Shown piece after piece: positions 1 to 64,000 of a DNA stretch of 64,000 nucleotides. How positions within the stretch are numbered: position 1 is the stretch's first letter; the number at the start of each line of letters is the position of its first letter. Below the pieces are notes generated by a model. The model had not been told where the DNA came from and did no database searches. It worked only from the letters and a program-made list of their open reading frames with translations. The position numbers and the translations under genes are program-made. This DNA comes from Spiroplasma endosymbiont of Amphimallon solstitiale (lineage in GTDB: Bacteria; Bacillota_I; Bacilli_A; Mycoplasmatales; VBWQ01): contig NZ_OZ034999.1 of assembly GCF_964030965.1 (NCBI RefSeq), positions 558,001-622,000 of the forward strand, read 5' to 3'.

Positions 1-2
1 GG

Positions 3-34
3 AAAAAGACAAGAAATAATCTTGTCTTTTTTTG
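3..34. terminator. Bidirectional terminator hairpin at element left edge
   Basis: The stem AAAAAGACAAGA / TCTTGTCTTTTT encloses a 5-base loop and is followed by a T run. The identical hairpin is at 34593 in copy 2. It could stop host transcripts entering the element or leftward transcripts leaving it. Confidence 0.75.
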
Positions 35-59
35 TAATTGTAAAATTTTAAAATTTTTA

Positions 60-410
60 TTATTAACACCCTTTAAATATCTACTACACGCAGTGACCAA
101 GTAGGAGAAAGTTAATAATTAATAACCCTCTTTAACACTATTATCAACACGTGTTAGGGAATTAAAACAGTGAACCACAACACAGTTGTTAAAAATAGTG
201 GCCAAAACATGTGGACTTGCATGGATAAATAAAAAGTGGAGTGATACCTAATAAAATATACTAACCAGTAATGGTAATTCTTGGGGTGGGAGCGAATTGG
301 AAACTAGTATATATAGACCTACTAGGGAACCTACTATATTAATTCTATTCTTTATTTAACCAACCTTGCCACCCCCCAGTGAGCAAGCGTTGGTTTTATT
401 TTTTATTTTT
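60..410 (+). ncRNA. Conserved non-coding leader, candidate structured RNA
   Basis: No open frame of note lies here, yet the stretch is almost base-for-base identical to 34650-35000 in copy 2, while the first genes downstream are unrelated. Local inverted repeats include CTAC/GTAG near 79-104, AACAC/GTGTT near 146-156 and CTAGTA/TACTAG near 305-327. The stretch ends in a strong intrinsic terminator. It may be a small RNA, a leader of the early operon, or a replication or packaging site. Which of these is unknown. Confidence 0.55.
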
Positions 411-412
411 TT
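358..412 (+). terminator. Rho-independent terminator of the leader RNA
   Basis: The outer stem AACCAAC/GTTGGTT and inner stem CTTGC/GCAAG are followed by a T-rich tract. Copy 2 (34948-35002) has inner stem CTTAC/GTAAG, a compensatory double change that supports the structure. Confidence 0.85.
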
Positions 413-461
413 TGAAAATTTTTTTGGGCGAGAAAATAAATTTCAAACTTGTAAAAAAAAT

Positions 462-537
462 TGAGCGGTGCCGGTTCAATTAAAATATTAATTTGTTTAA
501 CACAAATTAAATAAATATTGAATCGAATGCCTCGATT
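462..537 (+). other. Long imperfect inverted repeat upstream of early genes
   Basis: GGTTCAAT with AT-rich sequence pairs imperfectly with an ATTGAATC-containing arm across a short loop; the arms recur at 35050-35122 although the surrounding sequence drifts. It lies between the leader terminator and the first early gene, so it may be a 5' UTR structure or an origin. Function is not determinable here. Confidence 0.4.
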
Positions 538-673
538 TCTTTTTAAAATTTCACAATTTATTTTTGAGCCCAGAATTTCTGGAATGAATAAAACTAATAG
601 TATTAATAATATAAAAATAAAAATATATATTCTTTATGCTACAAGCAACAGAACATATTAGGAAAGGATTATT

Positions 674-1334
674 ATGCAAATAGAATTTAAAAAAGAACAA
701 ATTGTAAAAGATAAACCACAATCTATTCTTATTGATTATGGTGAATATAAATTACAATTTCCAAAATGAATGGTTAAAAATAATAGTTTTATTGTTGATG
801 ATAAATATACATATTGAGTTTTTAATTTAGAAAATATTAAAAGAGAATTAAGTGGTAATGAATTAATAAAATTATTAGAACCATATATTAAAGACCAAAA
901 AATAACTGTTAATAAACCAATTATTCCAAAAGAATATTATTTTAATGATATAAAACTTGAACCACTAACATTTTATGACCAGCATAATAGTTGATTTATG
1001 GGTGAAATAACTGATAACAAAACTAAAATTACTAATCCTTGTTTTAAATATAACATTACGTGAGAAGAAAACAGAAAAGGTTTTAAAATAAATAATCCAT
1101 ATAATCATAATGATTTACCAATTAATTATATAGTTACTTCTTATAAGGAAATTTCAACTCATAATGAAAAAGTATTTTTGTTGAACATGTAAACAACATA
1201 AATTAGATTATTTATTCTTTAATACTAATGATATAAAAACAAAAAAATATTTTTTAAGAGATAACAATAGTAAAGCAATTTGTTATGACTGTATTTTAAA
1301 TATTAGGTTAAGTAGGAGGTATAAATATGGATAA
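674..1334 (+). CDS. Early protein with C-terminal zinc knuckle, split by a frameshift
   Basis: The ATG follows a GGAAAGGA ribosome site. The first frame gives 172 residues and stops at 1192. A +1 change in the T5 run at 1175-1179 continues into a frame with CWTCKQH and, about 37 residues on, CYDC, ending at 1334 and overlapping the next start. A CxxC-CxxC knuckle in the second frame suggests the joined protein (about 219 aa) is the real product. The break may be an error, a mutation or programmed slippage. Copy 2 has unrelated genes here. Function unknown. Confidence 0.6.
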
Positions 1335-1530
1335 AGAATATTTAACTAAAAGAGGAACGATTTACATAACGGACAGTGATGATATTGAATTTAAAATAGG
1401 ACTAATTAAACTGATTGATGATTTAAAAAAAGATAATTTAGTTTGTGGTCATAAAGAATTTATTGAAGAATGTAAATATTGTTGATGTAATTGTGATTTA
1501 GAAATTATTAAAACAATTATTAGAGGTTAA
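1327..1530 (+). CDS. Small Cys-rich early protein (67 aa)
   Basis: The gene starts behind a perfect AGGAGGT site and overlaps the end of the preceding frame. The C-terminal half carries CKYCWCNC together with an earlier Cys-Gly-His, a plausible metal site. It sits directly before the resolvase gene in one operon. No family recognised; not found in copy 2. Confidence 0.7.
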
Positions 1531-1538
1531 CTTAATTA

Positions 1539-1976
1539 ATGCAATATGAGTTAATTATCGGTATTGACCCTGCTGGTATTGGTAATAACGGAATTGTTAT
1601 ATATTCAAATGAAACTAATAATATTCTCTTTAATGAAACATTTAAAACTAAAACAGTTTTAGAAAGCAAAAATTTGTATAAAGAATACTTTTTATTAATT
1701 AAAAAACATTCTGATAATAAAAAAATACTAGTTATTGTAGAAGATTTCTTTTTAAGTTCAAAACAATTATTAACTAATCCATTAGCAACTCCTAAAATTA
1801 TTGGTGCATTAATGTCATTAATACAAGATGTTTTTAATTGAGATTATCTAGAAAATCACCCAAAAAACAAAAACAAAATAGCAAATTATAAAGGAAATAT
1901 AAAATTAACAAAACATGAACAAGATGCATATAAACATGTTCAATACTATTTAAGGAATTATAAAAATGAAAGATAA
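1539..1976 (+). CDS. RuvC-like Holliday-junction resolvase (145 aa)
   Basis: An RNase-H-fold endonuclease of the RuvC/YqgF type that would cut four-way junctions during element replication or recombination. GIDPAG near residues 8-13 gives the first catalytic Asp (D10), LVIVED gives the second acid (E68), and HEQDAY near 126-131 supplies the C-terminal acids. Residues 1-100 and the tail are joined by a TGA Trp codon. The start overlaps no upstream gene; the end overlaps the next gene by 11 bases. Its orthologue in copy 2 (35846) is about 80% identical by eye. Confidence 0.8.
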
Positions 1977-2259
1977 AGCAAATTATGTCAAATTAACAGT
2001 AAAACTGAGTAATACTATTGAAGCAAAATATTACGAAAAAGGTAATAAAGAATTATATTATAGTGTTCGAGGTCAGTGAAATGGTTTAAACTATGTTACT
2101 TTAATTTTTAACAATCCAAAATTTTATAGACGATGTATTTTATTAAACAAAAATGATGAAATTATAGTAACTGGTCAAATCTTTAATACTTTAAACATTC
2201 CTAAAAATCGTGCATTTTGTTCAATTAATGTTAAATGATTTAAAAAATGAAAAGAGTAA
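1966..2259 (+). CDS. OB-fold-like protein, possible single-strand binding protein (97 aa)
   Basis: Overlaps the resolvase gene and is the most conserved early neighbour; copy 2 (36273) differs mainly near the start. The pattern LLNKNDEIIVTGQIF followed by a strand ending in INVKWFKKW resembles the KGD-x-V-x-V-x-G core of SSB-type OB folds. Coupling to a resolvase supports a role on replication DNA. The assignment is structural inference only. Confidence 0.5.
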
Positions 2260-2262
2260 AAA

Positions 2263-2424
2263 ATGATATTATGAAAAATTTTATTAATAGTACCAATATT
2301 AATAACAATTATAACATTAATAATATTTTTAATATTTATTATTAAAGAATTAAAAAATGAATATAAAGTATTAAAAATATTAAGCGAAATTGCTAATCAA
2401 ATTGAAAATAAGGAAATAAAATAA
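2263..2424 (+). CDS. Single-span membrane peptide (53 aa)
   Basis: M-I-L-W start, then a long Ile/Leu segment (residues 4-26) forming one transmembrane helix and a charged C-terminal tail. Its stop overlaps the next start. No counterpart at this place in copy 2. Unknown role. Confidence 0.6.
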
Positions 2425-2597
2425 TGAAATGTTTCAATTGTAAAAGTGAAGCAGTAGGATGTTGAAAAAGTGCAAGTATATTTGGATATAGTAAAGATAA
2501 TTTTGCATTTGATTTATATTTTTGTGAAATCCATTTAAAAAAAGTATTAAAAGAAAATGATATAGAAATTGATGAATTTGATGATAATAAAAATTAA
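2424..2597 (+). CDS. Zinc-knuckle early protein (57 aa)
   Basis: Begins MKCFNCKS (CxxC) with a second pair supplied by Cys-Glu-Ile-His near residue 36, a treble-clef-like layout, and ends in an acidic tail. Translationally coupled to the upstream gene. Probably a small DNA- or protein-binding factor; the partner is unknown. Confidence 0.6.
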
Positions 2598-2706
2598 AAA
2601 GAATAATAAATGTGGTTATGGTAGAGTTTATGCCCATAAATGTAGCAACTTATGTAAACAAAAACAAAATAAAAGAGTTAGGAAAGAAAGGTTAAATTAT
2701 GAATAA
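2581..2706 (+). CDS. Small basic Cys-containing protein (41 aa)
   Basis: Overlaps the acidic end of the upstream gene in another frame and ends inside the next start. It is Lys/Arg-rich with Cys at residues 11, 21 and 25 (CSNLC). It fills the only open frame in this gap. Modest confidence because it is short and lacks a clear ribosome site. Confidence 0.45.
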   Translation: MIIKIKKNNKCGYGRVYAHKCSNLCKQKQNKRVRKERLNYE

Positions 2707-2860
2707 AGAAAAAATAATGAAATATATTAATGAAAAATTAAAAAATGCTGAAGAACAATATAATGATGAATTTTATCAAGATTTAAAACAATATATAAAA
2801 GGTGAAATTGATTTTATTAAAATTTTATTAATTAGAGTAAAAGAGGGTGAATTTGACTAA
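2699..2860 (+). CDS. MNKEK-family small protein (53 aa)
   Basis: Starts MNKEK and ends GEFD. The same start and end pattern appears in the genes at 4247 and 36704, so these form a small paralogous family, probably helical. It is joined to the next gene by an overlapping TAATG. Function unknown. Confidence 0.65.
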   Translation: MNKEKIMKYINEKLKNAEEQYNDEFYQDLKQYIKGEIDFIKILLIRVKEGEFD

Positions 2861-3096
2861 TGATAATATTGCCTACTTTGTTTGATAATAAAGATGAAAT
2901 TGAAATATTATCACCATTTCCAAAAGCAATTCATACAAGTAATGATATTAGAGCAATTATTTTAAGACAATACCCAAATGTTAAATCAAAACACATAATT
3001 GTTTCTGACCCAGAAAGTAATGTTGCATTAATAGTTGGTGATAATGATGTTTATCAAGGTTGAATTAAAGTAACAGTTAAAAAATTAGAAAATTAA
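2860..3096 (+). CDS. Conserved early protein MIILPTLF (78 aa)
   Basis: Present in both copies (37040) with strong identity, for example IIVGDNDVYQGW and NDIRAIIL. Predicted small alpha/beta soluble protein with no catalytic motif recognised. Conservation in an otherwise variable module suggests an essential role. Confidence 0.7.
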
Positions 3097-3107
3097 AGGA
3101 AAATAAA

Positions 3108-3302
3108 ATGATTAATGATTATGAATGACTATGATATTGTGATAGTTATGGTTGTAAAAATAACAATAGTAATCAAAAAATATATGTTTGTTCAATCAAA
3201 AAAAATACAAAATTAGGATTATGTAAAACTCATTTTAATAATTATAGAAATATAACAATTGATTATGTTATTGAAATTAAAGGAGAAAAAAATGGATTAT
3301 AA
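3108..3302 (+). CDS. Small Cys-rich early protein (64 aa)
   Basis: Aromatic N-terminus with Cys at 11 and 16, then a Cys and a Cys-Lys-Thr-His, consistent with a zinc knuckle. It overlaps the next start by 11 bases. Absent from copy 2. Confidence 0.55.
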
Positions 3303-3408
3303 AGAAAAAATTAAAATTAGAATTCATGAATTTGAATTATATGATTATCAAGTAAATACTTTATTAGATATTGTAAGAGAAATGTTAAAAGCAAATAAAG
3401 GAAATTAA
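3292..3408 (+). CDS. Short helical peptide (38 aa)
   Basis: Starts within the end of the preceding gene behind AAAGGAG. The composition is amphipathic helix. Overlap on both sides fits operon coding, but the length limits confidence. Unknown function. Confidence 0.45.
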   Translation: MDYKEKIKIRIHEFELYDYQVNTLLDIVREMLKANKGN

Positions 3409-3409
3409 A

Positions 3410-4231
3410 ATGGCAAACGAAAATACACAATCAAATTATACTTTAATCAAATTAATTAGAACTGGTATAAGTCCAATTTGTGCAATGATAGGTACAAGTG
3501 CTTATTATGGTCAAGTAATAGATAATCCATTATTAGGTTCAATTAATAGTTTATTATTTGGTAAAAAATTAGGTTTAGATATATGAAATTTAAATCAAAG
3601 ACCAAATACAAAAACTAAATTAATTAATAGTTCTAAAAAAATTATTTTAGGTTTAGGAACAATTGGTTTAGCAAATTATAGTAAATGAACAGAAAATAAT
3701 ATTAATCCTATTATTCCAACAACACCAACTCCAATAACTACTACAACTACAACAGAAGGTCCTCCATGATTACTATTAAATAAACAAGAAAATCAGTCAT
3801 TAATGGATTGAGATACATATATTAGTTTAAATGCTTATGGTATATCAAATCTTATTAGTGGAATTCTAGAATTAATACCTAATAAATTTGAAGCAATAAG
3901 AAAAATTTGTAATATGGCAACTGGTGGATGTTTAATATCAAGTGGTGTTGCTATGGGTATTAATAATGATTTTAATAATTCTTATGCAGTACCTACCATA
4001 GTTGCTGGTGTAAGTGAAATTATCCATAATTTACTTCCAATAGAAACAAATCATAATAGAGAAATGCAAGAAACTTCATTTACAAATGAAACTGCAAGAT
4101 TAATAAATGATAATAGATTTACTATTAATAGTGAAACATCAAGTCAATATGGTAGTGGTAATATAAGCGAAGCACTATTAAATAATGATAATGCTTCATT
4201 AAATTGAGATTATAATCACATGAGTTTATAA
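3410..4231 (+). CDS. Membrane protein with Thr/Pro linker (273 aa)
   Basis: Hydrophobic segments lie in the N-terminal third (around ISPICAMIG and LGLGTIGLANY) and in the C-terminal half (ICNMATGGCLISSGVAMG). They are separated by a Pro/Thr tract near 105-120. The orthologue in copy 2 (37289) keeps the membrane segments but has a different linker. A third version survives as a fragment at 30063-30323. It may be a virion membrane or host-envelope protein; no family is recognised. Confidence 0.65.
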
Positions 4232-4246
4232 AGGAGGTGAAAAATA

Positions 4247-4405
4247 ATGAATAAAGAAAAATTACTTGAATATTACAATGATAAATTAAAACAACATGAA
4301 AAAGATTTACAAGAAATACGACTGAATGAAGGTATAGCTAAAAATATTTTAATAGACACAAAATATATGATTGAAAAAATTAATAAAGGTGAATTTGATG
4401 AATAA
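4247..4405 (+). CDS. MNKEK-family small protein (52 aa)
   Basis: Paralogue of the gene at 2699: same MNKEK start, charged helix, and GEFD ending. Preceded by a perfect AAGGAGGTGA site. In copy 2 this position instead holds an unrelated 62-aa gene (38137). Confidence 0.65.
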   Translation: MNKEKLLEYYNDKLKQHEKDLQEIRLNEGIAKNILIDTKYMIEKINKGEFDE

Positions 4406-4446
4406 TCAAAAATAAAAAAATAAAAAATTGAAAGGAAAATATAAAA

Positions 4447-4635
4447 ATGAAAGAATTTTTAAAAGCACTTGAAACAATTGGAATAAGCACTGGTATATTA
4501 ATTTGCAGAGAAATTATTGTTTTATTAAAACGATTTATTACAACTCCAAAACATGTTAGAGCAAATAACAAAATTATCAAACATCAAAAAAAATTAGCAA
4601 AATTAAATGAAAAGATTAATAAAGAAAATAAATAA
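4447..4635 (+). CDS. Membrane-anchored basic peptide (62 aa)
   Basis: One hydrophobic helix (residues 6-27) followed by a strongly basic, helical tail rich in Lys and Asn. The tail is nearly identical in copy 2 (38344) while the first 15 residues differ. Such a layout could tether DNA or a virion component to the membrane. That is inference. Confidence 0.65.
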   Translation: MKEFLKALETIGISTGILICREIIVLLKRFITTPKHVRANNKIIKHQKKLAKLNEKINKENK

Positions 4636-4652
4636 TAAAGGAGAAAAATAAT

Positions 4653-4838
4653 ATGACAAAAATTGAATTTAATGAAAAATATAGAAAACAAGATATCAGT
4701 ATTGATAGAGATTTTGATTTACATATTGATAATTGTTTTAAATTTTCTGATATCAATACATTAGAAAATGCTGTTAATGATTATAAAAAACTAATAAGTG
4801 AAATGCCACAATTAGTTAAAGATTGATTATTGGGATAA
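4653..4838 (+). CDS. Conserved small protein MTKIEF (61 aa)
   Basis: Follows AAAGGAG and precedes the scaffold gene. The protein is acidic and helical. In copy 2 the same gene (38550) is split by an IS5-family element. No known domain. Confidence 0.65.
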
Positions 4839-4855
4839 GATTAGGAGAATGTTAA

Positions 4856-5230
4856 ATGTTAGAAAATGAAAATAATGTTCAACAAACAACTGAACCTTTA
4901 ACTGAAAATAATGCTCAACAAGAAATAGAAAATAAAGTTAATGAAGCAGAAAATAAGTTAAATAAACTTAATCAAGAAATTAAAGAAAAAGAAATAATTA
5001 ATATATTTAAAAAATATCAAGTTAAAAGTGAATTTTATGATTTTTTAAAATTTAAAACTAATAATTTAGAAAATTCAAAAATTGAAGAAACTATTAAAAA
5101 AATCATTAAAGAACAACCAGTATTTAAAGAAACAATTAATACAGGTGGCAAACCACAAACAATAATAACAAATCAACCAAGTTCAATAAAAAGTACATTA
5201 TTGGATTATAAAAATAATAATAATTTATAA
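4856..5230 (+). CDS. Scaffolding-like coiled-coil protein (124 aa)
   Basis: A Gln/Asn/Glu-rich N-terminus leads into a heptad-rich coiled coil (about residues 28-50), then a compact helical region and a loose tail. Size, charge and position directly before the capsid candidate match scaffolding proteins of short-tailed phages (phi29 gp7 class). Copy 2 orthologue at 39687. The function is inferred from order and shape. Confidence 0.6.
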   Translation: MLENENNVQQTTEPLTENNAQQEIENKVNEAENKLNKLNQEIKEKEIINIFKKYQVKSEFYDFLKFKTNNLENSKIEETIKKIIKEQPVFKETINTGGKPQTIITNQPSSIKSTLLDYKNNNNL

Positions 5231-5248
5231 CAGAAAGGAAATCAAAAA

Positions 5249-6430
5249 ATGGCAATACAATTCAATAAAAATTTAGATAATACCGAAAAATTAGTAGAAG
5301 CACCAGAGTTTATAGAATTTTATAAACAATCAAATTCACCATGAGCAAGTTTTTTTCCTATCGAAATGGTTAATTCAACAAAAATTGAATTTATAGTTAA
5401 AAAACCAAAAAATTCAGAAATTAAAGTATTAAAATGAAATGATAAAAGCAAAGGATTAGATGTTAGTTATGCTGAAACTATTAAAATTTTAAAAGAAATT
5501 AAAGAAGAAGCAGTTGCGGGTGAAATAATTGCTAATGTTGATTTAAATGCTGAAAATGGACAAAATTTATTAAATACAATGCAATATGAAGTTGCTAATG
5601 ACTTAGCAGATTATTTAGCAAATAATGATACAAATGTAATTGCAAAATATGCAACTAAAATAGACATTACTGATAAATCACCAGTAGGATATTTAAAATC
5701 AATGTTAGATGCTTGAAATACTTTATTTCAACTAAGAAATAGTAATAATTGTCGTTTTTTTATTACTAATAATCTTTATGATAGTATTGTTTATTTAGCT
5801 AATAATAAAGGATTAATTACTGATAATCAGATTGCTCAACAATTAAGATTAAATGGAAATGATTTATATATTAAAGGTGTACTATGTCAAATTGTAATGG
5901 ATGATTATATGACATTTACTGATAATAATGAAACTAAAATTATGTCTTTTGTTTTAGCAACACCAAGAGCAATGAAAAGATATATGTTACAAAATACAGT
6001 TGTATATGTTCAAGATATTGCTGATGGTAAAGTTGGAAGAAGATATTTAGTTGGTGGAGAAGTAACTGGTGAATCAATACCCTATATAACAGATGAAGAA
6101 ACAACTTCACGCTGAATGTTATGTGCAATTGTTAATAATGATAAAAATGATTTAAAAACTAAGATTACAAATTTAACAACTGATATTACTGCAAATGGTA
6201 ATAACAATAACAATGAATTAAATACAGAAATAAAAAGTACTAATGAACTTAAATCATTAAATCCAAATTTAACAAATCCAACTATTAAATATTTTAGTGA
6301 TGCACAAGGAAAAACTAATGTAAGTAATCAAAAACAAAAAGCAGGTGACTTATATATAACTATTACTGCAAATATTAATGACTTAAATTATAAAGGAACA
6401 ACAAATCCAATTAAAATAACTCTTAAATAA
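5249..6430 (+). CDS. Major-capsid-like protein (393 aa)
   Basis: No membrane segment. The central region (about 150-220) alternates helices and strands, with FFITNNLYDSIVYLAN followed by an LRLNGNDLYIKGVLCQIV strand pair. This is the pattern of HK97-fold capsids, where a target helix is followed by a pair of strands and a D-x-Y-M loop. The C-terminal ~100 residues form a less conserved, Asn-rich domain ending in NPIKITLK, possibly a surface domain. It lies behind the scaffold candidate. Copy 2 (40080) has diverged moderately. Confidence 0.55.
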
Positions 6431-6444
6431 AGGAAATTAATATC

Positions 6445-8313
6445 ATGCCAATTGGTACAACTAGTACAGCAATACTTTTAAACATAAATAAACCAAAACA
6501 TACTAGAACAAGTAACCAACAAGAAAATAAAAGTTTTTGATGAGAAATTTTAGAAATGATTGGTGTACAAGTAATAACAGTAGCACTTGCTCCTTTTACT
6601 GGTGGTTTAAGTGAAAGTATAGCACTTGGATTAGGTGCAAGTGATTTAATTGCTAGTATTAGTGCTGTTGATGTAGAGTTTTTAACTGATTTTACTATTA
6701 ATCAAGTTTATGATTATTTAAAAGGAAATGTAACACCATTAAATACTTTTTTTAATATATTACCTGCATTTGTTGGAATTAATAAAATTAGTCGTGGTTA
6801 TCGTACTACTAAATTTATTAAGTTAGCACAAAAAACTAAAACATTAGAACAAATTGGTGTTAAAGAAGCAAAAAACTTACAAGAAATTATTAGTCAAGTA
6901 AGTGGAAAAGAAATTTTAACAGATAAAATCATTGGTAATAAACGTTATTTATTTAATTATAGTTTGGCACCTAATCGTGAAACAATAACACAAAATTTAG
7001 GTTATGTTGCTGAAAAACAATTTAAAAATAATTTTAAATCTTTAAAATCACAACAAATAAAAGAATATTTATCATTACAAAATACATTAATAAAATTAAG
7101 TCCACAATTAACTCCAAAGTTTAAAATTAAAGATATTGAAAAAGCAAATAACTTTTTAAAAAAATATAATACTGAATTAAAAGAAGTATTAAAAATGAAC
7201 CAACATGATTGATTAAATTTAGTTCATACAATACATACAGAGAATAGATATGGAAAAACTTTAATTTTAGATTTACAAAAAATTCGTGCTAATGCTATTA
7301 AATTTAATTTTAAAAATAGTTCAATTCATAAAATTGTTTTAAATGCAAATAAAATTTTTAAGTATTTTGATATTAGATTTTATTTAAAAAAAGGTTTAAA
7401 TAAATTTTGAAAAAATACACCATATTTTGAAAAATTACGAGAAAGTATATATAAATTACAAGAAAAATTTGAAAAATTAGAAAAACAAGCATTTGAAAAT
7501 ATTAATAAATTAAAAGAAAAAGCAACAGATTTATTTACTAGTGCAGAAAAAAGAGCAATTAAACATGCACAATTAATTCCACTAAATTCACCAGTATTTA
7601 TGGGTTGTAAAATTCAACCTTTATCATTAGACAAATGTGCAATTACTATTTATCATCGTAATCCTAAGTATAAACCAATTACAGTTGTTGATAGTATTCT
7701 TAAAGCAAAAACCTTTAATTTTGTAGAAAAGTAATGATACATGATAAAGTGTTATTTTTAGAGAATTTTTACACTAAATAATGTTACTTTTAACAAATTT
7801 TTAATTAAAAATAATATTTTAAGTGTAAATTGATGAATAATTTTTGGTCATCCATACTTTTCTACATAATTAAAAGCAAAAACTTTTGTTACTCAAATAC
7901 ATCCATTTCATTGATATCGTTGATATAGTGGTTGATACATTGGTTATGGTGTTAATCGTAATAAATGATTAAAAGCAATAGCATTTGCTCCACCAGTGGT
8001 GCAACAAGTAATTAGAGATAGTTTTAAAGTATATAGAGAAATATTTAGAACTATTAGAACTTATCATAAAGTAGTAAATGTTATTAATAATCCTATTGAA
8101 AATATTAATAAATCATTTAAAAGTGTTGGTTTAAAATTTTCAGTTAATACTTTATTTGGTACTGGACTATTACATCATTTAGAAAAATTTGCATATAGTC
8201 AAGTTGTAGAAAAAGGTAAGAAAAAATTACAAAAAGAAATTATCCATATATCACATAGGAAAACTAAAACAAAAACTAAACATTATAAAAAAGCATTTTT
8301 TAAGGAATGATAA
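6445..8313 (+). pseudogene. 565-aa virion-like protein, disrupted by a MITE
   Basis: Without the 163-bp insertion and its 8-bp duplication the gene encodes 565 residues, as in copy 2 (41287). Residues 30-80 are glycine-rich and hydrophobic (membrane-active), the middle is a long charged coiled coil, then comes an aromatic block (IHPFHWYRWYSGW in copy 2) and a basic tail ending in a TGA Trp codon plus TAA. It could be a DNA-ejection or minor head protein. Here the frame stops at 7734 inside the MITE, leaving a 429-aa product. Confidence 0.7.
7713..7875 (+). mobile_element. 163-bp MITE, copy a
   Basis: Ends CTTTAATTTTGTAGAAAAG and CTTTTCTACATAATTAAAA; flanked by GCAAAAAC at 7705-7712 and 7876-7883. 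The termini match the IS1595-like elements of this window but there is no transposase. It inserted in the virion gene of copy 1 only. Confidence 0.95.
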
Positions 8314-8316
8314 ATT

Positions 8317-10590
8317 ATGATTAATAAACTTTGAACTGATGTCAGTCTTGAAAATTATAATAACTGATATCCATTAACTGGAAAAATTACAGAAACTCCA
8401 CCGCAATATATAAATACATGACCTAATGTCAAAGATTGATTTACAACTTTTGCTATTCGCGCTCAAAATGATATTAATGCTTATCTTGATTTTATTTTAT
8501 CTAAATTTCCTTTTGATAGTTTTAAAGATGAATTAATTAAAGAAACATTAAGAGATATGGTTTATGTAATGGTTGAACATTGAGTATTTAATCGTACACC
8601 AATTGAATTTAATGTTGATGCTACTATTCAATTCAATAATGGTACATCATTTAATGCAAGTAGTATTCCTACAATTAATGTTTGAGATTTAGCACCAAGT
8701 AGAATGAAAATATGAGCAAAATTAACAGAATTAAAACAAGTATTTTCAAATTATAATCAAGATGAAATAGATATTGAAAAAATTGACTTAAAAGTATTTT
8801 ATACTAGAAATCAAGTTGATGAATTAATTAAAGAACAAAAAGAATTTACATTATCAAAACAAATAAAATTATATGATGATTTAGTTAATGATAACGAAAA
8901 TGAGATATATAGGGGTCGTGTTACAAACTTTATAAATAAAGGTTATGTAGCAACTGAATATGACCCAAAAACTGAAACAATGATTTTAGATTGACCAGAT
9001 GAAATTGGGACATTACCACCCGAAGCATTACAAAATAATCCACAAATTGGTGATTTTACTCATGCTGCGACTGCTGACTTTTCTGCTAAACAACAAAAAC
9101 GAATTACTACAAATGAAAATAGTATTAAATTATTAGAAAATAAAGTTGATATTAATAAACAAAATATTGATGATATTAAAAATAATTGATTTAATATTGA
9201 AACTAGTCCTTTATGAAAAAAAGTTAAAAATGAAAATATTAAAACAGATATATGATATATTATTGATTGAACATATTATTTTATCGATAGTAAACAACTT
9301 ATTATAAGTAATAATAAATTAACTAAATCTAATATAAGAATTACTAATCATCAAATAGAAAATAGACAAATAATAATTGAAAAAATTGATGTTAATATTG
9401 ACAAAGTAATGTTATTATATGATGATAATTTAATAAAATTTATTGTTGCTAATAGCACAAAAAAGTATACACCAATAATTCATAATATATATCAATATCA
9501 AGGTACTGGAACACCAACTGAATTTATAGCAGAAGAAAATACTGAACGTGATTATTACACAAAACTAGAAACTAATAATTTATTAGATAAAAAACAAGAT
9601 AAATTAATTGCAGGTGCTAATATAACTATTGATGAAAATAATAAAATTAGTGCTAGTGGTGGTAAAATCGATTTAACTGATTATTATAAAAAAGAAGAAG
9701 TAGATAAAAAATTAGAAGACACAGAAAAAAAGTTTCCAGTAGCATTTCAATTGAATGCTGTAAGTCAAGAAATCCCTAATTTAGAAACTATTAATAAAAC
9801 TGTTGCTGGTGCTATTAATGAAAATAAAGCAAATATTGATAAAAAACAAGATAAAGAAATATGAAAAGTAATAAGTAAAAGTAAAAATAATCGTGAATGA
9901 GATACGTTTGAAATTAATTTTAATACTGTATATAGAGTAATTATAACATTAGATAGATTACCAGTAAATCAAGCAAATATAAAGCATAAAGTAGAATTTA
10001 AAACTGGTAATTATTTAGGTGGAGATTATTTACTTGCAAAATTTAAAATTAAAGATGAAGATGTAATATTAACTTTAACTGTTAGAGAAAGTAGTTTTAA
10101 TTGTAGTTTATATTTAAAAGGTGGAGATATTAATTATGGTGCTATTCTTTTATTAGAAGAATTACAAAATACAATTAAAGTTGATGTTACACCAAAATTA
10201 AAAATTAATTCAAAAAGTTTAGAAACAAATGAAGTTGAAGAAAATTGTTGAGATATTGAATTACCAAATAATCCAACACCAAGTCCAAATAATCAACAAT
10301 GAAAAGATGTAGGAACAAGAGAAAAAAATAAATGAGATAATTGACAAATTACTTATGATTTTATAGTTAATAAACATTATAGAGTTTATTATTCTTGAAG
10401 TATATATAATCCAGTTTATACTATTCAAGAATTTATTATAACGGATAACAAAATTGCTGGTGTACCAATACAAACCTTTAATGATAGTGTTAATATAGTA
10501 ATTTTATCAGTTCAACATGCAAAATTAATTACTATTTATAGTGGAAAAGGTAATTTAAAAGGTAATGTATGAAAATTAGAAGAATTATAG
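8317..10590 (+). CDS. Tail-fibre / receptor-binding-like protein (757 aa)
   Basis: The first ~290 residues are nearly identical to copy 2 (42988) and likely form the virion-attachment part. The rest is diverged apart from a central island around YYTKLETNNLLDKKQDKL, the repeat type common in tail fibres and baseplate spikes of Firmicute phages. The C-terminal beta-rich part ends with a GNVWKLEEL-like motif also seen in copy 2. It is the likely host-recognition protein. UAG stop. Confidence 0.65.
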
Positions 10591-10600
10591 GAATAATATT

Positions 10601-10723
10601 ATGTTTTTTAAAATTATAAAAATTATTTTAGGTTTAATTGGAGTAATTCTATCATCAGCAACTGCTGGTTTAATTATATTCATTATTGTAAAAATTATAT
10701 TAAAAATTAATCAAATATTTTAA
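10601..10723 (+). CDS. Short membrane peptide, holin-sized (40 aa)
   Basis: One hydrophobic helix with Gly and Ser-Ser-Ala-Thr-Ala in the middle (LIGVILSSATAGLI) and lysines on both sides. Almost unchanged in copy 2 (45056). It lies between fibre and portal-like genes. A release function is possible, but wall-less hosts need no endolysin, so the role stays open. Confidence 0.6.
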   Translation: MFFKIIKIILGLIGVILSSATAGLIIFIIVKIILKINQIF

Positions 10724-10741
10724 AGAAAGGTGGTGAATATT

Positions 10742-11992
10742 ATGTTAAGTCTATTTAAAAGAAAAGAAAAAAGTAATATTAGTGATAATCAAAATGAAAA
10801 AGTAAAATTTTTAACTAATAAAAATAAAAGTACTCATGCTTCAATTTTAAATTATTTTGGTTTTAATGATTTTAATCATGAAACTTATTTTACTGATTTT
10901 GTAGCAGAAAATAATGCTAATTTATATAATGCTCCATTAGAAATAAATAATGAAACCATTAAACAATATTTAATTCAACAAGAATTTTATAGAAAAAATT
11001 GAAATTCTATTTTTAAATTAAGTAAATTAGGAATTAGTGGTTATTTAATTTATATTGCAAATGATGATCTATATTTTCAATTAGTAGATATACAACAAAG
11101 AATTTATGATATTACTGGTAAATTAATTCAATGTACTATTTTTTATGATAGTTATCAACAAAATGCACAAACTGTAAGATTATTTGAAATTTATACACTA
11201 AATAATGAACAAGTAACTATTAATCGTGCAATTTATAGTATTAATGATACTAAAAAACAAACTAAATTAGATTTTAAATCATACATTAATAATCCTAATT
11301 TATCACAAGAACAAACATTAAACATTAATTATATACCAATAGCAATTATGCGAAATAAAGCAAATGAGTTAGCAGATTGTGATAAAGTAATGGATAAAAT
11401 TAAAGCACTAGATGTTATTTATGAACAAATTGTTTTAGATTGTATTTTAAACTCACCGAAGTTTATTTTTGACCAAACTTATGGTAATGTTCAATCTTCA
11501 ATGGAAGAAGCAGTAAGAATATTAGTTACTAAAAACTATATTTGAAAAACTACTGGTGATAATAATGAAAAAAATGAAAATATTAATATGACAAGCAGTA
11601 ATTTTAAAGGTAAAAACTTAACTGATATCTACGATTGAAATGTTAATGAAATATTTAAACGTTGTGGTATTCATATACCAAGTCAAAAGAAATCTGCACA
11701 ACAATCAGTTCCCGAAAGTACAGCAGTTAATATTTCAACTATTAATTATATTGAACAAAAATTATGACAATTTAATATTGATATTCTTAAATTTATTCAA
11801 ATATTAGTGAAAATTGATAAAGATTTATTAAATAGTAAAACATTTAATATTAATGATGAACAAGAAATTAATAATTTAACAGTTAAATTAAAATTATTTA
11901 ATCCCGAAAATAACCAATTAATAGGAGAAAACAATGGACAACCAAGACAACAAACCACAAACCAAGTTTCCACAGAAACAAAAGCAAACTAA
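10742..11992 (+). CDS. Portal-like protein (416 aa)
   Basis: I chose ATG 10742 because AAAGGTGGTG lies just before it. The central segment INYIPIAIMRNKANELADCD, then a helix pair and a C-terminal helical stem region followed by a Gln/Asn-rich tail, follows the layout of SPP1-type portals. There the phrase for a preferred value and N-x-D/E precedes the two-helix stem. The end overlaps the next gene by 59 bases in another frame. Copy 2 orthologue at 45197 (414 aa). Moderate confidence. Confidence 0.5.
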
Positions 11993-13985
11993 ACTTAATC
12001 AAGCAAATGTAGAAAATGATTATTTAATTGATAATATTCCTTATGACTTTACAAATATGATGAGTGCTACTAGTGACCCAGATATTAATAGAGCATACGA
12101 TGAATTTAAAAAAAGAACAATTTATATTTATGAAATTGAGCGTTTATTTAAAAATAATGAAAATAATAGTTTAAGATTTTCAGCAAATACTATTAAAATA
12201 GGTTTTATTGATATTGATAAAGTATTAAAAACTACTGCTGCTGAAACATCAGACTTTACTATGCAATTAAATCAAAGAGCAAGTACTAATATTAATGATA
12301 ATACAATTGAATATAGTATGACTGATATTAAAAATTTAATATTTCAAGAAATAAATTTATTAAATCAATTTAAGTTATATGCAGTATCTATTAATGAACA
12401 ATCTATTAATGAACAATTAACTGAAAATAATATTGATAATTTATATATTATTAATAATTATTCACAACCTTATCAAAATCCAAAAACAAGAAGTACTAAA
12501 AGTATTACTATTATCAAAATTAAAGATTTTAAAACAAGAGATGGTTACCCAATCATTATTAAATTACAAAAACCATTAGAAAAAGATACAAAAGTAATTG
12601 GTTTAAAAATTAAAGCCCCTAGAAGCATGATTTTCGGCAATATAAAGGTACTTGGTGAAGTTGACAATATGGAAGTATATCCAAAGTTATTTGTTAAAGA
12701 TAAGGTAGCATTTCCGCTGTTATCAATGCCTATTGAAACTCAACCAAAAGTTAGAATATTACAACAATGATTTAGTGAACAAATATTACCTTGAAATTTA
12801 GCAAAACAATTCATAGGACAAGAAAAATCAGTTTTAGATTTGATTAAAATTAGTAGTGGAACTGAAACAAGAAAAGAAGTTATTAAAAACGCAAGAGTTA
12901 CACATGCTTGATTAGGATATGAATTTAGTAATGTTTTAGGTGGTAAATGACCACTAAAAAGTCAAAAAGAATTAAAAGATAAAGAAGTTTGAGATTTTGT
13001 AGGTGAAAGTCAATTTTATCAATATGTTGCAACTAATAATAGATTTGATGATATTGAAATTGAAATAAAAGACGCACCAACTAATGATAGTTTACAACAA
13101 CTATTATTAGATATGCTAAGTTATACATATAACTATAATAGAAACTTCGAAGGTGATACATATAATGATAATGGTAAACCAAAAAATGATATTGCAAAAT
13201 TACGTGCAAAATTTGAAGGACAAAAACCTGATGAAGTAATTACTAATTTATTTAAACAATGAAAATTAGATTATCCTAATTACATAAATTTACAACAAGT
13301 AAAAATTTTTAAACAAATATTTATCATGTTGTCGGAATATATTTATTCAATATTATCAATTAATAAAGGTTTAAACGATGATAATAAGATTTTATTACCA
13401 TATTATTTTGAATTAAAATCAAGTCCAATACATCCTAATAAAGATGATATTTGACAATTTAAAGATGTAAAAGTAATACTAAAATCTGCATATTTTGATT
13501 TTGCAGATATCAATAATATTAAGTTAAAAAATAATGATATTAGTCAAAATGAGTTATTTAAACTTGATGATAATCAATTTAATTGATTATCCATTACAAA
13601 TGAATTAGAAACGAATAACATACCATCATTAATTCCAGCGGATTGAACCTTAGGTAATGGTGAATATGGTAAATACTTTACAAGAGCAATTATTAGTAAT
13701 AATAAAGTGGAAAATGCTTTAAATTTATATGGTTCAAATAAATCACAATTATTTTCTAAATTAGAATTTTATAAAGAAATTTTGCAAATTGATAATACTA
13801 ATGAATTTGAATTACAAATTGAAAATCCGATTAATAATTTAAATCGGATTGAAATAAGTGGAATATTTGGTTCTGGAAATTATGATTTAATTTTAATAAC
13901 AGATAAACAAGAAATAAATTTAACTAATATTAATTTATTTGATAAATATAATGAAAATATTTCTTATATAAATTTAGAAATTTAA
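11934..13985 (+). CDS. Large virion-like protein (683 aa)
   Basis: Begins inside the portal-like gene behind AGGAGAAAAC. Low-complexity Gln/Lys-rich start, then a beta-rich mid part with KAPRSMIFGNIKVLGEVDNM, helical middle, and a beta-rich C-terminal domain (LNRIEISGIFGSGNYDLILI). No Walker A motif, so it does not look like a packaging ATPase. Carries a 15-base tandem unit at 12387-12416 that is single in the other copies. Perhaps a collar or tail-tube protein. Confidence 0.6.
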
Positions 13986-13986
13986 A

Positions 13987-14274
13987 TTATTTATCAAAAT
14001 ATCCATCTGGATAAATTCCATCTCACTTGATATCATAACTTTCATCTGGTTTAATTCCAAAATATAATTCTATTTTGTGTTCATCTTTTGTTTTGTGTGA
14101 CCATATAGTTGTTCCAGCCCCCCCCCAGTAAACATTATACTGATGTCCTAAATAATATTGTAAATCATTAGTTTTATGATGTGCTATTGAACCAACTATT
14201 AAACCAGTTGTAGCAAGAAATAATGCTAAAATTGATGTTATTTTATAAAAATTTGTTTTTATTCATGTTTTCAT
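13987..14274 (-). CDS. Exported or membrane-anchored protein with poly-G tract (95 aa)
   Basis: The start follows AAGGAGTAATTTAAT. A hydrophobic segment (residues 12-30) is a signal peptide or anchor; the rest is aromatic and ends WDGIYPDGYFDK. The nine-C tract on the plus strand (14118-14126) encodes Trp-Gly-Gly in frame. The copy 1b version has eight C and is out of frame. The homologue in copy 2 (48413) has no tract. Transcribed against the virion operon, so perhaps a lysogenic-state surface protein. Confidence 0.7.
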
Positions 14275-14275
14275 A

Positions 14276-14851
14276 TTAAATTACTCCTTTTTGAACATTT
14301 AATTTATATTGAGTAGTTGCTGTTTGATTTTGTAAATCATTTGAATTTATTTCATATTTAAAATATTCAAAAACATCAATTCCTTGTTCCGTATTATTTT
14401 TTAATATTTTTTCATTTATATTCTTAAAATAATTATGTTTTCAATTTTTATATTCTCTCTTTTTATTATTAGAATTAAAATTATTATTAATAATTTGTTG
14501 TTTTTGTTTTTGATTTGAATGTTTAATAAATAAATTATAATTATTAATTATTCTTTCTTTTAAATCTAAATCAAAATATCAAAAATCTAAACTTCAATGA
14601 AAATGACTAATATATTTTCGTCAGCATTTTTGTGCAATAACATAATTAAGTTCTTCAAACTCAAATTTTAAAATATTTGTATTTAATTCATCTTTTAAAA
14701 CAGTAAGAAATTGTATATTTTGAATTAATTCTTTTTCATAATTAATATTTTCTTTTAATAAAGTTTTATAAGTGGCTAATTCAATAATATTTTTTTTCCA
14801 ATCATCATTTATAATTTTTATTAATTGATTATTATTAACAACTATTTTCAT
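14276..14851 (-). CDS. Coiled-coil protein of the leftward operon (191 aa)
   Basis: Helical, Asn/Lys-rich protein with likely coiled coil in the first 80 residues. One base separates it from the start of the poly-G gene, so the two are co-transcribed. The C-terminus DLQNQTATTQYKLN matches the end of the broken gene at 27841 (DLQTQSSTVKSKLN). In copy 1b the gene is split by IS256; copy 2 lacks it. Function unknown. Confidence 0.65.
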
Positions 14852-14928
14852 ATTAAATTACTCCTTTTTTCCTTGATTTTACTTATAAATTGTACTATTT
14901 TTGATTATTTTTACAAGTATGCTTTTAA

Positions 14929-14968
14929 ATGCAAAATAACGCCTAAATTAAAGGCGTTTATTTTATGA
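14929..14968. promoter_or_regulatory. Inverted repeat between divergent genes
   Basis: GCAAAATAACGCC and GGCGTTTATTTT flank TAAATTAAA. The repeat lies between the leftward 191-aa gene and the rightward transposase gene, and recurs in copies 1b and 2 (48907-48944, with an extended CGCAAAATAA/TTATTTTGCG arm). A TATACT box and TTGAAA follow. Candidate operator or transposase-binding site. Confidence 0.5.
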
Positions 14969-15148
14969 GACCTATACTATTAATTATATTGAAATTGTTT
15001 ATTATATTTTAAATATGAAAGCATTTTTTAAAATATTTTTTATTTTATTTAAAATAACACTTATATATTTATATAATAATTAAGTAAATTAATTTTTTAA
15101 ATATATTTACAATAAATTTAAAATTTAAAAAAAGTTAGGAGAAAAAAT

Positions 15149-16267
15149 ATGAGTTTTAATTACTTATGAACTTTAAATGAAGCAACTAAAAGAATGTATC
15201 AATCATTTAGAGATGATGTAAAAAATCAATGAGAAAAAACAGATTGAAGAATCTTAAAAGAAAGAGATAGAAAATATATCCCCGTTAAAATTAAAACAAG
15301 AACTAGAAATACTATCAATGGTCTTGTTACTTATAAATGTCGTGATTATAAATATTATGATGAACAATTAAAAAAATGAGTTCCTATTTGTTTATTAGAT
15401 GAAAAATTGCAATTACCTAAATACAAAAGGACTTGTCAAGATATCAAAAATAATGTTATTGAACATTTTGCAGATGGAAAAAAATATCGTGATATTTTAC
15501 ATACTATGAAACAAACAAAATTTAGTACAACAAGTATTGGAAGAGTATTTCAAGAATATCAAGTCAATAAATTAGATGTTCCTAAAATAAAATTAGAACC
15601 AAATCAATTTATTTATATTAGTATTGATGATGGACATCGTAAGTTTTGAAAATTTAAACGTAATTCTGGTAAATATTCAATGCGCTTAGTATTATTTTGT
15701 ACAGATAATATTAATCATAAATTAGTTAATAAAAGAGTAGATGTAATAATAAGACCAACAAAAACAGCAATTGGTGTTAAAAAAACTGCTGAATTTATTT
15801 TAGAACAAGGAAATAGATTTTTTGAAAATTTTGACCAAGCAAAAATTATTATTTGTGGTGATAGTGCAGAATGAATTAAAGATGTTGCTGATTATTTAGG
15901 TGCACAATTTGTTTTAGATAAATTCCATTTAGTTAAAAAGTTATATGTAGGAATAATTGCTGGAAATAAAGGAAAATATTGAAACGAATATAATACTTGT
16001 AGAAATTTTATTGAAAATTGTCAATATGATGAGTTAATAAAATATATGAATGAAATATTAAAAAATCATAAAAAATTAAAAAAACAATATTTTAAAAATA
16101 ATAAACAAGGAATTGAAAATCAAGGTGCTAAATGAAATATAGGTACTTTTGCTGAAAGTAATATTTGATATATTTTAAAAGAAATGCTTGGTAATAGAAC
16201 ATATAGTATAAATATTTATATTAAAATGGTTATTTTTAAGTGTAATCTTGTAAATTCTAAAACATAA
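15149..16267 (+). CDS. UPF0236/ISLre2-type DDE transposase (372 aa)
   Basis: Resembles the Mbov_0401-like transposase of mycoplasmal ICEs. An N-terminal region and helix-turn-helix-like segment (about 100-150) precede an RNase-H-fold core. IDDGHRKF gives D160/D161, IICGDSAEW gives D238, and FAESNIWYILKEM gives E336, a plausible complete DDE triad. It follows GTTAGGAG. Its place at the right end of each copy suggests it moves the whole element. It could instead be a separate insertion element that became fixed beside it. Confidence 0.8.
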
Positions 16268-16508
16268 TCAAAATTTTTATTTTTATTAAAATATTAAAAA
16301 CTTATTAAATTAAAAGTTAATAAGAATTTTTGTTGTGTATAAATATTAATTTTATTATTGATTTTTTCAATATTTGTATTTTAATTGAAATTAATTTAAT
16401 TTAGTAGTAAGATGTATTTACAATTGCATATAATTACAGTTATTTCTTCTCTATAATTTGAAAGAAATGTTTAAAAAGTAATTATATCCTCCGTTTTTGT
16501 TACCGTCC
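16268..16508. other. Non-coding right end of the element
   Basis: No gene. Identical to 23722-23964, and partly shared with 50760-50890 (TAGTAGTAAGAT, then TTTACAATT and TTATTTCTT). It ends at ACCGTCCCA, the last bases common to copies 1 and 1b, so it probably contains the right recombination site. Confidence 0.5.
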
Positions 16509-17178
16509 CAAAGTATTTCAACAAAAACTTTATATAACATGTTTAAAACAAATCGAATGGGTTTTGATGAAAATAACTTATTGAGAAAAGGAAAAAATAA
16601 ACCTCACAAACAAAAAGAAACTAGGGGCAGAATTAATAATTGTAAGTCTATTCATGAAAGAAATTTAATCATTCCTAATATTAAAAATATAGAAGAATTT
16701 GGTCATTTAGAGGGTGATACTATCATTGGTAAAGATCATAAAAGTTCTATTATTACTTTAGCTGATATATGATCAAAAACCACAATTCCTTTAGCAACTA
16801 AAAATAATAAATCAGAAAATATTACAAAAAGTATAATAAAATTTATTTCAAAGTTACAAAAAGGAACAGTTAAAACTATTACTTTTGATCGTGGTAAAGA
16901 ATTTAGTAAATGAAAATTAATCGAAAAAAATTGTAATGTTAAGATTTATTTTGCAGATCCTGGTAAACCTTGTCAAAGAGGTTTAAATGAAAATAATAAT
17001 GGTATTTTAAGAAGATATTTACCAAAATCTACAGATCTATCTTCATATAAACAAAAAGATTTAAATACTATAGCATTTCAAATTAATTCTACACCCAGAA
17101 AATCACTATCTTATAAAAGACCAATAGATTTAATACAATTATTTTAAAAAACTGTCCCATTTATATTTACAATTCAGG
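16509..17178 (+). mobile_element. IS30-family element, 5'-truncated
   Basis: Matches the full IS30 copies at 52452 and 58839 from the middle of the transposase to the right inverted repeat ending CAATTCAGG. The left ~390 bases are missing, replaced by the end of copy 1. The remaining transposase frame runs to 17147 and lacks its helix-turn-helix. Confidence 0.9.
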
Positions 17179-17311
17179 TAACAAAAAAATGAACATTGCC
17201 TATTCAAAATTGAAATACAGCAATTGCTCATTTTATGATAAAATTTGAAGACAGAATTAATCTGAACTAGTACTTTGTAAAACAAAGATACACAGATTTC
17301 TAAAAAGCCTC
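17179..17311 (+). mobile_element. IS256-family right-end fragment
   Basis: About 133 bases identical to the right end of the IS256 element at 20085-21849, including the last codons of transposase and the terminal AAAAAGCCTC. It joins the truncated IS30 to copy 1b, a scar of IS-mediated deletion. Confidence 0.9.
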
Positions 17312-17689
17312 AACTTAACTGATATCTACGATTGAAATGTTAATGAAATATTTAAACGTTGTGGTATTCATATACCAAGTCAAAAGAAATCTGCACAACA
17401 ATCAGTTCCCGAAAGTACAGCAGTTAATATTTCAACTATTAATTATATTGAACAAAAATTATGACAATTTAATATTGATATTCTTAAATTTATTCAAATA
17501 TTAGTGAAAATTGATAAAGATTTATTAAATAGTAAAACATTTAATATTAATGATGAACAAGAAATTAATAATTTAACAGTTAAATTAAAATTATTTAATC
17601 CCGAAAATAACCAATTAATAGGAGAAAACAATGGACAACCAAGACAACAAACCACAAACCAAGTTTCCACAGAAACAAAAGCAAACTAA
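17312..17689 (+). pseudogene. Portal-like protein, C-terminal fragment
   Basis: Encodes the last ~125 residues of the protein at 10742. The N-terminal ~290 residues were lost at the IS256 scar. No start codon belongs to it. Confidence 0.9.
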
Positions 17690-19667
17690 ACTTAATCAAG
17701 CAAATGTAGAAAATGATTATTTAATTGATAATATTCCTTATGACTTTACAAATATGATGAGTGCTACTAGTGACCCAGATATTAATAGAGCATACGATGA
17801 ATTTAAAAAAAGAACAATTTATATTTATGAAATTGAGCGTTTATTTAAAAATAATGAAAATAATAGTTTAAGATTTTCAGCAAATACTATTAAAATAGGT
17901 TTTATTGATATTGATAAAGTATTAAAAACTACTGCTGCTGAAACATCAGACTTTACTATGCAATTAAATCAAAGAGCAAGTACTAATATTAATGATAATA
18001 CAATTGAATATAGTATGACTGATATTAAAAATTTAATATTTCAAGAAATAAATTTATTAAATCAATTTAAGTTATATGCAGTATCTATTAATGAACAATT
18101 AACTGAAAATAATATTGATAATTTATATATTATTAATAATTATTCACAACCTTATCAAAATCCAAAAACAAGAAGTACTAAAAGTATTACTATTATCAAA
18201 ATTAAAGATTTTAAAACAAGAGATGGTTACCCAATCATTATTAAATTACAAAAACCATTAGAAAAAGATACAAAAGTAATTGGTTTAAAAATTAAAGCCC
18301 CTAGAAGCATGATTTTCGGCAATATAAAGGTACTTGGTGAAGTTGACAATATGGAAGTATATCCAAAGTTATTTGTTAAAGATAAGGTAGCATTTCCGCT
18401 GTTATCAATGCCTATTGAAACTCAACCAAAAGTTAGAATATTACAACAATGATTTAGTGAACAAATATTACCTTGAAATTTAGCAAAACAATTCATAGGA
18501 CAAGAAAAATCAGTTTTAGATTTGATTAAAATTAGTAGTGGAACTGAAACAAGAAAAGAAGTTATTAAAAACGCAAGAGTTACACATGCTTGATTAGGAT
18601 ATGAATTTAGTAATGTTTTAGGTGGTAAATGACCACTAAAAAGTCAAAAAGAATTAAAAGATAAAGAAGTTTGAGATTTTGTAGGTGAAAGTCAATTTTA
18701 TCAATATGTTGCAACTAATAATAGATTTGATGATATTGAAATTGAAATAAAAGACGCACCAACTAATGATAGTTTACAACAACTATTATTAGATATGCTA
18801 AGTTATACATATAACTATAATAGAAACTTCGAAGGTGATACATATAATGATAATGGTAAACCAAAAAATGATATTGCAAAATTACGTGCAAAATTTGAAG
18901 GACAAAAACCTGATGAAGTAATTACTAATTTATTTAAACAATGAAAATTAGATTATCCTAATTACATAAATTTACAACAAGTAAAAATTTTTAAACAAAT
19001 ATTTATCATGTTGTCGGAATATATTTATTCAATATTATCAATTAATAAAGGTTTAAACGATGATAATAAGATTTTATTACCATATTATTTTGAATTAAAA
19101 TCAAGTCCAATACATCCTAATAAAGATGATATTTGACAATTTAAAGATGTAAAAGTAATACTAAAATCTGCATATTTTGATTTTGCAGATATCAATAATA
19201 TTAAGTTAAAAAATAATGATATTAGTCAAAATGAGTTATTTAAACTTGATGATAATCAATTTAATTGATTATCCATTACAAATGAATTAGAAACGAATAA
19301 CATACCATCATTAATTCCAGCGGATTGAACCTTAGGTAATGGTGAATATGGTAAATACTTTACAAGAGCAATTATTAGTAATAATAAAGTGGAAAATGCT
19401 TTAAATTTATATGGTTCAAATAAATCACAATTATTTTCTAAATTAGAATTTTATAAAGAAATTTTGCAAATTGATAATACTAATGAATTTGAATTACAAA
19501 TTGAAAATCCGATTAATAATTTAAATCGGATTGAAATAAGTGGAATATTTGGTTCTGGAAATTATGATTTAATTTTAATAACAGATAAACAAGAAATAAA
19601 TTTAACTAATATTAATTTATTTGATAAATATAATGAAAATATTTCTTATATAAATTTAGAAATTTAA
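17631..19667 (+). CDS. Large virion-like protein, copy 1b (678 aa)
   Basis: Same as the protein at 11934 but five residues shorter, because the 15-base unit is present once. Full length and apparently intact, though its virion operon has been deleted upstream. Confidence 0.75.
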
Positions 19668-19668
19668 A

Positions 19669-19955
19669 TTATTTATCAAAATATCCATCTGGATAAATTC
19701 CATCTCACTTGATATCATAACTTTCATCTGGTTTAATTCCAAAATATAATTCTATTTTGTGTTCATCTTTTGTTTTGTGTGACCATATAGTTGTTCCAGC
19801 CCCCCCCAGTAAACATTATACTGATGTCCTAAATAATATTGTAAATCATTAGTTTTATGATGTGCTATTGAACCAACTATTAAACCAGTTGTAGCAAGAA
19901 ATAATGCTAAAATTGATGTTATTTTATAAAAATTTGTTTTTATTCATGTTTTCAT
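19669..19955 (-). pseudogene. Exported poly-G protein, out-of-frame variant
   Basis: Identical to the gene at 13987 except for eight instead of nine C at 19800-19807. The loss of one base shifts the frame after the Trp-Gly-Gly position and gives an early stop. Possible OFF state of a phase-variable gene. Confidence 0.8.
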
Positions 19956-20154
19956 ATTAAATTACTCCTTTTTGAACATTTAATTTATATTGAGTAGTTG
20001 CTGTTTGATTTTGTAAATCATTTGAATTTATTTCATATTTAAAATATTCAAAAACATCAATTCCTTGTTCCGTATTATTTTTTAGGCAATGTTTAGTAAT
20101 CTGTGTAACTTACAAAAATAACTATGTTTAATTAATTCTAGTAAATATAATTAA

Positions 20155-21417
20155 ATGACTAGAAAGAGTGAGTTACAGATGGCTAAAAAACAAAATATTA
20201 ATAATAATGATCCAATATCAAAAGCAGTAGATTTATTATTAGAAAATACTGAAGATTTAACAACAGTTTTTAAAGAAGGGGGTTTATATAAAGAATTAAC
20301 AAAACGTTTAGTTGAAAAAATGTTGAATTCTGAAATGCAAAATTATTTAGGATATGAAAAAAATCAACATAGTAATACTGAAAATGCTCGTAATGGTACA
20401 AGTTCAAAAAAATTAATAACTCAACAAGGTAAAATTGAGATTGATGTACCAAGAGATCGCAATAGTGATTTTACTCCTGTAATAGTTGCAAAAAGACAGC
20501 GAAGATTTGATGGTTTTGATCAACAAGTGCTTTCACTATATGCAAAAGGTATGACTCTATCTGACATTAGAATGCAGTTACAAGAGTTATATCATGGTGC
20601 TGATATTAGTGAAAGTGTTATTAGTCAAATTACTGATGATGTTATTGATGATGTCAAAGCATGACAAAATCGACCATTAGAAAGCATTTATCCGATTGTT
20701 TATTTTGATTGTATAGTAGTTAAAGTTAGACAAGATAAACGGATTATTAATAAATCAGTTTATATAGCATTAGGAGTTGATTTAGAAGGTAAAAAAGATG
20801 TTTTAGGCTTATGAATTAGTGAAAATGAAGGTGCTAAATTTTGATTAGCTAATTTCACAGAAATGAAAAATCGAGGCTTAAATGATATTTTGATTGCTTG
20901 TAGTGATAATTTAACAGGCATGTCAGAAGCAATACAAGCAGTTTATCCTAAAACAGAACATCAATTATGCATTGTTCATCAAATTCGAAATAGTTTAAAA
21001 TATGTTTCATACAAACATCGAAAAACTCTAGTTACAGATTTAAAACCAATTTATAGTGCATGTAGTGAAGAACAAGCAATGCAAGCTTTAGAATCATTTG
21101 AAAGTAAATGAAATAAACAATATCCCCAAATTGCTAAATCTTGATATAAAAATTGAGAAAATTTGATGATTTTTATTAGTTATCCTGCAGAAATCAAAAG
21201 AGTAATTTATACAACAAATGCTATTGAATCTGTTAATAGTCAATTACGAAAAGTTATTAGAAACAAAAAAGCTTTTCCTAATGATATGTCAGTTTTTAAA
21301 ATATTTTATTTAGCAATTGAAAATATAACAAAAAAATGAACATTGCCTATTCAAAATTGAAATACAGCAATTGCTCATTTTATGATAAAATTTGAAGATA
21401 GAATTAATCTGAACTAG
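20155..21417 (+). CDS. IS256-family transposase (420 aa; 412 from ATG 20179)
   Basis: Mutator-type DDE transposase. YFDCIVVK (first Asp), CSDNLTG (second Asp) and TNAIESVN (Glu) are all present. The frame is open through several TGA Trp codons and ends NLN at TAG. Length is normal for the family, so it is probably active. The ATG at 20179 beginning MAKKQN is an alternative start. Confidence 0.9.
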
Positions 21418-21458
21418 TACTTTGTAAAACAAAGATACACAGATTTCTAAAAAGCCTC

Positions 21459-21849
21459 AAGAACAAGCAATGCAAGCTTTAGAATCATTTGAAAGTAAAT
21501 GAAATAAACAATATCCCCAAATTGCTAAATCTTGATATAAAAATTGAGAAAATTTGATGATTTTTATTAGTTATCCTGCAGAAATCAAAAGAGTAATTTA
21601 TACAACAAATGCTATTGAATCTGTTAATAGTCAATTACGAAAAGTTATTAGAAACAAAAAAGCTTTTCCTAATGATATGTCAGTTTTTAAAATATTTTAT
21701 TTAGCAATTGAAAATATAACAAAAAAATGAACATTGCCTATTCAAAATTGAAATACAGCAATTGCTTATTTTATGATAAAATTTGAAGACAGAATTAATC
21801 TGAACTAGTACTTTGTAAAACAAAGATACACAGATTTCTAAAAAGCCTC
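21459..21849 (+). repeat. 391-bp tandem duplicate of IS256 right end
   Basis: Second copy of 21068-21458, carrying the C-terminal third of the transposase frame without a start. It may come from one-ended transposition or recombination with another IS256. Confidence 0.9.
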
Positions 21850-22602
21850 ATTTTTTAATATTTTTTCATTTATATTCTTAAAATAATTATGTTTTCAATT
21901 TTTATATTCTCTCTTTTTATTATTAGAATTAAAATTATTATTAATAATTTGTTGTTTTTGTTTTTGATTTGAATGTTTAATAAATAAATTATAATTATTA
22001 ATTATTCTTTCTTTTAAATCTAAATCAAAATATCAAAAATCTAAACTTCAATGAAAATGACTAATATATTTTCGTCAGCATTTTTGTGCAATAACATAAT
22101 TAAGTTCTTCAAACTCAAATTTTAAAATATTTGTATTTAATTCATCTTTTAAAACAGTAAGAAATTGTATATTTTGAATTAATTCTTTTTCATAATTAAT
22201 ATTTTCTTTTAATAAAGTTTTATAAGTGGCTAATTCAATAATATTTTTTTTCCAATCATCATTTATAATTTTTATTAATTGATTATTATTAACAACTATT
22301 TTCATATTAAATTACTCCTTTTTTCCTTGATTTTACTTATAAATTGTACTATTTTTGATTATTTTTACAAGTATGCTTTTAAATGCAAAATAACGCCTAA
22401 ATTAAAGGCGTTTATTTTATGAGACCTATACTATTAATTATATTGAAATTGTTTATTATATTTTAAATATGAAAGCATTTTTTAAAATATTTTTTATTTT
22501 ATTTAAAATAACACTTATATATTTATATAATAATTAAGTAAATTAATTTTTTAAATATATTTACAATAAATTTAAAATTTAAAAAAAGTTAGGAGAAAAA
22601 AT

Positions 22603-23721
22603 ATGAGTTTTAATTACTTATGAACTTTAAATGAAGCAACTAAAAGAATGTATCAATCATTTAGAGATGATGTAAAAAATCAATGAGAAAAAACAGATTG
22701 AAGAATCTTAAAAGAAAGAGATAGAAAATATATCCCCGTTAAAATTAAAACAAGAACTAGAAATACTATCAATGGTCTTGTTACTTATAAATGTCGTGAT
22801 TATAAATATTATGATGAACAATTAAAAAAATGAGTTCCTATTTGTTTATTAGATGAAAAATTGCAATTACCTAAATACAAAAGGACTTGTCAAGATATCA
22901 AAAATAATGTTATTGAACATTTTGCAGATGGAAAAAAATATCGTGATATTTTACATACTATGAAACAAACAAAATTTAGTACAACAAGTATTGGAAGAGT
23001 ATTTCAAGAATATCAAGTCAATAAATTAGATGTTCCTAAAATAAAATTAGAACCAAATCAATTTATTTATATTAGTATTGATGATGGACATCGTAAGTTT
23101 TGAAAATTTAAACGTAATTCTGGTAAATATTCAATGCGCTTAGTATTATTTTGTACAGATAATATTAATCATAAATTAGTTAATAAAAGAGTAGATGTAA
23201 TAATAAGACCAACAAAAACAGCAATTGGTGTTAAAAAAACTGCTGAATTTATTTTAGAACAAGGAAATAGATTTTTTGAAAATTTTGACCAAGCAAAAAT
23301 TATTATTTGTGGTGATAGTGCAGAATGAATTAAAGATGTTGCTGATTATTTAGGTGCACAATTTGTTTTAGATAAATTCCATTTAGTTAAAAAGTTATAT
23401 GTAGGAATAATTGCTGGAAATAAAGGAAAATATTGAAACGAATATAATACTTGTAGAAATTTTATTGAAAATTGTCAATATGATGAGTTAATAAAATATA
23501 TGAATGAAATATTAAAAAATCATAAAAAATTAAAAAAACAATATTTTAAAAATAATAAACAAGGAATTGAAAATCAAGGTGCTAAATGAAATATAGGTAC
23601 TTTTGCTGAAAGTAATATTTGATATATTTTAAAAGAAATGCTTGGTAATAGAACATATAGTATAAATATTTATATTAAAATGGTTATTTTTAAGTGTAAT
23701 CTTGTAAATTCTAAAACATAA
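22603..23721 (+). CDS. UPF0236/ISLre2-type DDE transposase, copy 1b (372 aa)
   Basis: Same sequence as the gene at 15149, with an intact frame, acidic triad and GTTAGGAG site. It is the last gene of copy 1b, 243 bases before the junction with the transporter gene. Confidence 0.8.
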
Positions 23722-24374
23722 TCAAAATTTTTATTTTTATTAAAATATTAAAAACTTATTAAATTAAAAGTTAATAAGAATTTTTGTTGTGTATAAATAT
23801 TAATTTTATTATTGATTTTTTCAATATTTGTATTTTAATTGAAATTAATTTAATTTAGTAGTAAGATGTATTTACAATTGCATATAATTACAGTTATTTC
23901 TTCTCTATAATTTGAAAGAAATGTTTAAAAAGTAATTATATCCTCCGTTTTTGTTACCGTCCCAATAATTTTCATTACCATTCCAAATCATACTTTTTTA
24001 TCTTGTGCAGCATCTTTAAAATTACCTTTTGCTAAAGTAATTCCAATTGCCAATCATGCTAATGGCGTACATAATGCCTCTAAAGTTTTTGTTACTTTAA
24101 ACAATGGTGGAAATGTATTCTCTAATCGTAATGGTGAAAAATATTGACCACTAGTAATATCATTTTGATCAGGAACAATAGCAATTCCAGGAATTAATTG
24201 TGTAACTCAAAAAATAAATCCAACCATAGTTGCAATTAAAATTGGATTTAAAAAAATCTGCTTTACATTCTTTATTAAATTTTCCTTTAATTTTGTAGAA
24301 AAGTAGTGGTATTAGTAAAATTAGCAAAAATATATTTTTATATGGTATTTTTAATATTAAAGAGGTGATTTTAA

Positions 24375-25505
24375 ATGAATAAAAATACAGTAAAAGAAAT
24401 TTTAAATAATTTGTCTGATAAAGATTTTATTGAGATTTTTAGAGAAAATAAAACTAGAATTAAACAAATTGAGAAAAAAGAAAAATTCTTTAATTTTTTA
24501 GAAAAGTAATTATACATGATAAAGTGTTATTTTTAGAGAATTTTTACACTAAATAATGTTACTTTTAACAAATTTTTAATTAAAAATAATATTTTAAGTG
24601 TAAATTGATGAATAATTTTTGGTCATCCATACTTTTCTACATAATTAAAAGAAAAATTTGAAGCAGTCGAACAAAAATTCAAAGAGAAAGGGATTCAATG
24701 TCCAGATTGTAGTTCTTTTTTGTGTACTAAATATGGTAGTAAAGATTATAAGCAAAGATATAAATGTAAAAGTTGTAATATTACTTTTCATGCTTTTAAA
24801 AATCATTATTTTTATTGAAGTCATTTATCTCATGATCAATGAGATTTATTGATACAAATAGCTACTTTAGGTCAATCTGCTTACATTATTTCTCAATTTA
24901 TTAATACTACAAATAAAACTGCCTGATTTAATCGTCAAAAATTTATGAAATCAACACAATTAGTAAAAACACAAAATCAATTTGTAAAATTAAAAGCTAG
25001 AATTGAAGTTGACGAAACTTTTATCAAAGAAATTCATAAAAGAAACTTTAAAGATCCAAATGATCCAAGAAAACAATGAATTGAAGAAAATGCTAAAGAT
25101 TTAAATTGTTGTATTCAAATGGCAATTGATGAAAACCGAAATATCTATGCTCAAACAACAAATACTAAAAGATTAAATAAAAAATGAGTACAAGAAAACT
25201 TAACATCGAAACTTATCGAAGAAAATTCAATTATAGTTTGTGATATGCAAGTATTATATGATACAGTAGCTAAACAAACTAAATCCACTATCCAGCAGTT
25301 TAAATCAAAAGAAAATAAAGAATTAAATTATAAAAAATTAAGTAATTTCAGTAAAATACAATCAAGTTTAAAAGAATTTATTACTCATTACCATGGCATT
25401 GGATTTACCAATATTCAAAATTACCTCAATTTATGGAAATGAAAATATCAACACTACGGATTAACCCCTTATCAAAAATCCAATGTGTTATATTTCAGTT
25501 TGTAA
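24375..25505 (+). pseudogene. IS1595-like transposase, split by MITE
   Basis: Same protein as the intact copy at 60142-61101: zinc ribbon, then an ISXO2-type DDE domain. The frame is opened by GAGGTGATTTTAA and stopped inside the MITE at 24488-24650. Downstream the frame resumes to 25505. Confidence 0.9.
24488..24650 (+). mobile_element. 163-bp MITE, copy b
   Basis: Flanked by GAAAAATT on both sides (24480-24487 and 24651-24658). It is nested in an IS1595-like element that itself lies in the AEC pseudogene. The left end has a TTTTTTAG variant. Confidence 0.95.
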
Positions 25506-26314
25506 AAAAAATAAATCCCAAAATTTAATAAAATCAAATTTTAAGTCAAGTTGATGACTTTTTTTATTTTACCACTACTTTTCTACATAATTAAAAAAAT
25601 TTTCTCTTTTTATTACTTTCATTTCTGATTTAATTTGTGCATATCCATCAGTATTTAGTTTTGCATCAACAATAAAATCAGCACCAATTTGTCCTTTTGT
25701 TACTACTGCTGTTTTAATAGGTTTGCTCATTACAATAAACCCTAATGAATATAAAAATATTCGATATGGAATATTAAAAATATTAGCCGGTAAGGTGGCA
25801 GCTCCATTATCAAATAGTGCTGTTACTACAGGAATTCCAAAAAATGTTGTTGAAGCAAATACAGTACACATTGCTAATGTATCTTGAATATCCTTATCAT
25901 ATTTAATATAAAAATATTTAGCAACTATTCCCAGTATCATATAGAATAAAAAACCAACTAGTAAAATTGCAACTTGCGTTTTAACTTGCTCTGTTGTTGT
26001 ATTTGTCATAAAACCATCAAAAGCTAAAGATGGTAAACCAACAACCATAACAATTTTAATTAAAACTGCTTCTCAGTCTTTTTTAATGTCCCTCTCTTCG
26101 TTAAAAATCAACCTAAAAAATTACAAATATCGTTGCTAAAATTGTACTTCAAAATCCTCAAGCTTTTAATGTATTTATAACAGCTTGACCAACATCAGCT
26201 TGTAAATAAAATTGCATATTTCTTTCTATTTCTCCCTTCTTTAATACTTTCTCCTTTCTCTAAAATCTAAGTATTTTGTAACTACTTATGTGTTATTATA
26301 TAACTTTCAAATAA

Positions 26315-26370
26315 AAAATAAAACTAATTTACCAAATTTTCAATATTGTGTATAGAGTAATAAATTTGGT
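26315..26370. terminator. Perfect-stem hairpin between leftward genes
   Basis: AATTTACCAAATTT and AAATTTGGTAAATT flank a ~20-base loop. It lies beyond the end of the leftward gene stopping at 26400 and before the AEC start, consistent with termination in the leftward direction, although the T tract is weak. Confidence 0.5.
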
Positions 26371-26399
26371 AAATTAAAGTTGTAATATTTTTTTTAAAG

Positions 26400-27658
26400 T
26401 TATAGATCCATTCTTTTCATAGTTCTAGCTGGTGATTTTTGTCTATTATCTTCTTCTGGAATAAATCCATTTACTCTAGTTTCACTAGCTTCTTTTTCTA
26501 ACTCTTTTAGTTTATTTTTTCATTCTTGAAATTCTGATCATATTTCTTTTGTTTTTTCTTCGGATTCAATTTGATACTTTTCTTTTTTATTTTCAGTAAA
26601 AACATCTTTTATTTTTTTTATATGTTTAGGTTCTAAATATTTTGAAAATGCAATATTTTCTTGTCATTTTTCGTTTCATTGATTAATTGATTGGTAATAT
26701 TTTTTTGAAAACTTATTTCTTTTAAACTTTCGATTTAATTCTTTTTTTAAAGTTTTAAAAGTTTTTGGTTCATTTTTTTCTCTAGTTTGTTGCAAACAAT
26801 TTAAAATTCTTTTTTCTATTGCTTCTTTTGAATTTAAAAATATGTCTTTTAAATATTGAACTTCTTCTTCTAAATTATTTGATCTATTTTCTAGTTCTTT
26901 TATTTTCTGTTCTAATTCAAGTTGATACTTGTCTTTTACATTTGAAAACATTACTGTTCTTAATTTTTTAGCACATTCACATAAAATTTTGTAACAAATA
27001 CCAGCAATAGTAAAAGGTAATCAACCCATAATAGCACTTGACACAACAAATATACTAATCATTGGTGTGATAATTATTTTAGCAATAGGAGATGTAGCAC
27101 CCCACACAATAAAAAATATAAAACCATGAAAAATCTTTCATATAAACCTTTTAAAAATTCAATATTTATCTTGTACTTCTTCTGTAATATTTTCTTGTTT
27201 TTGATTTGTAATAGTTCTTACAAATTCTAAAAATGGTGTTCTAATGATAGTTGTATGTTTAGATTCTTTTTTTATAAGCTTTTCATTATTTTTAATTTCA
27301 TTTAAAAATTGCTTATAACATAAATGTCTAATTTGTTGAACAATTTCATTATTTTCAAAATAAACTAATAATTCTCAAACTTTTTTTCTTTTATCATCAT
27401 GTAATCTTAATAAAAAAAGGTTTTATCTTTTATTTTTACTATTTCATCATAAATAAAATAGTTTTCATTATTTGGTTTTTCGATAATTGTTCTAAATTGA
27501 AAACATTTTTTATCTTTTTCATCAAAATGATTTTCAAATTTACATGTTTCACCATGATGTCAATTTTTATGACACCTAATAAAATTTTTAGTAAATAATG
27601 TTAAATCTGCTACATTTCTTAATTCTTCTTCAATAATAGTTTTTGTTTGTAAACTCAT
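26400..27658 (-). pseudogene. Membrane/coiled-coil protein with one frameshift (about 419 aa)
   Basis: Starts behind AAGGGGGAATC. The first ~83 residues end at a stop after a T7 run (plus-strand A7 near 27412-27418). Adding one base continues the frame: a charged region, a hydrophobic pair (IFFIVWGATSPIAKIIITP and IMGWLPFTIAGICY), then a long coiled coil from about residue 236. No family recognised. The break could be slippage, an error or decay. Confidence 0.6.
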
Positions 27659-27786
27659 TTTGATTCCCCCTTATTTAAATAAAAAACCATTATTTTAAAA
27701 ATAAAAAACAATAGGTTTATTTAGTTTACACTTATTTTTGCTAAAGTTTTAAAATTATGCAATAAACTTTTTAATATTTTACAAAT

Positions 27787-27822
27787 ATAGAAAAAAAGAT
27801 TTCAATTGAAATCTTTTTTCCA
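27787..27822. terminator. Bidirectional terminator
   Basis: AAAAAAAGATTTC AATT GAAATCTTTTTT forms a perfect stem with T runs on both strands. It lies just after the leftward gene ending at 27841 and upstream of the gene starting at 27658. Confidence 0.8.
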
Positions 27823-28103
27823 TATAATATTTTTTACAAGTTTGGTAAATTTAATTTAGATTTAACTGTTGATGATTGAGTTTGTAAATCAATTGCATTA
27901 ATTTCTTTTTTTTCGATGTCATCAAAATCACTATCACATTCTAAATTACTTTCTAATTCATTAATTTTGTATTTTAATCTTTCTGCCAAATTCATATTGG
28001 AACTTTCAATATCATTTATTTTAAATCATTTTCCATCAAATAATAATTCATATACTATTGTTTCTTCAGATTTATCATTTGTATTTAATAAACCAGAATA
28101 ATT

Positions 28104-29242
28104 TTTTAATTTTGTAGAAAAGTAGTGGTAAAATAAAAAAAGTCATCAACTTGGCTTAAAATTTGATTTTATTAAATTTTGGGATTTATTTTTTTACAAA
28201 CTGAAATATAACACATTGGATTTTTGATAAGGGGTTAATCCGTAGTGTTGATATTTTCATTTCCATAAATTGAGGTAATTTTGAATATTGGTAAATCCAA
28301 TGCCATGGTAATGAGTAATAAATTCTTTTAAACTTGATTGTATTTTACTGACATTACTTAATTTTTTATAATTTAATTCTTTATTTTCTTTTGATTTAAA
28401 CTGCTGGATAGTGGATTTAGTTTGTTTAGCTACTGTATCATATAATACTTGCATATCACAAACTATAATTGAATTTTCTTCGATAAGTTTCGATGTTAAG
28501 TTTTCTTGTACTCATTTTTTATTTAATCTTTTAGTATTTGTTGTTTGAGCATAGATATTTCGGTTTTCATCAATTGCCATTTGAATACAACAATTTAAAT
28601 CTTTAGCATTTTCTTCAATTCATTGTTTTCTTGGATCATTTGGATCTTTAAAGTTTCTTTTATGAATTTCTTTGATAAAAGTTTCGTCAACTTCAATTCT
28701 AGCTTTTAATTTTACAAATTGATTTTGTGTTTTTACTAATTGTGTTGATTTCATAAATTTTTGACGATTAAATCAAGCAGTTTTATTTGTAGTATTAATA
28801 AATTGAGAAATAATGTAAGCAGATTGACCTAAAGTAGCTATTTGTATCAATAAATCTCATTGATCATGAGATAAATGACTTCAATAAAAATAATGATTTT
28901 TAAAAGCATGAAAAGTAATATTACAACTTTTACATTTATATCTTTGCTTATAATCTTTACTACCATATTTAGTACACAAAAAAGAACTACAATCTGGACA
29001 TTGAATCCCTTTCTCTTTGAATTTTTGTTCGACTGCTTCAAATTTTTCTTTTTTCTCAATTTGTTTAATTCTAGTTTTATTTTCTCTAAAAATCTCAATA
29101 AAATCTTTATCAGACAAATTATTTAAAATTTCTTTTACTGTATTTTATTCATTTAAAATCACCTCTTTAATATTAAAAATACCATATAAAAATATATTTT
29201 TGCTAATTTTACTAATACCACTACTTTTCTACAAAATTAAAG
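28104..29242 (-). mobile_element. IS1595-like element 2
   Basis: 1139 bp, flanked by GAATAATT at 28096-28103 and 29243-29250. Inverted ends TTTAATTTTGTAGAAAAGTAGTGG / CCACTACTTTTCTACAAAATTAAA. Confidence 0.95.
28194..29152 (-). pseudogene. IS1595-like transposase, early frameshift
   Basis: Same as the intact copy at 60142 but with four instead of five T in the fourth codon region (29142-29146), so the frame from the normal start is lost. The remaining frame, zinc ribbon CPDC/CKSC and DDE core are open, so a downstream start could still give a nearly full protein. Confidence 0.8.
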
Positions 29243-29362
29243 GAATAATTAGATTCCTCTTTATTTGGATTTTTCAAAGTAACACTTAATTTATACATAC
29301 CAAATGATAAACATAGTTCATCAAGGGGTAAAGAAATATTTTTAGTTCAAATTATTTCCTTA

Positions 29363-29899
29363 GAACCTGTTTAGAATCTTTTCGAAAATAATGTAAAATG
29401 ATTATATATTTTAAAATAAGAGGTATATATGCATAAAAATTATCCAAGTCATGTCACCAAAGAACAATTTGAGAACATAAAATCAATTTTAGAAAATAGC
29501 AAAAAGAAAACAAAACCAAGAAGTTTAGATTTATATGAAGTATTTTGTGCAATTTTATATGTATTAAAAAGTGGTTGTCAATGAAGAATGCTACCAAAAA
29601 ATTTTCCAAAATGACAAACTGTATATTATTATTTTCAAATTTGAAGTAAAAATAATGGTAAAGAACCTAGTGTATTGCAATTAATTTTAAAAAAAATTAG
29701 TTAAAAAAGTTCGTATCAATAATAATCGCAAAGAACAAACTAGTTTTTGTATAATTGATTCGCAAAGTGTTAAAAATACAGATACTACTGAAAATAAAGG
29801 TTATGATGCTGGTAAAAAGATTTCAGGCATAAAACGTCATATTGTTGTTGATTCTCAAGGTTTACCACATGCAATTTACATAACCACAGCAGAAAAAAC
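29363..29899 (+). mobile_element. IS5-family element A, right part missing
   Basis: Begins with GAACCTGTTTAGAATCTTTT and contains ORF A from ATG 29429 plus the first part of ORF B. It is interrupted at the GAAAAAAC site by a MITE, beyond which unrelated phage sequence follows instead of the IS right half. The partner half was lost by recombination between MITEs. Confidence 0.9.
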
Positions 29900-30062
29900 C
29901 TTTAATTTTGTAGAAAAGTAATGATACATGATAAAGTGTTATTTTTAGAGAATTTTTACACTAAATAATGTTACTTTTAACAAATTTTTAATTAAAAATA
30001 ATATTTTAAGTGTAAATTGATGAATAATTTTTGGTCATCCATACTTTTCTACATAATTAAAA
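29900..30062 (+). mobile_element. 163-bp MITE, copy c, at a recombination junction
   Basis: Left flank GAAAAAAC (IS5 sequence, same site as copy f). Right flank AATTTTTC (phage gene remnant). Mismatched flanks show two MITE copies recombined here. Confidence 0.95.
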
Positions 30063-30323
30063 AATTTTTCTTATTGTTTCAAATTTATTAGGTATTAACT
30101 CAGTTAATCCACTAATAAGATTTGAAATACCATAAGCATTTAAACTAATATATGTATCTCAATCCATTAATGACTGATTTTCTTGTTTATTTAATAGTAA
30201 TCATGGAGAACCTTCTGTTGTAGTTGTAGTAGTTATTGGAGTTGGTGTTGTTGGAATAATAGGATTAATATTATTTTCAGTTCATTTACTATAATTTGCT
30301 AATCCAATTGTTCCTAAACCTAA
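30063..30323 (-). pseudogene. Fragment of a third virus-like element
   Basis: Reverse-strand sequence encodes about 87 residues matching the middle of the 273-aa membrane protein at 3410, including the Thr-rich linker and LMDWDTYISLNAYGISNLI. It differs from copies 1 and 2, so it is a remnant of another element. Cut by a MITE on one side and IS5 B on the other. Confidence 0.9.
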
Positions 30324-30389
30324 GAACCTGTTTAGAATCTTTTCGAAAATAATGTAAAATGATTATATATTTTAAAATAAGAGGTATAT

Positions 30390-31350
30390 ATGCATAAAAA
30401 TTATCCAAGTCATGTCACCAAAGAACAATTTGAGAACATAAAATCAATTTTAGAAAATAGCAAAAAGAAAACAAAACCAAGAAGTTTAGATTTATATGAA
30501 GTATTTTGTGCAATTTTATATGTATTAAAAAGTGGTTGTCAATGAAGAATGCTACCAAAAAATTTTCCAAAATGACAAACTGTATATTATTATTTTCAAA
30601 TTTGAAGTAAAAATAATGGTAAAGAACCTAGTGTATTGCAATTAATTTTAAAAAAAATTAGTTAAAAAAGTTTTTTAATTATGTAGAAAAGTATGGATGA
30701 CCAAAAATTATTCATCAATTTACACTTAAAATATTATTTTTAATTAAAAATTTGTTAAAAGTAACATTATTTAGTGTAAAAATTCTCTAAAAATAACACT
30801 TTATCATGTATCATTACTTTTCTACAAAATTAAAGAAAAAGTTCGTATCAATAATAATCGCAAAGAATAAACTAGTTTTTGTATAATTGATTCGCAAAGT
30901 GTTAAAAATACAGATACTACTGAAAATAAAGGTTATGATGCTGGTAAAAAGATTTCAGGCATAAAACGTCATATTGTTGTTGATTCTCAAGGTTTACCAC
31001 ATGCAATTTACATAACCACAGCAGAAAAAACAGATCGTAATAGCGCTATAATAATGATTGAAAATGAAAAAGAAAATCTTTCTGCAGTTCAAAAAATAAT
31101 AGTAGATGCTGGTTATACTGGTGAAAAATTTGCTTCTGAAATCAAAACAATCATAAATGCAAATGTTGAAGTGATAAAACGTAATGAATTACATACTTTT
31201 GTAGTATTACCAAAAAGATGAATTGTAGAACGAAGCTTTGCTTGATTAGAAAAATACAGAAGATTATGAAAAAATTGTGAAAGAAAACTAAATACTAGTT
31301 TACAAATGGTTGTTCTTTCATTTATTTCAGTTTTATTAAAAAGATTCTAA
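30390..31350 (+). pseudogene. IS5-family transposase B, broken
   Basis: ORF A (MHKNYPSHVTKEQF start) and ORF B (IIDSQSVKNTDTTENK DDE domain) as in copy D. It is disabled by the MITE and by a CAA-to-TAA stop shortly after the MITE (AAAGAATAAACTAG, near 30867). Confidence 0.9.
30673..30835 (-). mobile_element. 163-bp MITE, copy d
   Basis: Reverse orientation, flanked by AAAAAGTT at 30665-30672 and 30836-30843. Confidence 0.95.
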
Positions 31351-31358
31351 ACAGGTTC

Positions 31359-31582
31359 TTAGAATCTTTATTAATACAATTCAATACTACTGATTGTAAC
31401 CATTCTTTTTCTAATCCTAATAATTGCTTTGAAATAGTTATTTCTGTTGATAATTCTTTACGAAATGCTTGTGTTGCTGCTACTCAAAATATTTTTAAGA
31501 AAGATGACTTTTTATTGGGTAATGTTTTTAACTTTAATCTATCTAAATGACTAACTTTTGCTTGACTTTTTTCTTTATTCAT
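31359..31582 (-). pseudogene. Gene fragment cut by IS5 (about 74 aa)
   Basis: The start at 31582 (MNKEKSQAKVSHLDRL) follows GGAG. The frame continues through FWVAATQAFRKELSTEI to the IS5 end, where the rest is missing. The protein is basic and helical; not recognised. Confidence 0.55.
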
Positions 31583-31678
31583 AAATTTTTCTCCATTCAA
31601 ATTAATAATCTTATTTAATTTTATTATATGACCAAGTTCTCCATTAATAATTAATATTTTAACTATTAATAAATTCAT

Positions 31679-31942
31679 TATTTAAATAACATAGTTATTC
31701 GAAAATTATTATTTTTATTTATTTTACTGTTTTATTTAACATATCTTTTTATCTTCCTTTTCTCTAAAACTTTAATTTAATAAAAAGACTTTCATTTTAT
31801 TTAAAAAACCAATATTAATAGAATAATATATTAATATTATTCATTTTTCCAGTCCAATTAATTACACGACACTATCTTAATTTTTAATTTGATATAATTA
31901 TAAAAAGAGTAAGTATATTAAAAATAGATTGGGGGTATTTTT
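31679..31942. other. Intergenic region before the HNH-like gene
   Basis: No gene seen. It contains a plausible promoter upstream of 31943: TTTAATTTGATATAATTATAA with TATAAT near 31895, followed by a GGGGG-type ribosome site. Confidence 0.4.
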
Positions 31943-33493
31943 ATGATAGGGGAAATAAATTCTAGTTCAATGAAAGAACCAAAAATTTATCGTATTGGTC
32001 TATATAGCAAATTAACAATTCTTATTAATGGCCTTCTAATTACTACAAGTTTAATGATAGGTTGGGGTTTATGAGCAACTATTGGTCGAGATGCAGTTGA
32101 TAACTATATTAAATGATTCAATAATCCACAACAACCTAATTCTAATTTACAAATTAGTTTCAATATAATAAGTATTATTGTTTTCATAGTCTCTGGTTTA
32201 TCTTTAGCATTAGTAGTCGTACCTTTTATTTTTTTAAAAACTAAAAATAGTGTATCAGCACTTTTTTGTTTAATAAGTTTTATTTTTTCAGCAATATTTG
32301 TTATCTTTCTTATTGTATTTTTTATTTTTAGATTTAAAACTTTTACTTTCTTAGCTAATAAAAAAGACGGCGAAATAATAAATACAACCGGTAACTTTCT
32401 AATAGCTTTTTTACCATGAATGTTGGCTGAGCTATTTGCAATACTTTTATTAATCCACAGTCTCTGATTAATTATTAATATTACCTCTAAATACAAATCA
32501 AATACACTATTAATGCCTATTGCTAAACCAAAAGCAAAACAAGAAACAGTAATAGCAAAACAAGAAGTTGATGATACGATAACGCTTCCTAACGTCGTAC
32601 CAATACCAGTACCTCAAAACAATGGACAACAACAAATAGCAAACCAAGAAACTAACAATACTGTTCTTAAGCAAGATCTAACACAAGAAAAAATAATTAC
32701 TAACCCTTCAACAGCAACTGTCCATTATACTAATCATGAACTATCACAAACACCAACGCAAGGTGCCTATCATGCCGAAACTGTTTCACCAACACCAGGT
32801 ACTCTTACTAATCTTAAATCCGAATCTATTACAAATGAAGAAGAAATAAATGATAATATCGAAAATGCAACAATATATTCAGAACCAACAGTTGAAAAAA
32901 CAAGTGTAGAAGATACAACAATATATTCAAAATCACCAACAACAGAAAGTAATATTAATACCGAAACTAATTACCAACCAAAAAATCAAGGTGGTTTTGA
33001 TGTTAAAGACAGTAGTTATTCTGAATCTGAAACATCTAATTTTAATGAACAAGCAACAACAATAACTGTTGAAGAAACACAACCAATAATAGAGAAAACA
33101 AACACAAAAACAAAAAAAGAAACAATCGAAGTGCAAAAAGTTACTACTCACCATTGAACATTAGAACAAATTGAAGCTGTTTGAGAAAAAGCGGAAATAA
33201 TTGATGGTGTTAGTGATAAATTATATCGTAAAGATTATGGTGGTGCTTGAATGTTTCGTAATTCATTTACCACTGATTATAGTGCAGCAGATAACTTAGA
33301 AACTTACTCTTGAACTATTGTTCTACATCGTCCTACTAGTCAACAAGGAACAACTGAATTATATAATCTAGATCCAATGAATATTGTTAATGCAAAAAGT
33401 AAAGGTGAAAATTACCCTTCTTGAAAAACTAAAATTTCTTCAAAAGGAAATAAAAATATTGCAAAAGAACAACATTGAAAAGCACGAACATAA
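31943..33493 (+). CDS. Four-span membrane protein with degenerate HNH-like domain (516 aa)
   Basis: Four hydrophobic segments occupy about residues 22-195 (ILINGLLITTSLMIGW, IIVFIVSGLSLALVVVPF, two more). Then a ~230-residue Thr/Glu/Asn-rich linker leads to a folded C-terminal domain starting WTLEQIEAVWEKA. YRKDYGGAWMFR and NLDPMNIVNAKSKGE match the frame of a bacterial HNH family in which the first motif is GWEIDHI. Here that motif reads SWTIVLHRP, so the catalytic Asp-His is missing. Next gene overlaps by 19 bases. Role unknown; probably binding rather than cleavage. Confidence 0.6.
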
Positions 33494-34392
33494 ATATAAT
33501 AAATAAATACCAATTAAACTTAAAAACAATTTATCTTGCTAACAAAAATAAGTCAGTTTTACCAATTAATTTTTTAGAACAACTATTAATACTACTTAAA
33601 CCATTGACAACCACTATCAAAGAATACAACTTTGAATGTACTATTAATAATACTAATTTCACAACTCTACAATTATTTTCCAAATTTCAAATTAATCGTT
33701 TAATTTGAAAAATAATTAGTTTTCAAAATCAATTAAATAACAAATTTAATTATCAACAAAGTATAAAAATTATTAATGATGCTATTAACTTAAAAATTAA
33801 TAATTTCTCAATTGATTTAAAATATAATCTTCCTCATCAAACAGTAATTGATGTTAATAATGATTTACAAATATGTATGCAATTAAAAACACCTCATATT
33901 AGCTATGATAGTTATAATCACAAACAAAATCTTACTATTAAAAGATACATTAATAATTTCTTAAAAAAACACAAATATGATAACTATGAATACTATAGTT
34001 ATAGTAAAGATACTAATAATCAATCAAAATATACTATTGCATATTGTTTATTAGAAAACTATTATGGAATTGGTCCAAATGCTGTTTCATATATTAAAAC
34101 AGAAGATAAAGCAATAATAATTACTAATAGCAATAACATTAATAATAACAATCAAAAAAATAGTATTTTATCAACAAATGAAATTTTAATCCAAAAATTA
34201 ATACAAGGTTTATTACTAAAAAAGGGAATAAAATTTAACAAAAGTGATAAGATTCTAGAGCAGCCACTGATTAGTAAATTAATCAAAAATAAACAAATAA
34301 AAATAAAAAATAATCATTTATCTTGCACAAATAGTTCCTGATTATTGTTAAATGATTTAATAGTTGATATTATAACTAATACTACTATTTAA
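33475..34392 (+). CDS. HemW-like protein lacking the radical-SAM motif (305 aa)
   Basis: TTG start overlapping the previous gene; no ATG lies near. Segments follow the C-terminal two thirds of HemW/coproporphyrinogen-oxidase-like proteins: TIYLANKNKS where TIYIGGGTPS is expected, FSIDLKYNLPHQT, PHISYDSY and YYGIGPNAVSYI. The CxxxCxxC cluster and GGGTP loop are absent, so SAM chemistry is unlikely. A heme-binding or regulatory role is possible. Fairly sure of the family resemblance, not of function. Confidence 0.6.
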
Positions 34393-34409
34393 ATTTAGGG
34401 CGGTTGTCA

Positions 34410-34446
34410 AAGTTACGAAATAATTAATTATCATATTAGTAACTTA
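34410..34446 (+). terminator. Weak terminator after the HemW-like gene
   Basis: AAGTTAC and GTAACTT flank an AT-rich loop, followed by ATTTCC. Position fits the end of the preceding operon. The rest of the gap to 34590 shows nothing further. Confidence 0.4.
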
Positions 34447-34649
34447 TTTCCAAATGAATTATTTTAAAAATCATTAAAATTAGACAAAATTACTCTCTTT
34501 TCTTAAAACATTAAATTTATATTTTTATATTCGACGTATTTTAAAAAAATAAAATATACATTTTATAAGTTAAATTAAAATTATCAACAAGGAAAAAGAC
34601 AAGAAATAATCTTGTCTTTTTTTGTAATTGTAAAATTTTAAAATTTTTA

Positions 34650-35002
34650 TTATTAACACCCTTTAAATATCTACTACACGCAGTGACCAAGTAGGAGAAA
34701 GTTAATAATTAATAATCTTCTTTAACACTATTATCAACACGTGTTAGGGAATTAAAACAGTGAACCACAACACAGTTGTTAAAAATAGTGGCCAAAACAT
34801 GTGGACTTGCATGGATAAATAATAAGTGGAGTGATACCTAATAAATTATACTAACCAGTAATGGTAATTCTTGGGGTGGGAGCGAATTGGAAACTAGTAT
34901 ATATAGACCTACTAGGGAACCTACTATATTAATTCTATTCTTTATTTAACCAACCTTACCACCACCAAGTGAGTAAGTGTTGGTTTTATTTTTTATTTTT
35001 TT
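34650..35002 (+). ncRNA. Conserved leader RNA candidate, copy 2
   Basis: Matches 60-412 with few differences; two of them are compensatory in the terminator stem (34958 and 34974). The terminator occupies 34948-35002. The same long inverted repeat follows near 35050-35122. Confidence 0.55.
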
Positions 35003-35262
35003 TGAAAAATTTTTTGGGCGAGAAAATAAATTTAAAACTTGTAAAAAAAATTAAGCGAGGCCGGTTCAATTAAAATATTAATTTACTAAACATAAATTAA
35101 ATAAATATTGAATCGAATGCCTTAATGTTTTTTAAAATTTTATAATTTATTTTTGAGCCCATTTTTCTTAAAAAATATAATTAATAGTATTAATAATCTA
35201 AAAATAAAAATATATATTCTTTATGCTAAAAGCAACAGAATATATTAGAAAAGAAAGTAAAA

Positions 35263-35418
35263 ATGGAAGAAAAAGACAAAAAAGAATTAGAAGTAGAACA
35301 AAAAATAAAAATAGTAAAAGAACATCAAAAAAAGTGATTAAAAATAAAAATAATTATTTATTCAATTTCAACTTTAATTGGATTAATAATTTTATTAATT
35401 GCTGTAAATAAACATTAA
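35263..35418 (+). CDS. Small membrane protein (51 aa)
   Basis: MEEKDKKELEVEQ start with a charged N-terminus, then one helix (IIIYSISTLIGLIILLIAV). Preferred over a competing frame in the same DNA because it has a GAAAAGAAAG site and normal composition. Copy 2 only. Confidence 0.6.
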
Positions 35419-35434
35419 AGAAATAAATAAAATT

Positions 35435-35842
35435 ATGAATATAAAAGAAAATAAAAAATGTGAATTAAGAATTTGTAAAAATAAAGTTTGATGAGATTGT
35501 ATTAATAATTCTACTAAAACTATTAAATATAAAAATTGACCAATACCTTATTTAATATGTGATAGTTGTTATCACAAACTACCTAAATACCTTAAACAAA
35601 CAGCAAAAATAATTGAAAAGGATATTTTGATTATGAATAAAACTAAAAAGAGAAGAAAAAGATGTGTAGAATGTGATGAATTATATAATGATGATGATAT
35701 AAATATGCTTTATCATTTTAAAACGGAAGAAGAAGCAGAACAACATAATATTAAAAAATATGAAGATAATTATGATATTGATGAGCATTTAGATTATTCA
35801 AAATCATATGGATATGTTTGTGATTGATGTAGGAATGATTAA
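35435..35842 (+). CDS. Zinc-ribbon early protein with four Cys pairs (135 aa)
   Basis: Cysteines occur as C-x4-C, LICDSC, RCVEC and VCDWC, enough for two zinc ribbons separated by an acidic stretch (residues 75-110). It lies before the resolvase, where copy 1 has the different knuckle proteins at 674 and 1327. Likely DNA or protein binding. Confidence 0.65.
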
Positions 35843-35845
35843 TAA

Positions 35846-36283
35846 ATGCAATATGACTTAATTATTGGTATTGATCCAGCAGGAATAGGTACAAGTGGAA
35901 TTGTTATATATTCAAATGAAACTAATAATATTATTTTTAATGAAACATTTAAAGCAAAAACTGTTTTAGAAAGTAAAAATCAATTTAAAAAATATTTTTC
36001 ATTGATTAAAAAGCAATTTGATAATAAAAAAATATTAGTTATTGTTGAAAATTTCTTTTTAAGTTCAAAACAGTTATTAACTAATCCATTAGCAACACCA
36101 AAAGTTATTGGTGCTTTAATGGTATTAGTACAAGATGTTATGAACTGAGATTATCATGAAAATGAACCAAAAAACAAAAATAAAATAGAAAATTATAAAG
36201 GAAATATAAAATTTACAAAACATGAACAAGACGCTTATAAACATATTCAATGTTATTTAAGGAATTATAAAAATGAAAAATAA
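35846..36283 (+). CDS. RuvC-like resolvase, copy 2 (145 aa)
   Basis: Same family and length as the gene at 1539, with GIDPAG and HEQDAY kept and LVIVEN in place of LVIVED: the catalytic-type Glu is retained, the neighbouring Asp is lost. Confidence 0.8.
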
Positions 36284-36566
36284 AGAAAATTACATTAAAT
36301 TAACAGTAAAACTTAGTAACACTATTGAAGCAAAATATCATGAGAAAGGTAATAAACAATTATATTATACTGTTCGTGGTCAATGAAATGGATTAAACTA
36401 TGTTACTTTAATTTTTAATAATCCAAAATTTTACAAACGATGTATTTTATTAAACAAAAATGATGAAATTATAGTAACTGGTCAAATCTTTAATACTTTA
36501 AATATTCCTAAAAATCGTGCATTTTGTTCAATTAATGTTAAATGATTTAAAAAATGAAAGGAATAA
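36273..36566 (+). CDS. OB-fold-like protein, copy 2 (97 aa)
   Basis: Orthologue of 1966 with almost unchanged C-terminal half, overlapping the resolvase gene in the same way. Confidence 0.5.
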
Positions 36567-36590
36567 ATAATAAATTTTAATGAATGATAC

Positions 36591-36689
36591 ATGAAAAAAA
36601 TAAAAGAAACTTTAAAAATTATTGAAAGTGATAGTTATAAAGAAGAACTAAAAAACATAATGAAATCATTGAAAAACATAAAAATTTAA
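36591..36689 (+). CDS. Possible short peptide (32 aa)
   Basis: A Lys/Glu-rich open frame filling the gap. No clear ribosome site and no counterpart in copy 1. Kept as low-confidence. Confidence 0.25.
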   Translation: MKKIKETLKIIESDSYKEELKNIMKSLKNIKI

Positions 36690-36703
36690 TGAAAGGAATA
36701 AAA

Positions 36704-36829
36704 ATGAATAAAGAAAAATTAATTAATTATATTAAAAAACAACAAAAATTCTATAATGGTACAGAAATAGATTTAATACTTGATATTTTATTACAAAAAA
36801 TAATTAATGGTGAATTTAATAATGAATAA
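36704..36829 (+). CDS. MNKEK-family small protein, copy 2 (41 aa)
   Basis: MNKEKLINYI start and NGEFNNE end, third member of the family at 2699 and 4247. Behind AAAGGA. Confidence 0.6.
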   Translation: MNKEKLINYIKKQQKFYNGTEIDLILDILLQKIINGEFNNE

Positions 36830-36929
36830 ATGTAAAAAATGTAACAAAAGAATATGATTAAGTAAAAATTGATGTATGAAATGTTTAGAAATAATAGTTA
36901 ATAATTTAACTAAAAATAAGGAGAAATAA
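36822..36929 (+). CDS. Two-CxxC zinc ribbon peptide (35 aa)
   Basis: MNKCKKCNKRIW with a second WCMKC near residue 20 makes a minimal zinc ribbon. Overlaps the upstream end by 8 bases. Confidence 0.6.
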
Positions 36930-37039
36930 ATAATTTTAGAATTAATATCTTTAATAGAAGATTATAAAAACTGTAATTTTTATAATAATTATTTAATTTA
37001 TAAAATAATGAATTTTATTATAAGAAAGGATAATAAATA

Positions 37040-37276
37040 ATGATAATATTACCTACTTTATTTGGTGATAAAGATGAAATTGAAATATTAACACCATCAC
37101 CGCAAGCACTTCGTACTCATAATGATATTAGAGCAATTATATTAATGAAATATCCAAATGTTAAATCAGAACATATAATTATTTCTGATCCAGAAGATAA
37201 TGTTGCATTAATAGTTGGTGATAATGATGTTTATCAAGGTTGAGTAAAAGTTTGAATTAAAAAAATAGAAAATTAA
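37040..37276 (+). CDS. Conserved early protein MIILPTLF, copy 2 (78 aa)
   Basis: Orthologue of 2860, same length, strong identity around LIVGDNDVYQGW. Follows AGAAAGGA. The ~110 bases before it hold no clear start codon. Confidence 0.7.
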
Positions 37277-37288
37277 AGGAAGAAAATT

Positions 37289-38119
37289 ATGCCAAATATA
37301 GAAAACATACAATCAAATTATACTTTATTAAAATTAATAAGAACTGGAATAAGTCCCATTTCAGCAATGATTCGTACAAGTGCTTATTATGGCCAACTTA
37401 TAGGAAATCCAATATTAGGTTCATTTAATAGTTTATTATTTGGTAAAAAATTAGGATTAGATATATGAAATTTAAATCAAAGACCAAGTAATAAAACAAA
37501 AGTAATTAATAGTAGTAAAAAAATATTATTAGGTTTAGGAACAATTGGTTTAGCAAACTATTCAAAATGAATAGAAAATACTACTAATCCAATAGAACCT
37601 ACTACAACAATAACTCCTACTACTACAAGCACAACTACAACAACTACTGAAACCCCACCATGACCATTATTAAGTACAAATAATAATCCTAATAATTTAA
37701 TGGATTGAGATACTTATATTTCATTAAATGCTTATGGTATTTCAAATCTTATTGCAGGATTAACAGAATTAATACCACATAAATTTGAAACAATAAGAAA
37801 GATATGTAATATGGCTACTGGTGGTTGTTTAATATCAAGTGGTGTTGCTATGGGTATTAATAATGATTTTAATAATGCTTATGCTATTCCAACGATATTT
37901 GCTGGTGCAAGTGAAATTATTCATAATTTATTACCTATGGAAAGAAAATTTGATGTAGAAATGCAAGAAACTTCATTTACAAATGAAATAGCACATTTAA
38001 TTAATAATAATAGATTTTCAATTAATAGTGAAACAACTAGTCAATATGGTAGTGATAATATGAGTGAAGTTAATGTTAATGCAAATTTAGAATTTGATGA
38101 AAATTATTATCATTTATAA
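37289..38119 (+). CDS. Membrane protein with Thr/Pro linker, copy 2 (276 aa)
   Basis: Orthologue of 3410. Hydrophobic parts are conserved; the linker has its own PTTTITPTTTSTTTT-like repeat, and the last 30 residues differ. Confidence 0.65.
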
Positions 38120-38136
38120 AAAAGGAGAATATTAAA

Positions 38137-38325
38137 ATGAAATATGCTTATTTATTAAAATATAAAACTAATTATGGAATTGAAACAAAATATAAATTAT
38201 TTTCTACAATTGAAAATGCTATTAGTTTTCATAGAAATTATAAACATCATATATTAGAAAATGCTTATATTCAAGATTATCAAATATTAGTAATGGAATT
38301 AGATACAAATCAAAAAATTAATTAA
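38137..38325 (+). CDS. Small soluble early protein (62 aa)
   Basis: MKYAYLLKYKTNYGI start behind AAAAGGAGA; basic, aromatic, ends QKIN. Replaces the MNKEK gene of copy 1 at this place. Unknown. Confidence 0.6.
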   Translation: MKYAYLLKYKTNYGIETKYKLFSTIENAISFHRNYKHHILENAYIQDYQILVMELDTNQKIN

Positions 38326-38343
38326 TGAAAGGAAAATATTGAA

Positions 38344-38532
38344 ATGAAAGAATTTATACATGAATTAATTATTATTGGAACAAGTGTAGGAACATTACTT
38401 TGTCGAGAAATTATTGTTTTATTAAAAAGATTTATTACAACTCCAAAACATGTTAGAGCAAATAACAAAATTATAAAACATCAAAAAAAATTAGCAAAAC
38501 TAAATGAAAAAATTAATAAAGAAATTAAATAA
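38344..38532 (+). CDS. Membrane-anchored basic peptide, copy 2 (62 aa)
   Basis: Orthologue of 4447; from residue 20 on nearly identical, while the first helix differs. Confidence 0.65.
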   Translation: MKEFIHELIIIGTSVGTLLCREIIVLLKRFITTPKHVRANNKIIKHQKKLAKLNEKINKEIK

Positions 38533-38648
38533 TAGAGGAGAAAAATAATATGACAAAAATTGAATTTAATGAAAAATATAGAAAACAAGATATCAAAATT
38601 AATAGAGATTTTGAATTATATATTTCAAACTGTTTTAATTTTTCTAAT

Positions 38649-39579
38649 AGACTTACTGCATAACGTTTTTAAGTTTTAATGATAAATTATAAAATCCTGC
38701 AATTAAATTAAATCTTAAAAATATTCGTTTTCTGCCTTTTCTAAATTTATAACCAATAATTTTAAAATATTTTAAAAACGCAAAAACATGTTCAACTTTT
38801 CTGCGAGTTTTATTAATAATCTTATTAAAAATTTTAATTTTACTTGTTTTAGGATTGTTTTTACTAGTTTTAATAGGTAAAAATGTATTAGCATGAATTT
38901 TTTGTAAACCTTGATAACCTTTATCTGCAATAATTATAGTTTCTGGTGAAAATTTTAACTTTGAATTTTTAAAAGTTTTAAAATCATGATTTTTACCAAT
39001 ATCAGGAAAAATATTTAAAATTTCATTAGTATGTGCATTAATTATGGTTTGAAACTTAACAGTATGCATTCATTTTTTACCAGAAAATCAATCTTTTTGG
39101 TTATATTTTGGTCGTTCTGTTTCTACTTCTGTTACATCAATTATCAAAATTTTATTTTTTAATTCTTCTTTTTAAAAAGAATATTTTTATTTGTTAAATT
39201 ATTAAAGTTATTATTTTTTATTAAAATGTCTTCAATTGAACGAATATTTCGTAAAGCAGTAGTATCAACCATATTATACTCAGCGCCAATACTATGATAT
39301 GTACGATTTTCATATAAATATCTTAAAGTCATTACTTGTCTATCTTCTATTGACATTTTATATGGTCTTCCACCAATGGTAATTTTTAGCTTTTGATGAT
39401 CTAATAAAATATTTAAAATTTCATTAAAAACTAGTTTATTAATACCAACTATTTTACGAAAATATTGATCCGATTTATCTTTTAATTCAAAATATGTCAT
39501 AAAATTTATCCTTAACTATTCAACTTTTATTTTAATAATAACAAAAAAATGAAAAGTTAACTAGTTATGCAGTAAGTCT
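38649..39579 (-). mobile_element. IS5-superfamily (ISL2-like) element
   Basis: 931 bp with inverted ends AGACTTACTGCATAAC. It lies in the early operon of copy 2 and is the only one of its kind here. Confidence 0.85.
38653..39500 (-). CDS. IS5/ISL2-like transposase in two frames
   Basis: The first frame (start 39500) holds a helix-turn-helix part with GGRPYKMSIEDRQVM. The second begins near 39165 with ILIIDVTEVETERP (first Asp) and IIIADKGYQGLQ (second Asp), then RRKVEHVFAFLKYF (Glu). The frames meet at an A-rich stretch near 39160-39180, consistent with programmed frameshifting or with a mutation. The stop lies inside the inverted repeat. Confidence 0.75.
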
Positions 39580-39686
39580 AATATTGAAATATTAGAAAAT
39601 GCAGTTAATGATTATAAAAAATTAATAAGTGAAATGCCACAATTAGTTAAAGATTGATTGTTAGGATAAGATTAGGAGAATGTTAA

Positions 39687-40061
39687 ATGTTAGAAAATGA
39701 AACTAATGTACAACAAAAAACTGAACCTTTAACTGAAAATAATGCTTCACAAGAAATAGAAAATAAAATTAATGAAGCGGAAAATAAATTAAATAAAATT
39801 AATCAAGAAATTAAAGAAAAAGAAATTATTAATATATTTAAAAAATATCAAATTAAAAATGAATTTTATGATTATTTAAAGTTTAAAACAAATGATATAG
39901 AAAATTCAAAAATAGAAGATACTATTAAAAAAATTATTAAAGAACAACCAGTATTTAAAGAACCAATTAATACAGGTGGTAAACAAGAAACAATATTAAC
40001 AAATCAAATACCAATTAAAATTAATTCTTTATTAAATTATAAAAATAAAAATAAATTATAA
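39687..40061 (+). CDS. Scaffolding-like protein, copy 2 (124 aa)
   Basis: Orthologue of 4856 with equal length and conserved coiled coil. Confidence 0.6.
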   Translation: MLENETNVQQKTEPLTENNASQEIENKINEAENKLNKINQEIKEKEIINIFKKYQIKNEFYDYLKFKTNDIENSKIEDTIKKIIKEQPVFKEPINTGGKQETILTNQIPIKINSLLNYKNKNKL

Positions 40062-40079
40062 GAAAGGAAAATATATAAA

Positions 40080-41270
40080 ATGCCAATTAATATTCAAACA
40101 AACTTAAATAACACAGAAAAATTAGTTGAAGCACCAGAATTCATAGAATTTTTTAAACAATCAAATAGTCCATGAGCAAACTTTTTTCCAATTGAAATGG
40201 TTAACTCTACAAAAATAGAATTTATTATTAAATTACCAAAAGACCCAAAAGTTAAAGTTATTTTATGAGATGACAAAAGCAAAAGATATGATGTTGGATA
40301 TGCTACTACTGATAAAATTGAAAAAATAATTGAAAAATCATATCTTGCTGGTGAAACAATTGCAAATATTGACTTAAATGCTGAAAATGGACAAAATTTA
40401 TTAGATAGTATGCAATATGAAGTTGCTAATGATTTAACAGATAAATTAGCAAATGATGATACTAATATAATATCTCAATTTGCTACAAAAGTAACAATCA
40501 CTGATACAACACCAATTGGATATTTAAAAGCAATGTTATCTGCATGAAATACTTTATTTCAATTAAGAAATAGTACAAATTGTAAATTTTTTATTACCAA
40601 TAATCTTTATGATAGTTTAGTTTATTTAGCAGATAATAAAGGAATAATTACTGATAATGAATTAGCACAACAATTACGTTTAAATGGAAATGATTTATAT
40701 GTAAAAGGTGTATTATGTCAAATTGTATTAGATGATTATATGACATTTACAAATGATAAAAATGAAGATGAAATAATGAATTTTATTTTAGCAACACCAA
40801 AAGCAATGAAAAGATATATGTTACAAAATACAGTTATTTATTTACAACAAGTTGCAGACGGTAAAGTTGGAAGAACCTATTTAGTTGGTGGCGAAGTATT
40901 TGGTCAATCAATTCCTTATATGTCAAAAAAAGAAACAACATCACGTTGAATGTTATGTGGAGTAATTAAAAGTGAAGTAAAAAATGATTTAAAATCTAAA
41001 ATTACATCTTTAACAATAAATAATCCTACTGCAAAAACAGATAAAACTAATAAAGAATTAGATAACAATATTTTATATGCAAAAGAAATTAATAGTTTAA
41101 ATCCAAGTTTAGAAAATCCAACTATTAAATATTTTAGTGATGAACAAGGTAAAAACATTATTAGTAATAATAAACAAAAAACTGGTGATTTATATGTAGT
41201 GATTAGAACAAATATAAATGACCCAAATTATAAAGGTTCAACAAATCCAATTAAAATAACTCTTAAATAA
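40080..41270 (+). CDS. Major-capsid-like protein, copy 2 (396 aa)
   Basis: Orthologue of 5249. The core from NAENGQNLL to QSIPYM is well kept; residues 65-95 and the C-terminal domain vary, as expected for surface-exposed parts. Confidence 0.55.
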
Positions 41271-41286
41271 TTAAGGAAATTTAATC

Positions 41287-42984
41287 ATGCCAATTGGTAC
41301 AACTAGTACAGCAATAATTTTAAACATAAATAAACCAAAACATACTAGAATAAGTAAACAACAAGAAAATAAAAGTTTTTGATGAGAAATTTTAGAAATG
41401 ATTGGTGTACAAGTAATAGCAGTAGCACTTGCTCCTTTTACTGGTGGTTTAAGTGAAAGTATAGCACTTGGATTAGGTGCAAGTGATTTAATTGCTAGTA
41501 TTAGTGCTGTTGGTGTAGAGTTTTTAACTGATTTTACTATTAATCAAGTTTATGATTATTTAAAAGGAAATGTAACACCATTAAATACTTTTTTTAATAT
41601 ATTACCTGCATTTGTTGGAATTAATAAAATTAGTCGTGGTTATCGTACTACTAAATTTATTAAGTTAGCACAAAAAACTAAAACATTAGAACAAATTGGT
41701 GTTAAAGAAGCAAAAAATTTACAAGAAATTATTAGTCAAGTAAGTGGAAAAGAAATTTTAACAGATAAAATCATTGGTAATAAACGTTATTTATTTAATT
41801 ATAGTTTGGCACCTAATCGTGAAACAATAACACAAAATTTAGGTTATGTTGCTGAAAAACAATTTAAAAATAATTTTAAATCTTTAAAATCACAACAAAT
41901 AAAAGAATATTTATCATTACAAAATACATTAATAAAATTAAGTCCACAATTAACTCCAAAGTTTAAAATTAAAGATATTGAAAAAGCAAATAACTTTTTA
42001 AAAAAATATAATACTGAATTAAAAGAAGTATTAAAAATGAACCAACATGATTGATTAAATTTAGTTCATACAATACATACAGAGAATAGATATGGTAAAT
42101 CTTTAATTTTAGATTTACAAAAAATTCGTGCAAATGCTATTAAATTTAATTTTAAAAATAGTACTATTCATAAATTTGTTTTAAAAGCAAATCAAACTTT
42201 TAAATATTTTGATATTAGATTTTATTTAAAAAAAGGTTTAAATAAATTTTGAAAAGATACTCCATATTTTGAAAAATTACGAGAAAGTATATATAAATTA
42301 CAAGAAAAATTTGAAAAGTTAGAAAAACAAGCATTTGAAAAAATTAATAAATTAAAAGAAAAAGCAACAAATTTATTTACTAGTGCTGAGAAAAAAGCAA
42401 TTAAACATGCACAATTAATTCCATTAAATTCACCAGTATTTATGGGTTGTAAAATTCAACCTTTATCATTAAGTAAATGTGCAATTACTATTTATCATCG
42501 CAACCCTAAATATAAACCAATTACAGTTGTTGATAGTATTATTAAAGCAGAAACTTTTGTTACTCAAATACATCCATTTCACTGATATAGATGATATAGT
42601 GGTTGATATATTGGTTATGGTGTTAATCGTAATAAATGATTAAAAGCAATAGCATTTGCTCCACCAGTGGTGCAACAAGTAATTAGAGATAGTTTTAAAG
42701 TATATAGAGAAATATTTAGAATAATAAGAACTTATCATAAAGTAGTGAATGTTATTAATAATCCTATTGAAAATATTAATAAATTATTTAAAAGTGTTGG
42801 TTTAAAATTTTCAGTTAATACTTTATTTGGTACTGGACTATTACATCATTTAGAAAAATTTGCATATAGTCAAGTTGTAGAAAAAGGGAAAAAGAAATTA
42901 CAAAAAGAAGTTATTCATATTGCACATAGAAAAACTAAAACAAAAACTAAACATTATAAAAAAGCATTTTTAAAGGAATGATAA
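41287..42984 (+). CDS. 565-aa virion-like membrane-active protein, intact
   Basis: Uninterrupted version of the gene at 6445. Hydrophobic Gly-rich stretch at about 38-80, coiled middle, aromatic block FHWYRWYSGWYIGYG near 440, basic C-terminus ending in Trp (TGA) then TAA. The first 270 residues are almost identical to copy 1, far more than the neighbouring capsid gene, so this part was probably exchanged recently. A role in membrane passage of DNA is a guess. Confidence 0.65.
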
Positions 42985-42987
42985 ATT

Positions 42988-45051
42988 ATGATTAATAAAC
43001 TTTGAACTGATGTCAGTCTTGAAAATTATAATAACTGATATCCATTAACTGGAAAAATTACAGAAACACCACCACAATATATAAATACATGACCTAATGT
43101 TAGGAATTGATTTATAACTTTTGCTATTCGCGCTCAAAATGATATTAATGCTTATCTTGATTTTATTTTATCTAAATTTCCTTTTGATAGTTTTAAAGAT
43201 GAATTAATTAAAGAAACATTAAGAGATATGGTTTATGTAATGGTTGAACATTGAGTATTTAATCGTACACCAATTGAATTTAATGTTGATGCAACTATTC
43301 AATTTAATAATGGTAATCAATTTAGTGCAAGTAGTATTCCAACAATTAATGTTTGAGATTTAGCACCAAGTAGAATGAAAATATGAGCAAGATTAACAGA
43401 ATTAAAACAAGTATTTTTAAGTTATAATCAAGATGAAATAGATATTGAAAAAATTGACTTACAAGCATTTTATACTAGAAATCAAGTTGATGAATTAATT
43501 AAAGAACAAAAAGAATTTACATTATCAAAACAAATGAAATTATATGATGATTTAATTGATGATAATGAAAATGAGATATATAGGGGTCGTGTTACAAACT
43601 TTATAAATAAAGGTTATGTAGCAACTGAATATGACCCAAAAACTGAAACAATGATTTTAGATTGACCAGATGAAATTGGAACATTGCCACCCGAATCATT
43701 ACAAAATAATCCGCAAATTGGTGATTATACACATGCTCCAACTTGTGATTTTTCTGCTAAACAACAAAAACGAATTACTACAAATGAAAATGAAATTACC
43801 AAATTAAATAATGATTTAACTAACGCAAATGAAAGTATCAATAATATTAAAAATAATTGATTTAATATTGCAACTAGTCCTTTATGAAAAAAAATGGATT
43901 CTTTTATCCCTAGTAATGAATTTGGTAAAACATATTTAGTAATATGAGGTTATATTTATCAACCACCTAGTAATCCTACTGATAATTATATATATTGGGA
44001 TAAAAAAACTATATTTAATCTAGGTGGTGAAATTCAAAGAACAACACAAAAAACTATTAAATTAGATGAGTTAAATGTAAATGATAATGTAAAAATACAA
44101 TTATTATTTACTAAGGAAGGAAATAATATTACTGTTTTCTCTAATAATGATAATTATACATCTACTTCTATTCTTTTATATCAATATATTGGAAAAGGAA
44201 CGCCAACTGAATTTATTATAGAAGAAAGTGCTGAACGTGATTATTATACAAAACAAGAAACTAATGACTTATTAGATAAAAAACAAGATAAATTAACTGC
44301 GGGTACTAATATTACTATTAAAGATAATGTTATTAGTGCTACTAGTGGCGAAGTTGATCCAAATAATTATTATACAAAACCAGAAGTAGATAAAAAATTA
44401 GAAGATAAACTAGATATAGATAAATTTTCATATGCTTTTACTGTAAATGCTCTTGGTATTGAAAATCCTAATTTAGAAACTACTAATAAAACTATTGTTG
44501 GTGCTATTAATGAATTAAAACAAAAAATAAAAGATAAAAAATTTTCAAATGATTATTTTAAATATAATACTGAAACAAATGAAGTTTCATTAAATGATAA
44601 AGAAAATTCATTACTTTGTAAGGATTTATTAGAAAATAATGAATATAAATTATTAAAAACTCAAAATAAAAAATTATTACAAGCAATTAATGAAATATTA
44701 GAAAAACAACCACAGCCCAGTCCAAGTGGTTCAAATTGAAAAGATGTAGCATTTTCACAAGATAGAGAAACAATTATTTATGAATTAAAACCAGATACAC
44801 ATTATAGAATATTTTATGATGTTAGTGATAAAAGAAGTACTGGTTTAATTGGTAAATATCCAACTTTAATAAGTGAATTTTATTGAAAGTATTTAAACGA
44901 AACAACTTATAATGATTTATGAATTAATTTACCACATTGAGTTAATGGAATTCTTTCACATTTAGTAATAATAATTAATAAATATAAAATTTCATGATAT
45001 AGAAATAGCAATGATGGTAATTTTTGAAAATTACAAGAATTACAGGAATAA
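42988..45051 (+). CDS. Tail-fibre-like protein, copy 2 (687 aa)
   Basis: Orthologue of 8317; N-terminal ~260 residues are shared, then separate beta-rich sequence, a shared island YYTKQETNDLLDKKQDKL, and a different tip. Seventy residues shorter than copy 1. Confidence 0.65.
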
Positions 45052-45055
45052 TATT

Positions 45056-45178
45056 ATGTTTTTTAAAATTATAAAGATTATATTAGGTTTAATTGGAGTA
45101 ATTCTATCATCTGCAACTGCTGGTTTAATTATATTTTTTATTATAAAAATTATATTAAAAATTAATCAAATATTTTAA
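45056..45178 (+). CDS. Short membrane peptide, copy 2 (40 aa)
   Basis: Nearly the same as the peptide at 10601. Confidence 0.6.
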   Translation: MFFKIIKIILGLIGVILSSATAGLIIFFIIKIILKINQIF

Positions 45179-45196
45179 AGAAAGGTGCTGAATATT

Positions 45197-46441
45197 ATGC
45201 TAAGTTTATTTAAAAGAAAAGATAAAACAAATATTAATGATAATCAAAATGAAAAATTAAAATTTTTAACTAATAAAAATAAAAGTACACATGCTTCTAT
45301 TTTAAATTATTTTGGTTTTAATGATTTTAACCATGAAACTTATTTTACTGATTTTGTAGCAGAAAATAATGCTAATTTATATAATGCTCCATTAGAAATT
45401 AATAATGAAACTATTAAAAAATATTTAATTCAACAAGAATTTTATAGAAAAAACTGAAATTCTATTTTTAAGTTAAGTAAATTAGGAATTAGTGGTTATT
45501 TAATTTATATTGCTAATGATAATTTATATTTTCAAGTAATAGATATCCAACAAAGAGTTTATGATATTACTGGTAAATTAATTGAATGTGCTATTTTTTA
45601 TGATAATTATGAACAAAATGCACAAACTGTAAGATTATTTGAAGTTTATACATTAAATAATAAACAAGTAACAATTAATCGTGCAATTTATAATATTAAT
45701 GATACTAAAAAACAAACTAAATTAGATTTTAAATCATATATTAATAATCCTAATTTATCACAAGAACAAACATTAAATATTAACTATATACCAATAGTAA
45801 TTATGAGAAATAAAGCAAATGAATTAGCAGATTGTGATAAAGTAATGGATAAAATTAAAGCACTAGATGTTATTTATGAACAAATTGTTTTAGATAGTAT
45901 TTTAAACTCACCTAAATTTATTTTTGACCAAACTTATGGTAATGTTCAATCTTCAATGGAAGAAGCAGTAAGAATATTAGTTACTAAAAACTATATTTGA
46001 AAAACTACTGGTGATAATAATGAAAAAAATGAAAATATTAATATGACAAGTAGTAATTTTAAAGGTAAGAATTTAACTGATATATACGATTGAAATGTTA
46101 ATGAAATATTTAAACGTTGTGGTATTCATATACCAAGCCAAAAAAAATCCGCACAACAATCAGTTCCCGAAAGTACAGCAGTAAATATTTCAACCATTAA
46201 TTATATTGAACAAAAATTATGACAATTTAATATTGATATTCTTAAATTTATTCAATTATTAGTAAAGGTAGATAAAGACTTATTAAATAGTCAAACATTT
46301 AATATTAGTGATGATCAAGAAATTAATAATTTAACAGTTAAACTAAAATTATTTAATCCCGAAAATAACCAATTAATAGGAGAAAACAATGGACAACAAC
46401 AAACCACAAACCAAATTTCCACAGAAACAGAAACAAACTAA
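45197..46441 (+). CDS. Portal-like protein, copy 2 (414 aa)
   Basis: Orthologue of 10742. The start was chosen by alignment with copy 1. It overlaps the next gene by 53 bases in a different frame. Confidence 0.5.
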
Positions 46442-48416
46442 ACTTAATCAAGCAAAAGTAGAAAATGATTATTTAATAGATAATATTCCTTTTGATTTTA
46501 CTAATATGATGGGTGCTACTAGTGACCCTGATATTAATAGAGCATACGATGAATTTAAAAAAAGAACAATTTATATTTATGAAATTGAACGTTTATTTAA
46601 AAATAATGAAAATAATAGTTTAAAATTTTCAGCAAATACTATTAAAATCGGTTTTATTGATATTGATAAAGTATTAAAAACTATTGCTGTTGAAACATCA
46701 GACTTTACTATGCAATTAAATCAAAGAGCTAGCACAAACATTAATGATAATACTATTGAATATAGTATGACTGATATTAAAAATTTAATTTTTCAAGAGA
46801 TAAATTTATTAAATCAATTTAAGTTATATGCAGTATCTATTAATGAACCTTTAACAGAAAATAATATTGATAATTTATATATTATTAATAACTATTCACA
46901 ACCTTATCAAAATCCAAAAACAAGAAGTACTAAAAGTATAACTATTATTAAAATTAAAGATTTTAAAACAAGAGATGGTTATCCAATTATTATTAAATTA
47001 CAAAAACCATTAGACAAAGATATCAAAGTTACTGGTTTAAAAATTAAAGCACCTAGAAGTATGATTTTCGGTAATATAAAGGTACTTGGTGAAGTTGACA
47101 ATATGGAAGTATACCCAAAGTTATTTGTCAAAGATAAGATAGCATTTCCACTGTTATCAATGCCTATTGAAACTCAACCAAAAGTTAGAATATTACAACA
47201 ATGATTTAGTGAACAAATATTACCATGAAATTTAGCAAAGCAATTTATAGGACAAGAAAAATCAGTTTTAGATTTAATTGCTATTGGTGGTGGAACTGAA
47301 ACAAGAAAAGAAATTATTAATAATGCAAGAGTAACTCATGCTTGATTAGGATATGAAATGGGTACTGTTTGAAATGGTCAGTGACCATTGAAAAAACAAA
47401 AGGAATTAAAAGATAAAGAAGTTTGAAATTTTCCAGGTGAAAGTCAATTTTATCAATATGTTGCAACTAATAATAAATTTGATGATATTGAAGTTGAAAT
47501 ACAAGATGCACCAACAGTTGATAGTTTACAAAAAGTATTATTAGATATGCTAACTTATACGTATACTTACAATAGAAATTTTGAAGGTGCATCATTAGAT
47601 CCAACTAAATCACCAAATAAAATGGACATATTAAGAGGAAAATTTGAAAATCAAAAACCCGATGAAGTAATAACTAACTTATTTAGACAGTGAAAATTAG
47701 ATTATCCTAATTATATTAATTTAGAACAAGTGAAAATATTTAAACAACTAATTATTATGTTATCAAATAATATTTATTCAACAATGTCTATTAATAAAGG
47801 TTTAAATGATGATAATAAAATATTATTACCTTATTATTTTGAATTAAAATCAAATCCAATACATCCTACTAATGATGATATTTGACAATTTAAAGATGCA
47901 AAAGTTATATTAAAATCTGAATATTTTGATTTTACAGATATGAATAATATTAAATTAAAAAATAATGATATTAGCCAAAATGAATTATTTAAACTAGATG
48001 ATAATCAATTTAACTGATTATCTATTACAAATGAATTAGAAAGTAATAATATTCCGTCATTAATTCCGGCAGATTGAACATTAGGAAATGGTGAATATGG
48101 GAAATATTTTACAAAAACAATTATTGATAAAACTAAAATTACTAATGCTTTAAATTTATATGGTTCAAACAAATCTCAATTATTTTCTAAATTAGAATTT
48201 TATAAAGAAATCGCACAAATTGATACTAATAGTGAATTTGAATTGCAAATTGAAAATCCGATTAATAACTTAAATCGGATTGAAATTAGTTGTATATTTG
48301 GTGCTGGAAATTATGATTTAATTTTAATTACTGATAAACAAAACATCAATTTAACTAATATTAATTTATTTGATAAATATAATGAAAATATTTCTTATAT
48401 AAATTTAGAAATTTAA
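46389..48416 (+). CDS. Large virion-like protein, copy 2 (675 aa)
   Basis: Orthologue of 11934, high identity over the N-terminal and C-terminal thirds, some change around residues 290-360. Confidence 0.6.
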
Positions 48417-48694
48417 TTATCAAAATAATCTTTTCAATATTTTCCATCTCATTTAATATCCACATCATGTAACTTTTTATTTAAGCAATATAAAGAATAA
48501 TAGGAACCATTATACATATTAACTCATATTGGAGCATTACATAATACTATTGTATGGTCTGGCTTTTCATAATGATTAAATCTATTATTTTCATGAGTAA
48601 GTATCCCTCCCATGATTAATCCTATTGTTCCAGTTGTGGTACCAGTTAATGCTAATGTTATTTTACTCAAATTTATTTTTATTCATTTTTTCAA
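48413..48694 (-). CDS. Exported or anchored protein, copy 2 (93 aa)
   Basis: TTG start behind AAGGGGGAATATAG. N-terminal helix ITLALTGTTTGTIGLIMGG and C-terminus WDGKYWKDYFDN align with the poly-G protein at 13987, but the middle differs and there is no poly-G tract. Stops 3 bases inside the virion gene end. Confidence 0.6.
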
Positions 48695-49170
48695 CTATAT
48701 TCCCCCTTTTTTGCAATAGTGTTATTACAAAATATAAAAAATAATTAAAAAGAAAAATTATTTTTTTAATTTAATTTTTTATTAATTGTAAAAATTCTAT
48801 TATTTTTTTAAATCTCATTTTCTAAACTATACATTCTATATATAAGTGTATATATTTTTTAATATAATTCTATTTATTTACTTATTTTTACAAGTACGCT
48901 TTTAAACGCAAAATAACGCCTAAATTAAAGTTGTTTATTTTGCGATACCTATACTATTAATTATATGTAACTTGTTTATTATACGGAAAATATGAAAGTA
49001 CTTTTTTTGACAAGTCATTATTTTAATCATAATTACATTATTATATGGATTATTATGGATAAAATAAAACAAAAATAGATTATTAATTTAATTTACCATA
49101 TTTTAACACTTTAAATTTAATAAATTTAAAATTAATAATTAGTACAAAAAACAGATTAGGAGAATTTAAT
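48695..49170. other. Non-coding region with conserved inverted repeat
   Basis: No gene; the 191-aa gene of copies 1 and 1b is absent here. Contains the repeat CGCAAAATAA...TTATTTTGCG at 48907-48944 and ACCTATACTATTAATTATA shared with copy 1, presumably the transposase promoter. Confidence 0.5.
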
Positions 49171-50293
49171 ATGAATTTTAATTATAAATGAAATTTTAGA
49201 GAACAAAATGCAAAAATTGATAAATTAGTTTTAGAACATATAACAAAGAAATGAGAAAAATGAGATTGAAGAATATTTAAAACAAGAGATAAAAAGAAAT
49301 ATAAAATTGTTGATTATCAATATCGAACAAGAAAAATAATGTATGGATTAGTAACTTATAAAAGAAGAATTTATGAATATTTTGATGAAAAATTACAAAA
49401 ATGAGTTCGTGTTTGTTTAGTTGATGAATGACTAGAATTACCTAAATATAAGAGAATTGGTGAAGATGTTGAACAAACTATTATTGAATATTTTGCTGAC
49501 GGAAAAAGATATCATGATATTTGTGATATTTGTAAAAAAGCAGGTATTAGTGTTAGTACTGTTCATAGAGTTTTTAAAAATTTAGAAGTAATTGAAGCAA
49601 GTCCAATAAAAGTAAAGTTAGAAAAAAATCAACCTATTTTTGTAGCAATTGATGATGGACATCGAAAGTTTTGAGATTTTAAACGTAAAGGTATAAAACA
49701 CTCTATGAGATTAATAACAACATATACAGACAATATTAATCACAAAGTACAAAATAAAAGAGTAAAAGCAATTATAAGACCAACAAGAACAGTAATTGGA
49801 GTTAAAAAAAACTGCTGAATTTATTAAAGAACATTGTCAAAAATTTTATGAAAATGTTGAACAAGCAAAAATCATTATTTGTGGTGATAGTGCAGGGTGA
49901 ATTAAAGATATAGCAGATTATCTTGGTACTGAGTTTATTTTAGATAAATTCCATTTAATTAGAACATTATATCTTGGAATAATGGCCGGAAATAAAGGAA
50001 AGTATGTAAAAGAATATAATCATTGTAAAAATTTAATTAATAATGGTCAATATGAACAATTAATTGATTATTTATATAAAGAATTAGATAATCATAAAAA
50101 ATTAAAAAAACAGTATTTTAAAAATAATAAAAAAGGTATTGTTAATCAAAGTACAAAGTGAAATATTGGCTGTTTTACCGAAACAAATATTTGACATGTT
50201 TTAAAAGAAATGATTGTTAATAGAACATATAGTATTTTTATTTATATAAAAATGGTTATTTTTAAGTGTAATAAAATAAATTTAGAAACATAA
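49171..50293 (+). pseudogene. UPF0236/ISLre2-type transposase, copy 2, frameshifted
   Basis: Homologue of 15149, moderately diverged. An A8 run at 49804-49811 (A7 in copy 1) shifts the frame after GVKK, just past the first acidic motif (AIDDGHRKF). The rest, with IICGDSAGW and FTETNIWHVLKEM, remains open in the other frame. Either inactive, restored by slippage on the A run, or an assembly error. Confidence 0.75.
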
Positions 50294-50295
50294 TT

Positions 50296-50703
50296 TTAAT
50301 GAATATAGTAATTATTGATTATTTCACAATTTTGAATGGCATCTCAAAAATTATTATTTTTTAAATTTGTTTTTAACCGAATAATTAAACAAGTTAATGA
50401 CATAGTTATAGATATTAAAATTGGAGTTAGAATTATACAAAAAATAATACCAATTTGTAATTTTATTAATTCATAATAATTTTTATAGTTATTACAAATT
50501 GAACATAAGTAATTTGAAGAATGATCAATAAAGTAACTTAATCCATAATGATTTAACATTTTAAATCCATTACAATATTTTCATTTATTATTAAAATAAT
50601 CATGAAAATTACTACAATGTATTAAAATTAATCCTATAATCATAATTATAATAGTTAAAATAAATAGTAATACAGTTAATAACTGTAATTTTTTAAGTTT
50701 CAT
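50296..50703 (-). CDS. Two-span membrane protein with Cys-rich loop (135 aa)
   Basis: Start behind AAGGAGAAC. Helices at about 8-30 and 86-112 enclose a ~50-residue loop with several Cys and aromatics (HCSNFHDYF, YLCSICNNY). It reads through one TGA Trp near the C-terminus. Convergent to the transposase, in copy 2 only. Unknown; a surface or immunity protein of the element is possible. Confidence 0.55.
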
Positions 50704-50923
50704 TTTTAAGTTCTCCTTAAATTTATTTGTTAATTTTAGAATTTAATAAAATTTATTATAAGTATCTTAGTTGTAATATTTTTAAAATAGTAGTAAGATA
50801 AATTTACAATTACATAAAAATCCTAATTATTTCTTGTCTAAAATATAATAAGACTATATGAATTAATTTATTCCGGATTTTTGACAATCTCCTTTAAATT
50901 TATATATCAAGGAGTGAATAAAT

Positions 50924-52486
50924 ATGGAATTCAATGAAAAATTGCTAAAAGAAAAATATTTTCCGCAAGCACTAACAAAAATAAAAGAAATTGTTAAAAT
51001 TCAATCATATGCCCAACCACCCACAACAACAGCACCTTATGGGCCTGGTGTTAAAGAAGTATTAGATTATGCTATTAATTTAGGGCAAGAATTAGGTTTT
51101 AAAACTTATCGTCACAAAAACAATAAGTATGGATATTTAGAATATGGTGATGGTAAAGAAATATTTGCGATGTTAGGTCATCTTGATGTTGTACCACCAG
51201 GTAATTTAGAAGAATGAAAAATTCCACCTTTTTCGCCAGAAATTATTAATGATATTTTATATGAACGAGGTGTATTAGATGATAAAGGTCCAACAATTAT
51301 TATTCTATACTGTTTAAAATATTTAAAAGATCATGGCTATCAACCAAATCGTCGAATTAGAGTTATCTTTGGTTTAACTGAAGAAACAACATGAGATTCA
51401 ATTAACACATATATGAAGCAAGAAGGTACTCCAACTTTTGGCTTTACTCCTGATGGTATGTTTCCGCTAGTATATGCTGAAAAAGGAATTATTAACTTAG
51501 ATATTATTGGTACAGGTCATAAATCCATTGTTATTAATGCAGGTGATGCTTACAATGTCACTTGTTCTACTAGTAATATTAATGGTGTTGATATTGAATC
51601 ATTTGTTAAAATTGGCAAAAATAAGAAATATCGAATTGAAAATAATAATCAACAAATTACCATTCATGGTAAACCAGCACATGGGTCACGAACAGATGAA
51701 AGAATTAATGCAGGATTAAGAAGTTTATTAATTTTAAATGAACTTAAAGTTGAACATAATCTAATTAAATTTGTTGGTGATATTTTACAAGAAGATACTG
51801 CTTTAACAAAATATTTCTTTAATTTTGTAGAAAAGTAATGATACATGATAAAGTGTTATTTTTAGAGAATTTTTACACTAAATAATGTTACTTTTAACAA
51901 ATTTTTAATTAAAAATAATATTTTAAGTGTAAATTGATGAATAATTTTTGGTCATCCATACTTTTCTACATAATTAAAAAAATATTTTGGTGATTTAGAT
52001 GATGAATCTGGAAGTTTTACTATTAATGTTGGCATTGTTGAAATTAATAGCAAAATTTCAAAATTAGGATGTAATATCCGTATTCCAGTTAAAACTGATT
52101 TACAAGAAATTTTAAATAGATTAACAAAAATATTAAAACCTTATAATTTAACAATAAAACAACAACATTATGATAAACCATTATATATGCCACAAGAATC
52201 AACAATTGTTATTAAATTAATGGAAATTTATCAAGAAGTTACTGCTGATAAAAAAGCAAAAACAATTGCAATTGGTGGTGGAACTTATTCTAGAGCAATG
52301 CCAAATTGTGTAGCATTTGGTGCAATATTTGATCATATTAACTCAACTGAACATCAATATAATGAATGTATTAAAGTTGACGAATTATGAAAATCAATGT
52401 TAATTTATGTACGTGCTATTAGTACACTGGGAAGTTTAGAAATTGGTAAATCCTGAATTGTAAAATTAAAAAGGACACTTATATAA
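50924..52486 (+). pseudogene. pepV: PepV-type M20 dipeptidase, split by MITE
   Basis: Metal-dependent dipeptidase. GHLDVVPPGN and ERGVLDDKGP give the first two metal sites, FGLTEETTWDSI the Glu pair, and GGTYSRAMPNCVAFG the C-terminal active-site part. The MITE at 51817 stops the frame at 51838; the frame resumes after it. The last residues (GSLEIGKS and beyond) are unusual and run into the IS30 end. Start behind AAGGAGTG. Confidence 0.85.
51817..51979 (+). mobile_element. 163-bp MITE, copy e
   Basis: Flanked by AAATATTT (51809-51816 and 51980-51987), inside the dipeptidase gene. Confidence 0.95.
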
Positions 52487-53512
52487 AAATTAAATTGTGT
52501 TAATTCTATAATTAAGAAAAGAAAGGAATTAGCACAATGTATAAGTATCTGACTATTGAATCAATAATAGCAATAAAAGAATATAAAAGTTATGGATTTT
52601 CGATTCGTAAAATAGCAAAAGCCATTGATTATAGTAAATCAACTGTACATAGAGTTTGTAGATTATTAAATCAAAACTTATTACCATTAGAAATATTGAA
52701 TAAAATTCAAAAAAATAAACAAAATGCAGGTAGAAAATTAATAATTTTAACTTTAATAGAAATTAATACTATTAATCATTTGTTAATTACTAAAAATTAT
52801 GCTCTTGATATAATTGCTAATTTTTTAAAGGAAAATAAAATAAAAAGTATTTCAACAAAAACTTTATATAACATGTTTAAAACAAATCGAATGGGTTTTG
52901 ATGAAAATAACTTATTGAGAAAAGGAAAAAATAAACCTCACAAACAAAAAGAAACTAGGGGCAGAATTAATAATTGTAAGTCTATTCATGAAAGAAATTT
53001 AATCATTCCTAATATTAAAAATATAGAAGAATTTGGTCATTTAGAAGGTGATACTATCATTGGTAAAGATCATAAAAGTTCTATTATTACTTTAGCTGAT
53101 ATATGATCAAAAACCACAATTCCTTTAGCAACTAAAAATAATAAATCAGAAAATATTACAAAAAGTATAATAAAATTTATTTCAAAGTTACAAAAAGGAA
53201 CAGTTAAAACTATTACTTTTGATCGTGGTAAAGAATTTAGTAAATGAAAATTAATCGAAAAAAATTGTAATGTTAAGATTTATTTTGCAGATCCTGGTAA
53301 ACCTTGTCAAAGAGGTTTAAATGAAAATAATAATGGTATTTTAAGAAGATATTTACCAAAATCTACAGATCTATCTTCATATAAACAAAAAGATTTAAAT
53401 ACTATAGCATTTCAAATTAATTCTACACCCAGAAAATCACTATCTTATAAAAGACCAATAGATTTAATACAATTATTTTAAAAAACTGTCCCATTTATAT
53501 TTACAATTCAGG
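52452..53512 (+). mobile_element. IS30-family element, complete
   Basis: 1061 bp with ends CCTGAATTGTAAA / TTTACAATTCAGG. No clear target duplication; the right flank is IS5 C. Confidence 0.9.
52537..53481 (+). CDS. IS30-family transposase (314 aa)
   Basis: N-terminal helix-turn-helix (SIRKIAKAIDYSKSTVHRV), then the DDE core: FGHLEGDTIIG (Asp), ITFDRGKEF (Asp) and GLNENNNGILRRYLP (Glu). Same length as the copy at 58924; intact. Confidence 0.92.
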
Positions 53513-54057
53513 TTTTCTAAGAACCTGTTTAGAATCTTTTCGAAAATAATGTAAAATGATTATATATTTTAAAATAAGAGGTATATATGCATAAAAATTA
53601 TCCAAGTCATGTCACCAAAGAACAATTTGAGAACATAAAATCAATTTTAGAAAATAGCAAAAAGAAAACAAAACCAAGAAGTTTAGATTTATATGAAGTA
53701 TTTTGTGCAATTTTATATGTATTAAAAAGTGGTTGTCAATGAAGAATGCTACCAAAAAATTTTCCAAAATGACAAACTGTATATTATTATTTTCAAATTT
53801 GAAGTAAAAATAATGGTAAAGAACCTAGTGTATTGCAATTAATTTTAAAAAAAATTAGTTAAAAAAGTTCGTATCAATAATAATCGCAAAGAACAAACTA
53901 GTTTTTGTATAATTGATTCGCAAAGTGTTAAAAATACAGATACTACTGAAAATAAAGGTTATGATGCTGGTAAAAAGATTTCAGGCATAAAACGTCATAT
54001 TGTTGTTGATTCTCAAGGTTTACCACATGCAATTTACATAACCACAGCAGAAAAAAC

Positions 54058-54220
54058 CTTTAATTTTGTAGAAAAGTAATGATACATGATAAAGTGTTAT
54101 TTTTAGAGAATTTTTACACTAAATAATGTTACTTTTAACAAATTTTTAATTAAAAATAATATTTTAAGTGTAAATTGATGAATAATTTTTGGTCATCCAT
54201 ACTTTTCTACATAATTAAAA
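54058..54220 (+). mobile_element. 163-bp MITE, copy f
   Basis: Flanked by GAAAAAAC on both sides, at the same IS5 position as copy c. Confidence 0.95.
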
Positions 54221-54406
54221 GAAAAAACAGATCGTAATAGCGCTATAATAATGATTGAAAATGAAAAAGAAAATCTTTCTGCAGTTCAAAAAATAATAGT
54301 AGATGCTGGTTATACTGGTGAAAAATTTGCTTCTGAAATCAAAACAATCATAAATGCAAATGTTGAAGTGATAAAACGTAATGAATTACATACTTTTGTA
54401 GTATTA

Positions 54407-55270
54407 GAACCTGTTTAGAATCTTTTCGAAAATAATGTAAAATGATTATATATTTTAAAATAAGAGGTATATATGCATAAAAATTATCCAAGTCATGTCA
54501 CCAAAGAACAATTTGAGAACATAAAATCAATTTTAGAAAATAGCAAAAAGAAAACAAAACCAAGAAGTTTAGATTTATATGAAGTATTTTGTGCAATTTT
54601 ATATGTATTAAAAAGTGGTTGTCAATGAAGAATGCTACCAAAAAATTTTCCAAAATGACAAACTGTATATTATTATTTTCAAATTTGAAGTAAAAATAAT
54701 GGTAAAGAACCTAGTGTATTGCAATTAATTTTAAAAAAAATTAGTTAAAAAAATTCGTATCAATAATAATCGCAAAGAACAAACTAGTTTTTGTATAATT
54801 GATTCGCAAAGTGTTAAAAATACAGATACTACCGAAAATAAAGGTTATGATGCTGGTAAAAAGATTTCAGGCATAAAACGTCATATTGTTGTTGATTCTC
54901 AAGGTTTACCACATGCAATTTACATAACCACAGCAGAAAAAACAGATCGTAATAGCGCTATAATAATGATTGAAAATGAAAAAGAAAATCTTTCTGCAGT
55001 TCAAAAAATAATAGTAGATGCTGGTTATACTGGTGAAAAATTTGCTTCTGAAATCAAAACAATCATAAATGCAAATGTTGAAGTGATAAAACGTAATGAA
55101 TTACATACTTTTGTAGTATTACCAAAAAGATGAATTGTAGAACGAAGCTTTGCTTGATTAGAAAAATACAGAAGATTATGAAAAAATTGTGAAAGAAAAC
55201 TAAATACTAGTTTACAAATGGTTGTTCTTTCATTTATTTCAGTTTTATTAAAAAGATTCTAAACAGGTTC
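54407..55270 (+). mobile_element. IS5-family element D, nested in C
   Basis: 864 bp, perfect 20-bp inverted ends, inserted at GTATTACC with TTA (or TA) duplicated. The only IS5 copy here without a MITE. Confidence 0.95.
54473..55262 (+). CDS. IS5-family transposase D, two-frame
   Basis: ORF A (about 91 aa, MHKNYPSHVTKEQF start) and ORF B meet at an A8 run (near 54732-54739); a +1 change, or loss of one A, joins them. ORF B has IIDSQSVKNT (Asp), IIVDAGYTGEKF (Asp) and RWIVERSFAWLEKYRRL (Glu), the normal DDE core. A programmed frameshift is common in this IS group. Confidence 0.85.
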
Positions 55271-55424
55271 TTACCAAAAAGATGAATTGTAGAACGAAGC
55301 TTTGCTTGATTAGAAAAATACAGAAGATTATGAAAAAATTGTGAAAGAAAACTAAATACTAGTTTACAAATGGTTGTTCTTTCATTTATTTCAGTTTTAT
55401 TAAAAAGATTCTAAACAGGTTCTT

Positions 55425-55511
55425 AGGACAAATAACTTGGTCGCAAAGTTTACAGATATAAATTGCTAAATGAAATGCTTGTTCACATGAACAATTATTA
55501 ATTTTTGCCAT
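55425..55511 (-). pseudogene. Cys-rich plectrovirus-type gene, truncated by IS5
   Basis: MAKINNCSCEQAF start behind GGAGTTAATTAG, with further Cys pairs (CKLC). The C-terminus is lost at the IS5 end. Confidence 0.5.
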
Positions 55512-55568
55512 AATCTAATTAACTCCTAATCTATAATAATTATTTAAAATTACCCTTTTAATAAATAA

Positions 55569-55844
55569 CTATTTTCAATTAGAAAGTTTTTTAATATTAC
55601 CGCTTAAATCCAATTCTAGTGAATAAAAATTACCAACTTTTAAATCAACAGCTGATAAACAATTATTAAAATCACTGATAATATCAGGGTTATATCATTT
55701 ATCACGTGTTTGACCAGTTGCCCAACCTGTTTGCTTATTAATTTCTACAAACTTCAAAACATCAAACTTTAATGTTTGACCTTTATTATTTTTATCAGGG
55801 ATAATACGCCCTTTTTCAATATTTGCTAATTGAACTTTAAACAT
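55569..55844 (-). CDS. Plectrovirus-type small protein, possible ssDNA-binding (91 aa)
   Basis: Starts behind GGAGGTTAAG. A beta-rich protein (MFKVQLANIEKGRIIP start; VGNFYSLELDLSGNI end), downstream of the replication gene in the leftward block. Size and place suit a filamentous-phage single-strand binding protein. Not proven. Confidence 0.5.
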
Positions 55845-55974
55845 AAAAAAACTTAACCTCCGTAATTAATTAAATTAAAAATTTAATAAGTTAAGCATAG
55901 TAGGGTAAACCTATACTTATTAATAATATATCATAAAAATATAAAATTTCAACAAAAAATAAAAAATGAACACT

Positions 55975-56036
55975 AGTAAGAATTACGGTAATTACTAGTA
56001 TTCATTAACCATTATATATATATATATATATATATA
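55975..56036. repeat. Hairpin and (TA)n tract in the plectrovirus block
   Basis: AACACTAGTAA and TTACTAGTATT pair across a short loop and are followed by an uninterrupted run of about 12 TA units (56013-56035). It separates two leftward genes; it could be a terminator or a replication-related structure. Confidence 0.5.
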
Positions 56037-56061
56037 CAAGTGTTTTTATTAAAAATATTAA

Positions 56062-56142
56062 TTAATAACCACCACCACAAAATTTATTACAATTACTACA
56101 ATTAATATATGTACAATCACATTCAAAACAACACAAAATCAT
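56062..56142 (-). CDS. 26-aa Cys-rich peptide
   Basis: MILCCFECDC start, seven Cys in 26 residues, GGGY end; preceded by AAGGAGTTATT. Very short, but the ribosome site and Cys pattern suggest a real gene of the plectrovirus block, perhaps zinc-binding. Confidence 0.45.
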   Translation of the reverse strand: MILCCFECDCTYINCSNCNKFCGGGY

Positions 56143-56151
56143 AATAACTCC

Positions 56152-57098
56152 TTAATGTAAAACTCTTTTTTTAAAATCTATTTTTTCAACTTTATTACCA
56201 AAAACTTTATCTACCCAAGTCAAAACATCTTTATTTTTTTGAATTAAATAACCGATTTCACTAGTCCGTAAATAATGCTTATGCGATAAAGCACTTAAAT
56301 ATACATATTTTTCATAATCCTCATATTCTTTAAAATAATCATTAATAACAGTACTTTCAATAATACCACCAATCATAACAGTATCACCATTACTATCTCT
56401 TTGAGTCTTAAAATAAAATACATTTGTTGCATTAAAACTTGCCTTAATTATATCTTGAATTGTCATTTTTTTAATTCCACGAACTACAATAGGATTTTTG
56501 CAATTACGACTAAAAGCATAAGCCTTTACACCTACATCTGTTTGATTTAAAGACTTAACATCATCTAGTGATTTTGTAACATATTTACCTAAATATTTAA
56601 TAACAAACTCATTTGTACCTTTTTTAACTACTTTTAAATCATTAAAACCATGACTTCAACATTCTGCTAACAAACTTTTATATACCTTTCTATTAAAAAT
56701 TATATGAAAATGAATAGCACCACGAGATTGATATTCATAAACATAAAAATACTTTAATTCTCCTAACTTTTGAAAACGTTTAGAGTCATTTCATCATTTT
56801 TTTAACTTAAGAAAAAACATACGAATATCTTTTTTTGCTTTTTTAATATCTTGCACATTATCTTTATATGTTAAAGTAACAAAACTCAATATTTTACTAT
56901 CATAAAAATTATGCAATGCTTTTTGTATTAAATTAGTCTTAGTACGAACAGTACTATTTCTTAATTTTTGTTTATTACCAACATAAGATTTACCCCTAAC
57001 ATTTCCAATATTATTTAAAAAGAAATAGGTAAAACTATATTTTTAACATAACAAGCATAAAAAATCTTTTTAACATAAAAATCTTGTTGAATATCCAT
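56152..57098 (-). pseudogene. Plectrovirus rolling-circle replication protein, frameshifted
   Basis: HUH-type initiator as in SpV1/SVTS2. GAIHFHIIF is the His-x-His metal site and KYLGKYVTK carries the catalytic Tyr. Start behind GGAGTTTTATAT. A T5 run (57017-57021) breaks the frame after 27 residues (VLPISF, then LNNIGNVRGKSY in the shifted frame); one more T would restore it. The rest is open, so the product may survive from an internal start or the break may be an error. Confidence 0.8.
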
Positions 57099-58481
<1,383 letters not shown>

Positions 58482-58679
58482 TCAATTATTAAAAAACTAA
58501 TATAAATAATAAAATTTTTAATTGCATATTTTTTTATAATTTTCAAGATTCAAAAATTACTATTAAACTATTTTTTTAGTTTTTAGATACTTTTATTGCA
58601 TTTTCTTTTTTACGTTTTTAAAAAAATAAAATAACCTATTATTATAAAAGTTATAGAAAAAAACAAAAAGGAGATTTTA

Positions 58680-58850
58680 ATGAAAAAAATATTAACAATA
58701 TTAACTACCTTAGCATTTACAATAACTATTGAAAATTGTATTAGTAATTTTAACTTAAGCACAATCACATTACAAAATGATTGTTTTAAAAAAAATAATG
58801 TTCATCAAAACAATAATGATTTTATTTTTTCTGATTTACCTGAATTGTAA
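58680..58850 (+). pseudogene. Exported protein truncated by IS30 (56 aa left)
   Basis: Behind AAAGGAGA. Signal-peptide-like start MKKILTILTTLAFTI, then Asn-rich sequence. The last codons come from the IS30 inverted repeat (CCTGAATTGTAA), so the native C-terminus is lost. Confidence 0.65.
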
Positions 58851-59899
58851 AATTAAAAAGGACACTTATATAAAAATTAAATTGTGTTAATTCTATAATT
58901 AAGAAAAGAAAGGAATTAGCACAATGTATAAGTATCTGACTATTGAATCAATAATAGCAATAAAAGAATATAAAAGTTATGGATTTTCGATTCGTAAAAT
59001 AGCAAAAGCCATTGATTATAGTAAATCAACTGTACATAGAGTTTGTAGATTATTAAATCAAAACTTATTACCATTAGAAATATTGAATAAAATTCAAAAA
59101 AATAAACAAAATGCAGGTAGAAAATTAATAATTTTAACTTTAATAGAAATTAATACTATTAATCATTTGTTAATTACTAAAAATTATGCTCTTGATATAA
59201 TTGCTAATTTTTTAAAGGAAAATAAAATAAAAAGTATTTCAACAAAAACTTTATATAACATGTTTAAAACAAATCGAATGGGTTTTGATGAAAATAACTT
59301 ATTGAGAAAAGGAAAAAATAAACCTCACAAACAAAAAGAAACTAGGGGCAGAATTAATAATTGTAAGTCTATTCATGAAAGAAATTTAATCATTCCTAAT
59401 ATTAAAAATATAGAAGAATTTGGTCATTTAGAGGGTGATACTATCATTGGTAAAGATCATAAAAGTTCTATTATTACTTTAGCTGATATATGATCAAAAA
59501 CCACAATTCCTTTAGCAACTAAAAATAATAAATCAGAAAATATTACAAAAAGTATAATAAAATTTATTTCAAAGTTACAAAAAGGAACAGTTAAAACTAT
59601 TACTTTTGATCGTGGTAAAGAATTTAGTAAATGAAAATTAATCGAAAAAAATTGTAATGTTAAGATTTATTTTGCAGATCCTGGTAAACCTTGTCAAAGA
59701 GGTTTAAATGAAAATAATAATGGTATTTTAAGAAGATATTTACCAAAATCTACAGATCTATCTTCATATAAACAAAAAGATTTAAATACTATAGCATTTC
59801 AAATTAATTCTACACCCAGAAAATCACTATCTTATAAAAGACCAATAGATTTAATACAATTATTTTAAAAAACTGTCCCATTTATATTTACAATTCAGG
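58839..59899 (+). mobile_element. IS30-family element, complete (second)
   Basis: 1061 bp, same ends as 52452-53512; no matching direct repeats in the flanks, so the region may have been rearranged after insertion. Confidence 0.9.
58924..59868 (+). CDS. IS30-family transposase (314 aa), second copy
   Basis: Same protein as at 52537, intact with helix-turn-helix and DDE residues. Confidence 0.92.
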
Positions 59900-60050
59900 T
59901 TTTATAAAATTATTAAACAGGAACTTCTAATTCGGTTTTTACAGTAGTAGAATCAAAATTAACATAACCTGTTTTATAACTTATTTCTAATTTTTTACCT
60001 GATTCTCATGTACCTGTAGCATCAGTCGATTCCATTTGCGCAGAAATTTT

Positions 60051-61191
60051 CTTTAATTTTGTAGAAAAGTAGTGGTAAAATAAAAAAAGTCATCAACTTG
60101 ACTTAAAATTTGATTTTATTAAATTTTGGGATTTATTTTTTTTACAAACTGAAATATAACACATTGGATTTTTGATAAGGGGTTAATCCGTAGTGTTGAT
60201 ATTTTCATTTCCATAAATTGAGGTAATTTTGAATATTGGTAAATCCAATGCCATGGTAATGAGTAATAAATTCTTTTAAACTTGATTGTATTTTACTGAC
60301 ATTACTTAATTTTTTATAATTTAATTCTTTATTTTCTTTTGATTTAAACTGCTGGATAGTGGATTTAGTTTGTTTAGCTACTGTATCATATAATACTTGC
60401 ATATCACAAACTATAATTGAATTTTCTTCGATAAGTTTCGATGTTAAGTTTTCTTGTACTCATTTTTTATTTAATCTTTTAGTATTTGTTGTTTGAGCAT
60501 AGATATTTCGGTTTTCATCAATTGCCATTTGAATACAACAATTTAAATCTTTAGCATTTTCTTCAATTCATTGTTTTCTTGGATCATTTGGATCTTTAAA
60601 GTTTCCTTTATGAATTTCTTTGATAAAAGTTTCGTCAACTTCAATTCTAGCTTTTAATTTTACAAATTGATTTTGTGTTTTTACTAATTGTGTTGATTTC
60701 ATAAATTTTTGACGATTAAATCAGGCAGTTTTATTTGTAGTATTAATAAATTGAGAAATAATGTAAGCAGATTGACCTAAAGTAGCTATTTGTATCAATA
60801 AATCTCATTGATCATGAGATAAATGACTTCAATAAAAATAATGATTTTTAAAAGCATGAAAAGTAATATTACAACTTTTACATTTATATCTTTGCTTATA
60901 ATCTTTACTACCATATTTAGTACACAAAAAAGAACTACAATCTGGACATTGAATACCTTTCTCTTTGAATTTTTGTTCGACTGCTTCAAATTTTTCTTTT
61001 TTCTCAATTTGTTTAATTCTAGTTTTATTTTCTCTAAAAATCTCAATAAAATCTTTATCAGACAAATTATTTAAAATTTCTTTTACTGTATTTTTATTCA
61101 TTTAAAATCACCTCTTTAATATTAAAAATACCATATAAAAATATATTTTTGCTAATTTTACTAATACCACTACTTTTCTACATAATTAAAA
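60051..61191 (-). mobile_element. IS1595-like element 3, complete
   Basis: 1141 bp, flanked by GAAATTTT at 60043-60050 and 61192-61199. Confidence 0.95.
60142..61101 (-). CDS. IS1595-like (ISXO2-type) transposase, intact (319 aa)
   Basis: An N-terminal zinc ribbon (CPDCSSFLCTKYG, then CKSCNITF), a helix-turn-helix part, then ARIEVDETFIKE and later acidic residues of an ISXO2-type DDE core. Start MNKNTVKEIL behind GAGGTGATTTTAA. The only unbroken copy here and so the likely source of enzyme for the MITEs. Confidence 0.9.
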
Positions 61192-62116
61192 GAAATTTTT
61201 AAGCCAGTTAACGTATTTAAAGCCATAAATTGTTTTCCATTATCTGTTGTATCAACAATACCTATTGCTGCTCCTTTTTTAGCACCTTCTGGAATAGTTC
61301 CATCTTTTACAAATAAAATATTTGAATTTGTAACAACATCAGTATCTGCTATTGCAATTTTACCAGCTATTGCAGTAAGAGCAGTAGCAATAACACCTTT
61401 TGTTTTATCAGCTTTTAACTTAATGCCATAAACATCACCAAGTGCCTCTTCACCTTTTTTAAATTGGAAGTTAAAAGTACCACCAGTAATAGCATAATCT
61501 TTACCATCATCCATTTTAGCTAATTCTGGTTTAAAATCAGTAACTGCACCAGTAATTTTATCTAATTCTTTTTTATTAAATTTTCCATCTGTAGCTGTTT
61601 GTTTTAATTTACCAGTAAGAAAATCAGCACATGCTTGATTAGCAGGTGAACCATCATCTTTTAATAGAGCACTAGCTTTAATTGGTGTTTTTAAAGCATC
61701 AACAGTTCAAGTAACTATCCTTGACAGTTGTATCAAGTGAAGCTGTTTGTACACCTTCTCCTTTTTCATCTGTTAACCCTAATTGTTTTGATACTTCTAC
61801 GTTCATGGCTACACCAGCTTTATCACCACAAGCAACAACTGAAGTAGTAGCTGCTGTTGTTAATGTTAATGCACCCATTAATCTTAATATATTTTTCATA
61901 TTCATATATAGTACCTCCAATAATATGACTTTTGAACTACAAATACAATAACCACAATTTAGAATTACTTCTAAACATAATATTGAAATGAATCCAATTA
62001 ACATTATACATCATATTTTACTTTCTACCATCAATATACTTTATAATAATATAAAAAAATATTCATTATTAACACCTTTAATATTACTATAAAAATTTGT
62101 CAAAAATAATAAATAC

Positions 62117-62153
62117 TAAAAATGTATTAGTTATAATAACCAATACATTTTTA
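62117..62153. terminator. Bidirectional terminator
   Basis: AAAAATGTATTAGTTAT and its near-perfect complement ending CAATACATTTTT form a stem with T runs on both sides. It lies between the ends of the permease gene and the upstream region of the lipoprotein gene. Confidence 0.8.
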
Positions 62154-62161
62154 AACTTTTT

Positions 62162-63922
62162 TTATTCTTCGTCTTCACGCCATTCGCGTTCTGACATCAA
62201 TAATTCTTTACGTACATTTTTAGCAATTGTATAATTAGGGTTTTTATCATCACCATTAATTAAAACATTACGTACTAAATAATTTTCAATTTCATTTTGT
62301 AGATTTTTTGCAACAAAAGGTCAATCATCTTTCACTCTAAATTCGCTATCCAATTCTTCTTGTAATTTAGGATTTGTAAGCATTCTTTTTCTTTGCATTG
62401 GTTTATAATAAGCAAAGTATCAAATTAGAGCAAATGCAATGCTAGCAATTAAATAAACTAATTGTAAAACATTAGAAGTTATATCAGATATTCCTTTTGT
62501 AGTATCAGTTCCACCTTTACCAATAAGATTTGCACCCGAAATTAAACCATTGATTAAAGATCTTAATCATTCTTCAAATTGTCAAACTAAGAAAAGTGTT
62601 GCTGCAAGTCAAATAATAATTTCAAAAATATTTTTTTTCAATTTCTTTTCTATAGACAGTTTAATTGCAATGGAAAGTACAAAAACATAAATAATAACCA
62701 TAATAATACCGGCTTCAGCAGTTAATGTTCCATAATTAACAATCGAACTTAAAACTAATTGTCCATCCTTATAAACAGGATGTAACGTATCAACTATTAC
62801 TCCAATAATATCAGGTAAAATTAATCATACAAAAGCTGAAGAAAAAGTAATAATTAAATTTAATCTAGAAGCTTTAAATGGAATGTTATCTTTTGATAAT
62901 TCTTTATATTTAGGTGAAATATACCCCTCAACAGATAATGGTTCTAAAATAGCACCACTATATAAAGCATTTTGCATTCCAGCATTAGACTTTAATGAAA
63001 TAGTACAAATTAACATTACAAGGATACCAATTATTCCTAATCATTGTGCATGAGCTTTATCACCTAAAATTTTAAAAATACTTAAGTTGGGATTATCTGA
63101 AAAATTACCAGCAACAGCACCAATCATAAGGATTGTTACTGCCATATAAAAAATAGTAGATAAAATCATAACAATAACTAATGAACGACTAATATTTTTT
63201 TCAGGATTTCTAACATTTTTACCAATTGTTGAATAGGTTTCAAATCCTAAAAAGAAAAAGAAACACATGGCAAAAGCTTGTGAAAAGTTATTGGCAGTTA
63301 ATTGTTGATGAGAAGTAGTCATATCTCAATTTGAAGTTCCTGCCATCACAAATAATATAATAGTTGCTATGATTAATAAAAAAGTTGTTCCTCATTTTAA
63401 ATAACTAGAAATATTCACAAATTTTTTAAATGCAGCCATTCCTAAAAATAATACACAAGAAGCTAAACCATAAATTAGAATTCCAATCAAATCTAATCCT
63501 AAATGTTGTCATACTCCTCAATTAGCATATAAAAAAGAAGATGGATCAGTAAAGTTAATTCTAATCATTGATACAATTTGTGAACTAACTATAACAGGTA
63601 AAGTAGCATACTGTAAAAAAGAAATTAATCAACCTCAGAAGCAACCATAACTACTTCTAACATAAATATAAGCAGCACCATTATTACCTGGATGTACTCT
63701 TGAAAGTCTTGAGAAAGCTCAAGCACAAGTTCCTGCAATTAAACCTTCTACTAAAAAAATTCAAATCATATGAGAACCTAAATTTAAACTATCTTTATTA
63801 ATTAAAATTGCAAAGTTAGCAGTAAAAGTAATTCCAACAGTATAATTAAAACCAAACCAGACTAATTCTGATAAAGTTAATTTATGATTTGTCCTTTCTT
63901 TTTTCTTAAAAAGTTTTAACAT
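62162..63922 (-). CDS. Amino-acid permease, APC superfamily (586 aa)
   Basis: Starts MLKLFKKKERTNHKLTLSEL behind AAGGAGAAT. The first helix has WFGFNYTVGITF, in the place of the substrate-binding G-x-G of APC transporters, and the protein has about twelve membrane segments and a charged C-terminal tail (REWREDEE). FFFLGFETYSTIGKNVRNP is the typical helix 6 motif. Intact. Substrate not determinable. Confidence 0.85.
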
Positions 63923-64000
63923 AATATTCTCCTTTCAATTATAATAATTATATACCTTTAAAGTGATTTCATTAATTAATGAAATAGTCAATAAAATCAA

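Follow-up and report, generated by a model that had tools for sequence, protein, structure and literature searches.

Phage-like elements of a Spiroplasma genome and their probable transposition by a UPF0236 DDE enzyme

The window analysed here is a stretch of 64,000 bp (bases 558001-622000) from the 2.12 Mb, single-contig genome of the Spiroplasma endosymbiont of Amphimallon solstitiale, in which TGA codes for tryptophan (code 4). It contains a large repeated element that we call copy 1, a left-truncated tandem copy of it (copy 1b) and a second element with ends of another type (copy 2) (Table 1). Comparison of copy 1 with 20 fetched stretches established common limits on both sides: on the left the element begins with GGGAGGTTCCCAAAAAC, 171 bp before the window starts, and on the right it closes with TTTTTGTTACCGTCCC (...GTTTTTGTTACCGTCCC), which gives a unit of 16,680 bp. 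Both ends are imperfect inverted repeats of each other (GGGAGGTTCCCAAAAACATAGGA vs GGGACGGTAACAAAAACGGAGGA). The first-pass annotation of this DNA had closed the element at position 16508; a right end does lie there, but its exact last base is one further.

Table 1. Features of the elements and their flanks (window coordinates unless given as genome)
Feature	Position	Strand	Basis or remark
Copy 1 (type A ends)	1..16509; left end GGGAGGTTCCCAAAAA at genome 557830	+	shared limits, end patterns
RuvC-like nuclease (weak)	1539..1976	+	phrog_1770, E 7.3e-4
Scaffold candidate	4856..5230	+	position and composition only
Capsid candidate	5249..6430	+	position; MaM-2019a capsid family fills the slot in relatives L239/L240
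Virion-region gene	6445..8313	+	565 aa in several other copies; broken in copy 1 at ~7713-7875
Fibre-like protein	8317..10590	+	C-terminal 405 aa 72% identical to part of a same-genome phage protein
Portal protein	10730..11992	+	chain of homology via L238; profile comparison
683-aa conserved protein beside portal	11934..13985	+	no function found
191-aa ORF	14276..14851	-	within stretch flanked by 25-bp direct repeat; slot of sister terminase candidate
UPF0236 DDE transposase	15149..16267	+	PF06782; D160, D238, E336
Right terminal inverted repeat, copy 1	16479..16509	+	end comparison
Copy 1b, left-truncated tandem copy	17312..23963	+	ends in UPF0236 (22603-23721) and right end
8-bp duplication AATAATTT	23964..23971	+	same 8 bp left of copy 1 at genome 557822-557829
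Left target duplication of copy 2, TTAAATTTA	34389..34397	+	flank comparison, empty sites
Copy 2 (type D ends), 16,496 bp	34398..50893	+	UPF0236 split: 49171-49827, 49796-50293
Right target duplication of copy 2, TTAAATTTA	50894..50902	+	flank comparison, empty sites

Some of these features deserve comment. The RuvC-like product aligns with the RuvC of the Spiroplasma phage MaM-2019a (hhalign 92%), but over just 24 columns. What breaks up the virion-region gene of copy 1 is a ~163 bp repeat; repeats of this kind (~163-180 bp long, 93-100% identical and found in either orientation) lie at window 7713-7875, 24486-24650 and 29900-30069, with further copies at 30673-30835, 51808-51987 and 54058-54220. 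The 191-aa ORF and its 25-bp direct repeat together cover window 14268-14869, and among the stretches searched, copies 1, 1b and L032 are the only ones in which this ORF adjoins UPF0236. A run of nine C at 14118-14126, located inside a small minus-strand ORF (13987-14274) and in a window of 22.5% GC, could be a slippery tract. Finally, the right end of copy 1 is abutted by a fragment (16510-17179) of a repeated gene which we take to resemble an IS30-type transposase; such fragments also occur at 52844-53513 and 59231-59900, and fuller copies in the window measure ~1.07 kb.

The last gene of copy 1, whose stop lies 242 bp inside the right end, encodes a 372-aa product that matches PF06782 (UPF0236) with an E value of 7.2e-14 and a score of 51.8 bits (cut-off 24.3). 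Copies 1b and 2 end in the same way, so the first-pass annotation was right in placing a UPF0236-type DDE protein at the right end of all three. It had also considered this protein the sole recombinase candidate, and the ten copy-1 proteins scanned yielded no other recombinase family, nor any match to the MuA or MuB families. Genome-wide there are 64 matches to PF06782, many of them partial. Residues D160, D238 and E336 are invariant in 24/24 aligned proteins, three of which come from loci with conjugation genes, and their spacing and context suggest that they form the catalytic triad. In other mollicutes, PF06782 proteins adjoin conjugation genes of the TraG/VirD4 type, and hence the mycoplasma ICE enzymes look nearer to ours than ISLre2. 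The first-pass annotation had named both ISLre2 elements and mycoplasma ICEs (Mbov_0401-type gene) as known settings of the family. In the UPF0236 tree the branch parting phage from ICE enzymes is weakly supported (80/65), so that one or several phage origins are possible. Numerous UPF0236 genes are also present in another family of the order (stretches L186-L192, from G020, G032, G026, G038 and G013), where their neighbours are ORFs of 724 or 630 aa with no family match where scanned; perhaps these are a further element type.

Five further genomes of the genus were searched, including G001, G002 and G004. Three types of element ends could be distinguished, A (GGGAGGTTCCC), B (GGGAGCGTGTCG) and D (GGGCGGTTGTC), each with its own type of UPF0236: the enzymes of type D are 62-63% identical to that of copy 1, and those of type B 40-41%. 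For 22/22 left ends in the stretches examined, the next right end on the strand is of the same type (it was chosen regardless of type, and dimers are counted twice), at 15.3-18.2 kb except for two at 32-33 kb. The type of UPF0236 agrees with the type of the ends in 17/17 neighbouring pairs. Capsid alleles, in contrast, cross types. As an example, the capsid of copy 1 (type A) is 99% identical to that of a B element, while copy 2 (type D) has a capsid with 98% identity to one from an A element.

From the position of UPF0236 near one end only, one could suspect that it is a passenger, either an insertion sequence or a captured gene, and that the element is moved otherwise, for instance by the enzyme of another element acting in trans. 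That end could have arrived together with UPF0236, and several copies of type A do resemble copy 1 more closely in their UPF0236 region (~95-98%) than in the adjoining 3-6 kb (~88-92%). Besides, copy 2 has kept exact duplications although its UPF0236 is split (the split may be later). A survey of the 41 UPF0236 copies with a length of 300 aa or more makes this explanation very improbable. Virion-region genes lie upstream on the same strand in 37 of them, leaving four without such a gene, in a set of stretches chosen as holders of UPF0236 or capsid hits. None of the 41 has a left end in the 3 kb before it, i.e.: we did not find UPF0236 alone between ends of its own, and a solo insertion sequence (an ISLre2-like short unit with nothing but the transposase) was rejected on these grounds. 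Instead, the left ends, usually 15-18 kb off, match the type of both the right end and the enzyme, and the proteins scanned include no other recombinase to do the work. We strongly infer from these sequence relationships that UPF0236 is itself the catalyst.

Type-A end patterns were found 11 times (left) and 20 times (right) in the genome, while reversed-pattern controls gave 0. The surplus of right ends speaks against a simple whole-unit reading. The ends of all types (A, B, D, and the type 2 described below) start with GG, equivalent to the terminal C of Mutator elements on the other strand, and their repeats are imperfect. We compared the flanks of all left x right type-A pairs within this genome, trying duplication lengths of 7, 8, 9 and 10. 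Exact matches were 8 bp long in three pairs and 9 bp long in two, against shuffling expectations of 0.037 (8 bp) and 0.013 (9 bp); neighbouring ends account for only two of these five (557830/581963, 852341/869588). Across three genomes, exact duplications of 7-9 bp accompany 7/17 neighbouring pairs vs 3/272 non-partners. The remaining ten of the 17 partner pairs have no exact duplication, which weakens the case. Recombination between copies may explain its absence, with support coming from a single swapped pair: left end 1731562 and right end 1701413, which belong to two opposite elements, together fit a single empty site, overlapping by 9 bp, in two genomes (G001 being one of them, where only the first part of the right flank matches). 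Two copies have thus apparently swapped halves by inversion.

A search for empty sites and target duplications had been suggested with the first-pass annotation, and it was fruitful. It covered six insertions, namely five of eight joined-flank sets (L042, L121 and L123 were left out) and one type-2 element. Uninterrupted empty sites were obtained for all except the type-2 element, including both insertions of the window, and at these five insertions the duplication overlaps measure 9 bp twice and 8 bp three times. When the flanks of copy 1 and 1b are joined, with AATAATTT kept once, they match G002 without interruption over 252/252 positions (100%), and the same empty site is present in G001 (99%). 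Copy 2 has uninterrupted empty sites in G002, G001 and G004 (98-99%). A type-B element of G002 has its empty site in G001, and a tandem dimer of G002, dimer B, has ten of them (100%), which lie in repeats within G002 itself. As far as genome sequences can establish it, then, these elements have transposed as whole units.

The sister genome G002 bears four perfect head-to-tail dimers (eight elements), one at C1:84992-115632 and three at other sites, with units of 15.3-17.6 kb and repeats that are 100% identical within each dimer. Junctions had been proposed as a further thing to look for, and in 4/4 dimers the right end of one unit is followed by 5 bp and then by the left end of the next. The spacers (TATAT, CTTTT, ACTTT, and TTACT) are the last 5 bp to the left of each dimer. 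Such an arrangement resembles the circle-junction signature of Mutator-superfamily transposases, with the difference that the spacers are 5 bp long here vs 6-10 bp in PMC3942029, and that what we observed are dimers and not circles. Unequal crossing-over was rejected as the origin of the dimers: at 8-bp duplications it would leave 8 bp, and in dimer B the inner spacer is the 5-bp CTTTT while the outer duplication, GAACTTTT, has 8 bp. It could still be argued that dimers and junctions arose by crossing-over or by assembly errors and are uninformative on transposition, all the more as perfectly identical repeats are what an assembly artefact would look like. We find this hardly credible, since a spacer taken from the left flank recurs in every dimer, an assembler should put such a junction only where right-left molecules exist, and the empty sites of other insertions are independent of dimers. 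We read the dimers as probable products of circles that recombined with the parent copy, or as assembled extrachromosomal junctions, and they could partly reflect the assembly of extrachromosomal molecules. Both origins need the joining of right and left ends of a whole unit, and the circle would be the intermediate of the movement.

The virion reading rests on homology of the portal and on a weakly recognised terminase of sister elements, and for capsid and scaffold on position. A profile of the 416-aa portal found homologues in 13 of 148 genomes sampled across the order, and five of these belong to the same genus. One homologue, L238 (E 4.2e-54), leads in turn to the portal family phrog_64 (E 4e-7), and hhalign against pooled Spiroplasma phage portals gives an E value of 1.1e-4 (57%, 297 columns). 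No profile signal was seen with the MaM-2019a portals alone, and there was no direct family hit. The portal-like gene of the first-pass annotation is upheld by this chain and by the profile comparison, while its fibre gene is upheld for the C-terminal 405 aa only, a part in common with a protein of a terminase-bearing phage element of the same genome. As for its capsid, the name is consistent with the position in a conserved gene order, but the protein has no convincing family match in Pfam, PHROG, PDB profiles or phage records, no signal in profile comparison with other Spiroplasma phage capsids, and no relative in IMG/VR, where the scan finds close relatives only. The PDB profile searches returned nothing for the capsid and one chance-level hit for the portal; in phage records, the capsid and the 683-aa protein were unmatched and the portal hit two records of one phage, again at chance level. 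PHROG scans with capsid and portal family members gave weak matches only, such as a head-tail adaptor family (0.0044) in 2/19 capsid members. AlphaFold confidence was pLDDT 32 for the capsid and 37 for the portal.

Relatives from another family, in genomes G146 and G093, conserve the order RuvC, capsid slot, 565-aa protein, fibre, portal, 683-aa protein. In both stretches of G146 the capsid slot is occupied by the MaM-2019a capsid family (E 7.8e-49 and 5.2e-49), and in G093 by the capsid family of type 2 (1.3e-16). UPF0236 lies to the right in L239 and L241, and stretch L240 stops short of that point. Relatives of the portal region are also found in that other family at L232:4191-5408 and in L233-L236, where the stretches retrieved showed no UPF0236. 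Close to one of these L232-L236 copies lies a transposase of the IS256 type (PF00872).

The relatives also have a 578-aa protein ahead of UPF0236 that matches Terminase_3 below the cut-off (1.4e-4 and 4.2e-4), and nine homologues of it, of 539-568 aa (E at most 1e-143), occupy the same slot before UPF0236. Family scans of the 568-aa terminase candidate gave 0/6 in Pfam and a weak match for 1/5 in PHROG; its 578-aa relatives show no profile match to other Spiroplasma terminases, and PF04466 only below the cut-off. The candidate adjoins UPF0236 in 11/12 B copies and in all four D-like copies with 58-72% identity to L120 (L046, L047, and two from G005), compared to 0/7 of the D copies 87-100% identical to L120 and 0/18 A copies, counts that are partly dependent because dimers are included. 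None was found for the window types A and D in the 14 A/D stretches searched. A canonical P-loop is present in 3/27 members of the 565-aa family and absent from the other focal families scanned and from the long frames of copies 1, 2 and L122; this search missed the L122 terminase candidate, and the profile search was used instead. The element was first described as one of virion genes, and this fits its portal, its fibre and its capsid slot, but the copies in the window show no recognisable terminase, whereas their sisters appear to have one.

These gaps raise the question of whether we are dealing with phages, or rather with an ICE-like element or a plain large transposon whose virion-like genes have been misnamed. 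The company that UPF0236 keeps with conjugation genes in other mollicutes would speak for the latter, together with the movement of mycoplasma ICEs by related enzymes (PMC3942029 and PMC6030558), with a capsid and scaffold that have no convincing family match, and with no terminase found in the window copies. We nevertheless consider it quite improbable: the portal is supported by both homology and profiles, sister elements carry a terminase-like protein, capsid families of known Spiroplasma phages fill the slot in relatives, and part of the fibre is common to a terminase-bearing phage, while no conjugation family was detected among the element proteins scanned (small ORFs were left out). For the B-type elements a phage nature is likely, and virions would be formed; the terminase-less A and D types of the window may be phages or phage-derived.

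Among A and D copies, 11 comparisons of the genes for the capsid, the portal and the 565-aa and 683-aa proteins gave dN/dS values of 0.15-0.47, suggesting that these genes are in use now or were until recently. The capsid is the least constrained, with three of its four values at 0.43-0.47. These data bear on a less favourable view of the window, that its elements are dying prophage remnants that were spread by past transposition only. The virion-region gene of copy 1 is broken, the UPF0236 of copy 2 is split and copy 1b is truncated, as one would expect from remnants. However, the A and D dimers of the sister genome keep open frames for capsid, portal, 565-aa protein and UPF0236, with identical units, and the dN/dS values point in the same direction. 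We regard decay of this kind as unlikely, though well worth keeping in mind.

UPF0236 is not confined to this family of elements. A second family, type 2, was chosen by more distant UPF0236 hits and comprises nine stretches from four genomes, all of them with homologues of UPF0236 and of the L199 terminase (PF04466, 33.9 bits vs 23.2; phrog_2, 5.8e-20) and portal (phrog_533, 1.2e-6). Type-2 ends read GGGCGCATCACTTTAACCCTTAGA and, on the other strand, GGACGTATGAGATTAACCCTTAGA. Both ends were located in two copies, one with the 8-bp GCAATAGC on both sides and the other with no duplication and abutting a type-D left end. In the genome that holds the window (G000), type 2 occupies ~1164000-1192900 and 1374000-1394400 and, on the reverse strand, 1208000-1227999 (L199, L200, L201, L202, L210), and its UPF0236 is again placed at the right end. 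Against MaM-2019a profiles, the type-2 portal, terminase and 941-aa proteins reach 99.7-99.9%, and the capsid 88.6%, or 99.8% with larger profiles; the MaM-2019a capsid label itself rests on the HHpred notes of the records (P22 major capsid, 94.5, 60.5, and 35.9%). According to PMC12453411, the DNA from which the ~19-kb MaM-2019a contigs were assembled came from phage-like particles of S. poulsonii. PF06782 is annotated in these records (OL689226, OL689227, and OL689230), two of which have it as the final gene on the right, and the pairing of phage and UPF0236 is hence not wholly new. Near the place of the sisters' UPF0236, OL689230.1 has an rve/IS30-type transposase (L221:17566-18741); the integration enzyme of MaM-2019a looks like an exchangeable module. 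Transposition of these phages is undescribed in the accessible text of the open-access literature searched, including PMC13375240, PMC12453411, PMC7466169, PMC3942029 and PMC6030558. The anatomy of transposition would be the new part, with the elements seen as transposable phages that use a Mutator-superfamily enzyme.

We conclude that these 15-18 kb phage or phage-derived elements very likely integrate, move and probably multiply by UPF0236 DDE transposition. A phage-like element moved by this enzyme was the central proposal of the first-pass annotation, and exact ends, empty sites, 8-9 bp duplications and circle-type junctions all argue in its favour. In the mechanism that we propose, the UPF0236 enzyme, whose gene lies close to the right end, would recognise both terminal inverted repeats that bound the complete element. 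By analogy with its known relatives, it would first connect the right end with the flanking DNA 5 bp beyond the left end. A circle with the right end-5 bp-left end junction would form while the donor copy remains, and its insertion at a new site would give rise to the 8-9 bp duplications. The A and D forms have gene order and capsid alleles in common with terminase-bearing forms. A more speculative extension, which we put forward tentatively and would sooner doubt than defend, is that the elements represent a second lineage of transposable dsDNA phages, using a Mutator-superfamily enzyme, whose circles serve both as movement and as packaging substrate, with the A and D forms being satellites packaged by the terminase of a co-resident sister.

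A DDE enzyme hitherto tied to insertion sequences and conjugative elements thus appears to serve at least two families of mollicute phages. If true, this helps account for the dozens of element copies that fill Spiroplasma genomes, and would show a single enzyme family at work in insertion sequences, conjugative elements and phages. Sister elements with and without the terminase candidate provide a natural set for studying packaging in trans.

Phage Mu is the textbook phage that lives as a transposon, duplicating 5 bp of its target. Like Mu, the focal element has phage genes bounded by ends that a transposase recognises, and many insertion sites; unlike Mu, it has a DDE enzyme of another family, inverted-repeat ends, duplications of 8-9 bp and an apparent circle intermediate. 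With MaM-2019a (~19 kb) the likeness lies in terminase, portal, capsid and RuvC genes, in the PF06782 gene at the right end of two of three records, and in a capsid family that occurs in relatives of the focal element. Apart from RuvC, however, its proteins have no clear match to the focal ones, and ends, duplications and circles are unannotated in its records. Mutator-type elements, according to Guerillot et al. (PMC3942029), have inverted repeats of 18-39 bp and duplications of 8-9 bp, and their circles hold 6-10 bp from one flank between the ends. The ISLre2/TnGBS group (p-MULT 3) belongs to the same superfamily and has 8-9 bp duplications and circular forms, but ISLre2 is an insertion sequence, and both ISLre2 and TnGBS insert upstream of promoters (same source), whereas the focal unit is 15-18 kb long. 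The MICE/ICEA group (p-MULT 5), as described in PMC3942029 and PMC6030558, resembles the focal element in being large and bounded by inverted repeats and in encoding a DDE enzyme of the Mutator type next to one of its ends; duplications of 8-9 bp are known in the group, and the spacer of its circles is flank-derived. Where it carries conjugation genes, the focal element carries virion-type genes instead.
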